DNA of 64,000 bases from Lentzea waywayandensis (GTDB lineage: Bacteria; Actinomycetota; Actinomycetes; Mycobacteriales; Pseudonocardiaceae): contig NZ_FOYL01000017.1 in the NCBI RefSeq assembly GCF_900115955.1, positions 1 to 64,000 on the forward strand. Direction: 5' to 3'. The notes under the pieces were generated by a model, which saw only the letters and a program-made list of their open reading frames with translations, did no database searches and had not been told where the DNA came from. Shown piece after piece: positions 1-64,000 of the stretch. Both the position numbers and the translations under genes were made by a program. Position 1 is the stretch's first letter, and each line of letters starts with the position of its first letter.

Positions 1-286
1 AGAAAGCGGACGCGGACTTCAGGATCCCGTTGGCACGGCGCAGTTCCCGATTCTCCCGCTCCAGCTGCGCGATCCGCTCCGCATCGCTGGTCGTGGTACC
101 AGGCCGGTCACCGGCGTCGATCTCCGCGCGCTTGACCCAGGTCCGCAGCGCCTCAGGGTGGATCCCGAGCTGCTCGGCGATCCGCTTGATCGCCCCGACC
201 GCGGACGCCGGATCCCGACGGGCCTCCACGACCATCCGGGTCGCCCGCTCACGCAGCTCGTCTGGGTACTTCTTCGGTGGGGCCAT
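1..286 (-). CDS. IS3-family transposase OrfA (partial, runs off the window)
   Basis: Reading leftward from an ATG at 286, the frame encodes MAPPKKYPDELRERATRMV followed by a helix-turn-helix (AIKRIAEQLGIHPEALRTW) and then a leucine-rich coiled coil (AERIAQLERENRELRRAN). This is the classic OrfA layout: an HTH_Tnp_1 domain that binds the element ends, plus a dimerising zipper. The frame is open to base 1, so the C-terminus and OrfB, which carries the DDE catalytic domain and is normally made by programmed frameshifting, are outside the window. The element has inserted into the recombinase gene to its right and removed its 3' end. Confidence 0.85.
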   Translation of the reverse strand, partial: MAPPKKYPDELRERATRMVVEARRDPASAVGAIKRIAEQLGIHPEALRTWVKRAEIDAGDRPGTTTSDAERIAQLERENRELRRANGILKSASAF

Positions 287-389
287 TGCTCCTCATCATC
301 CAGGCTTGATGGTCTCCATCAAACCCGGCACGGAACAGCGTCAGGCCGGTTTGCTGTGAACCACTGGACTCAACTCACCCTGACACGCA
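1..389 (-). mobile_element. IS3-family insertion sequence, 5' end only
   Basis: This is the left part of an IS3-type element that continues past the start of the window. It carries orfA (1-286) and a leader of about 100 bases. The right boundary is placed near 389-392 because the recombinase gene reading in from the right matches its intact copy at 28.5 kb base for base only from about 393 (shared GCATCGATAGCCC), while the sequence to the left differs completely. The outer end on the minus strand reads TGCGTGTCAGGGTGAG. No terminal repeat partner or target duplication can be seen, because the other end lies outside the window. Confidence 0.7.
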
Positions 390-1544
390 GGGGCATCGAT
401 AGCCCGCTCGCCCGTGAACCCAGTGCCCGTCCATCCGCCGGCCACACAGCCCGCACACGACGAGCCCAGCCAGCCGATAGCGCCGGATCTCGCCGTCCTT
501 GGCAGGCTTCGCCACCCGCAGGCCCTGCACCGCGACGAACGTCTCGTCATCCACGAGCGGTTCGTGGGCAATCCTCTCAGATACCTCCCACTCGCTGACC
601 GGGTTGTACCGCAACGCGCCCGAGCCGCGGCCACCTGAGCGTCCACCCGATCCATGGCCGGTCGTGCTGCTTCGATTCCACACCTGCCGACCGGTGTACC
701 GCGGGTTCTCCAGAATCATCGCCACCGTCCGCACGATCCATCGCTCCCCCGACCTATGCGCGTTCCGCTCGGGGTCGGCACCTGACGGACACACCACGCC
801 ACGCTCGTTGAGCTCGCGCGCCAACGACGCCACCGTGCGGCCGCGAGCACGTTCGGAGAACATCCACTTCACCCACGGCGCCGTCACCGGGTCCGGCGCC
901 AACACCTGCACCCGCCGACCCCACCGCCCATGCACCGGATTCGGATGCCGACCGCCATCAACCAACCGATACCCATACGGCGGACGACCACCCAGAAACC
1001 GGCCCTGCAACCGCGTCTGAGACCGCATCGCCGCCAACACCCGCTGACGCGCCCGCGCCACCTCACGCTGCGCCTGCGCACCTAACAACACCATCAACGC
1101 CTCATGCACCGGGCTGCCGAGTTCGACTGGGCCACCTGCTTCCGGCAGCCACACCTCGACGCCCAGTGCGTTCAGCCGAGCCACGACCTGCCGGAACTGA
1201 TCACCGTGAAACGCACGCTCGTACTCCCCCACGACCACCGCGTCGAAGTCACGATCAGGGCCCGCGGCAGCGGCCAGCAACGCCGCAGCCTCCGGACGGT
1301 CCAGCCACGACCACCGCCGCGACACACCCACATCGAAAAACTCCACAACGACCGAGCCGACGCCATCGATCAACTCATCCGACACGGCGCGCTGCCACGC
1401 ACGCGACGTCTGCACATCCTGAAACGTGCTCGTCGACATCCGGCCGTAGAACGCAAAGCGCAGACCATGTTCCTCAGTTGGTGCCGCTGGACGGCGACAC
1501 CCGGTCAACGCGGCAACCAGTTCGGCGTTCGTCAGCGTGGCCAC
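375..1544 (-). pseudogene. Large serine recombinase, 3'-truncated by the IS3 element
   Basis: The start is a GTG at 1544 behind a GAGGGAG ribosome site. The N-terminal resolvase domain contains FAFYGRMSTSTFQD, with the arginine and nucleophilic serine of serine recombinases. It is followed by the recombinase domain (GRPPYGYRLVDGGRHP, then WIVRTVAMILENPRYTGRQ) and the first half of a zinc-ribbon (VVCGLCGRRMDGHW). The intact paralogue at 28248-29708 continues for about 100 more residues. Here the protein ends after GYRC and then reads about six residues of IS sequence. The missing part is the end of the zinc ribbon and the coiled-coil/C-terminal region needed for att-site choice. The two genes are nearly identical in protein and share about 90 bases upstream, so they arose by duplication or repeated insertion of one element. 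Probably inactive. Confidence 0.85.
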
Positions 1545-1743
1545 AGTCAGCTCCCTCGGTCAGAACCGAGACCGAGACACCAAACGTCTCATGACGACGC
1601 CGTACCCATCTCCACCCAAACAGCCCAAGAGCGAACTACACCAGACACCGGACCGGCAGCGGCGCGATCTGCAGACATGGTCGCGCCAGTGAAATGCCAC
1701 CGGGGCGATCACCGACTCGGTGTGAAGGCCACGGCACAACCGA

Positions 1744-1872
1744 TCACTCAGAAGCGAGCCGGTACACGGACTGGTTGCGGCCGTCCTCTCGGATGAGGTC
1801 ACCCCAGGCGCTGACGAGCACCATCGAACTGCATCGATATTGCTGTCCATATTGGACGATCAGCCGGCGCGG
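1744..1872 (-). pseudogene. Short coding-like remnant of unknown origin
   Basis: Just downstream of the 121-aa gene at 1901, in a different frame, the minus strand reads about 42 codons with coding-like composition, including MVLVSAWGDLIREDGRN and ending in a TGA at 1744. I do not recognise the family. It may be the tail of a deleted gene or chance. It lies between the recombinase upstream region and a small intact gene, where junk from insertion events would be expected. Confidence 0.25.
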
Positions 1873-1900
1873 CCTCAGATGTTTCCAGAAGCCGCTCCGC

Positions 1901-2266
1901 TCACGCAGTCGGCGTAAGGCGAGCAACGAGCTGCCGAAGCTCGCGATCAACATCAACATCAAGAAGGCGAAGTTTGCGTTCCGCCTGTTCCCTGATCGAC
2001 TGATCGAACAGCGGTTCGTACCACGGCAGGAGAACCCACATCTCCACACTGGCGTCGAGTCGATCGAGTTCTTGCAGTCTCCACAAGCCATAGGTCGGCT
2101 TGGGGTCCAGCACAAGCCGACGTGCGGCCTCCACCGCGCCGTGGTCGGTCAACATGCGTCGGAAAATTGTCGCCGGGTAGCCAAGTCGAGCGAGCTCGTT
2201 CACTCCCCGGTGCATGTCACCGCTGAACCGCTGTACGAGCTCCGCATGCTCTGCCGACGCACTCAC
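1901..2266 (-). CDS. Small conserved actinobacterial protein of unknown function
   Basis: This 121-aa protein starts at a GTG at 2266. It has the pattern LGYPATIFRRMLTDHGAVEA then ARRLVLDPKPTYGLWRLQEL, DRLDASVEMWVLLPWYEPLF and a basic helical tail. The same order (Gly-Tyr, Met-Leu, Gly-Xaa-Val-Glu-Ala-Ala-Arg, Leu-Trp, Arg-Leu-Asp-Xaa-Ser-Val-Glu, Pro-Xaa-Xaa-Xaa-Leu-Phe) recurs in short proteins and C-terminal domains across actinobacteria, often beside restriction or other defence genes. The function is not known to me. No signal peptide or membrane segment is present. It lies alone between the truncated recombinase and the protease operon, on the same strand as both. Confidence 0.6.
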   Translation of the reverse strand: MSASAEHAELVQRFSGDMHRGVNELARLGYPATIFRRMLTDHGAVEAARRLVLDPKPTYGLWRLQELDRLDASVEMWVLLPWYEPLFDQSIREQAERKLRLLDVDVDRELRQLVARLTPTA

Positions 2267-2426
2267 ATTCTGTCCATCGCTCGGCTGCGTCGCGGCGTTA
2301 GTACACCCACTACGCCAGTCCGGTGTGATGATTCAGCGCGAGCAGCAGTTGCACTTCGTGGCAGTGCCGCGAAACCACAGGACGACCGGCACAACGGCAC
2401 ATCCGATCTGCCAGGCGAAGGGGTTG

Positions 2427-2645
2427 TCAGATGACCTTGACCGCCGCGTTCGCCTGGAAAGACACGTGCACGTGGTCCAGATGGCTGACCAGGAGACCAC
2501 CAAGGTCCTTCATCGCGGACCAGGCCGCCGCCGTCGTTATAGCAATGTCCTTCTCCGGCAACTGCCAACTCAGTCCGAGGCCTGTTTCGCCGCCACGAGT
2601 CGACGTGCGAGTCAGCTCTTGAACGGCGTCCCTGAAACCGGCCCT
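2427..2645 (-). pseudogene. Decayed small ORF at the 3' end of the trypsin operon
   Basis: Downstream of the trypsin gene the minus strand stays open for 72 codons (FRDAVQELTRTSTRGG through to DHVHVSFQANAAVKVI and a stop at 2427). An in-frame ATG at 2666 would give the start, but a TGA at 2646-2648 interrupts it after six codons, and no other start codon lies between. The shape, a helix followed by beta strands in about 75 residues, resembles the small accessory proteins that accompany trypsin-type conflict genes, but I cannot assign a family. It is either broken by a nonsense mutation or read in an unusual way. Confidence 0.35.
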
Positions 2646-2676
2646 TCAGGTGGACAAGACATTCATGCGGAGAAGG

Positions 2677-3624
2677 TCACCACAACCCGCCGGGAACTGA
2701 TCGGACCCATGCGGCGTGCACGTCGACGCGGGAGTAGATCCCGCCGTCACCGCACGGGCGTACCGAACTGGCAGTGGCCCGGGACGTGACCCCAGCCAGC
2801 AACCACTCCTGGCCCGACCACACGTAAGCGGGCCCGCCACTGTCGCCGGTGCAGCTGTCCCGGTCGAGCATCGGTGATCCGGCGACGAACTCCAGCGCCG
2901 GATCGGCTCCGAACCTCGGGTCCTGGCTCGCCATCGGCACGTCGACCCGCCTGCGCTGCCCGTAGCCGCGCCTGCCCGCGGTGTCGGTGTTGCCGTAGCC
3001 CGCGAGCCGGACCGACGGCACGGCCGGTGGGGCCTGGGCCATCTTCCTGGGCTCAACGTCGGTCACCGGTTCCGACAGGATCAGCACGGCGATGTCGTTG
3101 ACCCTCTTGTCGTAGCCGGGGTGCTTGACGCTCTGGGAGACGTTCACGATCCGCCCGTCCTTCGGGAACCTCACGTCGGTGCCGAAGAAGACGCGCGATG
3201 AGCACGCGCCGATGCAATGCGCCGCCGTGACGACGACGTTCGGTGCCACCAAGATTCCCGAGCAGCACCAGCGGTTCGTGGCTCCGACGGCGACGCACTC
3301 GGGGAAGTCCGCGGTCGGCTCGCCGCCGACGATGAACGCCTTCGACTCGCCCGCCGCGGAGAGGTTCTCCAGGTAGACACGGTCGAAGAGAACGCTCGCC
3401 TCGGCATCGTCGTCGTCCCCCACCGCTGCACGCCTGTTGTCCTGGCGTGCTGCCACGAGCTGGTCGCGTACCTGCGCAACGTTCCGGCCGAGGTCACCCT
3501 CCGAGAGACTCGCCACCTGGTTCGCCAGCGAGTGGTAGACGACGGCGAACTTGGCGTCGTCGGCTCCAGCGATGGACCGGGCCAGCTCGGCGGTCGCGGC
3601 CAGGTGGTCGCTCAGTGCGGTCAT
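2677..3624 (-). CDS. Cytoplasmic trypsin-like serine protease zymogen
   Basis: This 315-aa protein is a chymotrypsin-fold (S1) protease. A new N-terminus motif IVGG is at 98-101 and the triad is complete: His136 in TAAHC, Asp177 in NDIAVL and Ser262 in TGDSGGP. Asp256, six residues before the serine, corresponds to Asp189 of trypsin, so cleavage after Arg or Lys is expected. Cysteine pairs typical of the family are present. Residues 1-97 form a helical leader without a signal peptide or membrane segment, so the enzyme should stay in the cytoplasm as an inactive precursor. The residues before IVGG are KAF rather than a basic residue, so it may need another protease for activation. The start ATG overlaps the stop of the HExxH gene (ATGA), which makes it the last intact gene of the operon. 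Confidence 0.85.
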   Translation of the reverse strand: MTALSDHLAATAELARSIAGADDAKFAVVYHSLANQVASLSEGDLGRNVAQVRDQLVAARQDNRRAAVGDDDDAEASVLFDRVYLENLSAAGESKAFIVGGEPTADFPECVAVGATNRWCCSGILVAPNVVVTAAHCIGACSSRVFFGTDVRFPKDGRIVNVSQSVKHPGYDKRVNDIAVLILSEPVTDVEPRKMAQAPPAVPSVRLAGYGNTDTAGRRGYGQRRRVDVPMASQDPRFGADPALEFVAGSPMLDRDSCTGDSGGPAYVWSGQEWLLAGVTSRATASSVRPCGDGGIYSRVDVHAAWVRSVPGGLW

Positions 3625-4952
3625 GAGTTCTTCTCCGTCATCTCGAAAAGTGCGTGCAGCGCCGCTCCTGCTGCCCTGTCGTTGGACGAGGGCACGGATG
3701 TCCGGCGGGCCTCGTTGCGCCGCCGGTTGTCCAGAACGCTCTGAATCTTCACGACGATCGCCCGCTGCGGTTCAGCGTCGCCTGGTACGCGGTCGAATGC
3801 GAGGCGCGCCGCTGCGACGAGCGCCCGCACGTCCTCGGTGTGCGTGAGCGACTGACCGACCGCGGCGGCGTGGGCCGTGAGAGCGGCCTGGCGTTCCTGC
3901 TCCTGGGAAAACCGCACCCGCTCCAGCATGGTCGCGCCCTGGAATCCCTCGTACGCACCGTCGAGCAGGGCCGGAACGACGAGGTCGACGTCGTCCAGGT
4001 AAGGGTCCGAGGACGGGTAGTTCTCCTGCCAGGCCGCAGCCCTGGTGTCCGCCGCCTCGACGAAGCCGTTGTGTCGCAGAGCCTTCGTGACGAGCGCGAT
4101 CCGCAGCGAGGCCGGCGGGTGGTCGTTCGCCGCGGACTCGGGCGGGAACTCCGCCCGCACCTTGTCCGGGTCCGCGGCAAGCAGATCGGCCAGCGCCGAC
4201 GCGTAGGCAGGGCCTGCCGCGAGCACCCCGTAGAGGTCCGCGAAAACCTCGGGACCCCAGTACAGCCAGGCGTCCCGCCGGTCGCCTGGCAGGTCCGCGA
4301 CCGCGCCAAGCAGGTGCGTCTCCGCCTCGGAGCCGAGTTTCAGATCGGTCCACACCACGTGCCCGACCTCGTGGGCGACGAGGACCATGTCCGCGAGGTG
4401 GGCGAGCTGGTACCACGGCAGCCCGATCACAGGAACCGGCAACTCGGTCACGAACCGCAGGTACTCGATGCTCTGCTGACCGCCGGCCCGCTCCGGGGTG
4501 AACTGCCTGCCCCGGTCCAGCGTGAACGGGCTGAAGTCCCCGTTCAGGAACACCAGCGCGGTGTCCTTGCCGAGGTGTTCCGCGCCGAGCCGGTAGCACT
4601 CCCAGGTGAACTCGTCCGCAGCGGCGAGGTACTGCTGGTACCAGGAGACGTACCGCTGACCGAGTTTGGACCGGTAGTAGTCCCAGATCCGGTGCACCTC
4701 CAGGACACGCCGCTGTACCTTGCGGCACTGTCGCAACACCTCGTCCCCGTCCGCGGGAATGGCGTCCATCTCAGCGGAGATCACGTCCACCAGTCCGCGC
4801 AGCTGCTCGGTGAGCCGCCGCACCTGGGAGTTGTGCTTGCGCAACGGCTTTCCGTCGGCCGTCTCCTCCAGCCAGCACTCGAAGTCCGCGTCCACCCCGC
4901 GCACCTGATCCGCGAGCTCGGCGAGCTTGCGTTCCCGCAACGACATCCTCAT
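3621..4952 (-). CDS. HExxH zinc metallopeptidase-like protein
   Basis: A 443-aa soluble protein. The start is the ATG at 4952, which overlaps the stop of the upstream NTPase gene (ATGA); longer readings run through the NTPase gene and are not credible. Residues 1-130 are helical. AHEVGHVVWTD at about 193-203 is a zinc-binding HExxH motif, and about 40 residues later PEVFADLYG (about 234-242) supplies a glutamate suited to be the third ligand, as in gluzincins (ExxxD). The C-terminal 150 residues are helical and charged. The family is not one I can name; peptidase activity is inferred from the motif alone. Coupling to a trypsin gene and to CHAT genes suggests one step in a proteolytic relay. 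Confidence 0.7.
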   Translation of the reverse strand: MRMSLRERKLAELADQVRGVDADFECWLEETADGKPLRKHNSQVRRLTEQLRGLVDVISAEMDAIPADGDEVLRQCRKVQRRVLEVHRIWDYYRSKLGQRYVSWYQQYLAAADEFTWECYRLGAEHLGKDTALVFLNGDFSPFTLDRGRQFTPERAGGQQSIEYLRFVTELPVPVIGLPWYQLAHLADMVLVAHEVGHVVWTDLKLGSEAETHLLGAVADLPGDRRDAWLYWGPEVFADLYGVLAAGPAYASALADLLAADPDKVRAEFPPESAANDHPPASLRIALVTKALRHNGFVEAADTRAAAWQENYPSSDPYLDDVDLVVPALLDGAYEGFQGATMLERVRFSQEQERQAALTAHAAAVGQSLTHTEDVRALVAAARLAFDRVPGDAEPQRAIVVKIQSVLDNRRRNEARRTSVPSSNDRAAGAALHALFEMTEKNS

Positions 4953-7900
4953 CCACCTCCGGTGAACCTGAGCCACGGCAGGTGGGTGTGCAGCGTCGTG
5001 CCCGCGAACGCCAGCACCCGATCGATCCCGGTGTCGTCGCGGACGAGCGACCGCAACCGCCGGACCGTCTCGCCGAGGGAGTCCCCCGTGGCGAAGGACT
5101 CGATCATCTCGTTGACGAGCAGGTGCCGTTCCTCGTCGGCCAGTCCTGTGCCCAGCACACCCGAGCACCGTCCCAGCGCGAACAGCTCGCCGGCGTAGGC
5201 GTTGCGCAGCAACAGGTACCGCGCTGTGTCGACGAGGCTCGACGGACGGTCGACGTCGAGCACGACCAACGGCCGCACGTCGTCAGCTGGCAGCTGCGCG
5301 AGCAGCCGGTCGACGCCGGTCGCCGACAGCTGGGACTTAAAGGACCCGAAGGTCATCGCGACGCCGTCGGGTGAAGGCTTGATCCCACCCGCGAGGTGCA
5401 CGATCCCAAGCCGCTCCCCATTGCTGACCAGCTGTTCCACCATGTACGACAGCTGCGGCATCGTCGGCCGTTCGACCACCGAGATGTTGATGAAGCCGAA
5501 CCGCAGGTAGATCCGCGCGATGTCCTCCGCCGTGCTCAACCTGCGGCGAGATGTGTGCATACCGTGCTCGTTGCCGGACAGGATCAGCACTCTCGACCGG
5601 GAAAACTCGACAAGGCCGCGTTGCAAACGGTCCAGCACCTCCGCGTTGATGACGTCGCTCGGTTCCAGGTGCTGCCTCTCACGCCATTTCCGCAGCGCGG
5701 AGACCGTCTGCGGCCCGATCTCGCCGTCCAGCACCAGTTTCGCGCCGATCAGCCGGTTGAGCGCGAACTGGACGTGGCGGGCCTCCTCGAACCGCGCTGT
5801 GGTGTGCCCACTCGTCCGGTAGAGCGCGGCGACCGACGGGCTGAGGGTCACGAACTGGGAACCGCCGCGCAGGCGGCTGAGCTCCCACGGCACGGCGTCG
5901 AGCCTGCGGTCCTCGATGTCGCACCGGAAGCCCAACGGCGTCTTGCCGGCGGAGAGCGCGGCCGGTGCGGCGGACGGCAGCAGCGCCGAACCCAACTCCG
6001 CTCCGACCTTCTGCCAGTCGCGCACGAGCCGTTCATCGAGGTCGTCCGCCAGCACGGTCCGCCCGACGTCGTGGTTCGGCGAGAACTGATGGCGTACCTC
6101 GGTGGACGGCGGCACGAACGTCTCCACCTCCACCTGTCCTTTGGCCGACACCCCTATCCGGGCGGTGCAGCGCGGCACGACGATCTGGGAGGTCTCGGTG
6201 GCATCCGTCCTGCGCAGTCCTCTCACCGCCAGGCCGAGAGCGGCCAACGCGGCGGCCGCGGTGACCGCGTAGGGGCGCCAGTCCTCGGTGTTCTGCTTGT
6301 CCAGCTGGATGGTCCTGCTCACCGCGTCCGCGTGGCGTGCCTGCCACTGCGTGCCCTCCGCCCGGTCGAGGCATGCCTCGGCCCGGTCCAGCAGCCGACG
6401 GGCCTGCTTCGGCCTTTCCTGGACGAGTTCTGCCTCCGCGCGTTCCACCAGGAACTCGAAGCACAGCATGCGGTGCTCCCGGAACTCCTCGACGAACGCG
6501 TCCACGGTCGTGTTGTTCGGGAGTGCCTGGCTGCGGTGCCTGCGCAGCCGGTCGGTCGCCAACGCCCATTCGCGCACGAAGTAATGCGAGCCGCCCTTGC
6601 GGTACTCGTGGCGGATCCAGGAGAGCCTGCCCGCCGCGTCGGTCGTGTGGGCGGTGAGCCGGTCGAGTTCGACGCTGACGAAGTCGAGCTCGGCCTGGTC
6701 TGCATCGGTGAGGTCCTCGTCCCCGCTCAGCCGCAGCAACGGGCGCAGCGCCACGAGCCGGTCCTGGAGCTCCTCGGAGGGAAGATCCTCGATTCTGCCC
6801 AGCTCCCGCAAAGCCCGCAGCCGTGCGGAGACCGGCGTGATCAACGGCAGGTTCTTCTCCAGCAGTTCCAGGAACGGGACCGACCAGTCCGGGTGGCCGA
6901 GCGCCAGTCCTTCCACGGCGGCGAGCACAAACATCTCGGGAGGGTTCCACCTGCCGTCCAGCCAGCGGAGAGCACTGCGCAACAACGACATCGCGGCTTC
7001 AGGTTCGCGGCGACGGCCGAGCAGTTCCACGCGCGCCAGGTAGTAGGAGAGCCGCACCGGATCGTCGGACTCGCCGAGAAGCTTCATCGCCTTGGCAAAG
7101 TGAGTGTCGGCGGCGGCCAGGTCACCGAGATCCCGCATGTTCACCAGTGCCGAACTGACATGGCAACGGGCCGCACCAGCGCTGTCACCTCGGGTGAGCC
7201 AGATGTTGCGGGCAAGTTCCAGCTCCAGCAAGGCCTGGGGGTACTCAGCGACCGCGGCAGAGGAGCGCGCCGCGACTTCGAGCCCGGTCGCTGAAGTGTG
7301 ATGAGTGAGGGACTCCCCGATGTGGCGCACACGCGAGTACGCGGAGAGCGGGTCCCGGCGGGCCAACGCGACCTGAGCCGCCTCGACGTTGATCGAGTGG
7401 CGGTCAGGCTTGTGAGCGTGCTCGGCCGCCCAGGTCAACCTGCCGCTGGCGAGTCCCAGTTCGACGGCGACCAGGTCCAGCTCAGCGCGCTGATCGGCCG
7501 GCAGGTCCACGTCGGCCAGGATCAGTTCCAGCTCGCGCATCGCTTCCCACAGTTGTCCGAGCCGCTGGTGCGCCCGGACCACCCGGCACCGCAGCGCGGG
7601 CGCCCACTTCCACGCGGACAACCGTTCGGCGGCGTGCACGGCCCTGAGGTAGAGGGACGGCGCGTCCGCGAAACCCTGTTGCAGCCTGATGTCCGCCAGC
7701 AGCACGTACAACCGCACCTCGTCCTGGGTGTGGCGGGCGTGGGGCAGCGCCTCACGCACGAGCGCTTCGGCGGCGGCCGAGTCGCCGGTCTGGAATTTCA
7801 GCGCCGCACGCACGTAAGCGAGCCGGTGCTCGGGGATCACGTGCTCCAGCCCGGACCTTTCGATCAGCGTCAACTGCTCGACGACCTGGCTCCACCGCTG

Positions 7901-10075
7901 GTCGTCGTCCACGACGCCGAGCACGCGGGCTTCCTGGGTGGACGCCGCGGCCAGCTCGTACCTCGCCTCGACGACGGTCTCCGGTGAGATCACCGGCTCC
8001 GAGCCGTCCCACAGCAGCGGCTGCCCGTCGTCATCGAGGTAGTCGCGGCACAGCACCTCGTCGGCGAGGTGCGCGCGGACGTCCGCGTCGCCCAACTCGA
8101 CGCGGTCCAGGGCCGATCGCCAGTACGCCGCCGCGCCCGCCCCCTCCAGCTGGAACTGGTGGAAAATGGCCTCAGTGGTCCATCGTTTCCACTGCTCCGG
8201 GTCCTCCCCCGCACGCAGCTCGAAGTAGGCGACCGCGTCTTCATGCAGCCGGCGGTGGATCTCCCTCGGCCGGATGAGCCGACGCATCGGCACCAGGACG
8301 TCGGGGTGGAAGCGCAGCTCGTCCTGCTGCTCGGTCACCCACGAGCTCGTGCTCGCGTACCGGCGCAGCTCCTTCCAGACGAGGTCGAGCGGCAGCGACG
8401 ACCCGGCCGAGTCCAGGACGTTGGTGTGGAACGGGGTGCTGGTGACGTCGAGCGGCGCGGGCAGCTCGTCGGTCTCCGGGTCGTCCACCTCGGTGTCCCC
8501 GGACATCCCCATCCGCAGGTACGGCTCCATCACGTCGACGACGAACTCGAACGTCAGCCTGCGGGGAACGACGCCGTACCGCAGCAACCACCGTACCCGG
8601 GGGTCCTGGATGCGGCTGATCACCCGCAGCACCAGGTAGATCAGGTCCGCCTCGAACTTCGTGACGTCGTGGGCCGTGAGGTTCAGCCGTTGCTGTGCCA
8701 GGTCGGCAAGCAGCGCGAGGGTGAACGGCCGGCCCGCCGCTTTGGCGGTGATCGCGGCCTGGAGGTCGGAGCCTTCGATACCGCGCAACGTGAGGTATCG
8801 ACCGGAGTCCTCGTCAGTGAACAGCCCTGGGGTGCGGTCGGCGATGCTTGGGAGCCCGGACATCCGCTCGCTGACCGCGTACCGGCCCGCGAGCACGAAA
8901 TGCGCTGTTCTGCACCGGTCGTGCACCGCGCGGACCACGTCCATCAGGCCTTCGAGCCCGTTGCCCGTGCGCAGGTGCAGCTCTTCCAGCGTGTCGAAGA
9001 CGATCACCACGGAGCGGTCGGCAAGCGCGCTGTTGAACGTGCGGACGAAGGTGTTCACCACCAGGTCCCGGAGACCGTCGTCCTGCGACTTGACCCACTT
9101 GCTGGCGGCGGACCTCTCCTCTTCGGACGCACGACGGCGCAGCAGGGCGATCGCATACCCGTGCACGGCGAGGAAGTCCGCGAACGGCGCACGGGTCAGC
9201 TGCTGGTCGAGCTGGAAGGCGATGTCGATGAGCACCAGCCACGGGTACTTCGCCGCGTTGGCGAGGTCGACGAAGTCGAAGTCCGTGGCCGCACAGGGAA
9301 CGCGGTCCGGCACGAGCACACGGGACAACAGCCAGCGCAGCTCCATCGTCTTGCCCTGGCCACCGCGCGCGTGCACCTGCATGAGCCGCGGGCCGCCCCG
9401 CCTCAGCAGGTTCAGGTAGTCCGCTCTCGTCCCGGACATTTCGAGGAACGTGCCGGTCTGCAGGTACTCCGCCGACCACATGCTCCTGGCCTGCAAGTGC
9501 GCGGCCCGGTGCTGCCCGAGCGCGAACAGCTCGGTGCCGAGCAACTGCGCGCGCCCCTCGTCGGCGAGCACGTCGACCAGGTCCTGGCACCGCGCGAGCT
9601 GGAAAGCCCGGTCCGCGACGTCGAACCGGTCCGCGAACCACTTTCCTGCCCGCCGCTGATCCACGAGCACCAGCGCGGCCAGCAGATCCACCTCGGCGGA
9701 GGCGATGCCCTCGTAGTGCACCGCCAGCCGCTCACCCAGCTCGCGCAACGGTTCCGGCACCTCGTGCGCGTCGGATCCATCGCTCCACCACGAGAACCAG
9801 GCGGTGCGGCGGGCGGACTCCCGCAGCCGGAACAGCTCGACCGGCCCAGGCAACTGCTCCACTTCCGCGCAGCACCGCACATCGTCGAACGGAGCCACCT
9901 CTGCGTCAGCGCTGGCGGTCAGCACGGAGTCGTAGAGGTACTGGTCGAAGGCACGCACCACGGAACAGCGCTTCAAAGCCTCGGTCAGCGTCGCCGGGCG
10001 CAGGGCGGCCGCGATCTCGTCGACAGAGCTGCCCTTGCTCAGCAGCTCCAGCACCTGGGCGAAGTCCGGTTCCAC
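4949..10075 (-). CDS. Giant STAND-type NTPase with helical repeats, membrane segment and degenerate CHAT-like C-terminus
   Basis: This 1708-aa protein starts at a GTG at 10075, one base after the stop of the upstream CHAT gene, with GAAGGTGAG ahead of it. Residues 1-200 are a helical adaptor-like region. The P-loop ARGGQGKTM is at about 237-244 and the Walker B strand VVIVFDTLEEL at about 356-366, as in STAND ATPases. A winged-helix-like region follows, then TPR-like helical repeats from about 700 to 1250. RPYAVTAAAALAALGLAV, near 1275-1292, looks like one membrane helix. The C-terminus follows the CHAT plan (DAVPWELSRL, a peptidoglycan-binding-1-like insert with GEIGPQTVSALRKW, IVHLAGG, then LVVLDVDRP). 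The histidine (about 1560) is kept, but aspartate stands at about 1609 where active CHAT proteins have cysteine. It is probably a sensor and scaffold that switches on ATP and signals to the neighbouring proteases. Confidence 0.75.
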   Translation of the reverse strand: MEPDFAQVLELLSKGSSVDEIAAALRPATLTEALKRCSVVRAFDQYLYDSVLTASADAEVAPFDDVRCCAEVEQLPGPVELFRLRESARRTAWFSWWSDGSDAHEVPEPLRELGERLAVHYEGIASAEVDLLAALVLVDQRRAGKWFADRFDVADRAFQLARCQDLVDVLADEGRAQLLGTELFALGQHRAAHLQARSMWSAEYLQTGTFLEMSGTRADYLNLLRRGGPRLMQVHARGGQGKTMELRWLLSRVLVPDRVPCAATDFDFVDLANAAKYPWLVLIDIAFQLDQQLTRAPFADFLAVHGYAIALLRRRASEEERSAASKWVKSQDDGLRDLVVNTFVRTFNSALADRSVVIVFDTLEELHLRTGNGLEGLMDVVRAVHDRCRTAHFVLAGRYAVSERMSGLPSIADRTPGLFTDEDSGRYLTLRGIEGSDLQAAITAKAAGRPFTLALLADLAQQRLNLTAHDVTKFEADLIYLVLRVISRIQDPRVRWLLRYGVVPRRLTFEFVVDVMEPYLRMGMSGDTEVDDPETDELPAPLDVTSTPFHTNVLDSAGSSLPLDLVWKELRRYASTSSWVTEQQDELRFHPDVLVPMRRLIRPREIHRRLHEDAVAYFELRAGEDPEQWKRWTTEAIFHQFQLEGAGAAAYWRSALDRVELGDADVRAHLADEVLCRDYLDDDGQPLLWDGSEPVISPETVVEARYELAAASTQEARVLGVVDDDQRWSQVVEQLTLIERSGLEHVIPEHRLAYVRAALKFQTGDSAAAEALVREALPHARHTQDEVRLYVLLADIRLQQGFADAPSLYLRAVHAAERLSAWKWAPALRCRVVRAHQRLGQLWEAMRELELILADVDLPADQRAELDLVAVELGLASGRLTWAAEHAHKPDRHSINVEAAQVALARRDPLSAYSRVRHIGESLTHHTSATGLEVAARSSAAVAEYPQALLELELARNIWLTRGDSAGAARCHVSSALVNMRDLGDLAAADTHFAKAMKLLGESDDPVRLSYYLARVELLGRRREPEAAMSLLRSALRWLDGRWNPPEMFVLAAVEGLALGHPDWSVPFLELLEKNLPLITPVSARLRALRELGRIEDLPSEELQDRLVALRPLLRLSGDEDLTDADQAELDFVSVELDRLTAHTTDAAGRLSWIRHEYRKGGSHYFVREWALATDRLRRHRSQALPNNTTVDAFVEEFREHRMLCFEFLVERAEAELVQERPKQARRLLDRAEACLDRAEGTQWQARHADAVSRTIQLDKQNTEDWRPYAVTAAAALAALGLAVRGLRRTDATETSQIVVPRCTARIGVSAKGQVEVETFVPPSTEVRHQFSPNHDVGRTVLADDLDERLVRDWQKVGAELGSALLPSAAPAALSAGKTPLGFRCDIEDRRLDAVPWELSRLRGGSQFVTLSPSVAALYRTSGHTTARFEEARHVQFALNRLIGAKLVLDGEIGPQTVSALRKWRERQHLEPSDVINAEVLDRLQRGLVEFSRSRVLILSGNEHGMHTSRRRLSTAEDIARIYLRFGFINISVVERPTMPQLSYMVEQLVSNGERLGIVHLAGGIKPSPDGVAMTFGSFKSQLSATGVDRLLAQLPADDVRPLVVLDVDRPSSLVDTARYLLLRNAYAGELFALGRCSGVLGTGLADEERHLLVNEMIESFATGDSLGETVRRLRSLVRDDTGIDRVLAFAGTTLHTHLPWLRFTGGG

Positions 10076-10076
10076 G

Positions 10077-12005
10077 TCAGCTCACCTTCATCTGCGCGAG
10101 CCGCGCGACGATGTTGAGTTGCACCGGCTTCACCGGACCTACGGGGAGCAGTTTGTCGAAGAACTTGTCGAAGCCCTCGGGGATCTCCTGTCCGAGGGCG
10201 ATGAAGATGTCCTCGGCGAGCGAACCGACCATGGAGCGGTCGAAGTCGTCGAGGTCGACGCGGAGGCCGCCGCGATCGTGCGGCCAGTACTCGTCGAGCT
10301 TGTCCGCGCGCAGCACCACGACCAGCCGGACACCGGGAACGTCCCCGTTGAGCGCGGCGAGCAGCAGGTTCGGCAGCAACTGACTGCGGAAGTCGGAGCT
10401 GAACACTTGCTCGACATGGTCGAGGATCAGCACGACCGGGTCCTCGGCACCGTCCACGTTGAGCGCGTTACGAAAGGACTGGAAGAGGTTCTCGACCAGG
10501 CCGACCGCGGCCCTGTCCGAGAGTTGTGGCGTCGGCGCCGGCGTGATCGTAACGAGCGTGCCCTCCTGCTCCACCGGCAGTCGGCCGTCCTTGAAGGACT
10601 CCAGGTCGTGGTTGAAACGGTCGAACGGCGCCTGGCCGTCAGGGTGCTCGCGCGGCCTCTCCTCCGCAGTGTCGCGGATGTTGTACAGCGCCGAGAGGAA
10701 GTCGACGTTGTCCGTGCCGTTGAAGTCGACGTACTTCACCCGGCGTCCGCGGATCAGGCAACGGCGTCGCAGCCAGGTGACGAGACTGGTCTTGCCCGCC
10801 TCCCGGTCTCCGGTGATCAGGAGAAGTTGCTCTGCTTGCGTCTCCCGCTCGGGATCCACGCCGTTGACGAGCTTGTGGCGCTCTTCGACCCGGTCGACGA
10901 AAGCCTTGATCAACTCGGCCTTCTGCTGGCACTCCTTCACCCGGATCTCGGGCAGCACGTCGCACGGTGCCGAGTGCAGGGTGAGGCTCGGCAGGAACCA
11001 GTCGCGCGAACCGGTTACGCCGCTGTGGGTGTAGAGCCGCATCCTCGCCCCGGCGACGGCGGCGTCGATGCCGGCGCCCTCGATCAGCCCTCGATACAGC
11101 TCGCAGCCGAACAGCGCTGCCTCCGGGCCGAGAATGTCGCCCTGCATGCCGACGACCGCGACTGATCCACTGTGGACGAACGCCTCGGTCAGCGCGTCGA
11201 CGTCCTCGACGGCCTTGGAGGTGCGGCAGGCGTTCAGTACGGCGAGCCGGGGTGCGGGTACCAGCAGGTCCGCGATGGCGGAGGCGCGGATCTCCCACGG
11301 CTGCGCGGATCTGCGCACCTTGAGCGCGGACTCCTCGCTGCCCACAACCTTCTCGCAGTGGCCGATGAAGTGAAAGATGTGCGGTGCGAACCGCTGGTAG
11401 GCCACCCGCAGTTCCTCCGCCGTCGGCACGCTGAGGAACTCGGCCTCAACCCATCCGCCTGCGGCCGCCAGAGCGCTCTTGATGCCCCTGATCTCCGCTG
11501 TCGTCTTGATGCCCTCGTCCGGCTCTCCTTCGACGACGAGCAGCCGGACGGGCAACGACCAGTCCGACGGGCCGGCCGAGTACTCGCTGGTGCGCACACC
11601 TGTGTGCTGACCTGTCAGGAACAATGCGGGGCCGGGTCCGAACCTGGTCATCTCCCATGGAATTCTGCGCAGTTCGGGAGCGGCGATCTCCAGCCTGGTC
11701 CTCGTCGCGCCGAGCTTCTGCCATTCCTCACGCGGGGCGCCCTCTGGCAGCAGCAACCGGCCCAGGTACTTGCCGATGTTCACGAACTCCGCGGAGCTGG
11801 GATGCGTCGCGACGAAGTCCTGAATCGCCTTGGTGACCGCCCCGCCGGCGATGACGGCGGGAACGTCCTGGCCTGCCAGATCAGCAGGCAGACTCCACTC
11901 CGCCAACAACCCGCGGACGCCGTTGTCCTCGGCGAAGAGCTCTGCCTGGTATGGACCGGTGCCCGTCACGACGATCACCGCGTCGGCCTTCGACCCACCC
12001 GTCAT
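10077..12005 (-). CDS. CHAT-domain protease fused to a P-loop NTPase
   Basis: This 642-aa protein leads the operon. The N-terminal half is a CHAT (caspase-like) domain: the entry motif RIPWEMTRFG at 114-123, the catalytic His216 in HFIGHCEK and Cys260 in AVLNACRTS. After a linker, the C-terminal half is an AAA-type NTPase with Walker A TGDREAGKTS at about 398-407 and Walker B VVLILDHVEQV at about 523-533, followed by VVVLRADKL, a sensor-like strand. There is no signal peptide. The stop is separated by one base from the GTG of the giant NTPase, so translation is likely coupled. CHAT domains in other bacteria cleave partner proteins when a sensor is triggered; the natural candidates here are the products encoded next to it. 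The start ATG at 12005 has only a weak ribosome site. Confidence 0.85.
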   Translation of the reverse strand: MTGGSKADAVIVVTGTGPYQAELFAEDNGVRGLLAEWSLPADLAGQDVPAVIAGGAVTKAIQDFVATHPSSAEFVNIGKYLGRLLLPEGAPREEWQKLGATRTRLEIAAPELRRIPWEMTRFGPGPALFLTGQHTGVRTSEYSAGPSDWSLPVRLLVVEGEPDEGIKTTAEIRGIKSALAAAGGWVEAEFLSVPTAEELRVAYQRFAPHIFHFIGHCEKVVGSEESALKVRRSAQPWEIRASAIADLLVPAPRLAVLNACRTSKAVEDVDALTEAFVHSGSVAVVGMQGDILGPEAALFGCELYRGLIEGAGIDAAVAGARMRLYTHSGVTGSRDWFLPSLTLHSAPCDVLPEIRVKECQQKAELIKAFVDRVEERHKLVNGVDPERETQAEQLLLITGDREAGKTSLVTWLRRRCLIRGRRVKYVDFNGTDNVDFLSALYNIRDTAEERPREHPDGQAPFDRFNHDLESFKDGRLPVEQEGTLVTITPAPTPQLSDRAAVGLVENLFQSFRNALNVDGAEDPVVLILDHVEQVFSSDFRSQLLPNLLLAALNGDVPGVRLVVVLRADKLDEYWPHDRGGLRVDLDDFDRSMVGSLAEDIFIALGQEIPEGFDKFFDKLLPVGPVKPVQLNIVARLAQMKVS

Positions 12006-12505
12006 GCATCATGTCTCGCAGCCTGAACACGGATGGTTACAAGCCTCACTCGAACGTAGCAGTCCGTCCTCGCCGAGCCGCGCCTGGAATCCGCGCGTGG
12101 CTCGATATTTCCATTTCGAAAGGAATTTCAGCTGCGATCTGAGACGGAAACGAAGTGGCAATCGAGACTGGATGAGCGAATCGAGCGAGGTGCGGTAACC
12201 CAGCGTCGCCACGAGGCGATTGATGGGCATAAAGACGCGGAGATGAACGGTCTGGGCATCGCCGCCACCCGGCGCGACATCGCTGAGGCGATCTTGTCGA
12301 ACGCCGTTGCCGCTGTTGCGGCCTGCGGCAGGACCGCCCCGAACCTGCGCCACGCGCGTACGCGGAGAGGCAGAAGTCGGGGCAGGGGTGGAACTGGTCT
12401 GAGCCGCAACGAGCGTCCGCGAGGTCTGATGGACGAGGTGGTCTTAGCTGGAAACAGTCGTCTCGGTTCGGTCGCACCTACACATCGGCCATAGCGCGTC
12501 GGCTG
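12006..12505. other. Gap upstream of the protease operon, no gene seen
   Basis: About 500 bases with no convincing reading frame on either strand. It must hold the promoter of the minus-strand protease operon that starts at 12005, but I could not pick out -35/-10 boxes with confidence. The stretch is less GC-rich near 12100-12180 than the genes around it, which would suit a promoter. The right part grades into the transposase debris starting at about 12506. Confidence 0.4.
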
Positions 12506-12821
12506 CTAGCGCGTAGCCATACGCGACATCTCGTGCTTGCTCTCGCGTACCCAGCCATGGGTGTGCGCGCCGAGCAGCGGGCCGCTGAACGTCGCGACAC
12601 GGCTGCCGGTGTCGGGTGCCCAGCCGCAGATGATCGCCGTCTGGGGAAAGCGACTCGACGTCCTTGACCGCCGAAGGCCGGCCGAGCAGAACCAGCCGCC
12701 CACCCAGCTTGAGGAGGATGAGGTACAGCAGACGCAGCGCCAAGCCCACGATCATGCCGTCAGACCGACAGAGCCGTCCATGGCAGCTCAGCGCATATGT
12801 GCGGAGTTCTGGCACCCCACA
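12506..12821 (-). mobile_element. Transposase N-terminal remnant with one IS end
   Basis: The minus strand encodes [19 protein letters not shown] then RLVLLGRPSAVKDVE, closely matching the first 35 residues of the transposase at 44177 ([19 protein letters not shown]). The IS terminus TGGCACCCCACA is present at 12810-12821, identical to the right end of that element. After about 35 codons the similarity stops and unrelated sequence follows to about 12506, so only the head of the element remains. The remnant cuts into a carbamate kinase-like frame on its right side. Confidence 0.7.
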
Positions 12822-13166
12822 GGGAACGTCAGCTCCCTCGACTTCCGCCAGGTCCAGACGTTGCAGCGGCTCAGCGTCGGGCGTGCCGAAGTCGGTCATC
12901 ACGGCACGCACGTCGGTCAGCAGGAGCAGGCGGTCGGCCTTAAACGCGATCGCGAGCTCAGCCGACGTGAGGTCCTTGTCCACGACCGCCTCGACGCCGT
13001 GCAGTTGCCCGCTGTCGACAACGGGTGCTCCTTCCCCACCGGCACAGACCACGGCCGTCCCGCCACTCACCAGCTGCTCGATGGACTCCTGTTCGACGAG
13101 TCGGACATGCTCGGGTGCTGGCACGACGCGGCGCCAGTGCGGGCCGTCCGCGGCCATGGTCCAGCC
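12822..13166 (-). pseudogene. Carbamate kinase fragment
   Basis: The minus-strand frame reads DGPHWRRVVPAPEHVRLVEQ, then a GGEGAPVV nucleotide-site segment, HGVEAVVDKDLTSAELAIAF, and ADRLLLLTDVRAVMTDFGTP. These match the middle and end of carbamate kinase (amino-acid kinase fold; makes ATP from carbamoyl phosphate), including the KD of the DKD motif. The first 120 or so residues of a normal 310-aa enzyme are missing, replaced by sequence from another small gene. The C-terminus is cut off by the transposase remnant. Certainly not functional. Confidence 0.7.
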
Positions 13167-13204
13167 GTTCTGATCTGTGAGCTGGTCGGCTTGGGTGCCT
13201 TCGG

Positions 13205-13377
13205 CCTGTGTGCCGCCACGACCAGGCCGCCGGCGCACAGGTCGTTCGTCGCTGAGAAGTCGCACCACAGGCCGTCGACGGCCAAGCCGGGGACAGAGCC
13301 GCCGGACAGCTCGGCGCGGCCTTCGGCGACTGCCTTCAACATGGCCCTGTGCCTTGCGGTGTAACCGTTGTGCTCAT
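13205..13377 (-). pseudogene. Frameshifted fragment of a small actinobacterial protein
   Basis: The ATG at 13377 sits 7 bases after GGGAAGGGG and begins MSTTV. After about five codons the family-like sequence GYTARHRAMLKAVAEGRAEL then GLAVDGLWCDFSATNDL continues in another frame, so about one base has been gained or lost. The pattern (YTARHRAML, AVAEGRAEL, DGLWCD) is one I associate with short uncharacterised actinobacterial proteins. The frame then runs directly into the carbamate kinase fragment, which shows a deletion fused two genes. Function unknown. Confidence 0.45.
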
Positions 13378-13498
13378 CTGACTTCCCCTTCCCTCAGCCG
13401 TTTGCGTGGTGAGGCAAGGCTGCTCTTCCCGCCTGGGTGTGACGCAGATCCCAACGCGGTGACTAGGTCGGCACCAACGTCGCACCTCGGGAAGGGGC

Positions 13499-15025
13499 CT
13501 ATTCCGACTCGGTGTCGGAGCTATCGAGAAGCCGGTTGAAGACCCACGCCGCAAGTGCCCACGGACCTCGCTCGATGTCGTGCTCGGTCTCGACCCTCAG
13601 GAAGTAGGGAGACTCGCCGTACATGCCCTCCTTGCCCCCGATCCAGGCGTTGGCGTCGTACTCACAGGTCACGTGCGCCTCGTCGGTGCCGACCGAAATC
13701 CACAGCTCGCCCTCGTTGTGGTGTGACCACGAGAGGCGGACCTGCTGGGTGGTTCCCTTTACCAAAACCTCCTCCTCGGCCACGTTCCAGCCACCCAGGT
13801 GGCCCGACGGCAACTCGAGGCCAGTCACACCCTCCAACGCGTCTGCGAGTTCGTTCCCTGCCTCCCAGTTGTGGTCTGAGCGCGGAGACGAGTTCGACAC
13901 CACGGTCTCGGAGTCCGGCTCGACCTTGACGATCTTCCCGTTCTCGACCGTCACCATGAGCCGCGTGCGCGCGATGAGCTGATCCGAATTCAGGGTGCGC
14001 TCCCCCGCCGTATCACCGCCCGTCAGCGAGTAGATGTCGGTGATCTCCGCTTCTGCGAGGAAGAGTGCGATCGCTCGGAACACCATGCGCTTTGGCGCGC
14101 GCCCCGGCTCGTGCCGTTCCGGCGCTTCACGCTCCACCCACCAGAGGCCGGCGAGCTTGGTCAGCTTCGTCAGGCTCGCACTGATCAGACCGTGGTGTTC
14201 CCAGTCGAGGTCCACAGCCTCGAGTACGTCGACGGTCGTTCCGACCAGCTGAACAGCGTCGGATTTCGTGGCATCGTCGAGGTTCAGCGGCAACTGGTCG
14301 GCGAGGTACCTCGCGATCATCCATTCCTCGTCGATGCTGGCGAACACGTACTCGAAGAGGCTCGCACGCACCGTGTTCGCCTCGCGCACCAGCGGTTGAC
14401 CGTAGCCCCATGCTGCATAGGCGCTCTTGATGTCGGCGTCCTTGCTCAGGAACATCACTCTGTCCGGCTCGCCGGCCTTCGCCACGACGTCGCGAAGCCA
14501 GGCCGAGTCACTGCCTCCGGTCTTCACCAGGTCCGCGCTCTTGGTCTTGGCCGGCTTCCTTTGCAGAACCTGGTCCTTGAGCCCCTCGATCGCGCTCGCT
14601 CCGGTCAACTCGACGACCTTCACGTGAGGCGTATCAGTCAGGACCGACAGAAACTTGCTGATGAGGTCCTCACGACTGAGGTAAGACGGGTTGATCGACG
14701 AGGCGGGCAGACCCGCCCTGGACAGGTGACTGAGCTGGTCGTTGACCACGTTCCGAGCCGCGACCCACTGGGCGGCCAGGTGCTCCGCCCACTCCCAAGC
14801 AACCGGTTCCGGCACCCACACCTGAACGTCGATCTTGGCCAGGTCGGCCGCGAGCGACGCGAGTCTCGGCAGGTCAGGCCCGACCTTGCCGTAGGAGTTC
14901 GCGTCCACCACAACAGCGAGAAGCTTCGTGCGCGTCTCCACATCCAGCCGAAGGTCCTCGTCGGTCGCCTGTGTGGAAGGGCGATTGCTCATCGCGGAAG
15001 TATCCAACGCAGACTTCGTGCCCAC
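13499..15025 (-). CDS. PIN-like nuclease domain protein
   Basis: A 508-aa soluble protein read from a GTG at 15025; a second start, ATG at 14992, is equally possible because neither has a strong ribosome site. The first 220 residues look like a PIN (PilT N-terminus) ribonuclease: VVVDANSYGK with Asp41, PEPVAWEWAEH with Glu73 and Glu78, GGSDSAWLRDVV, and VMFLSKDADIKSA, which provide the spaced acidic residues that bind metal. The C-terminal half contains strand-rich segments I cannot assign. It is a single gene with its own promoter region. A large PIN protein beside NTPase/CHAT genes would fit an RNA-cutting effector or a stand-alone toxin, but this is inference. Confidence 0.65.
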   Translation of the reverse strand: MGTKSALDTSAMSNRPSTQATDEDLRLDVETRTKLLAVVVDANSYGKVGPDLPRLASLAADLAKIDVQVWVPEPVAWEWAEHLAAQWVAARNVVNDQLSHLSRAGLPASSINPSYLSREDLISKFLSVLTDTPHVKVVELTGASAIEGLKDQVLQRKPAKTKSADLVKTGGSDSAWLRDVVAKAGEPDRVMFLSKDADIKSAYAAWGYGQPLVREANTVRASLFEYVFASIDEEWMIARYLADQLPLNLDDATKSDAVQLVGTTVDVLEAVDLDWEHHGLISASLTKLTKLAGLWWVEREAPERHEPGRAPKRMVFRAIALFLAEAEITDIYSLTGGDTAGERTLNSDQLIARTRLMVTVENGKIVKVEPDSETVVSNSSPRSDHNWEAGNELADALEGVTGLELPSGHLGGWNVAEEEVLVKGTTQQVRLSWSHHNEGELWISVGTDEAHVTCEYDANAWIGGKEGMYGESPYFLRVETEHDIERGPWALAAWVFNRLLDSSDTESE

Positions 15026-15081
15026 CCGTGTTGGTCCCTAGGTCCCTGGGGATGGTGCAACACGCTGGTGACGCTCGAAGC

Positions 15082-15231
15082 ATGGCGACCACGACCACGA
15101 CTGCGACCGAGCCCGACAGCATCGACGCGGAGATCGAAAGGATGCGAGGGGCGGCGCGTCGAAGAGGTCAGCCGTTGGCTCCAGGCCCGGACCTCACGGT
15201 GAGCCGCCCGCAGTTGAGCACGGAGCACTGA
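15082..15231 (+). CDS. Possible 49-aa basic protein
   Basis: An ATG at 15082 opens a 49-codon frame (MATTTTTATEPDSIDAEIER, then a basic stretch with MRGAARRRGQ) with G/C-ending codons typical of the region. It lies in the otherwise gene-free 530-base gap between the PIN gene and the TPR gene, and is divergent from the PIN gene. No ribosome site is obvious. It may be real or chance. Confidence 0.25.
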   Translation: MATTTTTATEPDSIDAEIERMRGAARRRGQPLAPGPDLTVSRPQLSTEH

Positions 15232-15422
15232 TATCCGGCGCGTGCGGCGAGCAACTTCTTCGTCGCTGCGGAAAAGTTGGCCCGCTGATCCACTGCACCC
15301 TCGTTCCCAATCAGGCGGAAACTCCACCCGGTTCAATTGGCAATACAACAGTCCACATCGCACGAAGACGACGACCCAGTCAGATCTCGGCGTCGCGGAG
15401 CCCTGGTCGGAGTCGGCGCAGC

Positions 15423-15462
15423 CGTGGTCGTCGAGGCAGCTCTTCTGCTGTCGACGACCACG
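15423..15462. terminator. Strong hairpin, likely terminator of the TPR-SEFIR operon
   Basis: CGTGGTCGTCGA at 15423-15434 is perfectly complementary to TCGACGACCACG at 15451-15462. The 16 bases between contain a further GCAG/CTGC pairing, giving a long, nearly continuous stem. It lies about 95 bases beyond the stop codon of the TPR gene, in the direction of that operon's transcription. There is no T-run, which is usual for terminators in high-GC actinobacteria. Confidence 0.55.
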
Positions 15463-15556
15463 ACGAGGTTGGCCAGCGGCACGGGACATCGCACGTTGAT
15501 CAGCTCACAATACTGAGCGGGCCATATCGATCGGCAACCCAGCAGCCGGTCCTCCG

Positions 15557-18259
15557 CTATCCGTGCCGACCCACCAGAACAGCTCGAGAAGCTCCGTCCA
15601 TCCGGACAAGCCTCTCGACCGCCGCGGCGTAGCGGCTAGCCAGTTCCGGATATCCCGCGGCGGTGAGCGTGTCCGAGCTCATCCCATTGCGGGTCAGTGC
15701 TTCCGACAGGATCTGTGCCCGGCTTTCCTCCAACACTTGCACCGCGGCGATCTCCCTGCTGATCTTGAGGTACGTCACGACCACCTCATCGGCGAAGCCG
15801 GTCGCCTGTCTCAACCAGCCCTCCTTGTGCCGGCGGACCGTCTGCAGGGCGAACAGCCGGCGAGCCGCGTCCAGCCCCCACTCGTGTGCTTCCGCCGCTT
15901 CGTGCCACGCTCCTCGCACGGCGGCGGCACGCCCCCACTTCCGCGCGGCTTGCAGGCACCAGCCGAGATCCGATGCCATGCCCGCCTCGCAGGCGGCACG
16001 GTGCAGGGCGACGGTCTCGGCGACGTCGGCCTCCCCGGCGACACCGCGTTGCGCCTCCAGCGCAACAGCCAGGTTGCTGGCGGCTCTCGCCCTGCTGGTG
16101 CTCCCGGCGGGCAGCGCGGCGAGCGCCCTCCTCAACGCGCTGACGATTGATTCCAGACCTTCGGTGCTGTCCGAAAGCCACCACCGTTCCCACAATGCAC
16201 TGGTCAGGTTCACCTCGATCCGCATGCGGTCGGGAGCCGACTCTGGCAGAAGCGACATCGCCTGCTGGAACAGGTCGATAGCCGCGTCGAGGTGTCGCGG
16301 ATCGCGTTGTTCGTCGTAGCGGTCGGAATGGCAGAGCGCGAGATTGTCCAGGTAGATCGCACGTTCCGGTGCTGTCGACGCCACGGCCCGCGCTGCTTCG
16401 CGGAACGCGCGTTCGGCGTTCTCGCGATCGTTGTGGTCGCCACCGTGCTGAAAACGGGCCTGCAGGCAAGTGGCTCGGTCGTTGAGGAGACCCGCTCTGG
16501 CGGTCGCACCGACAGGAGTCTTCTCGACAGCCTCGTCGTAGGCGGCGATGGCGGCGTCCAGGTCGGCGCTGCTGCCTGTTCGTTCGAATCGGAGATGGAG
16601 CAAACCCGCCCTGTCACCGCGGCACTCCATGCGTACCGGGTGGTGATCGGCGACCAGGTAATCAAGACGGTCGAGCGCCGCCAGCGCCTCGACGAGGTCC
16701 TCCAGCGCACCAAACCGCTGGTACCGCACCGAAAGCGTGCGCGCAAGGCTGCCGAGACCTCTCGGGAGCAACCGCGCGTCGTCGGCGAGGTGCTCGATAC
16801 TCGCACGCAGCGACGTGACGGCCCGGTCGATGTCATGCTGATCGCCCGAGTGCTTGAACCTGTCTCGCAACATGACCCCGAGGTCGTGCAGGGCCGCCCT
16901 GCCCTCAGGCCCCTGTGGCAGACCGTCTCCCGCGATCGCTGCCGCCGCCTGCTCGAACAACTCCAACGCCCTGTCCTGATCGCGGCTGTCACCGGTCGCC
17001 GTGAACCGGTGCGCGTACGCGGCGGCGACTGTGCGCAGACGCTTGAGCTTCGTTCTGCCCTCGAACGAACCACCCGTCGCACTCTGCTCGGCGACGGCGA
17101 TTGCACGGTCCAGGTCCTCGACCGCACCGAGCCGTTCGTAGCGCGAGGTGAGGAACGTCGCGTGGGTGTCGGCGCACAGAGCCTTCAGCGGTGGGAAGTT
17201 CTCCGCGTCCTCAGTCGCCTCCTCCAGCACCTCCAAGGCGGTGTCGAGCCCTTCGACGACACCGAACCGCTGGTACATCAACTCGTGGACGAGCGCCAGG
17301 TTGTGTCCGGTGGCGGCCCGCGACGACGATCCCGGCCGATCACGAAAGCGTGCTTCCTCATACACCTCAACGGCGCGATCACCGTCCGCGCGGCCGCCCT
17401 CGCGCTCGCACCTCAGGCGTAGCACGTCGCCTAGCACCCGCAGTCTGCGCGGCCTGTCCACGTCCGAGATGGCTGTACAGCGCACCGCCTCCTCCGCGAC
17501 CGCGATGGCTTCGTCGAACTCGACGCCCTCGTCCTCGTGGTCGAGCAGGTCGTGGTAACCGCTCGCCAGGTTGGCCAGCCAAAGCCCGTGCTCACGTGTA
17601 CCAGCGTCGCCGTGCCGCACAGCAGCGCGGAACCCATCCACGGCGGCCCGAAGGTGCTCTGGATCCTTCGTCTCCGCGTACATCTCCTGCGCGCAAGTGG
17701 CCAGGTTGTTCCAGAACAACGGCATGTTCGGGTTCTCCGGCGCTGCGGTCTCCACGACGTCCAGGTGCAGGACCATCGCCCGCTCGAGATAGTCCGGATC
17801 TCCGCTCAACCTGAACGCATCACCCAGCACGTTCGCGAGATTGTCCAAGCACAACAGGCGGTCCTCATCCGCAGTCGACATCCGTTCGACGGCCTCTTCG
17901 AGGACCAGCCGTGCTGCCTCCAGCACGGAGGCATCACCGAGTTCGCGAAAACACACGCGCAGGCAATTGCCAAGGTTGTTGAGCAGCGCTGGATCGCGAT
18001 CGAGAGCAACCGCTCGCTCATACGCTTCACGGGCTTCCTGGAGCCCACCGCGCCCGCCGTCTGCCTCGTACCGATCCAGGAGGATGGAGCCCAGCTCGTC
18101 GAAGTAGTCGGCGTTGCCCGTCACAGCAGCCAGTTCCGACCATAACCGCACCGCTTCGTCGGCCTGGTCGAGCGACCCCGTCCGCAGGAACTCGGTTCGC
18201 GCCAGGTCGGCGCGCGCGACCAGATCCTCCTCGTCGAACTGCGTCATGGCGGAGTCCAT
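15557..18259 (-). CDS. TPR-repeat protein of the TPR-CHAT type, lacking the CHAT domain
   Basis: This 900-aa protein consists almost entirely of helical TPR-like repeats (for example REAYERAVALDRDPALLNNL and repeats spaced 45-50 residues apart containing DLDRAIAVAEQ, DIDRAVTSLRA and HLDAAIDLFQQA). In proteins of this family the repeats are followed by a short helical linker and then a CHAT protease. Here the linker is present (VRRHKEGWLRQATGFADEVV and a segment with AQILSEALTRNG) but the chain stops after about 30 more residues, where CHAT should begin. It could act as a sensor for the CHAT proteins encoded separately from 23.6 kb on. It starts 15 bases after the SEFIR gene and is the last gene of the minus-strand arm. 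A second in-frame ATG at 18247 is possible. Confidence 0.75.
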   Translation of the reverse strand: MDSAMTQFDEEDLVARADLARTEFLRTGSLDQADEAVRLWSELAAVTGNADYFDELGSILLDRYEADGGRGGLQEAREAYERAVALDRDPALLNNLGNCLRVCFRELGDASVLEAARLVLEEAVERMSTADEDRLLCLDNLANVLGDAFRLSGDPDYLERAMVLHLDVVETAAPENPNMPLFWNNLATCAQEMYAETKDPEHLRAAVDGFRAAVRHGDAGTREHGLWLANLASGYHDLLDHEDEGVEFDEAIAVAEEAVRCTAISDVDRPRRLRVLGDVLRLRCEREGGRADGDRAVEVYEEARFRDRPGSSSRAATGHNLALVHELMYQRFGVVEGLDTALEVLEEATEDAENFPPLKALCADTHATFLTSRYERLGAVEDLDRAIAVAEQSATGGSFEGRTKLKRLRTVAAAYAHRFTATGDSRDQDRALELFEQAAAAIAGDGLPQGPEGRAALHDLGVMLRDRFKHSGDQHDIDRAVTSLRASIEHLADDARLLPRGLGSLARTLSVRYQRFGALEDLVEALAALDRLDYLVADHHPVRMECRGDRAGLLHLRFERTGSSADLDAAIAAYDEAVEKTPVGATARAGLLNDRATCLQARFQHGGDHNDRENAERAFREAARAVASTAPERAIYLDNLALCHSDRYDEQRDPRHLDAAIDLFQQAMSLLPESAPDRMRIEVNLTSALWERWWLSDSTEGLESIVSALRRALAALPAGSTSRARAASNLAVALEAQRGVAGEADVAETVALHRAACEAGMASDLGWCLQAARKWGRAAAVRGAWHEAAEAHEWGLDAARRLFALQTVRRHKEGWLRQATGFADEVVVTYLKISREIAAVQVLEESRAQILSEALTRNGMSSDTLTAAGYPELASRYAAAVERLVRMDGASRAVLVGRHG

Positions 18260-18274
18260 ATCACAGTCCCGGCG

Positions 18275-19423
18275 TCACCAGGCTCTCAACGCGGCGGTGA
18301 GGCGTGAGGTCAACTCGTTCGCCACACTTCGCGGGTCCGCAAGCACCCAGTGGGAGTCGATCACCTCGTCGGCGCGCGGCCGCACCCGTTCCGGCAGGTC
18401 GAACCGCCAAGGTGCGGTGCGTCCCAGGCGCAGTACGCCGATGGATTCGAGGCCTACCACCGGAACCACCTCGTCCGGCAGGGCGGCATCGACGCCGTTC
18501 AGGCTGCCGAGCAGGCGCATCACCTGATCGCACACAGACTCCGCGTCGAAGACCGCGCCCACGTCGGCGAACGGCAGCAGCTCCCACGCGGACCGGGCGC
18601 CGTCGCGGCGCATCGCCAGTCCAGCACACGGAGTCCACACCAGCGCTGCGGTGGCAGAACCGTGTGTGCGCACCGAGGTACCGGTGCTGAACAACCCCGA
18701 GCGCATGCCGTGATCCGTCAGCGCATCGGCCGCGCCGGCCAGGTGCAGGGCCGAGATCCGCGCGGCCCCGTCGAGGGGCACCAGGTGCACCTCCAGCGCG
18801 GCATGCTCGGGTCCTCCGACATGTAGATCCCCGAACCACGGCACCTCAGGCGGAAACGGCAACAGACTCCACGTCAGCGCAACAGGTTCATCCGGCGGCA
18901 GCGCGGGTACAGCACCGATCGGCGGTCGCACGTGCCGGGGCTGCCCGGTAATCACCCGGAGCAACTCCTCGAACCCCGCGTCAGTCATCTCCCGGACAAT
19001 GAAGTGCGACGCGGAATGCGCCTGCACGAACGTGGGCAGTTCGCCGAGAGCCCTGCCGGGCAGCACGACCGGCAGGATCCTGGGCAGCCAGCGAGCCCGA
19101 TCGGCGTAGAGCATCTCGCGCAGCACGGCCGCTTCCGCTTGCACTCCCCTGTTCTTCGCGCTGGGCGCTGTACCGTCCCCCACCGCGCGGTAACGCGGTG
19201 ACGCCACCACGATCACGAAGTCGGCAGTGGTGACGCGGTCCAGAACCCAGGCGTACCAGTCCTGGCGCTCACCGGTGAGCCACATGTCCAAGTCGACGTC
19301 CACGCCACTCCGGGTGAGAAACGCCGCCAATGCCAGCACGAGGTTCCGATGCCGGTCGTCGTCGTGCGCGTAGCTCAGGAAGACCCTGGGCCCCGCAGAG
19401 GAAGGCTGGGAGGCCCCCACCAT
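18275..19423 (-). CDS. SEFIR (TIR-like) domain protein
   Basis: The start is the ATG at 19423, preceded by AGGGGGTGG; a longer frame would overlap the TPR gene and is rejected. The 382-aa protein begins with a SEFIR domain: RVFLSYAHDDDRHRNL at about 13-28, VDVDLDMW, WYAWVLDRVTTADFVIVV and ASPRYRAVG. SEFIR is the TIR relative found in IL-17 receptors and in bacterial conflict systems, where such domains act as oligomerising signalling modules or effectors. I do not see the catalytic glutamate of NADase TIR domains with certainty. Residues 190-382 are a beta-rich region of unknown type (PPEVPWFGDLHVGGPEHAAL). The gene lies between two TPR genes with gaps of 31 and 15 bases, so the three are one transcript. 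Confidence 0.75.
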   Translation of the reverse strand: MVGASQPSSAGPRVFLSYAHDDDRHRNLVLALAAFLTRSGVDVDLDMWLTGERQDWYAWVLDRVTTADFVIVVASPRYRAVGDGTAPSAKNRGVQAEAAVLREMLYADRARWLPRILPVVLPGRALGELPTFVQAHSASHFIVREMTDAGFEELLRVITGQPRHVRPPIGAVPALPPDEPVALTWSLLPFPPEVPWFGDLHVGGPEHAALEVHLVPLDGAARISALHLAGAADALTDHGMRSGLFSTGTSVRTHGSATAALVWTPCAGLAMRRDGARSAWELLPFADVGAVFDAESVCDQVMRLLGSLNGVDAALPDEVVPVVGLESIGVLRLGRTAPWRFDLPERVRPRADEVIDSHWVLADPRSVANELTSRLTAALRAW

Positions 19424-19454
19424 CGCCACCCCCTGTCGCACCGGTCGCCCCAGC

Positions 19455-21620
19455 CTACGGCGAGCCCTCCGGCTCAAACGACGTCCGGTTGAGTGGGAAA
19501 GACCGTGCGACGATCTCCAGCTCCCGCAGCCGTTCGGCGGCTTTTCGATAGCGATCGGCCAGATGCGGGACTCTTGCGTCCGCCGCGGCGAGCGCTCGGT
19601 CCGCGGCAGCCAGCTCCGTGGTGAGCAGACGCCCGCGCGCCCGTTCGAGCCGTTCGACCGCACCGATCGCGTCGCCGCGCTCGACCAACGACCTGGCAGC
19701 GAGCGCACCGGCCTCGGTCTCGAGTACGAGCCAGACAGCCCTGTCCTCACGGGAGGCTTGACGACGCAGGAGAACCTCGCTGGACGCCAGCACGTGCTGG
19801 TCCGCCTCACTGATCTCCTGCCACGCAAGCCGATCCTCGGCCCACCTCATCCAGGCGACTCCTGCTCGGAGCTCGATCTCCGGCGCCGATTCCCGTCCGT
19901 GTCGGCACGCGTCCCGATGCGCCTCGACGGTGTCGTCCACCGACGCTCCTCCGATGGCCCAGGCCCGGCGCATCGCACCGGCGAGATGGTGGAGCCTGAG
20001 TGCGCCGAACGGCGAAGACACCGACGTGAGGCCGACTGCCGCCCGGTGCAGAGCCAGCACCTCTTCCAACAACCGTTCGTCGGGCTCGTGGTCGTACTGG
20101 TCCTGCAACCCCAGCGCGAGGTTCCCGAGCAGGGCCGCCCGGACAGCTCCCTGTTCCGGAGCTGCCGCGAGTGCGGCCTGATAGGCCCGCACCGCCGCGG
20201 CGCGATGCCGATCCATCCCGGTCAGGGCGGCAAGGGCGCGCATAGTGCCGCCGAGGTTGCCAAGTACCGAGACCAGGCGGCCGGCCGACAGTCCTGGGGT
20301 GTCCGCGGCCTCCTGGTGCAATGCCGCCGCCCGGTACAGCTCCGCCTCGTCGCGGCGCCGGACCGCGCGCTCGCGCAGCATCGTGGCGAGCTGTTCGCAC
20401 CTGCTCGCCTTCACCACCGGCGTAGCGGCACGGCTCGTCGCCGACTCCATCAGGACGATCGCCTCGTTCAGCAGATCGAGCTCTCCCACCCGTTCGAACG
20501 CGATCTGTCGCAGCAGCGCGGCATTCGCCTGCCAGTCCGGGTACTGGTCGTACGCAGGGTCGACCTGTTCCAGCAGTTCCGCCATCACCACGTCGGCCTC
20601 ATCGAAATCCTTCTTGCGGCCCGTCACCTCGTGCCGCTCGATCAACGTGGAGGCCAGGGTCGCGCGTGCCGTGAACGTCTGGGCCGAATCCGGCCGCCCG
20701 CACGCGATCGCCTCCCGGAGCGCCGTCTCGGCCCGGTCCAGGTCCTCGACGGAGCCACGATCGACGACGAACCGCTCCGTCAGCGCGACGCTCAGGTTGT
20801 TCAGCTGCTGCACGCGGAGGTCCTGATCGTCCTCGCTGTGCGCGAGGGCCTGTTCGAACGCCGACACCGCATTGTCGGCGTGCTCACGACGGGTGCCGTC
20901 GAGCTCGGTCGCACGGAAGCACCGTTCCAGGGCGACCTGGCCTAGACCGCTCCACACCTTGGCCAGCTCCGGTCCACTCGCGAGCGGCAACGCCTCGGCG
21001 AGCAGGCCTGCCGCCCTGTCGAGCTCGGCACCATCGCCGACCGCGGACGCGGCCAGCAACGTGGTGGCGTAGTTCATCAGAACAGGGAACCTGACGACAG
21101 GGTGCACGCCCATCAGGTCGTAGGCTTCTTCGAGGACAACAGCGGACGCGGTCAGATGCTTGTCGTCGCCGCGCAGCTCGTGCAGTTGCCACAACGCGTG
21201 ACCCAGCGTCGCGAGCACCAGCGGCCGGTACGGGTGCGGTGCCACAGCAATCCGCTCGGCCTCTTCCAACAGGGGCATCGCCTGGTGCACGAGGTCTTCC
21301 GCCTTGTCCCCCTCGATCTCGGAGAGCAGTTCCTCCGCGGTGCCCAGCAGGTCCGGTACGCGCTCATCCACGAGCTTCGCCTCCGCGATCGCCATGGAGG
21401 CGCCGATTACGCGGCTGCGTGCGAGCACGGCCCTCGTCTGCTCCACCAGGCGAACGTTGTCCCACTGCTCTTCGGCTTCGCAGTGCCGAAGAAGTTCACG
21501 CAGCGCCACGTCGGCTTCGTCACCGTTCAACGAAGGGAAGCACCGCAACAGCAGCAGACGCAGCCACCGAAATCGTGTCCGGACGAACCGGTTGAGCGCC
21601 CACTCGTGCAGCCGCCGCAT
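19455..21620 (-). CDS. TPR-repeat protein of the TPR-CHAT type, lacking the CHAT domain (second copy)
   Basis: A 721-aa helical-repeat protein and the first gene of the minus-strand arm. Repeats such as FDEADVVMAELLEQVDPAYD and DLDRAETALREAIACGRP cover residues 80-560. It ends with the linker that normally precedes a CHAT protease (a stretch with RLERARGRLLTTELAAADRA, then DRYRKAAERLRELEI) and stops there. The N-terminus (HEWALNRFVRTRFRWLRLLL) is basic and hydrophobic and might touch the membrane. Like its partner at 15557 it looks like a sensor separated from its protease. It is divergent from the NACHT gene, with 81 bases between the starts. Confidence 0.75.
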   Translation of the reverse strand: MRRLHEWALNRFVRTRFRWLRLLLLRCFPSLNGDEADVALRELLRHCEAEEQWDNVRLVEQTRAVLARSRVIGASMAIAEAKLVDERVPDLLGTAEELLSEIEGDKAEDLVHQAMPLLEEAERIAVAPHPYRPLVLATLGHALWQLHELRGDDKHLTASAVVLEEAYDLMGVHPVVRFPVLMNYATTLLAASAVGDGAELDRAAGLLAEALPLASGPELAKVWSGLGQVALERCFRATELDGTRREHADNAVSAFEQALAHSEDDQDLRVQQLNNLSVALTERFVVDRGSVEDLDRAETALREAIACGRPDSAQTFTARATLASTLIERHEVTGRKKDFDEADVVMAELLEQVDPAYDQYPDWQANAALLRQIAFERVGELDLLNEAIVLMESATSRAATPVVKASRCEQLATMLRERAVRRRDEAELYRAAALHQEAADTPGLSAGRLVSVLGNLGGTMRALAALTGMDRHRAAAVRAYQAALAAAPEQGAVRAALLGNLALGLQDQYDHEPDERLLEEVLALHRAAVGLTSVSSPFGALRLHHLAGAMRRAWAIGGASVDDTVEAHRDACRHGRESAPEIELRAGVAWMRWAEDRLAWQEISEADQHVLASSEVLLRRQASREDRAVWLVLETEAGALAARSLVERGDAIGAVERLERARGRLLTTELAAADRALAAADARVPHLADRYRKAAERLRELEIVARSFPLNRTSFEPEGSP

Positions 21621-21701
21621 TCAGCGCCCTCCAGATTCCCGTGCCCAACTGCCGGTCCTGTGCCCGAAGATGATCCTCGCGTGCTTCGAGGAGGCCTCAC
21701 C
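21621..21701. promoter_or_regulatory. Divergent promoter region between the TPR-SEFIR arm and the NACHT-CHAT arm
   Basis: Only 81 bases separate the minus-strand TPR start (21620) from the plus-strand NACHT start (21702), so both promoters must lie here or inside the gene ends, and the arms are likely co-regulated. A strong ribosome site GAGGAGG is visible at 21688-21694. I could not identify clear -10/-35 boxes. Confidence 0.5.
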
Positions 21702-23621
21702 GTGCCGCATGACGGGACATTGTTCATTCACCTGGCGGTCCTGGTGTCGCTGTTCACCATCACCGCGATGCTTGTTTTCCGCTTCAGGTTGAATTCCGGG
21801 AGGGAGCCCTCCGTCTCTGAGTTGTGCGACGAACTCGCCGTCGTGCTGCGGGCACAGTGGCGTGCTGAGGAATCGGTCCGCCGGGTACACGATCCCGTGC
21901 CCATGCCAGTGATCTGGCGAACCGAGTCGCTCGAGTCCCCGTTGCAAGACCACTGGGTGAACGTCGTCGGGCGGGATCGACCGGTCGTTCCATCAGAACT
22001 CGACGGCGGCATCGACCGCGTGCACGAGGTCTTCGCACGGATCCCGACCGGACGGCTGGTCGTGCTCGGCAGGTCGGGCGCGGGCAAGTCGGTGCTCGCG
22101 ACACGGCTGACCGTCGCTCTGCTGGATGCCCGGAAGCCCGGCGAGCGGGTGCCGGTGCTGCTGCCCGCCTCCACGTGGAATCCCCAGGCACAGCGGTTCC
22201 ACGAGTGGATGGCGGTCCGGCTCGCGATCGAGCATCCCGCCCTGCGCGCCCGGCGAGGCAGCGCCGGGACCGTCGCGGACCAGCTGGTCGGGAACGGTCA
22301 CGTCCTGCCCGTCCTCGACGGACTCGACGAGATCGCGCCCGAACTGCGGGATCTCGCGATCCGCCGGTGCAATGCGGACCTGCACGCCGGCGACCCGATC
22401 GTGGTGACCTGCAGGTCCCACGAGTACCAGGCGCTGGTCGACGCCGGCGATGTGCTCACTGGCGCGGCGGTGGTGGAGTTGCGGCCTCTCAGCGTGGACG
22501 CGCTGGCCCAGTATCTGCCGCGAACGACTCGCCGGGTGCGTGCGGCGACGGACCGGACCTCGTTGTGGGAGCCGGTGATCACCGCGCTGGCCGGGCTCGA
22601 CGGCGGGCCGCTGCGCGAGGTCCTCGCCACGCCGTTGATGGCGTCGCTGGCTCGTGTGGCCTACAGCGAAACGCAGGCGGATCCGGTCGAACTGCTCGAT
22701 CGGGCCCGATTCCCGACGGCCGAACGGCTGTCCGAACACCTGCTCGACGCACTCGTCCCGGCCACCCGACCTGAGTCGCCCGGAGATAGCGACCAGGAAA
22801 CGCGCCGGTGGATCACGACCTTGGCGTCAATGCTGTCGCGCCGGGGCTCCCGCGAGTTCGCCTGGTGGGAGTTGCACCACGAAGCACCTCGTGCGGTGCG
22901 CGGCCTCGTCGCGGTGGCACTCGGCCTGTGCACCGGCTGGACGGTCGCGCTGATCGCCGGGATCGGCGTCGCGGTTGCCGCCGCGGTCCTGGTAGCGCCC
23001 CTCGCCTTCCTCGTCACGCTGCCCCAGCGGACCGAACCCGCCGAGGTGCGCCTTCGACTGCGCGGCACCCTGCTCGCTCTGCGGCTTCGTTTCACGCCGG
23101 CGCCGCGTCCGTCACGGGTCCTGCGTTCGGCGGGTCCGGTGGGCTGGACCGTCGCGGGCGGAGCGGTGATCGTCGCCCTGGGTGTGTCGGCCGGACCGCT
23201 CGGCCTGTTCTGGGCGATTGGCGGCGTCGTCCTCGCGGTTGTGCTCGACGCCTGGCTGGACGTGCCCAGCGACATCCGCAGGGCGCACGACCCGTGGACG
23301 CTGCTGCGAGCTGACCGGACCGCGGCGCTCATCCGCGGCACGTCCCGCGGCGTGGTGATCGGACTCGCGTCGAGTCCGGTGGTAGGACCTGGTGCCGCAG
23401 CCGCGCTGTTCAGCACCGTGGCGGCCGGGAGCATCCTGCACACCGCCTGGGGGAAGTTCGCCGTCGCCAGGGCCTATTTCGCGATGGCTGGTCGTTTCCC
23501 GCTCCGACTCAGAAAATTTCTCATCGAATCGCACAAACGGGGGATACTGCGCCGCGTCGGTCCCATGTACGAATTTCGCCATGCCAGCCTCCAGAACCGC
23601 TTGTCCGCCACCGCGGAATAG
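21702..23621 (+). CDS. Membrane-anchored NACHT-type NTPase
   Basis: The GTG at 21702 is chosen because GAGGAGG ends 7 bases before it; an earlier in-frame GTG at 21681 has no such site. The 639-aa protein starts with a membrane helix (FIHLAVLVSLFTITAMLVF, about 8-26). The NTPase domain follows, with Walker A VVLGRSGAGKS at about 120-130 and Walker B VLPVLDGLDEIA at about 201-212, the acidic tail typical of NACHT. Further hydrophobic segments at about 400-440 and 485-520 (GLCTGWTVALIAGIGVAVA) suggest a multi-pass C-terminal half. It ends FRHASLQNRLSA, like many actinobacterial NACHT proteins. It opens the plus-strand arm with two CHAT genes and a hydrolase and probably links a membrane or envelope cue to them. 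Confidence 0.8.
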   Translation: MPHDGTLFIHLAVLVSLFTITAMLVFRFRLNSGREPSVSELCDELAVVLRAQWRAEESVRRVHDPVPMPVIWRTESLESPLQDHWVNVVGRDRPVVPSELDGGIDRVHEVFARIPTGRLVVLGRSGAGKSVLATRLTVALLDARKPGERVPVLLPASTWNPQAQRFHEWMAVRLAIEHPALRARRGSAGTVADQLVGNGHVLPVLDGLDEIAPELRDLAIRRCNADLHAGDPIVVTCRSHEYQALVDAGDVLTGAAVVELRPLSVDALAQYLPRTTRRVRAATDRTSLWEPVITALAGLDGGPLREVLATPLMASLARVAYSETQADPVELLDRARFPTAERLSEHLLDALVPATRPESPGDSDQETRRWITTLASMLSRRGSREFAWWELHHEAPRAVRGLVAVALGLCTGWTVALIAGIGVAVAAAVLVAPLAFLVTLPQRTEPAEVRLRLRGTLLALRLRFTPAPRPSRVLRSAGPVGWTVAGGAVIVALGVSAGPLGLFWAIGGVVLAVVLDAWLDVPSDIRRAHDPWTLLRADRTAALIRGTSRGVVIGLASSPVVGPGAAAALFSTVAAGSILHTAWGKFAVARAYFAMAGRFPLRLRKFLIESHKRGILRRVGPMYEFRHASLQNRLSATAE

Positions 23622-23642
23622 CAGCCGCGAAGGGCAACACGG

Positions 23643-24914
23643 GTGACCCAGGAACCGCTCGACGAGCTCGCGGCAGCCCGCGAGGAGTTCGACGAGGTCG
23701 TCCGGGAGATACAGCGGACACCCGAATTCCGAGACTTCTCCGTGCCGTCAGGATTCGACGTCATCGCCCCGGCCGGCGCCATCGACCCGCTCGTCTACCT
23801 GTCCACAACCGAGACCACCGGAGTGGCCCTGGTCGTTTTCGACGGCAAGGTGACGCCTGTCGACCTCCCGGTCAACTCCGCAGACCTGCGGTCGAAGGTG
23901 CACCACTACTTTCACGCCTACCAGGAAGCCCGTGCCGAACCACGAGCATCTCGCTGGGAGCAGGCGCTCGACGACGTGACGCGATGGCTCTGGGACAGCA
24001 CGATGGGACCCGTGCTCGACGCCGTCGAAGGAGCGAGCAGCACCACCATCGTCACAGGCGGTCAGTTCGGACTGCTTCCCCTGCACGCCGCCTGGACACC
24101 GGACGACTCGACGCCGACCGGCCGGCTGCACGCGGTCGACCGAACCGCGATCTCCTATGCTGCGAAGGCACAGGCACACCGGGAGTGCATGCGGCGGGCG
24201 GCAACGATCACCGGCACGAGGCTGCTCGGCGTCGTGAACCCGAACCCGCACGAGCACAATGCGCTACCGGACACCGAGTGGGAGGCCGCAGCAGCGTCGG
24301 CCCGATTTCCGGGCGGAACGGTGCTGCGGCACGGCGACGCGAACCTGGAGCAGGTCGTCCGGCTGCTGAGCGACGCGCAGGTCCTTCACTTCGGTTGCCA
24401 CGGCGTCGCCGAACTCGCCACACCTCTGCACAGCCACCTCCAGCTCAGCGGCCAGGACGTGCTGGCCCTGGCGCGCGTGTTGGACCTGAAGCTCTCGGCG
24501 AGGCTCGCAGTGCTGTCGGCGTGCGAGACCGCGTTGATCGGTCTCGACCTCCCGGACGAGGTCATCTCCCTGCCGACAGGACTGGTCCAGGCGGGCGTCG
24601 CGGGAGTGCTCGCCACGCTGTGGTCGGTGCGGCAACGGAGCTCGGCCGTTCACATGGTCGAGTTCTACCGCCGATGGACCGATGGGACACCACCCGCCGT
24701 CGCCTTGGCAGAGACCCAACGTTGGCTGCGGGACGTCACAGTCGGGGAGTTCAGCGGCAGCTGGGAGTCTGCGCTCGACGACGAAGCGGAGTGGCTGCCG
24801 GCGGAGTTCGGCGACCTCGTGCTCGGTGATCTTGTCGGTCGGCACGCGACTGCCGACGACCGGCCGTGGTCGGCGATCAGCGACTGGGCGGCGTTCACCA
24901 TGACAGGGGCGTGA
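23643..24914 (+). CDS. CHAT-domain protease
   Basis: This 423-aa protein starts at a GTG at 23643, 21 bases after the NACHT stop. The C-terminal half is a textbook CHAT domain: TGGQFGLLPLHAAW at about 138-151 (entry motif), catalytic His253 in LHFGCHGVA and Cys294 in LSACETA, then PTGLVQAGVAGVLATLWSV. The N-terminal 130 residues form a small alpha/beta region (DPLVYLSTTETTGVALVVFD). Members of this family normally carry TPR repeats in the same chain; here they are absent, while two TPR proteins without CHAT are encoded on the opposite strand of the same cluster, so the family appears split. The stop overlaps the start of the next CHAT gene (GTGA). Confidence 0.85.
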   Translation: MTQEPLDELAAAREEFDEVVREIQRTPEFRDFSVPSGFDVIAPAGAIDPLVYLSTTETTGVALVVFDGKVTPVDLPVNSADLRSKVHHYFHAYQEARAEPRASRWEQALDDVTRWLWDSTMGPVLDAVEGASSTTIVTGGQFGLLPLHAAWTPDDSTPTGRLHAVDRTAISYAAKAQAHRECMRRAATITGTRLLGVVNPNPHEHNALPDTEWEAAAASARFPGGTVLRHGDANLEQVVRLLSDAQVLHFGCHGVAELATPLHSHLQLSGQDVLALARVLDLKLSARLAVLSACETALIGLDLPDEVISLPTGLVQAGVAGVLATLWSVRQRSSAVHMVEFYRRWTDGTPPAVALAETQRWLRDVTVGEFSGSWESALDDEAEWLPAEFGDLVLGDLVGRHATADDRPWSAISDWAAFTMTGA

Positions 24915-26581
24915 GCACGTCCGTGGATCCCGAACAGATGCACGGCCTCGTGGTGCTGCTCGAACGTGAACTCGACACCCTCGTTACGCCGCACGACGCC
25001 GCAGACTTTCGCGAACTGATCGCCGAGGCGTCGAAGCAGACCGGTACCGCCCGCATGCGCGCGTTGCGGCGCATCTTGTCCGACGGACGAGTCCAGCGGT
25101 GGGTACACGAGCACGCCCACCGGCCACCGTCCCGTGACATCTACAAGGCACGAGAAGGCGACCGGCCCGCACGGTTTCTGATGGCGGAGTGCCCAGCGGC
25201 CGTGCCTGTGGGCGAGACCTTCTCGCTCGATGTCAGCATCGGACCCCATTCCGGCACCGCGGAGCAGGTGCGCCCGTTCGCAGTGCCTCCCGGAGGCGCG
25301 GAGGTCGAGCTCACCGTGCAGACCAGCCCTCGCCGTGGGGTGCAACCGAGTCGAAGCAACGTGGCCAGCATGTTCGTCCCTGACGAGCAGGTGGCCGTGA
25401 CGACGAAAATCGAGCTGCTGGCCACTGCGGAGGGCAACTGCGACCTGATCATCCGGGCGTATGTCGGAGGAACGCTGGTCCAAAGCCTGTCCATCGACGT
25501 CTATGTGCGCGCTGACGGACCGGTGACCGGAACCGCCCGGCAGCAGGCCGCGATCGCCGCCTTCGTCCACGATGCGCAGGGCCTCGCGCTCGAAATCGCC
25601 ACCGACGACACCGGGTACTTCCTCCGCGTGTTCTCCGGACACGCGGAGAAACGGGAGGGCCGATGCCGTCTTGACCAGAACCTGCGCCGGCTCGTGCTCG
25701 GTGAGCTGGGAAAGCTCGCCCAGGCGAACAACGTCCGAGCCAACGCGTCCGCGCAGTTCAGGCAGACAGCGAATCTCGGCAGGAGGCTGTGGGACCACCT
25801 GGTGCCCGACGAGCTGCGCCGCGATCTTCTCGACGCACTCGGACGAACCGACACCCTCACCGTGCTGGGCGACAGCCAGGAATTCCCGTGGGAGCTCCTG
25901 TGCCCCGATGTAAACGACGACTCACCGTTCATCGTCCAGCGCATTCCGTTGATGCGGGTCGCGAGCGCCGTGTTGCCGGCAGGGCGGCTGAGTGTAGGGC
26001 GAGCGGCGTATGTCCTGCCGTCGAACCCACCCACGAACGCGGAGGCGGAACTCGCCGCCGTCCGGAACCTGCTCAAGCACCGTTCGCAGAACTTGGGCAC
26101 GTACCGGACCTACGAGCCGTTGCACAGCCTGGTGAACGACAAACGGACCTACGACCTGCTGCACATCGCCGCGCACAACGCGAAGTCAACGGACGCGTGG
26201 GACCGCATCCATCTCGCTGACCTTGGCTTCACACCCTACGACGTGAACGAGAACAAGAACCTGGCGAACACCGACCGCCCTCTGGTGTTCTTCAACGCCT
26301 GCAACACTTCCGGCAGCCCGATCGACACCCTGAAGGGTTCCTGGGCCGGCGCGTTCCTGCAGGCCGGCGCCGGAGCGTTCGTCGGCACGAACTGGGCGGT
26401 GCGCTCCAGCACAGCCAGCCGGTTCGCCGAAGCGTTCTACGAGGCCCTCATCGCCCCTGACGCCACCCTCGGCACGGCGTCTCTGGCCGCACGATCCGCA
26501 ACCAGGGACGGCCACGACCCGACGTGGCTCGCCTACGCCGTCTACGGCTCGGCACAGTCGAAACTCACCGAAAGCAGCTGA
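24911..26581 (+). CDS. CHAT protease with helical adaptor and Ig-like beta region
   Basis: The GTG at 24911 overlaps the previous stop (GTGA) and lies 5 bases after AGGGG. The 556-aa protein has three parts. Residues 1-80 form a helical bundle like effector-associated adaptor domains (LLERELDTLVTPHDAADFRE). Residues 85-205 are strand-rich with alternating hydrophobics (GETFSLDVSIGPHSGTAEQV) and suggest an immunoglobulin-like beta-sandwich. From about 210 a CHAT domain follows, with the entry motif GDSQEFPWELLCP, His422 in LLHIAAHNA and Cys464 in VFFNACNTS. The adaptor may dock onto a matching domain elsewhere in the cluster. The stop is 2 bases before the hydrolase start. Confidence 0.8.
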   Translation: MSTSVDPEQMHGLVVLLERELDTLVTPHDAADFRELIAEASKQTGTARMRALRRILSDGRVQRWVHEHAHRPPSRDIYKAREGDRPARFLMAECPAAVPVGETFSLDVSIGPHSGTAEQVRPFAVPPGGAEVELTVQTSPRRGVQPSRSNVASMFVPDEQVAVTTKIELLATAEGNCDLIIRAYVGGTLVQSLSIDVYVRADGPVTGTARQQAAIAAFVHDAQGLALEIATDDTGYFLRVFSGHAEKREGRCRLDQNLRRLVLGELGKLAQANNVRANASAQFRQTANLGRRLWDHLVPDELRRDLLDALGRTDTLTVLGDSQEFPWELLCPDVNDDSPFIVQRIPLMRVASAVLPAGRLSVGRAAYVLPSNPPTNAEAELAAVRNLLKHRSQNLGTYRTYEPLHSLVNDKRTYDLLHIAAHNAKSTDAWDRIHLADLGFTPYDVNENKNLANTDRPLVFFNACNTSGSPIDTLKGSWAGAFLQAGAGAFVGTNWAVRSSTASRFAEAFYEALIAPDATLGTASLAARSATRDGHDPTWLAYAVYGSAQSKLTESS

Positions 26582-26583
26582 GA

Positions 26584-27729
26584 ATGGCCACCCCCGTCTT
26601 CGTCCTACACGGCACATCGAACCGCACGGCGGACATCATCGAGGAGCGCGTGGCGAAGCTGTCCATCACGTGCGGAGGCAAATGGGAGCTGATCCCGGTC
26701 TACTGGGGCGACTTCGGCGCGCACGAGGAGTGGATCGAGCGCATCCTCCCGCAGCCCACTCAGCGCCGGTCCGAAGAGGTCCGCGGCGGTTACATCCCGG
26801 AAACCGACGACGATGACGTCGAGCAGTTCGCGCTCACGATCGCGCACGCGCTTGAGCCGGCGGACGACCAGCTGGACGAGCAGGAGCAGTTGCTCGCGAT
26901 CGAGGCCGGCATCAGGGCGGCGCTAGGTGGCGACGCCGCCGACGCGGTCGCGGAGGCCACGGCAGACACCTGGACCGCGGATCGGTTCTGGTTGAACCAG
27001 GTCAGCGACCCGGCGCTGCTGCGCGCGATCGGGCGGTTGCTGGCCGAGGACACCGCCGAAGCGCTCGACGAGGTGGAACTGCGAGACAGGACGCGCGTGC
27101 GCGAGATCGTGCGCCAGCGCATGCAGTCCCTTGACGAGCTGGTCGGGGACGCGCTGAAGAGCTTCGCAAGCAACGTCAACCACATGATCCGCACAAAGCT
27201 CGCTCCCGCGGTGGTACGCAACTTCGGCGACGTCATCGTTTACCAGCGGAGGTGGCGTGAGATCCACGACCGGGTGCGGGAGGTCATCGCAGCGGTCGAT
27301 CCCCTCCTCGGCACGGACTCGACCCACCGAGTACACCTCATCGGCCACAGTCTCGGCGCCACCATCGCACTCGACCTCGCCACCGGCGCCATGGCCCCGG
27401 AATCGCCCCCGTTGTGGACGGCCTCCGTCATCACGTTCGGCTCGCCGTGGCCGCTCTTCCAACTCTGTGACCCGCGGCGTCCGGCACTCGCGGCGATCGG
27501 CGGCGACGAAGTCGTGCGTCTTCCTGAAACCCTGAACCGCTGGACGAACCTCTGGGAGCCTTCCGATCCGCTGTCGTTCCTCGCCGCGAACGTCTTCCGG
27601 ATGCACGACGGCACCCCACCGATGGACGTCGAGGTACCGCACAGGTACACAAAAGGAGCCAACACCCACTCGATCTACTGGGATGCGGCCGAACTGGTCA
27701 CGGCAATGGACCGCTTGTTCACCACCTGA
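26584..27729 (+). CDS. Alpha/beta-hydrolase, possible lipase-type effector
   Basis: This 381-aa protein begins MATPVFVLHGTSNR, the first strand and oxyanion loop of an alpha/beta-hydrolase. The nucleophile elbow is HLIGHSLGATIAL with Ser256, and a histidine near the C-terminus (GANTHSIYWD) can complete the triad. Between strand 1 and the elbow lies an inserted, acidic, helical region of about 150 residues. No signal peptide is present. It is the last gene of the plus-strand arm, immediately after two CHAT proteases, so it may be the effector they activate. Substrate unknown: lipid, ester or small metabolite are all possible. Confidence 0.7.
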   Translation: MATPVFVLHGTSNRTADIIEERVAKLSITCGGKWELIPVYWGDFGAHEEWIERILPQPTQRRSEEVRGGYIPETDDDDVEQFALTIAHALEPADDQLDEQEQLLAIEAGIRAALGGDAADAVAEATADTWTADRFWLNQVSDPALLRAIGRLLAEDTAEALDEVELRDRTRVREIVRQRMQSLDELVGDALKSFASNVNHMIRTKLAPAVVRNFGDVIVYQRRWREIHDRVREVIAAVDPLLGTDSTHRVHLIGHSLGATIALDLATGAMAPESPPLWTASVITFGSPWPLFQLCDPRRPALAAIGGDEVVRLPETLNRWTNLWEPSDPLSFLAANVFRMHDGTPPMDVEVPHRYTKGANTHSIYWDAAELVTAMDRLFTT

Positions 27730-27734
27730 CTGCC

Positions 27735-28076
27735 TGTGGGGGTGCCAAACACGGCTTGATAGGCGTGACCTGCTCATCAAGCCGCCGCGCACTCTGTGCG
27801 TGCTGAAAATTACGTCCGCACAAGTCAAGCGGCATGCCGATTACTCGTGACGGACTCCACCGAGACGGTCCCGTCGAAGTATCGCGAGGCGTTCGATCCG
27901 GTCAAGTCCAAGGGGCTGGTGCCTGGCACGCAAGGGTGCTGCGGCAGCGAGCAATCGGTGGTGCGGTGCTCGTTGTAGTGCCGCTCGTACTCACGCAACG
28001 CCTGGCGCAGATGGGCCCGGTTCCAGATCAGCGCGCGGTCGAACACGTCGCCGCGAAAGTTCTTGCTCCAGTCCAT
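27735..28076 (-). mobile_element. Transposase C-terminal remnant with IS end
   Basis: The minus strand from 28076 reads MDWSKNFRGDVFDRALIWNR then AHLRQALREYERHYNEHR, the C-terminal part of an integrase-core (DDE) transposase, then runs on in degenerate sequence. TGTGGGGGTGCCA at 27735 is nearly the terminal repeat of the complete element at 43070. The catalytic domain is gone. The strand and position suggest the element once sat against the end of the hydrolase gene. A diverged copy of this fragment is at 34866-35170. Confidence 0.65.
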
Positions 28077-28177
28077 ACAGATCAGCCCGAAAGATTGATT
28101 AGTGTCGACTGGCCCTCTATACTAAGTTCGAGCTATCCAATAGCGCATGAACACACGAACTGCGCACGCTTGCTACA

Positions 28178-28201
28178 CGTGGGGGGTCAAGTCCCCCCAC
28201 G
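28178..28201. other. Perfect hairpin upstream of the terminator
   Basis: CGTGGGGGG and CCCCCCACG pair perfectly over 9 bases around the loop TCAAGT. In the other copy (near 35267-35280) the same position is degraded (TGGGGACTCAAGTCTCCCTC) but still pairs in part, so pairing has been kept despite sequence change. It sits 10 bases before a second, longer hairpin. It could be a transcription signal or a recombination/folding site of the mobile element. Confidence 0.5.
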
Positions 28202-28211
28202 GACATTCTCT

Positions 28212-28245
28212 TACCCCACGGGATTCACCAGAATCCCGTGGGGTA
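28212..28245. terminator. 15-bp perfect palindrome after the recombinase stop
   Basis: TACCCCACGGGATTC and GAATCCCGTGGGGTA form a perfect 15-bp stem around a 4-base ACCA loop. It starts 2 bases beyond the recombinase stop codon (28248-28250), on the side where transcription leaves that gene. The symmetry means it can stop transcripts from both sides. The copy at 35289-35322 keeps the outer 11 pairs. Confidence 0.7.
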
Positions 28246-28247
28246 AT

Positions 28248-29708
28248 TCATATTTCGACCACTTTCACGTCAGCGCGCCAATCCAACGCGAGCGCCGGCT
28301 GAACTGGACGACGAGCAGGTTCCATGGTTTTCAGCATTAGCGGTGCGGGTCGAATTTCAAGACGGTGGTCGTCATAGTGAATCTGCAGGCGTTGCTCGCG
28401 GACTTGATCGACTAACTCCTCGCCCACACCTTCCTCTACGGGCCCAGCGGTCCGCGCCAGTAGATGTGACAGCGCCTCGAGCAGATGGTCTTCTCGGACG
28501 TAGAGGTTCCGTGGTTCGCCGTCGGAACGTCGCTTGGCGCTGGTGAATCCATGCCTGCATCGATAGCCCGCTCGCCCGTGAACCCAGTGCCCGTCCATCC
28601 GACGGCTACACAGCCCGCACACGACGAGCCCCGCCAGCAGGTAGCGCCGTACCTCGCCGTCCTTTGCAGGCTGCGCCACCCTTAAGCCCTGAACGGCGAC
28701 GAACGTCTCGTCATCCACGAGTGGTTCGTGCACGATCCGTTCGGAGACCTCCCACTCACTGACCGGATTCCACCGCAGCACACCTGAACCGCGGCCGCCG
28801 GGACGGCCTCCAGGCCCGTGACCCGTTGTGCTGCTCCGGTTCCACACCTGCCGGCCGGTGTAGCGCGGATTCTCCAGAATCATCGCCACCGTCCGCACGA
28901 TCCACCGCTCCCCCGACCTATGCGCATTCCGCCCAGGATCCGCACCCGACGGACACACCACCCCACGCTCATTCAGTTCACGCGCCAACGACGCCACTGT
29001 CCGCCCGCGCGCACGCTCGGCGAACACCCACCGCACCCACGGCGCCGTCACCGGATCCGGCGCCAACACCTGCACCCGCCGACCCCACCGCCCATGCACC
29101 GGATTCGGATGCCGACCACCATCAACAAGCGGATACCCATACGGCGGACGACCACCCAGAAACCGACCCTGCAACCGCGTCTGAGACCGCATCGCCGCCA
29201 ACACCCGCTGCCGAGCCCGCGCCACCTCACGCTGCGCCTGCGCACCCAGCAACACCATCAGAGCCTCGTGCACAGGGCTGCCGAGTTCCACTGGGCCGCC
29301 GGCTTCCGGCAGCCATACCTCGACGCCCAGTAAGTTCAGCCGAGCCACGACCTGCCGAAACTGATCACCGTGAAACGCACGCTCGTACTCACCGACTACC
29401 ACTGCGTCAAAGTCGCGATCAGGGCCCGCGGCAGCCGCCAGCAACGCCGCCGCCTCCGGACGATCCAGCCACGACCACCGCCGCGACACACCCACATCAA
29501 AGAACTCCGCGACAACCGAGCCGACACCCTCGATCAACTCATCCGACACGGCGCGCTGCCACGCCCGCGACGTCTGCACATCCTGAAACGTGCTCGTCGA
29601 CACCCGCCCGTAAAACGCAAAGCGCAGACCAGGCACCTCAGACGGCGCCACTGGACGACGACGTCCCGTCAACGCGGCAACCAGTTCGGCGTTCGTCAAC
29701 GTGGCCAC
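28248..29708 (-). CDS. Large serine recombinase (site-specific integrase), intact
   Basis: This 486-aa protein starts at a GTG at 29708, preceded by GAGGGAG. Domain order is resolvase catalytic domain (about 25-170; FAFYGRVSTSTFQDVQ holds the conserved Arg and nucleophilic Ser), recombinase domain (about 180-330), zinc ribbon with two CxxC-type pairs (VVCGLCSRRMDGHW and GYRCRHG), and a helical C-terminal part (DHLLEALSHLLARTAG). This is the plan of phage-type and ICE-type serine integrases, though it is shorter than phiC31 integrase. It cuts both strands at att sites and rejoins them after rotation. Truncated relatives lie at 375 and 35325 in the same orientation. It probably moved this island; the flanking DNA has not been resolved into att core sites. 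Confidence 0.85.
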   Translation of the reverse strand: MATLTNAELVAALTGRRRPVAPSEVPGLRFAFYGRVSTSTFQDVQTSRAWQRAVSDELIEGVGSVVAEFFDVGVSRRWSWLDRPEAAALLAAAAGPDRDFDAVVVGEYERAFHGDQFRQVVARLNLLGVEVWLPEAGGPVELGSPVHEALMVLLGAQAQREVARARQRVLAAMRSQTRLQGRFLGGRPPYGYPLVDGGRHPNPVHGRWGRRVQVLAPDPVTAPWVRWVFAERARGRTVASLARELNERGVVCPSGADPGRNAHRSGERWIVRTVAMILENPRYTGRQVWNRSSTTGHGPGGRPGGRGSGVLRWNPVSEWEVSERIVHEPLVDDETFVAVQGLRVAQPAKDGEVRRYLLAGLVVCGLCSRRMDGHWVHGRAGYRCRHGFTSAKRRSDGEPRNLYVREDHLLEALSHLLARTAGPVEEGVGEELVDQVREQRLQIHYDDHRLEIRPAPLMLKTMEPARRPVQPALALDWRADVKVVEI

Positions 29709-29844
29709 AGTCAGCTCCCTCGGTCAAAACCGAGACCCAGCTGCCAAAGGCATCGTGACGACGTCCTGTCCATCTCCACCCGAACAGACCAAGAGCGAGC
29801 CGTACCAACCTCGGGCCAGCTCCCCATTACGGCAGCCAACTCTG

Positions 29845-30160
29845 ATGTCATCTAACGGTGCAGCAGACCCAAAAGCCGTCACACTGACGGCGTTGGCACA
29901 CCTTCGCCTCGCCACCGGTGACCCGCTACGCGCCATCGACTCCGCGAACTCCGCGTTGATGATCCACCAGCCCGCGAACAACGTGCTCTACACCGTCAAA
30001 ACCCAGCTAACCCTCGCGAAGGCCTACCTGGCGATCACTCGCTTCACCGAATGAAACCACTACGCAACCAGCGCGCTCGATCTCGCACGCAGGGCCAACA
30101 ACACGGCAACAGCCTTGGCTCGCCGCACGCTTCGACAGTCGCACGACTGCTGGACGCGGA
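29845..30160 (+). pseudogene. Decayed TPR-containing regulator tail
   Basis: The frame reads KAVTLTALAHLRLATGDPLR, then SANSALMIHQPANNVLY and LTLAKAYLAITRFTE, a TPR pattern like the C-terminal half of HTH-TPR transcription regulators. A TGA follows, but the same frame continues with NHYATSALDLARRANNTATA, clearly the next repeat. The stop is therefore a nonsense mutation in a gene that had already lost its N-terminal DNA-binding half. The frame meets a minus-strand HTH remnant at about 30165. Confidence 0.55.
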
Positions 30161-30163
30161 CTA

Positions 30164-30373
30164 GTGGCGGCGTCGCGGTTCAAACCCCGCGCACGCCCGG
30201 TCCCATGCAGCCAGGTCACTGGCAGTCGACCGGGACAAGACCGGCTGGCGCCCGGTGTGCGCCGGCAGCCTCGCCGCGTTCGTCAAGTCCCGCAGCGACA
30301 GTTTCTTCTCGCTGCGGAGCTGGCCGAGCGCGCCAGCCAGCTGGTCCAGGGTGTTGACGTCCGCCGGATCCAT
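30164..30373 (-). pseudogene. Truncated N-terminal HTH region, paralogue of the gene at 30964
   Basis: From an ATG at 30373 the minus strand reads MDPADVNTLDQLAGALGQLR, then EKKLSLRDLTNAARLPAHTG and STASDL, closely matching the first 57 residues of the 876-aa protein to its right (MDPSDISTLEQLACALDQLR). The match breaks off after the DL of STASDL, where the intact protein continues into its NTPase part. This is an HTH-like head left by a deletion. Confidence 0.65.
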
Positions 30374-30617
30374 GCTCGTCCTCTCTGCCCTGCCAAGCTG
30401 TCCGGCGAAGCTCACCGAACAGCTTCCGGACGCCGTACTAACGGCCCTCTCCAGCGCTTCGCTTCCAGGTGACAAGCCGTTGCACCGATCTGCCGAGCGG
30501 TAGCTGTCCGGACGCGTACGGAGCCCATGCCGGACAGCGCCTAGGGCTGATCAGCTACATGCGGCGAGCACGGATCGGCCTGGCTCGCGTCCCACTTTGG
30601 AGAACAGGAACACGATC

Positions 30618-30818
30618 ATGTGGACGCCGTTGATCACGCTGATTTCGCTGGTGTTGATAAGCACGGCCGCCGTTGCGGCGGCGGTAGCGCTCGCGACTAC
30701 CGATCGCGAGCGCTCCGAACGTGCAGTGGCACTACTCAAGATCGTTCTGGGCGCGATCCTCGGTGGCGGCGGGGTGCTCGCCGCAGCGACCCGCCTGCAC
30801 CAGGCCGGGCTGTTGTGA
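30618..30818 (+). CDS. Small membrane protein (66 aa)
   Basis: The ATG at 30618 lies 8 bases after AGGA. The protein has two hydrophobic segments, TPLITLISLVLISTAAVAAA and IVLGAILGGGGVLAAATRL, separated by a charged loop (TTDRERSERAVALL). This gives a two-pass hairpin. No family is recognised. A TTG start at 30597 would add seven residues. It is divergent from the truncated HTH gene and convergent with the HTH-NTPase gene, so it stands alone. Confidence 0.5.
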   Translation: MWTPLITLISLVLISTAAVAAAVALATTDRERSERAVALLKIVLGAILGGGGVLAAATRLHQAGLL

Positions 30819-30963
30819 CCCCGACGACGTGGATACGCACCTCCGCCTTTGTGGCCAGCGATGTCAACAAAGGCGCCTTATAGAACATTCGACTCTCTAC
30901 TTTCCGAATCCAGAACGAGCCCTTGCAGGCTAGGAGTTGCGGATGGCCGCCAGTGCATTTTGT

Positions 30964-33594
30964 CTAGTCGGCCAGGTCGGAGCGTCGGCGTAGCGTGGTG
31001 GCTTCCAGTTCCAGCCAATTGAGTCGAACTTGCACTGGTCGTCGTGCGGCGCTGCGTGACAAGCGTGCCTGCGCGAGACGCAGAGCCTGTACCGCTCCTT
31101 TGGTTCCGGCCGTCACCTCCCGTCCCAACTCCGCATGCAGTCCTTGACTGGCTAGCAAATTTGACAGTTGGCTGGCGGCGTATATATCGCCCCGATCAGC
31201 GCGGCTGCGTAGCCATTGGATTGCGTCCTCAACCTGCCCCTTGTCGGTCATTAGGTCCACCATTTTGCTGGCGGCGTATATATCGCCTTTGTCAGCGCGG
31301 GTGCGCAGCTCTTGCACCTGCTCTTGCTTCGCCAGCACGTACGCCAAGTGGAAGGCCGCGACCTTGCCGTCGTTGTCGGCGCGGGTGCGCAGGAACTGAG
31401 CTGCGTCATCGAACTGGCCCAGGTTAATGAGCAGCGTCGCCAAGCAGTTGGCGGCGTCTTCGTCCCCGCTGTCGGCGCGGATACGTAGCTCCTGCACCTG
31501 GCCCTGCTCCCGCAGCAGGTCCGCCAGCCGAGCGGCGGCCTGCTTGTCGCCGTTGTCGGCGCGGGTGCGTAGTTCCTGCACCTGGCCCTGCTCCTGCAGC
31601 AGGTAAGCCACCTTGTGCGCGATATTGTTGCCTGTATGGGTGCGCAGGATCTGGAGTGCGTCGTCGACCTGCTCCTGCTCGAACAGCGAGCTCGCCAGGC
31701 GGTAGGCGGCGTGCTCGTCGCCGCTGTCGGCGCGGATACGTAGATCCTGCACTTGGCCCTGCTCCCGCAGCAGGTCCGCCAGCCGAGCGGCGGCGTGCTC
31801 GTCGCCGTTGTCGGCACGGGTGCGTAGCTCCTGCGCGTTCTCGTGCTCAAACAGCAGGTTGGCCAGTCGGAATGCGGCGTTTTCGTCGCCGTTGTCAGCG
31901 CGAGTGCGCAGAATCTGCAATGCGTCGCCGACCTGCCCCGCCCCTGTCAGCAGCTCGACCAATCGCTCGGCGGTGTATCCGTCACTGTCGGCGTGAACGC
32001 GCAGCACTTGAACTGCGTCGTCAATCTCCTCGCGATCGGCCAACAGGTCCGCCAGCACCCAGGTGACGTAAGTGTCCCTGTCAGCGTGAGGGCGTAGCAC
32101 TCGAACTGCGCCGTCCACGTCTCCGATGTCGGTCTTTAGCTGTGCCAACTCGACTGCGGCGTTCCGGTCGCCTCTGCCGATGAGGTTCTCAAGCAGGGCG
32201 ACGGATTCGTGCTCTCGGCCGCGGCGTTGGGCGTTATCTGCTAGCCGTTTGGTGTCGTCGGGATGGTGGTGGTGAACCAGGGCGTGCCAAGCGGCGTCAG
32301 GTAGGGGTTCGACGCGTCGGACGCGTAGGGCGTGCTGATGCAGGTAGTCGGCTACTCGGAATCCAGCGGTACATCCCATGCCAGCAGACACTGGCGCCAG
32401 GGCGGCGGTGGCGCCGCGCAGAAGCGTTGTGGCGTCCTCCAGAGCGGCGTCGAGCCAGTCAGAGGGTGCTGTGGCGATCTGCCGGTCGTTGAGGTAGCCG
32501 GGTACGGCAACGGCGAGGTAATCGCGGGTCAGGGGTGCGTGGGCACCGACGCGGCGGGCGTCAAGTGCGGCGGTGATGACGGCGTGGGAGTAGGCGGGAG
32601 CATGTTCCCAATGGCGGATCAGCTCAGGGCCGGCTGCCATCACCTGCGTGAAACCGGCGTCCGGCGTGTCGAGCGCGACTCGAATCCTACGGTCGGTATC
32701 GGCGAGTTCCTCCGCTCGGCGGAGCTCGTCGGCGCTGAACACATCAGAGACGTGCAGCATGTCGGCGAGGTCAAGCAGTCGCCGGTCATTGGCGTAGGGG
32801 TCCGGCTGACCTAGTGCTGGCAGTGCCGTGCGCTTGCGGTACTCGTCGGGCCAGCATGTCGCCACCAGAACCGTGCCTGCTTCCAGCAGTCCGCGGATCT
32901 GCCCCGCAGGCACGCCGACAGGGTGGTCGAGGTAGTCCTGCAGCTCGTCTAGCCAGACGACGATCCGATCCGTTGACTGGGAGGAAAGTTCCCGCAGTTC
33001 AGCGGCATTCGCTGGATGCAGTAGCCATCTGTCCGGTAGCACCGTCCGTACTGCCTCGAACAGCGCACGGGACTTTCCGGCAGAGGACTCCCCGACGAGC
33101 AACAAGAAGCCGCCCAGCCGGGAGGCAGCCATAAGCCTGGCGCGCACATCGGTGTCGAGATCGCGCTGCACATACAGGGGCAGCTCGTCCCCGCGATCGC
33201 GCTCCGTCCGGTCCCGTCCTTTGGTTTGCTCGACCTGGATCGCTGCATGCACTCCGAGCAGCCGCGGCCGCGCATCCCGAACCCGCACCGCACCCGGCAA
33301 GCACCGCTGGTGCTGGTGGACGACCCGCTCGAGCGCCAGGAGCCACGGGCGCTGCGCGTCCCCGTGAACTCCACACGCACCCAGAAACGACGTCATCGTC
33401 TCCACCTCGGGCACCGACTTGCCTTTCAGTAGGTCCCCGGCCGTCGAGTGCGGCAGGGCTGGCCGCCGTCCTTGGTTCTCCGGCAGCTTCGCCGCAGCGC
33501 TCGATAGCCCCCTCAGAGACAGCGCTAGGTCGCGGCGAAGCTGATCAAGCGCGCAGGCCAGCTGTTCCAGCGTGCTGATGTCCGACGGATCCAT
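30964..33594 (-). CDS. HTH - P-loop NTPase - helical-repeat protein
   Basis: The ATG at 33594 follows GAGGAG by 6 bases; an upstream in-frame start at 33636 has none. The 876-aa protein starts with a helix-turn-helix-like region seen in actinobacterial XRE proteins (STAGDLLKGKSVPEVETMTS, ending at a conserved ACG). Then come Walker A LLVGESSAGKSRAL at about 165-178 and Walker B RIVVWLDELQDYL at about 210-222. From about 470 to 830 it is built from short helical units with the core LRTRADNGDEHAAARLADLL repeated about ten times. Two stretches of more than 70 bases (about 31460 and 31707) are nearly identical, so the repeats are recently copied. It probably senses a ligand through the repeats and controls an NTPase switch; DNA binding is inferred. 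Confidence 0.7.
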   Translation of the reverse strand: MDPSDISTLEQLACALDQLRRDLALSLRGLSSAAAKLPENQGRRPALPHSTAGDLLKGKSVPEVETMTSFLGACGVHGDAQRPWLLALERVVHQHQRCLPGAVRVRDARPRLLGVHAAIQVEQTKGRDRTERDRGDELPLYVQRDLDTDVRARLMAASRLGGFLLLVGESSAGKSRALFEAVRTVLPDRWLLHPANAAELRELSSQSTDRIVVWLDELQDYLDHPVGVPAGQIRGLLEAGTVLVATCWPDEYRKRTALPALGQPDPYANDRRLLDLADMLHVSDVFSADELRRAEELADTDRRIRVALDTPDAGFTQVMAAGPELIRHWEHAPAYSHAVITAALDARRVGAHAPLTRDYLAVAVPGYLNDRQIATAPSDWLDAALEDATTLLRGATAALAPVSAGMGCTAGFRVADYLHQHALRVRRVEPLPDAAWHALVHHHHPDDTKRLADNAQRRGREHESVALLENLIGRGDRNAAVELAQLKTDIGDVDGAVRVLRPHADRDTYVTWVLADLLADREEIDDAVQVLRVHADSDGYTAERLVELLTGAGQVGDALQILRTRADNGDENAAFRLANLLFEHENAQELRTRADNGDEHAAARLADLLREQGQVQDLRIRADSGDEHAAYRLASSLFEQEQVDDALQILRTHTGNNIAHKVAYLLQEQGQVQELRTRADNGDKQAAARLADLLREQGQVQELRIRADSGDEDAANCLATLLINLGQFDDAAQFLRTRADNDGKVAAFHLAYVLAKQEQVQELRTRADKGDIYAASKMVDLMTDKGQVEDAIQWLRSRADRGDIYAASQLSNLLASQGLHAELGREVTAGTKGAVQALRLAQARLSRSAARRPVQVRLNWLELEATTLRRRSDLAD

Positions 33595-33792
33595 GCCGCT
33601 CCTCGTTGTCCTGCCGAGCGGTCCTACGAAGTTCACCCGACACTGCCTGACACCGTATCGACGAACCAGTCTTGTACGTAGTTCCGAGCGCCATCAGTTA
33701 CCGCGATTCCAACTAGACCAAGGTGACCAATGCGGTGTCCCTTCAGAGCGCGGTTCGAAACCGAAGAAATCGAGTCGCATGGTGGTGATGGG

Positions 33793-34476
33793 CTAACTCT
33801 TGCCCTTCGCATCCTCGGGGGTCACAAGCGCCAGCTCACGTTTTACCTCAGATATGAATTGCGCTCGAACAGCTTTCAGTCTCTTGAGCGCAGGCAAGAA
33901 CCGTGCAGCCATCCGGCCCCAGTCAACCTTTTCCTCACCTTCGTCGCTATCTTTGCGAGGCGGAGGACGGGGAGGGATGTACAGGCTGTACCGCACAGCT
34001 CCACACTCGGATACGAGGTTATCTGCCGTGCTCACCAATCGCCCACCGGCAAGCAGCTCGATCGCAACCGCTGCTTCGCGTACTGCCGACAGCCTCACAG
34101 ACAGCTCCGAGCTGAAGTTGGGATCCTTAAAGCAAGTCATAATGTCGTAGGGAAGATCTTGATCACCCTCAGGCGGCAACAGATACACGAGTTCATCGAC
34201 GGAAGTGACAAAATTCCTATAGACCTCGAACCGCTGACTCCGCCACTCAATTCGAGCATCGTGCGCTTGCCGCAGCTCCTCACGAGCTCGCTCAATTTCG
34301 TTTCGCTCTTGTTCACGCTCACGTTCACGCCGCCACCTCAAATCTTCCCGCTCTAGTTCACGCTTCCATCGGCGGTCCTCTCGCCAGGCGTTGATCAACT
34401 GTCCGCTGATAATTCCGACAATGCCCAGTACGGCAACGACTACGGGCACCCAGACCGAAACTTGTCCTGGCGGCAC
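33793..34476 (-). CDS. Membrane-anchored coiled-coil protein of unknown function
   Basis: A 227-aa protein. The N-terminus VWVPVVVAVLGIVGIISGQL is a membrane helix. Residues 28-75 form a highly charged coiled coil rich in Arg and Glu (EDRRWKRELEREDLRWRRER). A soluble helical domain follows (RFEVYRNFVTSVDELVYLL, LSAVREAAVAIELLAGG). This layout is common in actinobacterial proteins of unknown role, sometimes near phage-related genes. It is not linked to a neighbour: the next gene to the right is a phage-portal fragment on the other strand. Confidence 0.65.
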   Translation of the reverse strand: MPPGQVSVWVPVVVAVLGIVGIISGQLINAWREDRRWKRELEREDLRWRREREREQERNEIERAREELRQAHDARIEWRSQRFEVYRNFVTSVDELVYLLPPEGDQDLPYDIMTCFKDPNFSSELSVRLSAVREAAVAIELLAGGRLVSTADNLVSECGAVRYSLYIPPRPPPRKDSDEGEEKVDWGRMAARFLPALKRLKAVRAQFISEVKRELALVTPEDAKGKS

Positions 34477-34496
34477 GGCAAGACCGTACCCGCTAC

Positions 34497-34865
34497 ATGG
34501 TGGTGATCGTCCTGACTACCACCAAATTCACGCTGTCGCCTGAACAATGGGTGACCCGCCTCGCCCGGCGGCACAACAAGCAACTCCCCGAACTCGAACT
34601 GCCGGACGCCTACTACGAAGGCGAACAGTCGCTGTCGTACATGCACCCCGAGCTGTTGCGGCGCTTGGACTCCCGCCTGCGGTCGGTGGTCATCAACTGG
34701 CCCCCAACTCATTGTGGACTCGTTGGACGAACGCTCGGACGTCACCAGCTTCCGGCTGGGCGGTGAGGCGGCGACCGATCGGGAGCTGTGGCACATCTGG
34801 CAGGCCAACCACCTGGACCTGTACTCCGAGCAAGCGCACGTGAACGCCCTCGCCCTTGGCCGCTC
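34497..34865 (+). pseudogene. Phage portal protein fragment with frameshift
   Basis: The frame from 34497 reads TLSPEQWVTRLARRHNKQLP, then YYEGEQSLSYMHPELLRRLD and SVVINWP. After a run of five C the sequence continues in the next frame with LIVDSLDERSDVTSFRLGGE and IWQANHLDLYSEQAHVNALA then LGRSY. Joined, this is the N-terminal 110 residues of an SPP1-Gp6-like portal protein, the ring through which phage DNA is packaged. One extra C in the C-tract near 34700 explains the shift. The rest is cut away where the transposase remnant begins. Confidence 0.65.
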
Positions 34866-35170
34866 CTACACCTGTACGTGCCGAAAACTACGTCCATGCA
34901 GGTCAAGGCACATGGCGATACTCGTGGATGACGCAGTCGAGAAGATCACGTCGGTCTATCATGCGGCGTTCGATCTGAGCAGGTTCGCCAGGCTGAGGTC
35001 GGCCCCGCGAGGGTGCCGCCTCGGCGAGCGATCGGCGGGCTCGGTGCTCGCCGTAGTACCGCTCGTACTCACGCAGCGCCTAGCGCAGATGGGCCTGATT
35101 CCAGATAAGCGGGCGGCCGGAGAGGTCACCGCGAAAGTTCTTACTCCAGTCGATACAGATCAGCCCGAAA
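34866..35170 (-). mobile_element. Transposase tail remnant, diverged second copy
   Basis: The bases match 27795-28080 with many differences (for example the TACGTGCCGAAAACTACGTC segment against the GCGTGCTGAAAATTACGTC segment) and then continue into the well-kept non-coding piece that also follows the first copy. No open frame survives. It interrupts the portal fragment on its left. Confidence 0.55.
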
Positions 35171-35288
35171 GATTGATTAGTGTCGACTGGCCCTCTATAC
35201 TAGGTTCGAGCTATTCAATAGCGCATGAACACACGAACTGCGCAAGCTTGCTACATATGGGGACTCAAGTCTCCCTCGGACATTCTCT

Positions 35289-35322
35289 TACCCCACGGGA
35301 TTCCTCGGGATCCCGTGGGGTA
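35289..35322. terminator. Hairpin after the recombinase tail, second copy
   Basis: TACCCCACGGGAT and ATCCCGTGGGGTA pair over 13 bases around TCCTCGGG. It corresponds to the perfect palindrome at 28212-28245 and likewise ends 2 bases before the stop codon of the recombinase tail. Confidence 0.6.
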
Positions 35323-35324
35323 AT

Positions 35325-35583
35325 TCATATTTCGACCGCTTTCGTGACATCACACCATTCCAACGCGAGAATCGACTGGACTGAGCGATGGGCAGGTTCC
35401 ATGGTTTTCACAACCTGTGAGGCGGGTCGAAGTTTCACTCGCTGACCGTCGTATTCGATTTGCAAACGTTGCTCGTAGAGTTGATCAACCAGCCCCGCGA
35501 GCACGTCCTCCTCCACAGGTCCAGCTGGCCGCTCGAGTAGGCCTGGGAGCGCTTCAAACAGGTGATCTTCACGGATGACCGTC
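35325..35583 (-). pseudogene. Serine recombinase C-terminal remnant
   Basis: The minus strand encodes IREDHLFEALPGLLERPAGP, then VDQLYEQRLQIEYDGQRVKL and TMEPAHRSVQSILALEW up to a stop at 35325, matching the last 85 residues of the recombinase at 28248. Everything before VREDHL, that is the catalytic, recombinase and zinc-ribbon domains, is gone. Its upstream reading runs into an unrelated gene fragment. It is the third recombinase trace in this orientation. Confidence 0.75.
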
Positions 35584-35739
35584 CTGAACTCGAAGCGGAT
35601 CGTGAACGTCGAGGCGCTGCTGGACTGCCCGGAACTGGCGAGCATCAGGTTCCTCAACTGCGGCAACCCGTTCAGGACTAACGGCAAGGCGCTGTTCGGG
35701 TCCAGGGGCTTCGCCGAGCTGGACATCGACTACTCGTAG
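35575..35739 (+). pseudogene. Leucine-rich-repeat-like C-terminal fragment
   Basis: A 54-codon plus-strand frame reads VNVEALLDCPELASIRFLNC and ends FAELDIDYS with a TAG at 35737. The spacing of leucines and the ending suggest the last repeats of a small leucine-rich protein, but the match is only by pattern. It overlaps the recombinase junction at its 5' end, so it is probably the tail of a gene cut by the recombinase element. It converges on and overlaps the DUF4188-type gene by 10 bases. Confidence 0.35.
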
Positions 35740-36233
35740 AGGTCCTTCTCGCTCAGGACCGGGGTGTTGTCGTAGGTGCGTCCCAGGCGTTCCGCCGACC
35801 CGAACATGGGGCCTCTGGCGCGCTGGATCCCGGCGAAGCGGGCGAACCCGATCGGCTTGGGCACGTCGTCGTAGACGGCCTCCATGCCGCCCTTGGCCGA
35901 GTACGTCTCGTGCCAGAAGCCGGTGCCGCCCGAGTCCTTGAGGAAGTCCAGCCACCACTGCCGGTGCGGCTGCGAACGGGCGAAGTCGAGCAGCGAGGGC
36001 AGGTCGCGCCAGTACTGACGCATGCCCATGTTCATCGGGAAGACCGAGTAGTACACGGGTTCGTGCAGCAGCAGGCCGTCCGGCGCGTCCGCGACCGACT
36101 GGCTGATCTTGCGGCCGAAGCTGAAGAAGGTGCGGATGCCGTACAGCTGGTTCACCCGCATGCCGAGGTACAGGACGACCAGGTCTGGATACGCGGACAG
36201 GTCGACGGTCTGCCGGGTCACTCTGGTTGGCAT
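35730..36233 (-). CDS. DUF4188-type monooxygenase-like protein
   Basis: A 167-aa protein with the start ATG at 36233, 6 bases after AAGGAG. It shows the pattern of the DUF4188 family: YPDLVVLYLGMRVNQLYGIR, GLLLHEPVYYSVFPMNMGMR, QYWRDLPSLLDFARSQPHRQ, and the strongly conserved GGTGFWHETYSAKGGMEAVY. The family has a ferredoxin-like fold related to small haem-free monooxygenases and is often found with aldoxime dehydratase-like names; its reaction is not established. It is divergent from the symporter gene, with 156 bases between. Confidence 0.75.
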   Translation of the reverse strand: MPTRVTRQTVDLSAYPDLVVLYLGMRVNQLYGIRTFFSFGRKISQSVADAPDGLLLHEPVYYSVFPMNMGMRQYWRDLPSLLDFARSQPHRQWWLDFLKDSGGTGFWHETYSAKGGMEAVYDDVPKPIGFARFAGIQRARGPMFGSAERLGRTYDNTPVLSEKDLYE

Positions 36234-36389
36234 CCGGGGCTCCTTGGGTCGAGTCGCGTGTGGACTTGTTCGACGGTACGAATGTGCTCTTGACGGGCAG
36301 TGAACGGCAACCCGCGCTTAGTGAATTACGACTTCCACGACGGTGCGACGGTGTCTTGACCGGCCACGGCGGGACGGAGAAAATTCGCC

Positions 36390-37286
36390 ATGGACTCCCC
36401 CTGGCTCCTGGCCAGCCTGCCTTTCGCGCTCGGTGTCGTCATGTTCGGTCTGGGACTGGCGCTCACCGTGGACGACTTCCGGCTGGTCGGCCGGCACCCG
36501 AAGGCGGTTGTGGTCGCGCTGGCGTGCCAGGTCCTGCTGCTGCCCGCCGTCTGCTTCGGACTGGTGCTCGCGTTCCGGCTGCCGGCGGAGCTCGCGGTCG
36601 GGATGATGCTGCTCTCGGCGTCGCCGGGTGGTCCCACGGCCAACCTCTACAGCCACCTGTTCGGCGGGCACGTCGCCCTCAACGTCACGCTCACGGCCGT
36701 CAACTCGGTGCTGGTGGTGGTCACCATGCCGATCGTGGTGAACCTGTCGGCCGGGTACTTCCTGGCCGGTGACGCCGACGTCGGGCTGCCGTTCGGCAAG
36801 GTGGTGCAGGTCTTCGCGATCGTGCTCGTGCCGGTCGCGGTCGGGATGCTCGTGCGCGCGCGAGCACCGCATTTGGCGCAGTGGCTCAACAAGCCGGTGC
36901 GGGTGCTGTCGGTCGTGGTGCTGGTTGTGGTCATCGCCGCGGTGGTCTACGGGGTGCGCAACGACCTCGCGGGTTACTTCGTCGCGGTCGGCCTGGCCGT
37001 GCTGGTCTTCAACGTCGTGAGCATGCTGATCGGCTACGGCGTGCCGCGCCTCACCGGCGTCGAGCACCGTGCGGCCGTCGCGGCCGGGTTCGAGATCGGC
37101 ATCCACAACACCGCGTTCGCCATCACCGTCGCGCTGAGCCCAGGGCTGTTGAACAGCGCCGAGATGGCCATCCCCGGCACGGCGTACGGCATCGTCATGT
37201 TCTTCACGGCGGCCGCGTTCGGCTGGGTGATCACCCGCCGCCGCGCTCAGGTTCGCGGTGCGCGCACGCCGGTCGAACCCGCATGA
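36390..37286 (+). CDS. Bile acid:sodium symporter family carrier
   Basis: A 298-aa protein with about nine hydrophobic helices, typical length for the BASS/SBF family. SASPGGPTANLYSHLFGG and a second half containing AGFEIGIHNTAFAITVALSP show the crossed, sodium-binding helices of this fold. In bacteria these carriers import organic anions; the substrate cannot be told from sequence. The ribosome site GGAGAA is about 10 bases before the ATG. The stop overlaps the ATG of the large regulator gene (ATGA), so the two are co-expressed. Confidence 0.8.
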   Translation: MDSPWLLASLPFALGVVMFGLGLALTVDDFRLVGRHPKAVVVALACQVLLLPAVCFGLVLAFRLPAELAVGMMLLSASPGGPTANLYSHLFGGHVALNVTLTAVNSVLVVVTMPIVVNLSAGYFLAGDADVGLPFGKVVQVFAIVLVPVAVGMLVRARAPHLAQWLNKPVRVLSVVVLVVVIAAVVYGVRNDLAGYFVAVGLAVLVFNVVSMLIGYGVPRLTGVEHRAAVAAGFEIGIHNTAFAITVALSPGLLNSAEMAIPGTAYGIVMFFTAAAFGWVITRRRAQVRGARTPVEPA

Positions 37287-40200
37287 GCCCGCGCCTGCAC
37301 ATCCTCGGCCCGCTGCGGGTGTGGCGCGACGGTGCCGAGGTCGACGCCGGGCCACGGCAGCAGGCCTATCTGCTCGCCCTGCTGCTGGTCCGCGCGGGCA
37401 GGCCGGTCACGACGAGCGAGCTGATCGGCCTGGTCTGGGGCGACGATGCCCCGACGAGCGCGCTCAACGTCATCCACAAGTACGTCGGCGCGTTGCGGCG
37501 GCTGCTCGAACCCGCGAACCCCGCCAGGAGTCCCGGTTCGTACCTGCACCGCCGTGGCAACGCGTACCTCTTCACCGCCGGCCCTGACACGCTGGACCTC
37601 GTCGCCTTCCGGGAACTCGTCGACACCGCCAAGGCGGCCCAGGCGCGGAGTCAGCACGAAGCGGCGCTGGAGCACTACGTGGAGGCGCTCGGCCTGTGGC
37701 AGGGCCCTGCGGGGGACGGACTCGCCCACGGACCGACGGCGATGGCGATCTTCGCCGCCCTGGACGACGAGTTCCGCGCTGCCTGCGAGGCCGCGGCCGA
37801 CCTGGCCGTGTCATTGCGCCGGCCGGAACGGGTGCTCCCGGCGTTGCAGCTGGCCGCGAAGACGGCACCGTTCCACGAACCCGTGCAGGCCGGTCTCATC
37901 TCCCTGCTCGGTTCCGCCGGACGGCAGGCGGAGGCGCTGTCGGCGTTCCGCGAACTCCGCGCCCGCCTGGCCGACGAGCTCGGCATCGACCCCGGCCCCG
38001 CATTGCAGGACGCCTACCTGCGGGTGCTGACGCAGTCCCCCGCGCCAGAGCCGGACCCGGACAGCGCACCCGTGCGCGGCGCCGATCTCGTTGGCAGGAC
38101 CGAGGAACTCGCTGCGCTGCGGCAGGCCGTGGAGGCGGCGTTCACCGGACGCACCGGGCTAGCCGTCGTGGAGGGCGAACCAGGCGTGGGCAAGACCCGC
38201 CTTCTGGAGGAGGCCGCCGCAGACGCGAACCGGCGTGGCGCGCTCGTCGTCTGGGCGTCCTGCCTGGAAGGCGACGGGGCTCCCTCGATGTGGCCGTGGG
38301 AACAGGCCCTCACCACGGTCCTCGACAGCCTGCCCGCACCCGCGCGGGAGAAGTGGCTAGGCGGTGAGCTCGGTGGCCTCCTCGAGGAGCGGGACGACCA
38401 CGCGGCACCGGCGGCGTCCGGGAGCCGTGCCCAGTTCCGCCTGTTCGAGCAGGTCGTCACCGTCGTCGGGCAGGCTGTGGGCCAACGGCCCGTGGTGCTC
38501 ATCATCGACGACCTGCAGTGGGCCGACACCGCCTCACTGCACCTGTTCGGCCATCTGGCGACCCGGTTGCCCGCCGGTGCCGCGATCATCGGCGCACTTC
38601 GCGACCGCGCACCGTCCCCCGGTTCCGACCTGTCCCGGGTGCTGGCCGCCGCCAGCCGGCTGCCCGGCCACCGGAGGTTCCGGCTCGGCCCTCTCGACCT
38701 GACCGCCGTGACCGAGCTCGTGCGGCGCGAGACCGGCCGTGAGCCCGGTGCGGACATCGCCCGCACCATCCACTCCCGCACCGCAGGCAACCCGTTCTTC
38801 GTCCGTGAGCTGTCAAGGCTCCTCAGCGACAGCGGCGCGCTGGGGGACGCCTCGGCCGGGGTGCCGTCCACCGTGCGGGACGTGGTCCGCGACCGCATGG
38901 CAGGCCTTGATGACCACACCCGCGACCTACTGCGGATCGCCGCACTCATCGGCCGTGACGTCGAGCTGGACCTGCTCGCCCGTGCCGCCGCCCTCGACCT
39001 GACGGAGTGCCTCGAACTCCTCGAACCGTTGCGCGCACTCGGTCTGCTCGAACCGACGGCGGACCCGTTCTCGTTGCGCTTCGCCCACGACCTGGTCCGC
39101 GAGTCGATCACGGAGACAACGGCGCGGCAGCAGGCGATGCGGCTGCACCTGCGTATCGCGGACGCCCTGGAGGACCAGCACGCCGACGAGTCCATCACCG
39201 AACGCCTCGCGTACCACCTGCAGGCCGCTGGCCCCCTCGCCGACCCGGTGCGCACCGCCGAGGCGTTGAAACGCGCCGGTCGTCGCGCAACGGCCAAACT
39301 CGCGTTCGCGGCCGCCGACCGGCACCTGCAGTCGGCCGCCCAGATCGCCCGAACGGCCGGGCTCCCGGAACTGGAGCTCTCCGCCCTGTCGCTGCTCGCC
39401 ATCGCACCACGCCGGCAGGCCGGATACGGCGGCACCACGTTCGACCTGCTCGAACGGGCGGAACTCCTGGCGCGCCAACTGAGCCGGGACGTGGAGGCCG
39501 CCGGACTGCTGTTCGCCCGCCTGTTCGGGGCCTACACCTTCCTGGAGTGGGACCGCGAACGCCTCGTCCGCCGGTTGCGCGAGCAGGGTGAGGCGTCCTC
39601 CGACCCGGTCGTGCGGGTGTACGGCAGGCAGGCGTGGGGCCTGCACCAGTGGGACGTCGGGAACATCGGCGAGGCACACCGGTGCTTCGAGGCGAACAAC
39701 CCGGCCGTGCTCGACGGCGTCGTCTCCGCGCACAGCGACACGCCGATCCGGCGGGACGTCTCGGGTGAGTGGCCCGGCTGGCGTGCCGTCGTGACCGCTT
39801 TGCACGGTGACGTGGAGAAGGCCCGGACCATGATCGACCAGTGGAACGGGCCCGACGACCCGTACGCGGTCGCGACCTGGGCCTACTACCTCACGATCAT
39901 CGGTGCCACGGCCGGTGACGCGGACCTGGTGATCCGCACGGTCGAACGCTGGATCGCCGTGGGCACCGGCCGCGCCGCCGTGCAGCAGGAGCACTACGTC
40001 CGGCTGAACTGGTGCTGGGCCCGCGCCCTCACCGGCGACGACCCGGCCGGGGTCGCGGCGGAGGCCGAGGAGCTCCTCGCCGCGTCGCTGGCCGACCCGC
40101 CTCGGTGGGGTGTCGCGTTCCACAATGGACTGGTCGCCGAGATGTGGCTGACCGCCGGGAAGTTGGACTACGCGGACATCGCGCTCGACCGGGCGGACAA

Positions 40201-40408
40201 GGCGTTGGAGGCCAACGGCCAGCGCTACGCCGAGGGACTGGTGCGGCTGCTGCGGGCGCGCCTGCTGCACGCCCGTGGTGAGCCCGTCGACGTCGTACGG
40301 GCCGCGGCCGAGGAGGCCCGCGCGTTCTCCGCCGGTCGTGAGGCCCACCTGTTCGCCCGCCGTGCGCAGGAGTTCCTGGCCGGGCTCGACCGTGCGGCGA
40401 TCTCCTAA
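37283..40408 (+). CDS. SARP/BTAD-AAA ATPase transcription regulator (AfsR/LuxR-large type)
   Basis: A 1041-aa regulator. Residues 1-95 are an OmpR-like winged helix (RLHILGPLRVWRDGAEV, TTSELIGLVWGDDAPTSALN). A bacterial transcriptional activation domain follows at about 100-250 (QAGLISLLGSAGRQAEAL, then DELGIDPGPALQ). After VGRTEELAALR come a P-loop GEPGVGKTRLLEE at about 298-310 and a Walker B VVLIIDDLQWADTASLH. The remaining 450 residues are TPR-like helices. SARP proteins bind direct repeats near promoters and switch on antibiotic or transport genes. It is translationally coupled to the symporter gene, so it may sense the imported compound. Its stop overlaps the stop of the MFS gene. Confidence 0.85.
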   Translation: MSPRLHILGPLRVWRDGAEVDAGPRQQAYLLALLLVRAGRPVTTSELIGLVWGDDAPTSALNVIHKYVGALRRLLEPANPARSPGSYLHRRGNAYLFTAGPDTLDLVAFRELVDTAKAAQARSQHEAALEHYVEALGLWQGPAGDGLAHGPTAMAIFAALDDEFRAACEAAADLAVSLRRPERVLPALQLAAKTAPFHEPVQAGLISLLGSAGRQAEALSAFRELRARLADELGIDPGPALQDAYLRVLTQSPAPEPDPDSAPVRGADLVGRTEELAALRQAVEAAFTGRTGLAVVEGEPGVGKTRLLEEAAADANRRGALVVWASCLEGDGAPSMWPWEQALTTVLDSLPAPAREKWLGGELGGLLEERDDHAAPAASGSRAQFRLFEQVVTVVGQAVGQRPVVLIIDDLQWADTASLHLFGHLATRLPAGAAIIGALRDRAPSPGSDLSRVLAAASRLPGHRRFRLGPLDLTAVTELVRRETGREPGADIARTIHSRTAGNPFFVRELSRLLSDSGALGDASAGVPSTVRDVVRDRMAGLDDHTRDLLRIAALIGRDVELDLLARAAALDLTECLELLEPLRALGLLEPTADPFSLRFAHDLVRESITETTARQQAMRLHLRIADALEDQHADESITERLAYHLQAAGPLADPVRTAEALKRAGRRATAKLAFAAADRHLQSAAQIARTAGLPELELSALSLLAIAPRRQAGYGGTTFDLLERAELLARQLSRDVEAAGLLFARLFGAYTFLEWDRERLVRRLREQGEASSDPVVRVYGRQAWGLHQWDVGNIGEAHRCFEANNPAVLDGVVSAHSDTPIRRDVSGEWPGWRAVVTALHGDVEKARTMIDQWNGPDDPYAVATWAYYLTIIGATAGDADLVIRTVERWIAVGTGRAAVQQEHYVRLNWCWARALTGDDPAGVAAEAEELLAASLADPPRWGVAFHNGLVAEMWLTAGKLDYADIALDRADKALEANGQRYAEGLVRLLRARLLHARGEPVDVVRAAAEEARAFSAGREAHLFARRAQEFLAGLDRAAIS

Positions 40409-41630
40409 CGCGATGGCCTTGTTCGGCCGATGGTCACCGCGTACAGGGCCAGGCCGGCGGCGGTGAAGACGAAGCCGGCCCAGACGGTCGACAGGGTGCC
40501 CCAGCCGGCGCCGAGGGTGATCGCGCCGCCGATCGCGCCCAGCGAGTTGGCCAGGTTGAGCGCGGCCAGGTTCAGGGCGCCCATCAGGGTCGGGGCGTCC
40601 GGGGCGAGGCTGGTCAGCCGAACCTGGATGGTGGGGATCGCGAACATCATGGTCGCGCCGACGCCGAACAGGCAGGGCAACAGGATCACCAGGTCGTCGC
40701 CGGCCACGCCGATGATCACCAACAGCACCAGGACGCTGCCGTAGCCGTACGTCAGCCCGCGGTGCGCGTACCGGTCGGCGACCCGTCCGCCGAGGTGGTT
40801 GCCCACCGCCATGCCGATGCCGAACACGGCGAGCGCGACCGGGATGAGCGCGGCATCGCTGCGGGCGGCGTCGGTGACGAACGGGCCGATGAACGTGTAG
40901 ACGGCGAAGATGCTGGAGATGCCAAGCGCCGCGACGACGACCATCACCCAGACGTCCTTGCTGCGCAGGGCGCCCAGCTCGTTCGTGACGGACCCGCCGC
41001 GCAGGTCGCCGGTGCGTGGCAGCCAGGCGACGAGTGCGGCGCCGGCGAGCAGACCGATGGCGGCCACGGTCCAGTACATGACCCGCCATCCGGCGTTCTG
41101 GCCGATGAACGTGCCCAGCGGCGATCCGAGGATCGTGGCGACCGTGAGCCCGCCCATCACGGTGGCGAAGGCCTTGCCGCCCTTGCCCGGCCCGTACACG
41201 TACGCGGCGACAACGGCCCCTGCGCCGAAGAACGCACCCTGCACACTGCCGCTGACGAACCGGCAGACGACGAGCAGCGCGATGTTCGGTGCCAGCGCGG
41301 AAGACCGTTGCCGATCAGGAACAGCACGACCAGACCGAGCAGCAGCGCACGCCGGTTGACCCCGGCGGCGAGCAGGGTGATCGCCGGGGAGCCGATCACC
41401 ACGCCGAACGCGTAGGCGGTGATCGCGTACGTCGCGACCGGGATCGACACGTCCAGATCGGACGCCAGGAGCTGGATGACGCCGTTGCTGCCGAACTCGC
41501 CGGTGCCGATCGCGAAAGTGCCCAGTGCCAACGCGAACAGCGCCAGCTTCGGGTTGCGGATGGGTGACCTCGCGACGGTGTGCCGCTTCTCTTCGACAGC
41601 GCACTGGCCCACGTAGGCGTGCTGATGCAT
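40405..41630 (-). pseudogene. MFS efflux transporter with an internal frameshift
   Basis: The ATG at 41630 follows AAGGACGGG and gives the start of a DHA1-type drug exporter (SPIRNPKLALFALALGTFAI, GVIQLLASDLDVSIP). At LVVLFLIGNGL, near 41300, the frame breaks: the family sequence continues as SALAPNIALLVVCRFVSGSV one frame over and runs to the stop at 40405. One base is missing in the CTTCC stretch. Joined, the two parts make a normal protein of about 408 aa with 12 helices. It is either a broken gene or a sequencing error. It lies 11 bases after the Tat hydrolase gene, in the same transcript. Confidence 0.7.
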
Positions 41631-41641
41631 CGTCCCGTCCT

Positions 41642-42436
41642 TCAGCGCGCGGCGCGTTCGATGAGCTCGGCCGTCGCGGCGGGTTGCGAAATCATCGCGA
41701 CGTGCGAGGCGTTGACCTCCACGGTGCGTGCGCTGGCCCGTTGCGCCACAAACCGTTGCGCCGCAGCGGGAAAGACGTTGTCCTTGCGGGCGACGAGGTA
41801 CCAGGAGGGAATGGTCTTCCAGGCCGGCACACCGGACGGCTCCCCCAGCGCGCGCACGTCGACCGGCCGCTGGCCCGCCTGCATCACGTCGGTGGTCGCC
41901 TTGGGCAGGTCGCCGGCGAACACGTCGCGGAACACCTCTCTCTTGATGTACGCGTCGGCGCTCACACCGTTGGGACGGAAGTCCAAAGCAGTCTCGTCGA
42001 CCTTGCTCCCCGGGTATCTCGTCTGCAGGTCCTGCAACGACTCGCGCTGGTCGGGTGCGAAGGCGGCCACGTACACGAGGGCCTTGACGTTCGTGTTGCC
42101 GGTGGCGGCGTTCGTGATCACGTTGCCGCCGTAGGAATGCGCGGCGAGGACGAGCGGACCGCCGAGGGTGGCGAGGACGGTCGCCAGGTAGGCGGCGTCG
42201 GAGGCCACGCCGCGCAACGGGATCGCCGGGGCGATGACCGGATAACCGTCCCGGATCAGGCGCGCGGCGACGGCGTTCCAGCCGGAGGCGTCGGCGAACG
42301 CGCCGTGCACGAGCACCACCGTGGGCTTGCGCGTGCCGCCGGGCGTGGGATGTGCCTGTGCCGCCGACGTTCCGACAGCTGCTGCGGCGGCGACCGCGGC
42401 GGATCCGGCCAGCAGGCTTCGGCGAGATGTGGTCAT
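41642..42436 (-). CDS. Exported alpha/beta-hydrolase (Tat signal)
   Basis: A 264-aa protein. The N-terminus TTSRRSLLAGSAAVAAAAAV is a twin-arginine signal with cleavage after SAAQA. The mature part shows VVLVHGAFADASGWN (oxyanion strand), the nucleophile elbow LAAHSYGG with the serine, and a C-terminal histidine in VNASHVAM. It belongs to the short esterase/salicylate-esterase-like group. It acts outside the cell. The neighbouring TetR and MFS genes on the same strand suggest a small detoxification operon for some antibiotic or ester, now damaged at both ends. Confidence 0.8.
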   Translation of the reverse strand: MTTSRRSLLAGSAAVAAAAAVGTSAAQAHPTPGGTRKPTVVLVHGAFADASGWNAVAARLIRDGYPVIAPAIPLRGVASDAAYLATVLATLGGPLVLAAHSYGGNVITNAATGNTNVKALVYVAAFAPDQRESLQDLQTRYPGSKVDETALDFRPNGVSADAYIKREVFRDVFAGDLPKATTDVMQAGQRPVDVRALGEPSGVPAWKTIPSWYLVARKDNVFPAAAQRFVAQRASARTVEVNASHVAMISQPAATAELIERAAR

Positions 42437-42563
42437 TGGAGTGCTCCGTCCAGTGTGCTCGGCAGTGATCGCGGCTCAGTGTGGAACCGCGTACTGGACG
42501 AACAGTGAACGAAACCGGCGGCCCAGTTCCTTCGATGTCAAGTGCACTGACCTGCCACGGCCC

Positions 42564-43082
42564 TCAGTTCGCTGGCCACCCGGCGATCGCGGTGAACATC
42601 CGGCGGCAGCGGGCGAGCATGTCCGCCACGGTGTGGTCGGGGTGCGCGAGCCACCAGCGCACCAGCGCGGACAGGACGCTCAGCCAGACCTCCGTGGCCG
42701 CGGTGATGTCGTCGGCGTCGGTGAGGCCGTGGGCCAGCGCGCCTTCACGCACGCCGGTGATCGCCGGCGCGGCGACCAGACGTCGTTGTGCGCGAAGGGC
42801 GACGGCCGCAGCGGTGCCGGGCGGGACCGTGGTGTCGTAGAGCAGCGACCAGTCGTGCGGGCGCGGGGCCAGCGCGGTGAACACGGCCTCCAGCACGGTG
42901 AAGGCCGCGTCGAGACCTGGTGTGACGTCGACGAGCGCCTCTTCGACGTGGGTCACGATGTTGCTGCGCGCACGGGTCAGGCAGGCAGCGAACAGGTCGT
43001 CCTTGGAGCCGAAGTAGCTGTGGACGAGCGGCTTGGTGATGCCGGCCGCGGCGGCGACGTCCGACAGCGTGTGGGGTGCCAA
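42564..43082 (-). pseudogene. TetR-family regulator, 5' end replaced by an insertion sequence
   Basis: The protein reads HTLSDVAAAAGITKPLVHSY then FGSKDDLFAACL, which is the second half of the TetR helix-turn-helix, followed by a ligand domain (VWLSVLSALVRWWLAHPDHT). The first 25 or so residues of the DNA-binding domain are missing, and the codons before HTLS are the end of the insertion sequence (43070-44245). Without helix 1 it is unlikely to bind DNA. It presumably repressed the Tat hydrolase and MFS genes downstream, which may now be expressed without control. Confidence 0.75.
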
Positions 43083-44245
43083 AACCAGGCTTGGCGGTCT
43101 GACCTGTGCCTCAGGCCGCCGCAGGTTCGTACTCGTTGATCAAGCCGCCGAGTACTCGCCGACGACGAACGGCCCTACAGCCTGATTCTGTGAGCGGGTA
43201 ATCGGGTCGTGGTGGGGCGTGGTGCCACGCTCTGTGTGGCCGTCGGTGGTTGTAATGGGCACCGACTTCAGGTGATGCTCGTTGATGATGAGCAGTCGGT
43301 CGGTGAGCTCTCGCCTTACGGTGCCAACGAACCGCTCGGCGTAGCAGTTGGCCCGTGGACATCGCGGCGGAATCTTCACGACGTCGATGCCGGCGTCAGC
43401 GAGAACAGAATCGAACGACGCCGCGAACTGGCCCGCCCTGTCACGAACCAGGAAGCGAAAGTCGGTCGCCCGATCGTCAAGCGCCATAAGGAGGTTGCGA
43501 GCCTGCTGAGTGGTCCACAGCCCGTCAGGGTTAGAGGTGGTCCCGAGGATGTGGACGTAGCGGGTGCCGACCTCCATCACGAAGAACACGTACACCCGCT
43601 TCAACGTGACGACGCAGTCGACGTGGAAGAAGTCGCACGCCAGCATGCTCGCCGCCTGAGCACGCAGAAACCGCCGCCACGACGTGTCGGAGTCCCGAGT
43701 CGGCGAAGGCGGTATCCGAAGCCGCTTGAGCACACGGCGAACAGTCGACGCCGCCGTCCGGTGGCCGAGCTTGAGCAGCTCACCTTGGATGCGGCGGTAA
43801 CCCCAGCCTGTGTTCTCCCGCGCCATACGCTCGATCAACGCCACGACGGTCTCATCGACCCGCGGTCGCCCAGCCCGGTTCGGGTAGGTCCACTTCTTCG
43901 CGACCAACCGCCGATGCCACCGCAACACAGTGCCCGGAGACACCAACCGGTGCTCCCGCAGCCAGCGAGGTAGTCGCCGCACCAACGCGGCCAGCACAGC
44001 GCGGTCAGCCCGGTCCAACCGCGGACGACCATGAGTACGGCGCAACACCGCGACCTCATGCCGCAACACCAACAACTCGACGTCCTTGGCCGCCGAGGAC
44101 CGGCCGAGCAGAACCAGCCAGCCACCTAGCTTGGCGAAGATGAGGTACAGCAGTCGCAGTGCCACGTCCACGATCATGCCGACCGGACAACAGGGGCCCG
44201 ACCGCCGCAGCTCAACGCATGTGTGCAGAGTTCTGGCACCCCACA
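43070..44245 (-). mobile_element. Insertion sequence with TGTGGGGTGCCA ends
   Basis: TGTGGGGTGCCA begins at 43070 and its reverse complement TGGCACCCCACA ends at 44245, giving a 1176-base element with inverted ends that agree beyond 12 bases apart from one mismatch. It carries one frameshifted integrase-core transposase gene. No target-site duplication flanks it. On the left lies a TetR gene without its start and on the right a methyltransferase gene without its start, so insertion was followed by a deletion. Fragments of related elements are at 12506-12821 and 27735. Confidence 0.8.
43111..44177 (-). pseudogene. Integrase-core (DDE) transposase with frameshift near the C-terminus
   Basis: From the ATG at 44177 ([19 protein letters not shown]) the protein has an HTH region ([40 protein letters not shown]) and an rve catalytic core with the three acids visible in [20 protein letters not shown] and [10 protein letters not shown]. 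After INEHHLKSV the expected [20 protein letters not shown] is read one frame over, ending at about 43111, whereas the original frame runs on to 43140. One or two bases were lost near 43260. The active-site residues precede the shift, so some activity cannot be excluded, but the tail is altered. Confidence 0.75.
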
Positions 44246-44655
44246 GGCCGGACGCGAAGGTGGTCGGAGTCGACCCGGTCAACGGGATGCTCACCATGGC
44301 GAAGGCACTGGTTCCCACCGCGGTCCTGCACCGGTCCACCGCCGAGCGGCTGCCGGTCGACACCGGCGCGATCGATCTCGTGCTCAGCACGACGTCCTTC
44401 GGGCACTGGTCCGACCAGGCCGCGGGCCTGGCTGAAGTGGCCCGTGTCCTCGGCGACGGCGGCCGGTGTCACATCGCCGAGCTGAAGCCGGCCCGGCTGT
44501 TCCGACGCATGTTCTTCCGGCTGCCGGAGTTCCGCACGCCGGAGCAGATGCGCCTGCTCGTCGAGGGTGCGGGCCTCGTGTGCGACGAGGCCACGACGTT
44601 CGGGAACAACATCGTGCTGACCGTGGCGACGACGAGGACCGTCAGGCGGATCTGA
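44246..44655 (+). pseudogene. SAM-dependent methyltransferase, 5'-truncated by the insertion sequence
   Basis: Directly after the IS end the frame reads [20 protein letters not shown], then [20 protein letters not shown] and [20 protein letters not shown]. These are motifs I-post through IV of class I methyltransferases (Methyltransf_11 type). The first glycine-rich SAM loop and everything before it are missing, and no start codon of its own is present. The stop at 44655 overlaps the ACP gene end by 14 bases. Not functional. It once faced the TetR gene across a shared promoter region. Confidence 0.75.
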
Positions 44656-44887
44656 GCCGCTCCTCGGCGATCACGCCGGCCAGTTCCGCCACCGTCTCGG
44701 TGGCCAGGAAGCGCCGCAGGTCGAGCCGCACGCCCCAGTGCGGCTCGACCCTGGCCAGCAACCGCAACGCGGCCATGCTCCCCCACTCGGCCAGCTGCTC
44801 GAACCGGGACGAGCCGGTCACCTCGTGCGGCCGGGTGCCCGACACCTCCGCGACCAGCGGGACGAGGTCCGTCAGCACGTCAGACAT
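44642..44887 (-). CDS. Discrete acyl carrier protein
   Basis: An 81-aa four-helix protein. The phosphopantetheine site is Ser37 in AEWGSMAALRLL; the usual D-S-L is replaced by G-S-M, as in some carrier proteins that serve FkbH enzymes. Its start overlaps the FkbH-like gene stop by 8 bases. In glyceryl-ACP systems such an ACP receives a three-carbon unit from FkbH. It is the last gene of the NRPS operon. Confidence 0.75.
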   Translation of the reverse strand: MSDVLTDLVPLVAEVSGTRPHEVTGSSRFEQLAEWGSMAALRLLARVEPHWGVRLDLRRFLATETVAELAGVIAEERLRSA

Positions 44888-46559
44888 CGGCGTTCTCCCC
44901 CTCTGTCACAGTCGCCCAGGCAGGCCGCAGGGCGGGCGGCGGACGCAACGGCAAGGTGTGGCCGGACGGCACACGAGGGGTGAACCCCGCCGACGGGTAG
45001 AACGCCCCGGCGGGCTGGTTGCGTTCTGTGGCAACAAAAGCGGCGTCCAGCCGTTCGGCACCGGCGGCGATCGCACGGTCCACGACGGCCTGCAGTGCGG
45101 TGTGCTCGACGCCGCGGGAGAACACCCGGCAGCTGAGCACGAAGTTGTCCACCGTCCACGCCTCTTCTCCGCAGCTGACCCAGATCCCGCCGACCACACC
45201 TTCGTCGCCGAACCGATCGGACACGGAGATGGTGAGCAACAACCGATCAGAAGACGCCGAGTACGCACGGGTCTCCGCCTCGGCGTGCGCACCGCGCACC
45301 ATCACGAACTGGTTCGTGCGCAACGACAACTGCACCAGCCTGGGCAGGTCGTACACGGTGGCCTCGCGCACGGACACCACGAGCCGCAAGCCGTTCAGGT
45401 ACTCCTCGGGCGAGCTGAACGCGGCTGAGTCGTGCCGCTCACGCCGTGCCCGGTACAGGTCGGTGCGCGATCGGTCCGTCTCGGTCGTCTCCAGCACGGC
45501 GAAGTGGTCGTCGGCGAACAGCAGGCCGCTGAAGCCGGCCGGGTCTCCGTCCAGCGGCACGACCCGCACCGCGGGCAGGGCCTCGCGCACCAGCTCACGT
45601 TCGAACCTGCTGTCGTCGGCGAAGACGAGCGAATCCAGCCCGACGTTCAGCTCGGCCGCCAGCTCACGCAGATTGGCGTCCTTGGGGCGCCAGTTCACCG
45701 CCCGCACCACGAGGTCCGGCGCCCGCAGCACCATGCCGGGGTGCTCCGCCAGCACCTGGTCCACGACCGCCGCGGAGTTCTTGCTGGCCAACGCGAGCAG
45801 GACCCCTTGGCGTCGCAGAGCCAACGCCCGTCGCTGCAGATCCACGTGCGCGTTGCCGGGGTACGACGAACCCAGCTCGATCCCGGCAACGCCGTCGTCA
45901 CCCACGACGCCGCCCCACAGCGTGTTGTCACCGTCCAGCACGAGCACCTTCGCCGACAACCCCGCCACCGCACGGCAGAACACCGCCGCTTCTCTCGCGT
46001 AAGCCTGTTCCGCCACCGCACTCCACGCCATGCTCGCGTACCGGTACAACCGTTCGTCACGAACCGGCCCGGCCTCATCAGCCAGCAACGCCTCGAAGTC
46101 GAGCACGTGCACCGACGGATGTCGTTCCGCGAGCTCCAGCAGCTCCGAGTTCAGCCGTCGCCACAACCGGCCCAGCGTCGCCCGCCCCCGGTACGACACG
46201 ACGGTGCGCTGCTCCACTCTCGACAGCGGCACGGTGTGCAGCAGTACCGTTCCCCGCCCGGCGACCGCGGACTCCAGCGATGCCAGCCGCGCGCGCACCG
46301 CATCGTCCAGCTCGTCCAGCCGCGTCGGATCCCAGGAAGCCGGGAGGAACGCGCCGTCGTGCACCAGCACGAGGGTCGCGTCGGGGGCGAACCCGGAGAG
46401 CCCGGAGTCCGGCGCGGTCAGCTCCGTCTCGACCTGGCCGAAGGGGCACAGGTGCAGTTCCGACGTGATGCCCGCGCGTTCCAGAGCGGACCGCAGCAGC
46501 GGCACCACACCGTCGGCGGTGAACGTCGCCGCCACCGCGACTCGCAACGGCCGTCTCAT
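44880..46559 (-). CDS. FkbH-like HAD glyceryl-ACP synthase
   Basis: A 559-aa protein. The start ATG at 46559 lies 2 bases after the KAS III-like stop. An SGNH-like N-terminal region precedes the HAD core VLVLDGDNTLWGGVVGDDG with Asp209 and Asp211, the FkbH signature. Further HAD motifs are LALASKNSAA and RPKDANLREL. The C-terminus (SRGVEHTALQAVVDRAIAAG) is the GNAT-like tail usual for the family. FkbH proteins load 1,3-bisphosphoglycerate onto an ACP as a glyceryl thioester with loss of phosphates. With the ACP next door, this should give a glyceryl (or, after oxidation, hydroxymalonyl-type) unit for the product. Confidence 0.85.
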   Translation of the reverse strand: MRRPLRVAVAATFTADGVVPLLRSALERAGITSELHLCPFGQVETELTAPDSGLSGFAPDATLVLVHDGAFLPASWDPTRLDELDDAVRARLASLESAVAGRGTVLLHTVPLSRVEQRTVVSYRGRATLGRLWRRLNSELLELAERHPSVHVLDFEALLADEAGPVRDERLYRYASMAWSAVAEQAYAREAAVFCRAVAGLSAKVLVLDGDNTLWGGVVGDDGVAGIELGSSYPGNAHVDLQRRALALRRQGVLLALASKNSAAVVDQVLAEHPGMVLRAPDLVVRAVNWRPKDANLRELAAELNVGLDSLVFADDSRFERELVREALPAVRVVPLDGDPAGFSGLLFADDHFAVLETTETDRSRTDLYRARRERHDSAAFSSPEEYLNGLRLVVSVREATVYDLPRLVQLSLRTNQFVMVRGAHAEAETRAYSASSDRLLLTISVSDRFGDEGVVGGIWVSCGEEAWTVDNFVLSCRVFSRGVEHTALQAVVDRAIAAGAERLDAAFVATERNQPAGAFYPSAGFTPRVPSGHTLPLRPPPALRPAWATVTEGENADV

Positions 46560-46561
46560 CC

Positions 46562-47563
46562 TCACACCTCGATCAACGTGCAGGTCCAGTGCATTCCGCT
46601 GCCCGTGCTGGTCAGTGCCACGACCTCGCCAGGAGCGACGAGGTCGCGTTCCACCAGCCACGACAGTCCCAGGATCTGGTCCGCGCACCCCAGGTGCCCG
46701 TGCGCGGCGGCCACGTCCGCGTTCACCGCCGACAGCGGCAGGTCCAGCGCCTTCGCCAGGTCACCCAACGCGATCACGTTGTCGTTGAGGTGCACGACCC
46801 GTGCCACGGCGGACACTTCTGCCCGTTTGCACGCCCGCTCGACGACCTCGCGGAGGCGGTCCACGGTCATCCGCCCGAACTCGACCATCGCGCGGACGTC
46901 GTTGTCGAAGAACTCCGCGAGCCGGGTGAAGGGGTCGCGGATCCGCGGCGGCTCACCACCGCCGAACGGCTGGGCCGTCCCGCCTTCGAGCCTGAAGTAG
47001 TCCGCGTAGGTGCCGTCGGTCACCGTCTCGGTCACGAGCCAGCGGAGACCGGGCGAGCTCCTTCGCACCACCACGGCGGCCGCACCGTCGCCGTTGACGC
47101 AGGTGTTGACCGCCATCCGGTTCACATAGGTCTCGCACACCCGGTTCGCGCCGATGATCAACGCGACCTCGTGGTCCGGATGGGTCGCGAACCTTCCCGC
47201 CACGGTGTCGAACGCGGTCACCGCGCCGCCGCACGCCTGGTTGACCAGGATCGCCTCCGCCCGGCTCGCGCCGATCCGGTGCTGGCACGCGGCCGCCGGA
47301 TCCCAGTACAGGTGCTCGGCGACGTCGGAGATCGCCAGCACCACCACGTCCACCTCGGCCGCGGTCACACCCGCCGCGTCCAGTGCCCGTCGTCCCGCCT
47401 CCACGGCCAGATCGGTGATCCCGACGGACGGGCCGGCCCGGTGGAACGTCCCATATCCCCAGCGGGACAGCTGCCGCTGGTCGGTGAGGTACTCGTCGGC
47501 GGCGGCCGCCACCGGGACCGGGTCGCCGAGCGCGACGCCCATCCCCGCCACACCGAAACTCAT
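46562..47563 (-). CDS. KAS III-like condensing or acyl-transfer enzyme
   Basis: A 333-aa thiolase-fold protein. Cys111 in VNQACGGAV is the nucleophile. His258 in VVHLNDN matches the position of the FabH histidine, although the usual PHQAN is changed, and the region where FabH has its asparagine reads AAAHGHLGCAD. Such altered KAS III proteins catalyse acyl transfer to O or N nucleophiles or condense unusual units. Its start overlaps the monooxygenase gene stop (ATGA). It may join the ACP-bound glyceryl or acyl unit to the hydroxamate or peptide part; this is inference. Confidence 0.75.
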   Translation of the reverse strand: MSFGVAGMGVALGDPVPVAAAADEYLTDQRQLSRWGYGTFHRAGPSVGITDLAVEAGRRALDAAGVTAAEVDVVVLAISDVAEHLYWDPAAACQHRIGASRAEAILVNQACGGAVTAFDTVAGRFATHPDHEVALIIGANRVCETYVNRMAVNTCVNGDGAAAVVVRRSSPGLRWLVTETVTDGTYADYFRLEGGTAQPFGGGEPPRIRDPFTRLAEFFDNDVRAMVEFGRMTVDRLREVVERACKRAEVSAVARVVHLNDNVIALGDLAKALDLPLSAVNADVAAAHGHLGCADQILGLSWLVERDLVAPGEVVALTSTGSGMHWTCTLIEV

Positions 47564-49368
47564 GAGCCCGCCACCACGGGCTCCCGCGCCACCGAACCAT
47601 CCACAATGGACCGCGCGATCTCGCCCGCCCGCACGGCCACGGTGGACAGCAGTCCGGAGCTGATGCCGTGCGAGTGCTCGGTGGGCCCCTGCAGGTAGAT
47701 CCGGCACGACACACCCGGCACGGTCCGGACGCGGTAGTCACGGTCCACCACCGGCCGCCCCCGGTCGTCACGCACGCAGTACTCCCCCAGCTCACCCAGC
47801 AATCCGAACACGTCCGCCTCGCGGTAACCCGTGGCACAGACGAGGAAGTCCGCCTCCAGCTCCGACCGTTCCCCGGTCGCCAGCGACACCACGTCGACGA
47901 CCACGCCGTCAGGCAGGGCGCGCACCTTGTCCGCTGTGGACAGGTTGAGCACCTTCAGCCGTCGCTCACCGGTCACGAGCTCCTGATAGCCGCGCCGGTA
48001 CAGCTCCTGGATCAGCTCCAGGTCCACGACCGAGTAGTTGGTGTTGCGGTGGTAGCCGAGCACCCTGTCCTTCACCTCGTCCGGCGCACCGTAGAACGTG
48101 TCCACCGCGGCGGGGTCGAACACCCGGTTCGCGAACGGGCTGTCGTCGGCCGGCGAGTAGCCGTACCGCCCGAACACCGCGCACACCTCGGCGTGCGGAT
48201 AGCGGCGGTGCACGTACTCGACCACCTCGGCCGCGCTCTGCCCGGCGCCGAGCACGACGACCCGGCGCGGCTCCACATCCACTTTCTCCAGCCGCGACAA
48301 CAGTTCGTCGCTGTGCCACACCCGGTCCGACGGCTCCACCCAGGCGGGCAACACCGGCCGCAGCCCGGTCGCGATCACCAGATCCCGGCAGCGCAGCCGC
48401 CTGCCGAGCCGGGTGACGACCTCGACCTCGTCGATGCCCGACGTCCCCGCCACCGGCCGCACGCTGACCACTTCCGCGCCGTAGTCGACCCTCGCGGCGA
48501 AGCGGCTCGCCACCCAGCACATGTAGTCGTTGAACTCGACCCGTGACGGGAACAACGTCTTGTGGTTGATGAACTCCGCCAGCCTGTCCTTGGCGGCCAG
48601 ATAGGACAGGAACCCGAACTCGCTGGTCGGGTTCCGCATCGTCACCAGGTCCTTGAGGAACGACACCTGCACCGTCGCGCCGTCCAGCAGCATGTCGCGG
48701 TGCCAGGCGAAGCCGTCCTGGCGTTCCAGGAAGCGAGCGGTCACGCCGGTCTGTTCGGCGAGCGCGACCGCCAGTGCCAGGTTCGCAGGCCCGAAGCCGA
48801 TGCCGACCACGTCGGCGGCCTCGTCCACCCGCGACCTGATGAGCAGCGCCGCCTTCTTGTGCGGGAACACCACCTCGCCCGCGGGCCGGAAGCCGGCGTT
48901 GCGGAACGCCCGCTGCGACGCGAGGTTCACCACGTTCGGTTCGGCCACCACCTGCTCGCACTCCGGCTCGGCGGCCAGCAGCCCGTCCGCGACCGCCCGC
49001 AGCAGCGCGCTTCCCAGTCCACGCCCGACGTCGGCCGGGTCACCGATCGCCACGTGCACACCCAGGTCGTGCGAGCCCGCCAGGTAGTGCGCGGCAAGCC
49101 GGTCGCGGACCACCCGGTAGATCTCCAGGTACGCCAGCGGACGCCCGTCGTAGCAGGCCACGCACGGCAGCGAGTGATCACCCGCGACCTGCCGCGCCAG
49201 CTCGTCCGCCCACCGCTGCCGTGGCCACGCCTGATCCCAGGCGGAGGCCACGTGCGGCGTGCTCATCCAGTCCGCCACCATCCCGGCGTCCTCCGGGCTC
49301 AGGGGCCGGACGCTCCACGGCGGTGGCAGCACGGGCAACGGCGGTGCGCCGGCCTCGGGATACGTCAT
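47560..49368 (-). CDS. Fused GNAT acyltransferase and N6-lysine/ornithine-type N-monooxygenase
   Basis: A 602-aa protein from ATG 49368 (GGAG 5 bases before); in-frame GTG codons just upstream are less well placed. Residues 1-180 form a siderophore-type GNAT acyltransferase (ADWMSTPHVASAWDQAW, LGVHVAIGDPADVGRGLGSA). Residues 190-590 form an FAD- and NADPH-dependent N-hydroxylase with GIGFGPANLALAVAL (FAD), VVVLGAGQSAAEV (NADPH) and the FLVCATGYREAD motif. Together they should hydroxylate and acylate the side amine of lysine, ornithine or a diamine to make a hydroxamate iron ligand. The two steps are usually on separate proteins, so the fusion gives one-polypeptide building-block synthesis. 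Confidence 0.85.
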   Translation of the reverse strand: MTYPEAGAPPLPVLPPPWSVRPLSPEDAGMVADWMSTPHVASAWDQAWPRQRWADELARQVAGDHSLPCVACYDGRPLAYLEIYRVVRDRLAAHYLAGSHDLGVHVAIGDPADVGRGLGSALLRAVADGLLAAEPECEQVVAEPNVVNLASQRAFRNAGFRPAGEVVFPHKKAALLIRSRVDEAADVVGIGFGPANLALAVALAEQTGVTARFLERQDGFAWHRDMLLDGATVQVSFLKDLVTMRNPTSEFGFLSYLAAKDRLAEFINHKTLFPSRVEFNDYMCWVASRFAARVDYGAEVVSVRPVAGTSGIDEVEVVTRLGRRLRCRDLVIATGLRPVLPAWVEPSDRVWHSDELLSRLEKVDVEPRRVVVLGAGQSAAEVVEYVHRRYPHAEVCAVFGRYGYSPADDSPFANRVFDPAAVDTFYGAPDEVKDRVLGYHRNTNYSVVDLELIQELYRRGYQELVTGERRLKVLNLSTADKVRALPDGVVVDVVSLATGERSELEADFLVCATGYREADVFGLLGELGEYCVRDDRGRPVVDRDYRVRTVPGVSCRIYLQGPTEHSHGISSGLLSTVAVRAGEIARSIVDGSVAREPVVAGS

Positions 49369-49377
49369 CACCACTCC

Positions 49378-50589
49378 TCAGGCTTGTCGCAACGCACGTT
49401 GGCCGAACCCGATCGCCGCCGTCACCAGCACACCCACTCCGCTCACAAGGAACGCCACCGGCGCGCCCGCGCCGACCACCACCGTGCCGACGAGCACCGC
49501 CGACAGCGGGTAGGCCCCCAGCGTCACCGCGGAGAACACCGCCATCACGCGGCCTCGCACCTCCGGTGGCGAGATCTGCTGCAGGATCGTCACGGCCAGG
49601 ATGCTCAGGACTCCGGCGACCACGCCCAGCACGAACATCGCGGCCATCGGCGCGACCGGACCGGGCAGTTGCGGGAACACGATCAGCACAGCGCCGTGCA
49701 CGACCAGCAACGCGACCGCGGCCAGGCCACGCCGGGCGAAACCCCACAGCAGGCCCGCGATCAGGGTGCCCACGAGCAGGCCCGCGCCCTGCGTTCCGAG
49801 CAGCACGCCGAACACCTGCTGGCCGTCGGCAGACCGTTCGTCCGCGAGCACCGGCAGCGCGACGTTCATCGTGCCCGCGGACGCCAGGTGCAGCACGCCC
49901 GCGATCAACGTGATGGACAGGAAGAGCTTTGACCCCTTGACGAAGGCCCAGAGACCACCGGTGCCCTCGTCCGTCCGGACTCCCGGTCGTGACCGGAGGA
50001 ACAGCAGCATGCCTGCCGAGACGGCGAACGTGGCCGCGTCCACCGCGAGCACGACGGTAGGACTGAGCACCGCGCTGGCCAGCCCGCCCACGAACGTGCC
50101 GGCCATGACGGTGAAGACCAGCAGCCCTTCACCGATTGCGTTGCCCGCGGCGAGCTCGTCCTCCGCGACCAGCGCGGGCAGCACCGCCCAGTAGGCGGGC
50201 AGGAACACCCCGTCCAGCGTGCCGAGCAGCACCACGCCGATGCCGAAGTGCAGCAGGTCGAACCCGTCCCCGGAGACCATCACCACCAACCCGGCGAGCA
50301 CCACGGCCCTCGCACCGTCGGCGAAGAGCATCACCGTGCGCGGCTGCCAGCGGTCAGCCAGCCAGCCACCGAGCGGGGAGCCGGCCATGCGGGCGATCCC
50401 CAGGGCGGTGAGCATCGCGGTGAGGTCGGCCGCGTCACCGTGCCGCAGCACCACGAACGGCAGTGCCACGACGAGCAGCATGTCGCCGAACGTGGACAGC
50501 ATCTGACCGCCGACCAGCCACCGGAACTCGGCGTGCCGCAGCGGCCGGAAGACGCCGCGCACGGACACCTCGGGGTTCGCCCGCGTCAT
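49378..50589 (-). CDS. MFS transporter, EntS-like siderophore exporter
   Basis: A 403-aa membrane protein with 12 hydrophobic helices. The loop GGWLADRWQPRTVMLFADGA is the MFS motif A region after helix 2. The overall pattern (LRHAEFRWLVGGQMLSTFGD at the start, ISPPEVRGRVMAVFSAVTLG in the second half) is that of the EntS/enterobactin-exporter group. It most likely exports the finished siderophore. It sits between MbtH and the hydroxamate synthase, with 9 bases to the next gene and 1 base after MbtH. Confidence 0.8.
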   Translation of the reverse strand: MTRANPEVSVRGVFRPLRHAEFRWLVGGQMLSTFGDMLLVVALPFVVLRHGDAADLTAMLTALGIARMAGSPLGGWLADRWQPRTVMLFADGARAVVLAGLVVMVSGDGFDLLHFGIGVVLLGTLDGVFLPAYWAVLPALVAEDELAAGNAIGEGLLVFTVMAGTFVGGLASAVLSPTVVLAVDAATFAVSAGMLLFLRSRPGVRTDEGTGGLWAFVKGSKLFLSITLIAGVLHLASAGTMNVALPVLADERSADGQQVFGVLLGTQGAGLLVGTLIAGLLWGFARRGLAAVALLVVHGAVLIVFPQLPGPVAPMAAMFVLGVVAGVLSILAVTILQQISPPEVRGRVMAVFSAVTLGAYPLSAVLVGTVVVGAGAPVAFLVSGVGVLVTAAIGFGQRALRQA

Positions 50590-50590
50590 C

Positions 50591-50797
50591 TCACAGCCCC
50601 GCTTCCGCCATGTGCCTGCGCAAGCTGAGCGGACGCATGTCGGTCCAGACCTCGTCGATGTGCGCGAGGCAGGTCTGCTTGTCCCCGCTCACGCCGACCT
50701 CGCGCCATCCCTCCGGCACTTCGCGGCCGACGGGCCAGATCGAGTACTGCTCCTCGTCGTTGATCACGACTGTGTAGTGGTCGTCCTGCTCAGACAT
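50591..50797 (-). CDS. MbtH-like NRPS helper protein
   Basis: A 68-aa protein with the full MbtH signature: [44 protein letters not shown]. MbtH proteins bind and stabilise adenylation domains, so it should be needed by the NRPS modules upstream. The ATG at 50797 overlaps the stop of the small membrane protein gene by 8 bases. Confidence 0.95.
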
Positions 50798-51197
50798 GCT
50801 GTGCCTCCACGGCTTCCACGGATTCGTCCTGCTCTGCGATAGCTTCTGGTTCGGAGCGGCGAAGTCGCCGCACCACGCCGCCGACCCAGCTCCCCGCCAA
50901 CGCCAGCAACAGCGCGTACACCAGGGACACCCCAACCACGGCCCAGCCGAGGCCACGGGTGTTGAGCGCCATGGCGGCCACGAGATCGCCGACCGCGCTC
51001 ATCCGCGTTCCCGCCTGTGCCACCATCGACGCGCCCCAGGCGACCGCTGTGCCCGCGAGCACCGCAAGGAGCACCCGCTTGCCCGCGAACCGGTACACCA
51101 CCAGTGCGGCCACCAGAGCCGTCACCCACCACCAGCCCACCAGCAGGGCCGCCGCGTCCAGCGCCGCCACCGCGACGGCAACGATCACCACCCTCAT
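50790..51197 (-). CDS. Small membrane protein with four helices
   Basis: A 135-aa protein with hydrophobic segments [49 protein letters not shown] and [20 protein letters not shown], and a charged acidic tail. No family is recognised. The ATG at 51197 overlaps the acylase stop (ATGA) and its own stop overlaps MbtH, so it is made with them. It could hold the acylase or exporter step at the membrane; this is a guess from position. Confidence 0.6.
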
Positions 51198-53782
51198 GGC
51201 TGCAACCTCCATTCCGCGGTCGCCCGGACCGCGTTCTTCTCCAGCAGCGGCCAGAACTGGCCCTTCATCCACACCGGAACCCCGTTGGCGTACCAGGGGG
51301 ACATCGGGTTCTCGCTCTGCCCGGCGGGAAAGATCGCGTTGGCCTCGCCGGTGCCCCAGTCCACGTTCAGCCGCCAGGTCGGCCCGGCGGTGGCCAGGTT
51401 GGACAGGGGGTTGCCGTTCTCGTCGTCCCTGGTGCCGACCGCGGTGTTGATCGTGCGCGGGTTGCCGCCCCACGGCATCGGACCCACGTCCAGCGCCGAG
51501 ATGCCCAGCAGCGACGGGAACAGCACCTTCTGGTACTTGTCGTACCGCCAGCCCTTCAGGTCCGCGCCGAACTTGTCCACCGTCCGCTTCGCCGACTGGT
51601 GGAAGGCCTCGCGCAGCACCTGTGTGGTGGTGCGCTTGGTGCCGTCGGGCAGGCTGAAGTACTTGTTCTCCGGGTCGTGCTGGATCCAGCCGAGCACGGT
51701 GCCGCGCAACGTCTCCTGCGCCCACGCGCCGGCGTCCGGCCCCTTCGGCAGCAGGTACTGGCCCGGGTTCTGCTTGACGCCGTAGTGCTTCCACCACGGC
51801 TCGAACGTCACCCACGACACCCGGTTCTTGAAGGAGTCGAAGAAGGCGGGCGCGAGCGACTCCGGGGTCGCGTTGAAGTCCCAGCCGCGCAACAGGTCCA
51901 CGACCTGCTGCTCCGAGCCCGACAGCTGCTCGCCGCGCAGTGCGTCCAGCAGCAACGGGACGAGCTGGCGGGCGTTGTTGTCGTGCCAATCGCTCTGCAT
52001 CTCGGCGGTCTCGGCGAAGCTGAGCTTGCCCGCGGAGGTGATCCGGTCGATGATCTCGCCGTCGCGCCAGCCGTGCAGCACCCAGTTGTACGAGGTCGAG
52101 TACTGGTACGGGTAGTCGCCGGTGACCTCGCGCTGGTTGGCCGACACGATGTACCCCTCCGGCGGGTTGACCGACGACGGCAGCGCGTCGAACGGGATGG
52201 AGCCGGTGATCTCCGCGGTTCCGTCGCCGGGCAGCGGCAGTGTCGGTTCGTGCCCGTCGACCTGCGGCGCGACACCGGCGTTGAACATCGCGATGTCGCC
52301 GTGCCGGTCGGCGTAGGAGAAGTTCAGTGCGGGCGTGACCCAGTTGCGCAGACTGTCGCGGAACTCGCCGACGTTCTTGGCCCGCAACATGGTCAGGATG
52401 CTGCGCAGGTTGTCGTTGGGCAGGGTGCCCGCCCACCAGACGGCCGCCGTGACGCCCTCCATCTCCATCACCGGGCCGTGCGAGGTGAGCTTGACCGTGT
52501 GGTCCACATCGGACTGACCGCGCACGGCGATCTTCTCCCGCAGCAGCGTCATCGGTTGCCACGCGCCCTTGGAGAAGTACTCATCCGGCCGTCTCTGGTC
52601 GGTCTTCTCCAGGTAGTACAAGGTGGTCGGCCGTTGCGAGGCGGTGAGACCCCAGCTGAACTCGTCGGTCTTACCCAGCAGCGGCACCGGCAGGCCAGGC
52701 GTGGTGACCCCGCTGAAGTGGTAGCCGGGGCTGCTGCCCTCGACCTGGTACCAGATCGACGGCAGGCTGTGCGGCAGGTGCGGGTCGGCCGAGAGGATCG
52801 GTTTGCCGGACTCGGTGCGGCTGCCGGAGACGACCCAGCTGTTGCTGTGGCCCATGGCGCCCATGCCGCTGTCCGGCAACTGACCCAGCTTCGCCAGCAG
52901 GGGTGCGAGCTCAGCGCCCGCACCGAGTGCGACGGGATTCGCGGGCCTGGTCTGGCCGGCCGCAGTGGCCTTGGCCGCGCCGGCGGACGGGTCCGGGAAC
53001 GACCGCTGCGGCAGCGGGGTCAGCGGCAGCTTCTGGAACGGCCCCTTGGCGTACGGGTGCTGCTCGTTCTCCGGCACGTCGGGGAACCACTCCTTGAAGG
53101 CGTCCCGCCCCATCGCCTTCTCCGCGTAGGAGAACAGCGGCGCCTGCGAGTCGAAGCTGATCTTCTGCCCGACGAGTCGCTGCACGGCCAGGGTGTCCAC
53201 CGGTGTCCACTCAGCCGGCTCGTACCCGAGCACGGCGAACTGCGTGGGCAGCCGGTTGCCGCTGCGCAGTTCGCGCATCGCCGCGTTGACGCCGTCGCTG
53301 TAGGACTGCACGGTCGCCCGCGCCGGGTTGTCCCCGGTGAGCGAGGCCCAGTCGCGTTCGGCGGTCCTGCGCAGGCCGAGGTCGCGCTGGAACCGGTCGC
53401 TCTCCAGGGTCGCGGCGCCGATCACCTCCGACAGCGTGCCGCTGGCCTGTCTGCGGGTCAGGTCCATCTGCACCAGCCGGAAGCGGGCGTGCAGGTAGCC
53501 GATGACGCGGAACAGGTCCTGGTCGTCGCCGGTCTTGACGTGGGCGAGTCCGTTGTCCTCGAAGGACACCGTCGCCGGCTGCTTCAGGCCCGGCAACGTC
53601 AGGTCGCCCGACCGCGCGGTGCCGGCGTCGGCCGCCAGGCGCCACACGCCGGTGCCGGGGTTGAGCGCGCCGCCGAGGGCGGGCAGCGCGCCGAGGCCGG
53701 TGATCGACGGCACGAGCACGAGCAGCGCGAACACCAGTCCGCCCAGCACGTCCAGCACCCGCCGGATGGGAACACGTTTCAT
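51194..53782 (-). CDS. Penicillin acylase-family Ntn hydrolase (PvdQ-like)
   Basis: An 862-aa protein. A basic N-terminus and one hydrophobic helix (VLGGLVFALLVLVPSITGL) form a signal anchor, so the enzyme acts outside the membrane. The chain should cut itself before Ser313 in GHSNSWVVSGSR, giving alpha and beta chains; SADPHLPHSLPSIWY just after is characteristic. In pyoverdine systems PvdQ removes the fatty acid from an acylated precursor. Here it lies inside an NRPS operon between the terminal condensation protein and MbtH, which suggests that the product is built with a lipid that is later removed, or is released by this enzyme. Confidence 0.85.
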   Translation of the reverse strand: MKRVPIRRVLDVLGGLVFALLVLVPSITGLGALPALGGALNPGTGVWRLAADAGTARSGDLTLPGLKQPATVSFEDNGLAHVKTGDDQDLFRVIGYLHARFRLVQMDLTRRQASGTLSEVIGAATLESDRFQRDLGLRRTAERDWASLTGDNPARATVQSYSDGVNAAMRELRSGNRLPTQFAVLGYEPAEWTPVDTLAVQRLVGQKISFDSQAPLFSYAEKAMGRDAFKEWFPDVPENEQHPYAKGPFQKLPLTPLPQRSFPDPSAGAAKATAAGQTRPANPVALGAGAELAPLLAKLGQLPDSGMGAMGHSNSWVVSGSRTESGKPILSADPHLPHSLPSIWYQVEGSSPGYHFSGVTTPGLPVPLLGKTDEFSWGLTASQRPTTLYYLEKTDQRRPDEYFSKGAWQPMTLLREKIAVRGQSDVDHTVKLTSHGPVMEMEGVTAAVWWAGTLPNDNLRSILTMLRAKNVGEFRDSLRNWVTPALNFSYADRHGDIAMFNAGVAPQVDGHEPTLPLPGDGTAEITGSIPFDALPSSVNPPEGYIVSANQREVTGDYPYQYSTSYNWVLHGWRDGEIIDRITSAGKLSFAETAEMQSDWHDNNARQLVPLLLDALRGEQLSGSEQQVVDLLRGWDFNATPESLAPAFFDSFKNRVSWVTFEPWWKHYGVKQNPGQYLLPKGPDAGAWAQETLRGTVLGWIQHDPENKYFSLPDGTKRTTTQVLREAFHQSAKRTVDKFGADLKGWRYDKYQKVLFPSLLGISALDVGPMPWGGNPRTINTAVGTRDDENGNPLSNLATAGPTWRLNVDWGTGEANAIFPAGQSENPMSPWYANGVPVWMKGQFWPLLEKNAVRATAEWRLQP

Positions 53783-55379
53783 CGGTTCTGCTCGCTTTCG
53801 TGGTCAATGTCGTCATGGCCGTCCCTCAGCCGCTCCGCGAACCTCGCCGCGGTCGCCTCGCCGAACAGATCGGCCGGGCCGAGCCGCTGCCCGGTGTCCT
53901 CCTGGATCCGCACGAGCGCGGTCATCGCGGCCAGCGATGAGCCGCCGTGTTCGAAGAAGTCGTCCGTCACGCCGAGTCGCTCGTCCCCCAGCGCGTCGCG
54001 AAGATGGCCCAGCACCAACGCTTCGAGCGCGTCCCGCGGTTCGACGGCCGCGGCCGCCGGCGGACGTGGTCCCGGAGCGGTGATCCGATCGACCTCGGGA
54101 GCGGGCCGCGGTGGTCCGTCGAACAGCGGCCGGGTGTCGTCGGTGAGCCAGTCGAGCACCACGACGATCCGGTCCAGCAGGCCGGCCATCCCCGGCTCGT
54201 CGAAGACGTCCCGGTCGTACTCGAGATCGAGCAGCACCCCTCCTGGCCGTGAATGCACGTCGAGCGTGAGGTCGTACTTGGACACTCCCGGCTCTGGCTG
54301 CTCGCCGCTCACCTCGACCCCGGGCCACGTCACGTCGTGCCGGGGCGTGTCCTGGCCGTTGCACATCACCTGGAACAGCGGTGGGCGGACCGGGTCGCGT
54401 GCCGGGCGGAGGTGGTCGACCACGCGCTCGAACGGCACGTCCTGATGGGCGTAGGCGGCCAGGCAGACTCGGCGCGTCTCCGCGAGCAACTCCTCGGCCG
54501 ACGACTTCACCGTGGACAGCCGCAGCGGGACCACGTCGATGAAGCAGCCGACGAGATCGGCCACCTCAGGGCGTTCCCGCCCGGAGATCGCCGTGCCGAC
54601 GACCACCTCGTCCTGACCGGACAACCGCGTCAGGACGGTCGCATACGCGGCGAGCACGACCATGAACACGCTCACCCCGTGCCGCTGGGCCAGCTGTTCC
54701 ACCCGTTCGGCCAACGCGTCCGGCACGGCCAGCCGCACCCGGTCGCCGTTCAGGGCCGGCTCGGCGGGACGCGGCCGCGCCGTCGGCAGTTCCAGCGTGG
54801 CGGGCGCGCCGACCAGCACGGCGGCCCAGTGGGCCAGGCCGGCGGCCAGGACGTCGCCGGACATCCGGTCCCGTTGCCACAGCGCGTAGTCCCCGTACTG
54901 GACGGGCAACTCCGGCAGGTCCGGCTCGCGTCCGTCGTGCAACGCCGTGTACGCCTCCGACAGCTCGCGGCCCAGCACGCCCAGCGACCACCCGTCGCAC
55001 GCGATGTGGTGGATCACCATCAGCAGGATGTGCTCGTCCGGTGCAGACCGGACGAGGACCACCCGCAGCGGTGGCGCGGACCACAGGTCGAACGGTTCGC
55101 ACAGCGCTTCGGCCCTGATCCGTTCCAGGTCGCCCTCGACCACACTCAGCGGCACCGTCCACTGCTCGGCAACCACCTGCACCTGGGCGTCCGGCTGGTA
55201 GCGCGTGCGCAACACCTCGTGCCGGTCGACCACCCGTTGCAGTGCCTCGCGCAGCAGGTCCACCCGCAGCTCGCCGGCCAGTCGCAGCACGATCGGGAGG
55301 TGGTACGCCCCGCCGGGGTTGAGCTGTTCCAAGTACCAGAACCGGTGCTGCTGGAAGGACAGCGGGAAGGTGTACTCGG

Positions 55380-55383
<4 letters not shown>
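53779..55383 (-). CDS. NRPS condensation-carrier didomain protein
   Basis: A 534-aa protein whose ATG at 55383 overlaps the big NRPS stop (ATGA). The condensation domain (1-440) has the active motif [11 protein letters not shown] with His125-His126 and Asp130. A PCP follows, with Ser483 in [12 protein letters not shown]. There is no adenylation domain and no thioesterase, so its carrier must be loaded by another enzyme or from the ACP, or the domain must add a ready-made amine. As the last NRPS protein of the cluster it may condense the hydroxamate unit or the FkbH-derived unit to end the chain. Confidence 0.85.
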
Positions 55384-63850
<8,467 letters not shown>

Positions 63851-63854
<4 letters not shown>

Positions 63855-64000
63855 GGCCGATCCCCCTCAAGCTGCTCGAGCACGTCCACCGGCAACGCCG
63901 CGACATGGCTGAGCAGGACCTCACTCAGGTCGATGCCCGCGGGTGCGGGGGCGGCCTGGTTCGCCAGCACAGCACCGAGTTCGGCCACTGTGGGGTGTTC
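63851..64000 (-). CDS. C-terminus of an upstream NRPS protein (partial)
   Basis: The last 49 codons of a gene entering from beyond the window: [15 protein letters not shown] is the end of a peptidyl-carrier domain (helix 4), followed by a 34-residue tail with [20 protein letters not shown] at the end. The stop overlaps the GTG of the next NRPS gene. It shows that the assembly line and operon begin outside the window, so at least one module, and probably the starter, is missing from view. Confidence 0.85.

Follow-up and report, generated by a model that had tools for sequence, protein, structure and literature searches.

Protease-fired gasdermin pores are a death mechanism common to animals, fungi and bacteria, and a CHAT protease is the regulated trigger in the SAVED-CHAT type III CRISPR protease cascade and in Craspase. 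The bacterial CARD-NLR/gasdermin anti-phage systems (of Lysobacter; LypABC of Caulobacter) combine a switch ATPase with one or more proteases, trypsin included, and with exchangeable death effectors, gasdermin among them (PMC13236601, PMC9612521), and bacterial gasdermins are activated by adjoining proteases (PMC9612521). The ternary and EAD conflict systems (MoxR-vWA-VMAP, iSTAND, NucA-trypsin, EACC1-caspase) join an NTP switch to peptidases of the caspase or trypsin type and to exchangeable effectors, and are biased towards multicellular bacteria (PMC7159879, PMC8195603); the word gasdermin is absent from the main texts of both papers. In nuclease-protease pairs (Hachiman, AVAST, Lamassu, Canu) a trypsin-like protease is a regulated part, fused to the immune enzyme and activating a nuclease (PMC12799240).

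We analysed a 64,000-nucleotide stretch of Lentzea waywayandensis DNA (the window), whose minus strand carries, from 12005 to 2677, a tightly coupled operon of four genes in the order CHAT-NTPase, giant NTPase, HExxH protein and trypsin, with the following features:

10077..12005, minus strand: 642-aa fusion of a CHAT protease and a P-loop NTPase (Pfam PF12770, E 6.7e-16; AAA_16, E 1.2e-7).
4949..10075, minus strand: giant STAND-like NTPase, 1708 aa, GTG start (hhalign to the first gene's family, and motifs).
5624..5782, minus strand: Peptidoglycan-binding-1-like segment in the giant's pseudo-CHAT part (PF01471 below cut-off, E 0.089).
3621..4952, minus strand: HExxH protein, metallopeptidase-like, 443 aa from 4952; ATG at 4952 or 4946 (motifs).
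2677..3624, minus strand: trypsin (S1) with a 97-residue leader, 315 aa (PF00089, E 9.5e-27).
3334..3624, minus strand: trypsin leader, residues 1-97, ending ...SKAF before IVGG (alignment of seven trypsins).

A 1-base gap separates the CHAT and giant genes, and 4-base overlaps join the giant to the HExxH gene (if the latter starts at ATG 4952) and the HExxH gene to that of trypsin. Across the loci compared, a candidate start codon overlaps the preceding stop at 24/25 CHAT-giant and 21/25 giant-HExxH junctions. The original prediction of four coupled minus-strand genes with overlaps or a 1-base gap, encoding a CHAT-NTPase with its His and Cys, a giant NTPase with a pseudo-CHAT end, a metallopeptidase-like HExxH protein and a leader-bearing trypsin, was borne out in its coordinates and in each component. 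Its span reached down to 2427, 250 bases beyond the last gene, where nothing of the operon is assigned. The window also has a second cluster of TPR-S, SEFIR/TIR, NACHT and CHAT genes (Pfam).

The switch NTPases, regulated proteases, exchangeable effectors and bias to multicellular bacteria of the systems above recur in this operon and its relatives, with differences. Unlike the CARD-NLR systems, which are built around an NLR-like protein and a trypsin that bears a CARD, the core here consists of a CHAT-NTPase, a pseudo-CHAT NTPase and an HExxH protein, next to which trypsin and gasdermin are mutually exclusive; Pfam CARD had no match in the operon's four proteins. Unlike the ternary and EAD systems, the four proteins have no Pfam match to MoxR, vWA, NucA or EACC1. 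A CHAT protease as proposed regulated trigger is shared with the SAVED-CHAT cascade and Craspase (PDB 8tl0 and PADLOC SAVED_CHAT matches), whereas the four proteins have no match to a SAVED domain or CRISPR protein and control would here be exerted by NTPases. Unlike in the nuclease-protease pairs, the trypsin has its own gene and carries a leader, and a Pfam search of the four proteins gave no match to a nuclease partner.

The CHAT-NTPase gene adjoins that of the giant in 31/31 distinct loci collected (29 from Actinomycetota, 1 from Planctomycetota and 1 on a conjugative plasmid of Sinorhizobium), and the HExxH gene comes next after the giant in 30/31, the exception being L076, where both strands of 19 kb are free of an HExxH gene. 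A genome scan with the giant alone as bait returned 22 loci, in all of which CHAT precedes the giant and the HExxH gene follows it, an arrangement found as well in L014 and L016, in 4/5 new family loci and on the Sinorhizobium terangae conjugative plasmid. Given that the core order recurs in 31 loci, chance neighbours were rejected as an explanation, and the conserved gene association among homologues on which the original prediction had staked itself is present. Before counting, L015 was dropped (same locus as L041), as were L067-L070 and L072, whose contigs match those of L027, L035, L026, L028 and L025 in length and which were taken to be the same loci; partial or distant matches (G158/L024, G701/L054, G745/L055, G333/L048, G511/L049 and the Bradyrhizobium plasmid locus L078) were left out of the membership count. 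The order in G158/L024 is permuted (HExxH-CHAT-giant), and on the conjugative plasmid of Bradyrhizobium phospholipase genes are followed by a relative of the HExxH gene and then two CHAT genes.

The catalytic residues of the window's CHAT, His216 (11360-11358) and Cys260 (11228-11226), line up with the catalytic motifs in 25 further alignment rows, and both are kept in 31/31 loci (26 alignment rows, equal to 25 distinct loci, plus 6 further loci). This part of the protein also matches PDB 8tl0, titled only 'CHAT domain-containing protein' (E 1.5e-4), and PADLOC SAVED_CHAT (E 3.5e-4, over residues 173-319 only, that is, the CHAT part). The giant comprises an N-terminal NTPase, a helical-repeat middle and a degenerate CHAT-like end (pseudo-CHAT). 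Hallmarks of STAND NTPases include a GxP motif and a winged helix; in the giant we found a P-loop (Walker A Lys242), Walker B and a GxP-like motif, with Pfam AAA, NACHT and nSTAND matches below cut-off. Compared by hhalign with the family of the first gene, its NTPase is homologous to the NTPase there (probability 98.2, E 5.7e-14) and its C-terminal part aligns with the CHAT domain (probability 95.9, E 6e-9). The His-Cys dyad present in the first gene's CHAT is missing from the giant's copy, where in the window Gly replaces the catalytic His and LDVD replaces LNAC; across the loci the second His is lost in 31/31 and the Cys in all 30 scorable, the Cys region of L041 having been left out for an apparent frameshift. 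PF01471 is above cut-off in the giants of 2/3 relatives scanned (E 2.8e-6, 1.4e-6) and variable in others.

The third core protein has HEVGH at 4373-4359 and, 41 residues on, the Glu of E-x-F-A-D (4250-4248) as a possible third ligand, and HExxH and ExFAD are kept in 30/30 copies. It had no Pfam match above cut-off and no NCBIfam or PADLOC match. Its AlphaFold2 model (pLDDT 88.6) gave no Foldseek match below 0.001, and in VIA-align, which may miss single domains in models of >400 residues, BepA (Z 6.5, 5.8) and 3c37 (Z 6.2) ranked in the top four, at scores within the noise range given for the tool. On its motifs we regard it as metallopeptidase-like, a candidate metallopeptidase. The family is not confined to this system, since 7/12 matches at order level have no CHAT or giant match nearby; a Pfam scan of genes neighbouring distant relatives gave nothing informative.

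What varies by clade is the effector beside this conserved core: trypsin in 9 of the 31 loci, a divergent, structurally inferred gasdermin in 12, a canonical gasdermin in 1, a small two-helix membrane protein in 4 and a subtilisin (E 4.3e-51) in 1. One of these five types lies within ~100 bases of the core in 27/31 loci, a count without a matched random-neighbour baseline, and the other four (L044, tentatively, L075, L076 and L077) have no assigned effector. The types exclude one another beside the core and are consistent within clades, the slot being upstream of the core in some clades and downstream in others. On a tree holding 25 of the 31 giants, they change 5 times, the minimum possible, so that exchange appears deep and rare. 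A hemocyanin/phenoloxidase-like gene beside L044 (opposite strand, one locus) and MFS, amidase-like and other genes that several Streptomyces loci carry after the core (identified by eye, inconsistent) were not counted as effectors.

Our reading is that the three core genes probably form a proteolytic switch which is controlled by NTPases, fires a single, exchangeable executioner and most likely serves abortive infection or programmed cell death. In the resting state, the giant would keep the CHAT protease bound in a complex, with contacts between the NTPase and CHAT/pseudo-CHAT regions in which the two proteins are related; such a pairing of an active enzyme with a dead one would be comparable to caspase-8 and cFLIP. 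The giant's repeat region would read an intruder or damage signal, upon which the NTPases would switch and assemble and CHAT would turn active and cut the executioner; in the window, trypsin would be freed from its leader and then cut cell proteins. The HExxH protein, whose role is the least certain, would probably either act as a second protease, with CHAT, the giant or the effector as its substrate, or turn the system off.

The window's trypsin has an S1 domain with the triad H136/D177/S262 and I98 of IVGG, contains 7 cysteines, may be called cytoplasmic on hydropathy only (no hydrophobic N-terminal segment), and in its protease part matches PADLOC LmuA (E 5.6e-11) and Avs1b (E 1.2e-4). A leader precedes an IVGG-type N-terminus in all seven trypsins aligned in full. 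In these seven and in the activation-site region of two more, the residue before the new N-terminus (P1) is Arg in 7/9, the window having Phe and L071 having Gly, and since it is not conserved neither self-activation nor one fixed activator is supported; on account of Phe and Gly, self-activation was rejected as a general rule. P1 Phe or Gly also does not fit an Arg-specific CHAT. That the leader is an adaptor which also occurs in a protein beside L076 was considered and rejected, the profile score not being significant.

The original prediction ordered the three catalytic classes in one cascade, in which CHAT would activate the HExxH protease, this the trypsin, and trypsin further targets. 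Three protease-like genes do share one operon, the seven fully aligned trypsins all have a leader ahead of an IVGG-type N-terminus, and bacterial protease relays exist, as in the SAVED-CHAT type III CRISPR cascade. Against such a linear zymogen cascade, a serine protease occupies the slot in only 10/31 loci (9 trypsin, 1 subtilisin) and the trypsin P1 residue is not conserved; because a gasdermin (13) or the two-helix membrane protein (4) fills the slot elsewhere, trypsin is an exchangeable output and not a fixed link, and the fourth gene is not always a protease. We therefore consider the cascade unlikely: operon, components and conserved order hold, while the three classes as one ordered cascade are not supported as stated.

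The window's operon itself is without a gasdermin, and searches of its own genome with NF051890, whose control matched nowhere, and with the divergent family, run without a control, gave no match. Of the 13 loci with a gasdermin beside the core, one has a canonical protein (NF051890, E 1.3e-35; PDB 7n51, E 3.1e-12) and 12 have the divergent family of ~272 aa, on which family models were silent (no NCBIfam or Pfam gasdermin match in five proteins scanned) and which was assigned by structure prediction. Neither hhalign against the canonical gasdermin nor a PDB sequence search with the divergent-family profile gave support. For the L032 protein model (mean pLDDT 71.4 vs 55.9 to 30.6 for the other four), Foldseek ranks 1-8 were gasdermins or gasdermin-like (best E 2.5e-4, probability 1.00, two matches <0.001), with TM-scores to eight gasdermin chains of 0.30-0.41 and rmsd 11-21. 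VIA-align ranks 1-19 were likewise gasdermins or gasdermin-like, with only 3 chains reaching Z 8, a best Z of 7-8 being, according to the tool, typical for models without a clear match. The family thus likely has the predicted gasdermin pore-domain fold, as judged on one modelled protein (L032). PGRG, invariant in 12/12, falls in a stretch modelled with low confidence that links the pore domain to the C-terminal helix, and under the switch with an exchangeable executioner these proteins would likely be cut after its Arg.

Could the HExxH protein be what cuts the executioner, with CHAT processing the switch only? Its motif is as invariant as the CHAT dyad, its gene adjoins the downstream effectors, and the variable trypsin P1 would fit a protease with a loose P1 preference. 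The divergent gasdermin gene, however, adjoins CHAT and not the HExxH gene in 12/12 loci, the invariant PGRG points to a cut of the Arg type, no significant fold match was obtained for the HExxH model and one locus lacks the gene altogether, and we regard this alternative as rather improbable.

Occurrence is patchy: a full-length match was found in 1/24 genomes of the genus, and matches in at least 11/390 genomes of the family and at least 1/396 drawn from the phylum, figures that are lower bounds because the family and phylum scans scored the two best first-look candidates per genome and the contig scan used two peptide patterns. The giant's N-terminal part had no homologue in 50,697 phage records, and the 13 pattern matches in viral contigs included no relative. 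A module for development or for housekeeping proteolysis in filamentous bacteria, suggested by the weak match of the CHAT part to cyanobacterial HetF (E 6.9e-6; 24.6 bits vs a cut-off of 1200) and by named hosts most of which we take to be mycelial actinomycetes, is rather improbable, given the patchy presence within one genus and family, the copy that a conjugative plasmid carries in another phylum, the gasdermins in 13 loci and the TPR-S, SEFIR/TIR, NACHT and CHAT cluster in the same window. For the executioner-bearing switch we infer a role in defence. That the fourth genes adjoin by accident and only the three core genes make up the system, as the 4/31 loci without an assigned one and the changing side of the slot might suggest, is highly improbable, given how close to the core, clade-consistent and mutually exclusive the effector types are.

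A description of the CHAT-NTPase/giant/HExxH core was not found among the matches listed in a literature search of titles and abstracts, with most subscription papers outside its coverage. The system looks like an uncatalogued bacterial counterpart of animal protease-triggered cell-death machinery. More tentatively, it may form a separate bacterial 'inflammasome' lineage, with a CHAT/pseudo-CHAT pair and an HExxH peptidase, interchangeable executioners including gasdermins missed by the family models tried, and, in the window's lineage, a leader-held trypsin in the gasdermin's job. It would add a gasdermin branch missed by the family models tried, and its active/degenerate CHAT pair would be a bacterial parallel to caspase/pseudo-caspase control. 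The invariant PGRG linker together with the slot swap gives a directly testable rule for the core's cut site, and the same core with gasdermin or trypsin by clade would suggest that a destructive intracellular protease can replace a pore.

The operon consists of four minus-strand genes running from 12005 to 2677 of the window, joined by a 1-base gap and two 4-base overlaps:

First gene, minus strand: CHAT-NTPase, 642 aa
Second gene, minus strand: giant NTPase, 1708 aa
Third gene, minus strand: HExxH protein, 443 aa counted from ATG 4952
Fourth gene, minus strand: trypsin, 315 aa including a 97-residue leader

Pfam recognised CHAT (E 6.7e-16), AAA_16 and trypsin (E 9.5e-27) in the operon but gave no match above cut-off for the giant or the HExxH protein, and these two were also without any PADLOC match; in PADLOC, the trypsin matched LmuA (E 5.6e-11) and Avs1b (E 1.2e-4), and the CHAT protein matched mad8 (E 2.4e-5) and SAVED_CHAT (E 3.5e-4). 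The original prediction, of a protease operon around a STAND-type switch, had named catalytic residues (His216/Cys260, HEVGH and Ser262), and a sequence check located all of them where predicted. A serine recombinase gene (375-1544; PF07508, E 6.8e-20), possibly a sign of mobility, lies just downstream of the operon, and an amino-acid-kinase-like fragment (12444-13268; PF00696, partial) lies upstream. A second cluster of conflict-type genes occupies 15557-26581:

15557-18259: TPR-S
18275-19828: SEFIR/TIR
19455-21620: TPR
21102-23621: NACHT
23643-24914 and 24866-26581: two CHAT genes

Judging from profile comparison, the CHAT-NTPase and the giant are relatives. In hhalign, the giant's NTPase-region profile matched the CHAT protein's NTPase (probability 98.2, E 5.7e-14). 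The CHAT domain likewise matched the giant's C-terminal region (95.9, E 6e-9), where, in the window, Gly replaces the catalytic His and LDVD replaces LNAC. By these matches and replaced residues, the operon pairs a CHAT-NTPase that looks active with a larger NTPase ending in a degenerate CHAT (pseudo-CHAT). In a motif alignment of giants (26 rows representing 25 distinct loci, plus 6 further loci), the Walker A lysine is kept in all, the second His of the pseudo-CHAT in none, and the Cys is lost in all scorable ones, the Cys region of locus L041 lying outside the scoring because of an apparent frameshift. In that locus the giant's end falls in two overlapping reading frames (14805-15257, frameshift-like), and in L045 (9989-15871) its NTPase half carries an insertion, with two profile pieces ~520 bases apart in a frame of ~1961 aa. 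A peptidoglycan-binding-like segment in the pseudo-CHAT region exceeded the Pfam cut-off in two of the three relatives scanned and is variable in others.

The three-gene core of CHAT-NTPase, giant and HExxH protein recurs in fixed order. When the N-terminal part of the giant was used to scan genome_contigs, in which 84,980 species are each represented by a single genome, 22 loci emerged. In every one of them the giant is preceded by CHAT and followed by the HExxH gene in the same orientation; candidate start codons overlapping the preceding stop are present at 24 of the 25 CHAT-giant junctions and at 21 of the 25 giant-HExxH ones. In the window's family, 11 of 390 genomes gave a match at E 1e-40 or better and contributed five new loci, four with all three core genes; in L076 the HExxH gene is absent on both strands of its 19 kb. 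The core, with every motif present, also occurs on the Sinorhizobium terangae conjugative plasmid NZ_CP121661.1, annotated there as CHAT domain-containing protein, ATP-binding protein and hypothetical protein. Altogether, both-strand profile searches of 31 distinct loci (the window, L014, L016, L025-L046, L071, L073-L076 and L077; Actinomycetota 29, Planctomycetota 1, Pseudomonadota 1) found CHAT and giant adjacent in 31/31 and the HExxH gene next in 30/31. The system is rare: one of 24 genomes in the genus sample had a full-length match (a second was partial, E 1.5e-32), as did one of 396 in the phylum sample, with two further partial ones. The HExxH family itself is present in 10 of 298 genomes of the order, at 12 places, and adjoins a giant in four of those genomes, the window's own among them; another genome carries a permuted relative (L024, 9157-19343) in the order HExxH, CHAT, giant-like gene, and the other seven places showed no CHAT or giant profile match within ~20 kb.

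Beside the core lies an exchangeable slot gene, assigned in 27 of the 31 loci (trypsin 9, gasdermin 13, two-helix 4, subtilisin 1). Trypsin lies directly 3' of the HExxH gene in the window, L014, L025-L028, L035, L071 and L073, those of L026 and L035 being counted from the open frame with the start codon not fixed. L016 has a subtilisin (PF00082, E 4.3e-51), and in L029, L036, L043 and L046 the gene just upstream of CHAT encodes a small protein with two hydrophobic segments, homologous among the four loci. L075 and L076 have no assigned slot gene; three genes upstream of the core in L077 are without assigned type, two having hydrophobic segments. In L044, from a Planctomycetota MAG, a divergently placed gene (6449-7249) combines two hydrophobic segments with a prokaryotic YEATS (pYEATS) domain (PF20305, E 1.2e-11), and a hemocyanin/phenoloxidase-like gene (16446-18668; PF00372, E 1.4e-26) is convergent with the core.

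The slot gene of Geodermatophilus saharensis (L041, identical to L015) is a gasdermin by NCBIfam NF051890 (E 1.3e-35, above the curated cut-off) and by its match to PDB 7n51 (E 3.1e-12). In L074 and in 11 loci from Streptomyces and Virgisporangium (L031), no more than 100 bases separate CHAT from an upstream gene for a ~272 aa protein; five members tested gave no Pfam or NCBIfam gasdermin match, and the family profile had no PDB match. An AlphaFold2 model of one member, built from 11 sequences, had a mean pLDDT of 71.4 and pTM of 0.68; pLDDT in the four remaining models ran from 55.9 down to 30.6. With it, Foldseek ranked gasdermins 1 to 8 (8sl0, E 2.5e-4, probability 1.00), only two hits being below 0.001 and TM-scores 0.30-0.41. 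In VIA-align the first 19 ranks all went to gasdermins or gasdermin-like proteins (Z 8.5 to 5.6, where values under 8 may reflect mere common arrangement), followed by cholesterol-dependent-cytolysin-like pore formers (Z 4.9 and below). Since this run of one family is unbroken, the ~272 aa proteins are, on structural grounds, probably divergent gasdermins.

Profile searches on both strands of the 31 loci placed trypsin in its nine loci and nowhere else except L034, which has a more distant trypsin ~5 kb upstream of the core. The divergent gasdermin was confined to its 12 loci, and canonical gasdermin and subtilisin each to its own locus; a search of the window's genome, run without a working control, gave no other match to either gasdermin profile. 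A tree was built from 25 of the 31 giants; in it, those with a trypsin and those with a divergent gasdermin each form one side of a fully supported branch, and all slot labels require five changes, the minimum possible for six groups. The type of slot gene thus shifted at deep branches and was stable thereafter.

Some sequence features hint at cleavage of the slot protein. Pro-Gly-Arg-Gly is invariant in 12/12 divergent gasdermins, in the linker between pore domain and C-terminal helix, where model confidence falls below 50 and mean conservation is 0.84 (residues 226-236) compared to 0.65 for residues 1-225, as would be expected of a protease site. The residue preceding the trypsin's new N-terminus is Arg in 7/9, Gly in L071 and Phe in the window, whose trypsin is therefore outside the Arg rule. 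In the HExxH protein, HExxH and the downstream Glu of E-x-F-A-D are kept in 30/30 copies, and the model is confident (pLDDT 88.6) and mostly helical; Foldseek gave no match below 0.001, and among the top four VIA-align rows were three zinc peptidases, two of them BepA entries, at Z 6.5 to 5.8, within the tool's stated noise. A Bradyrhizobium conjugative plasmid (L078, 5322-13394) carries patatin-like, DUF2252 and phospholipase-D-like genes, an HExxH-family relative and two successive CHAT genes; its opposite strand has a divergent S8 peptidase and another, distant HExxH-family match. As the cutter of the slot protein we prefer CHAT, since no locus has lost its dyad and its gene adjoins that of the divergent gasdermin; the HExxH protein is the main alternative.

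Bacterial gasdermins with CHAT genes nearby have been described before (PMC9612521). The working of CARD-NLR gasdermin systems (PMC13236601, PMC9612521) and of ternary conflict systems of multicellular bacteria (PMC7159879, PMC8195603, PMC10907252) resembles that proposed here, but the present core differs from the cores of both. Among the matches listed from the open-access literature none describes this core, though other literature may contain an account. No copy was found in phage records, and no relative was among the viral-contig pattern matches.

The order of the core genes, the retained motifs, the pseudo-CHAT and the swapping of slot genes are shown by these data. As the mechanism we favour a switch in which the giant would sense a signal and, presumably in complex with the CHAT protease, hold or release it; once freed and active, the protease would cut whatever the slot encodes, which is the trypsin in the window and a gasdermin in certain other clades, with cell death as the likely outcome. 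Given gasdermin biology, the patchy distribution and the plasmid copy, the system may well serve in phage defence.
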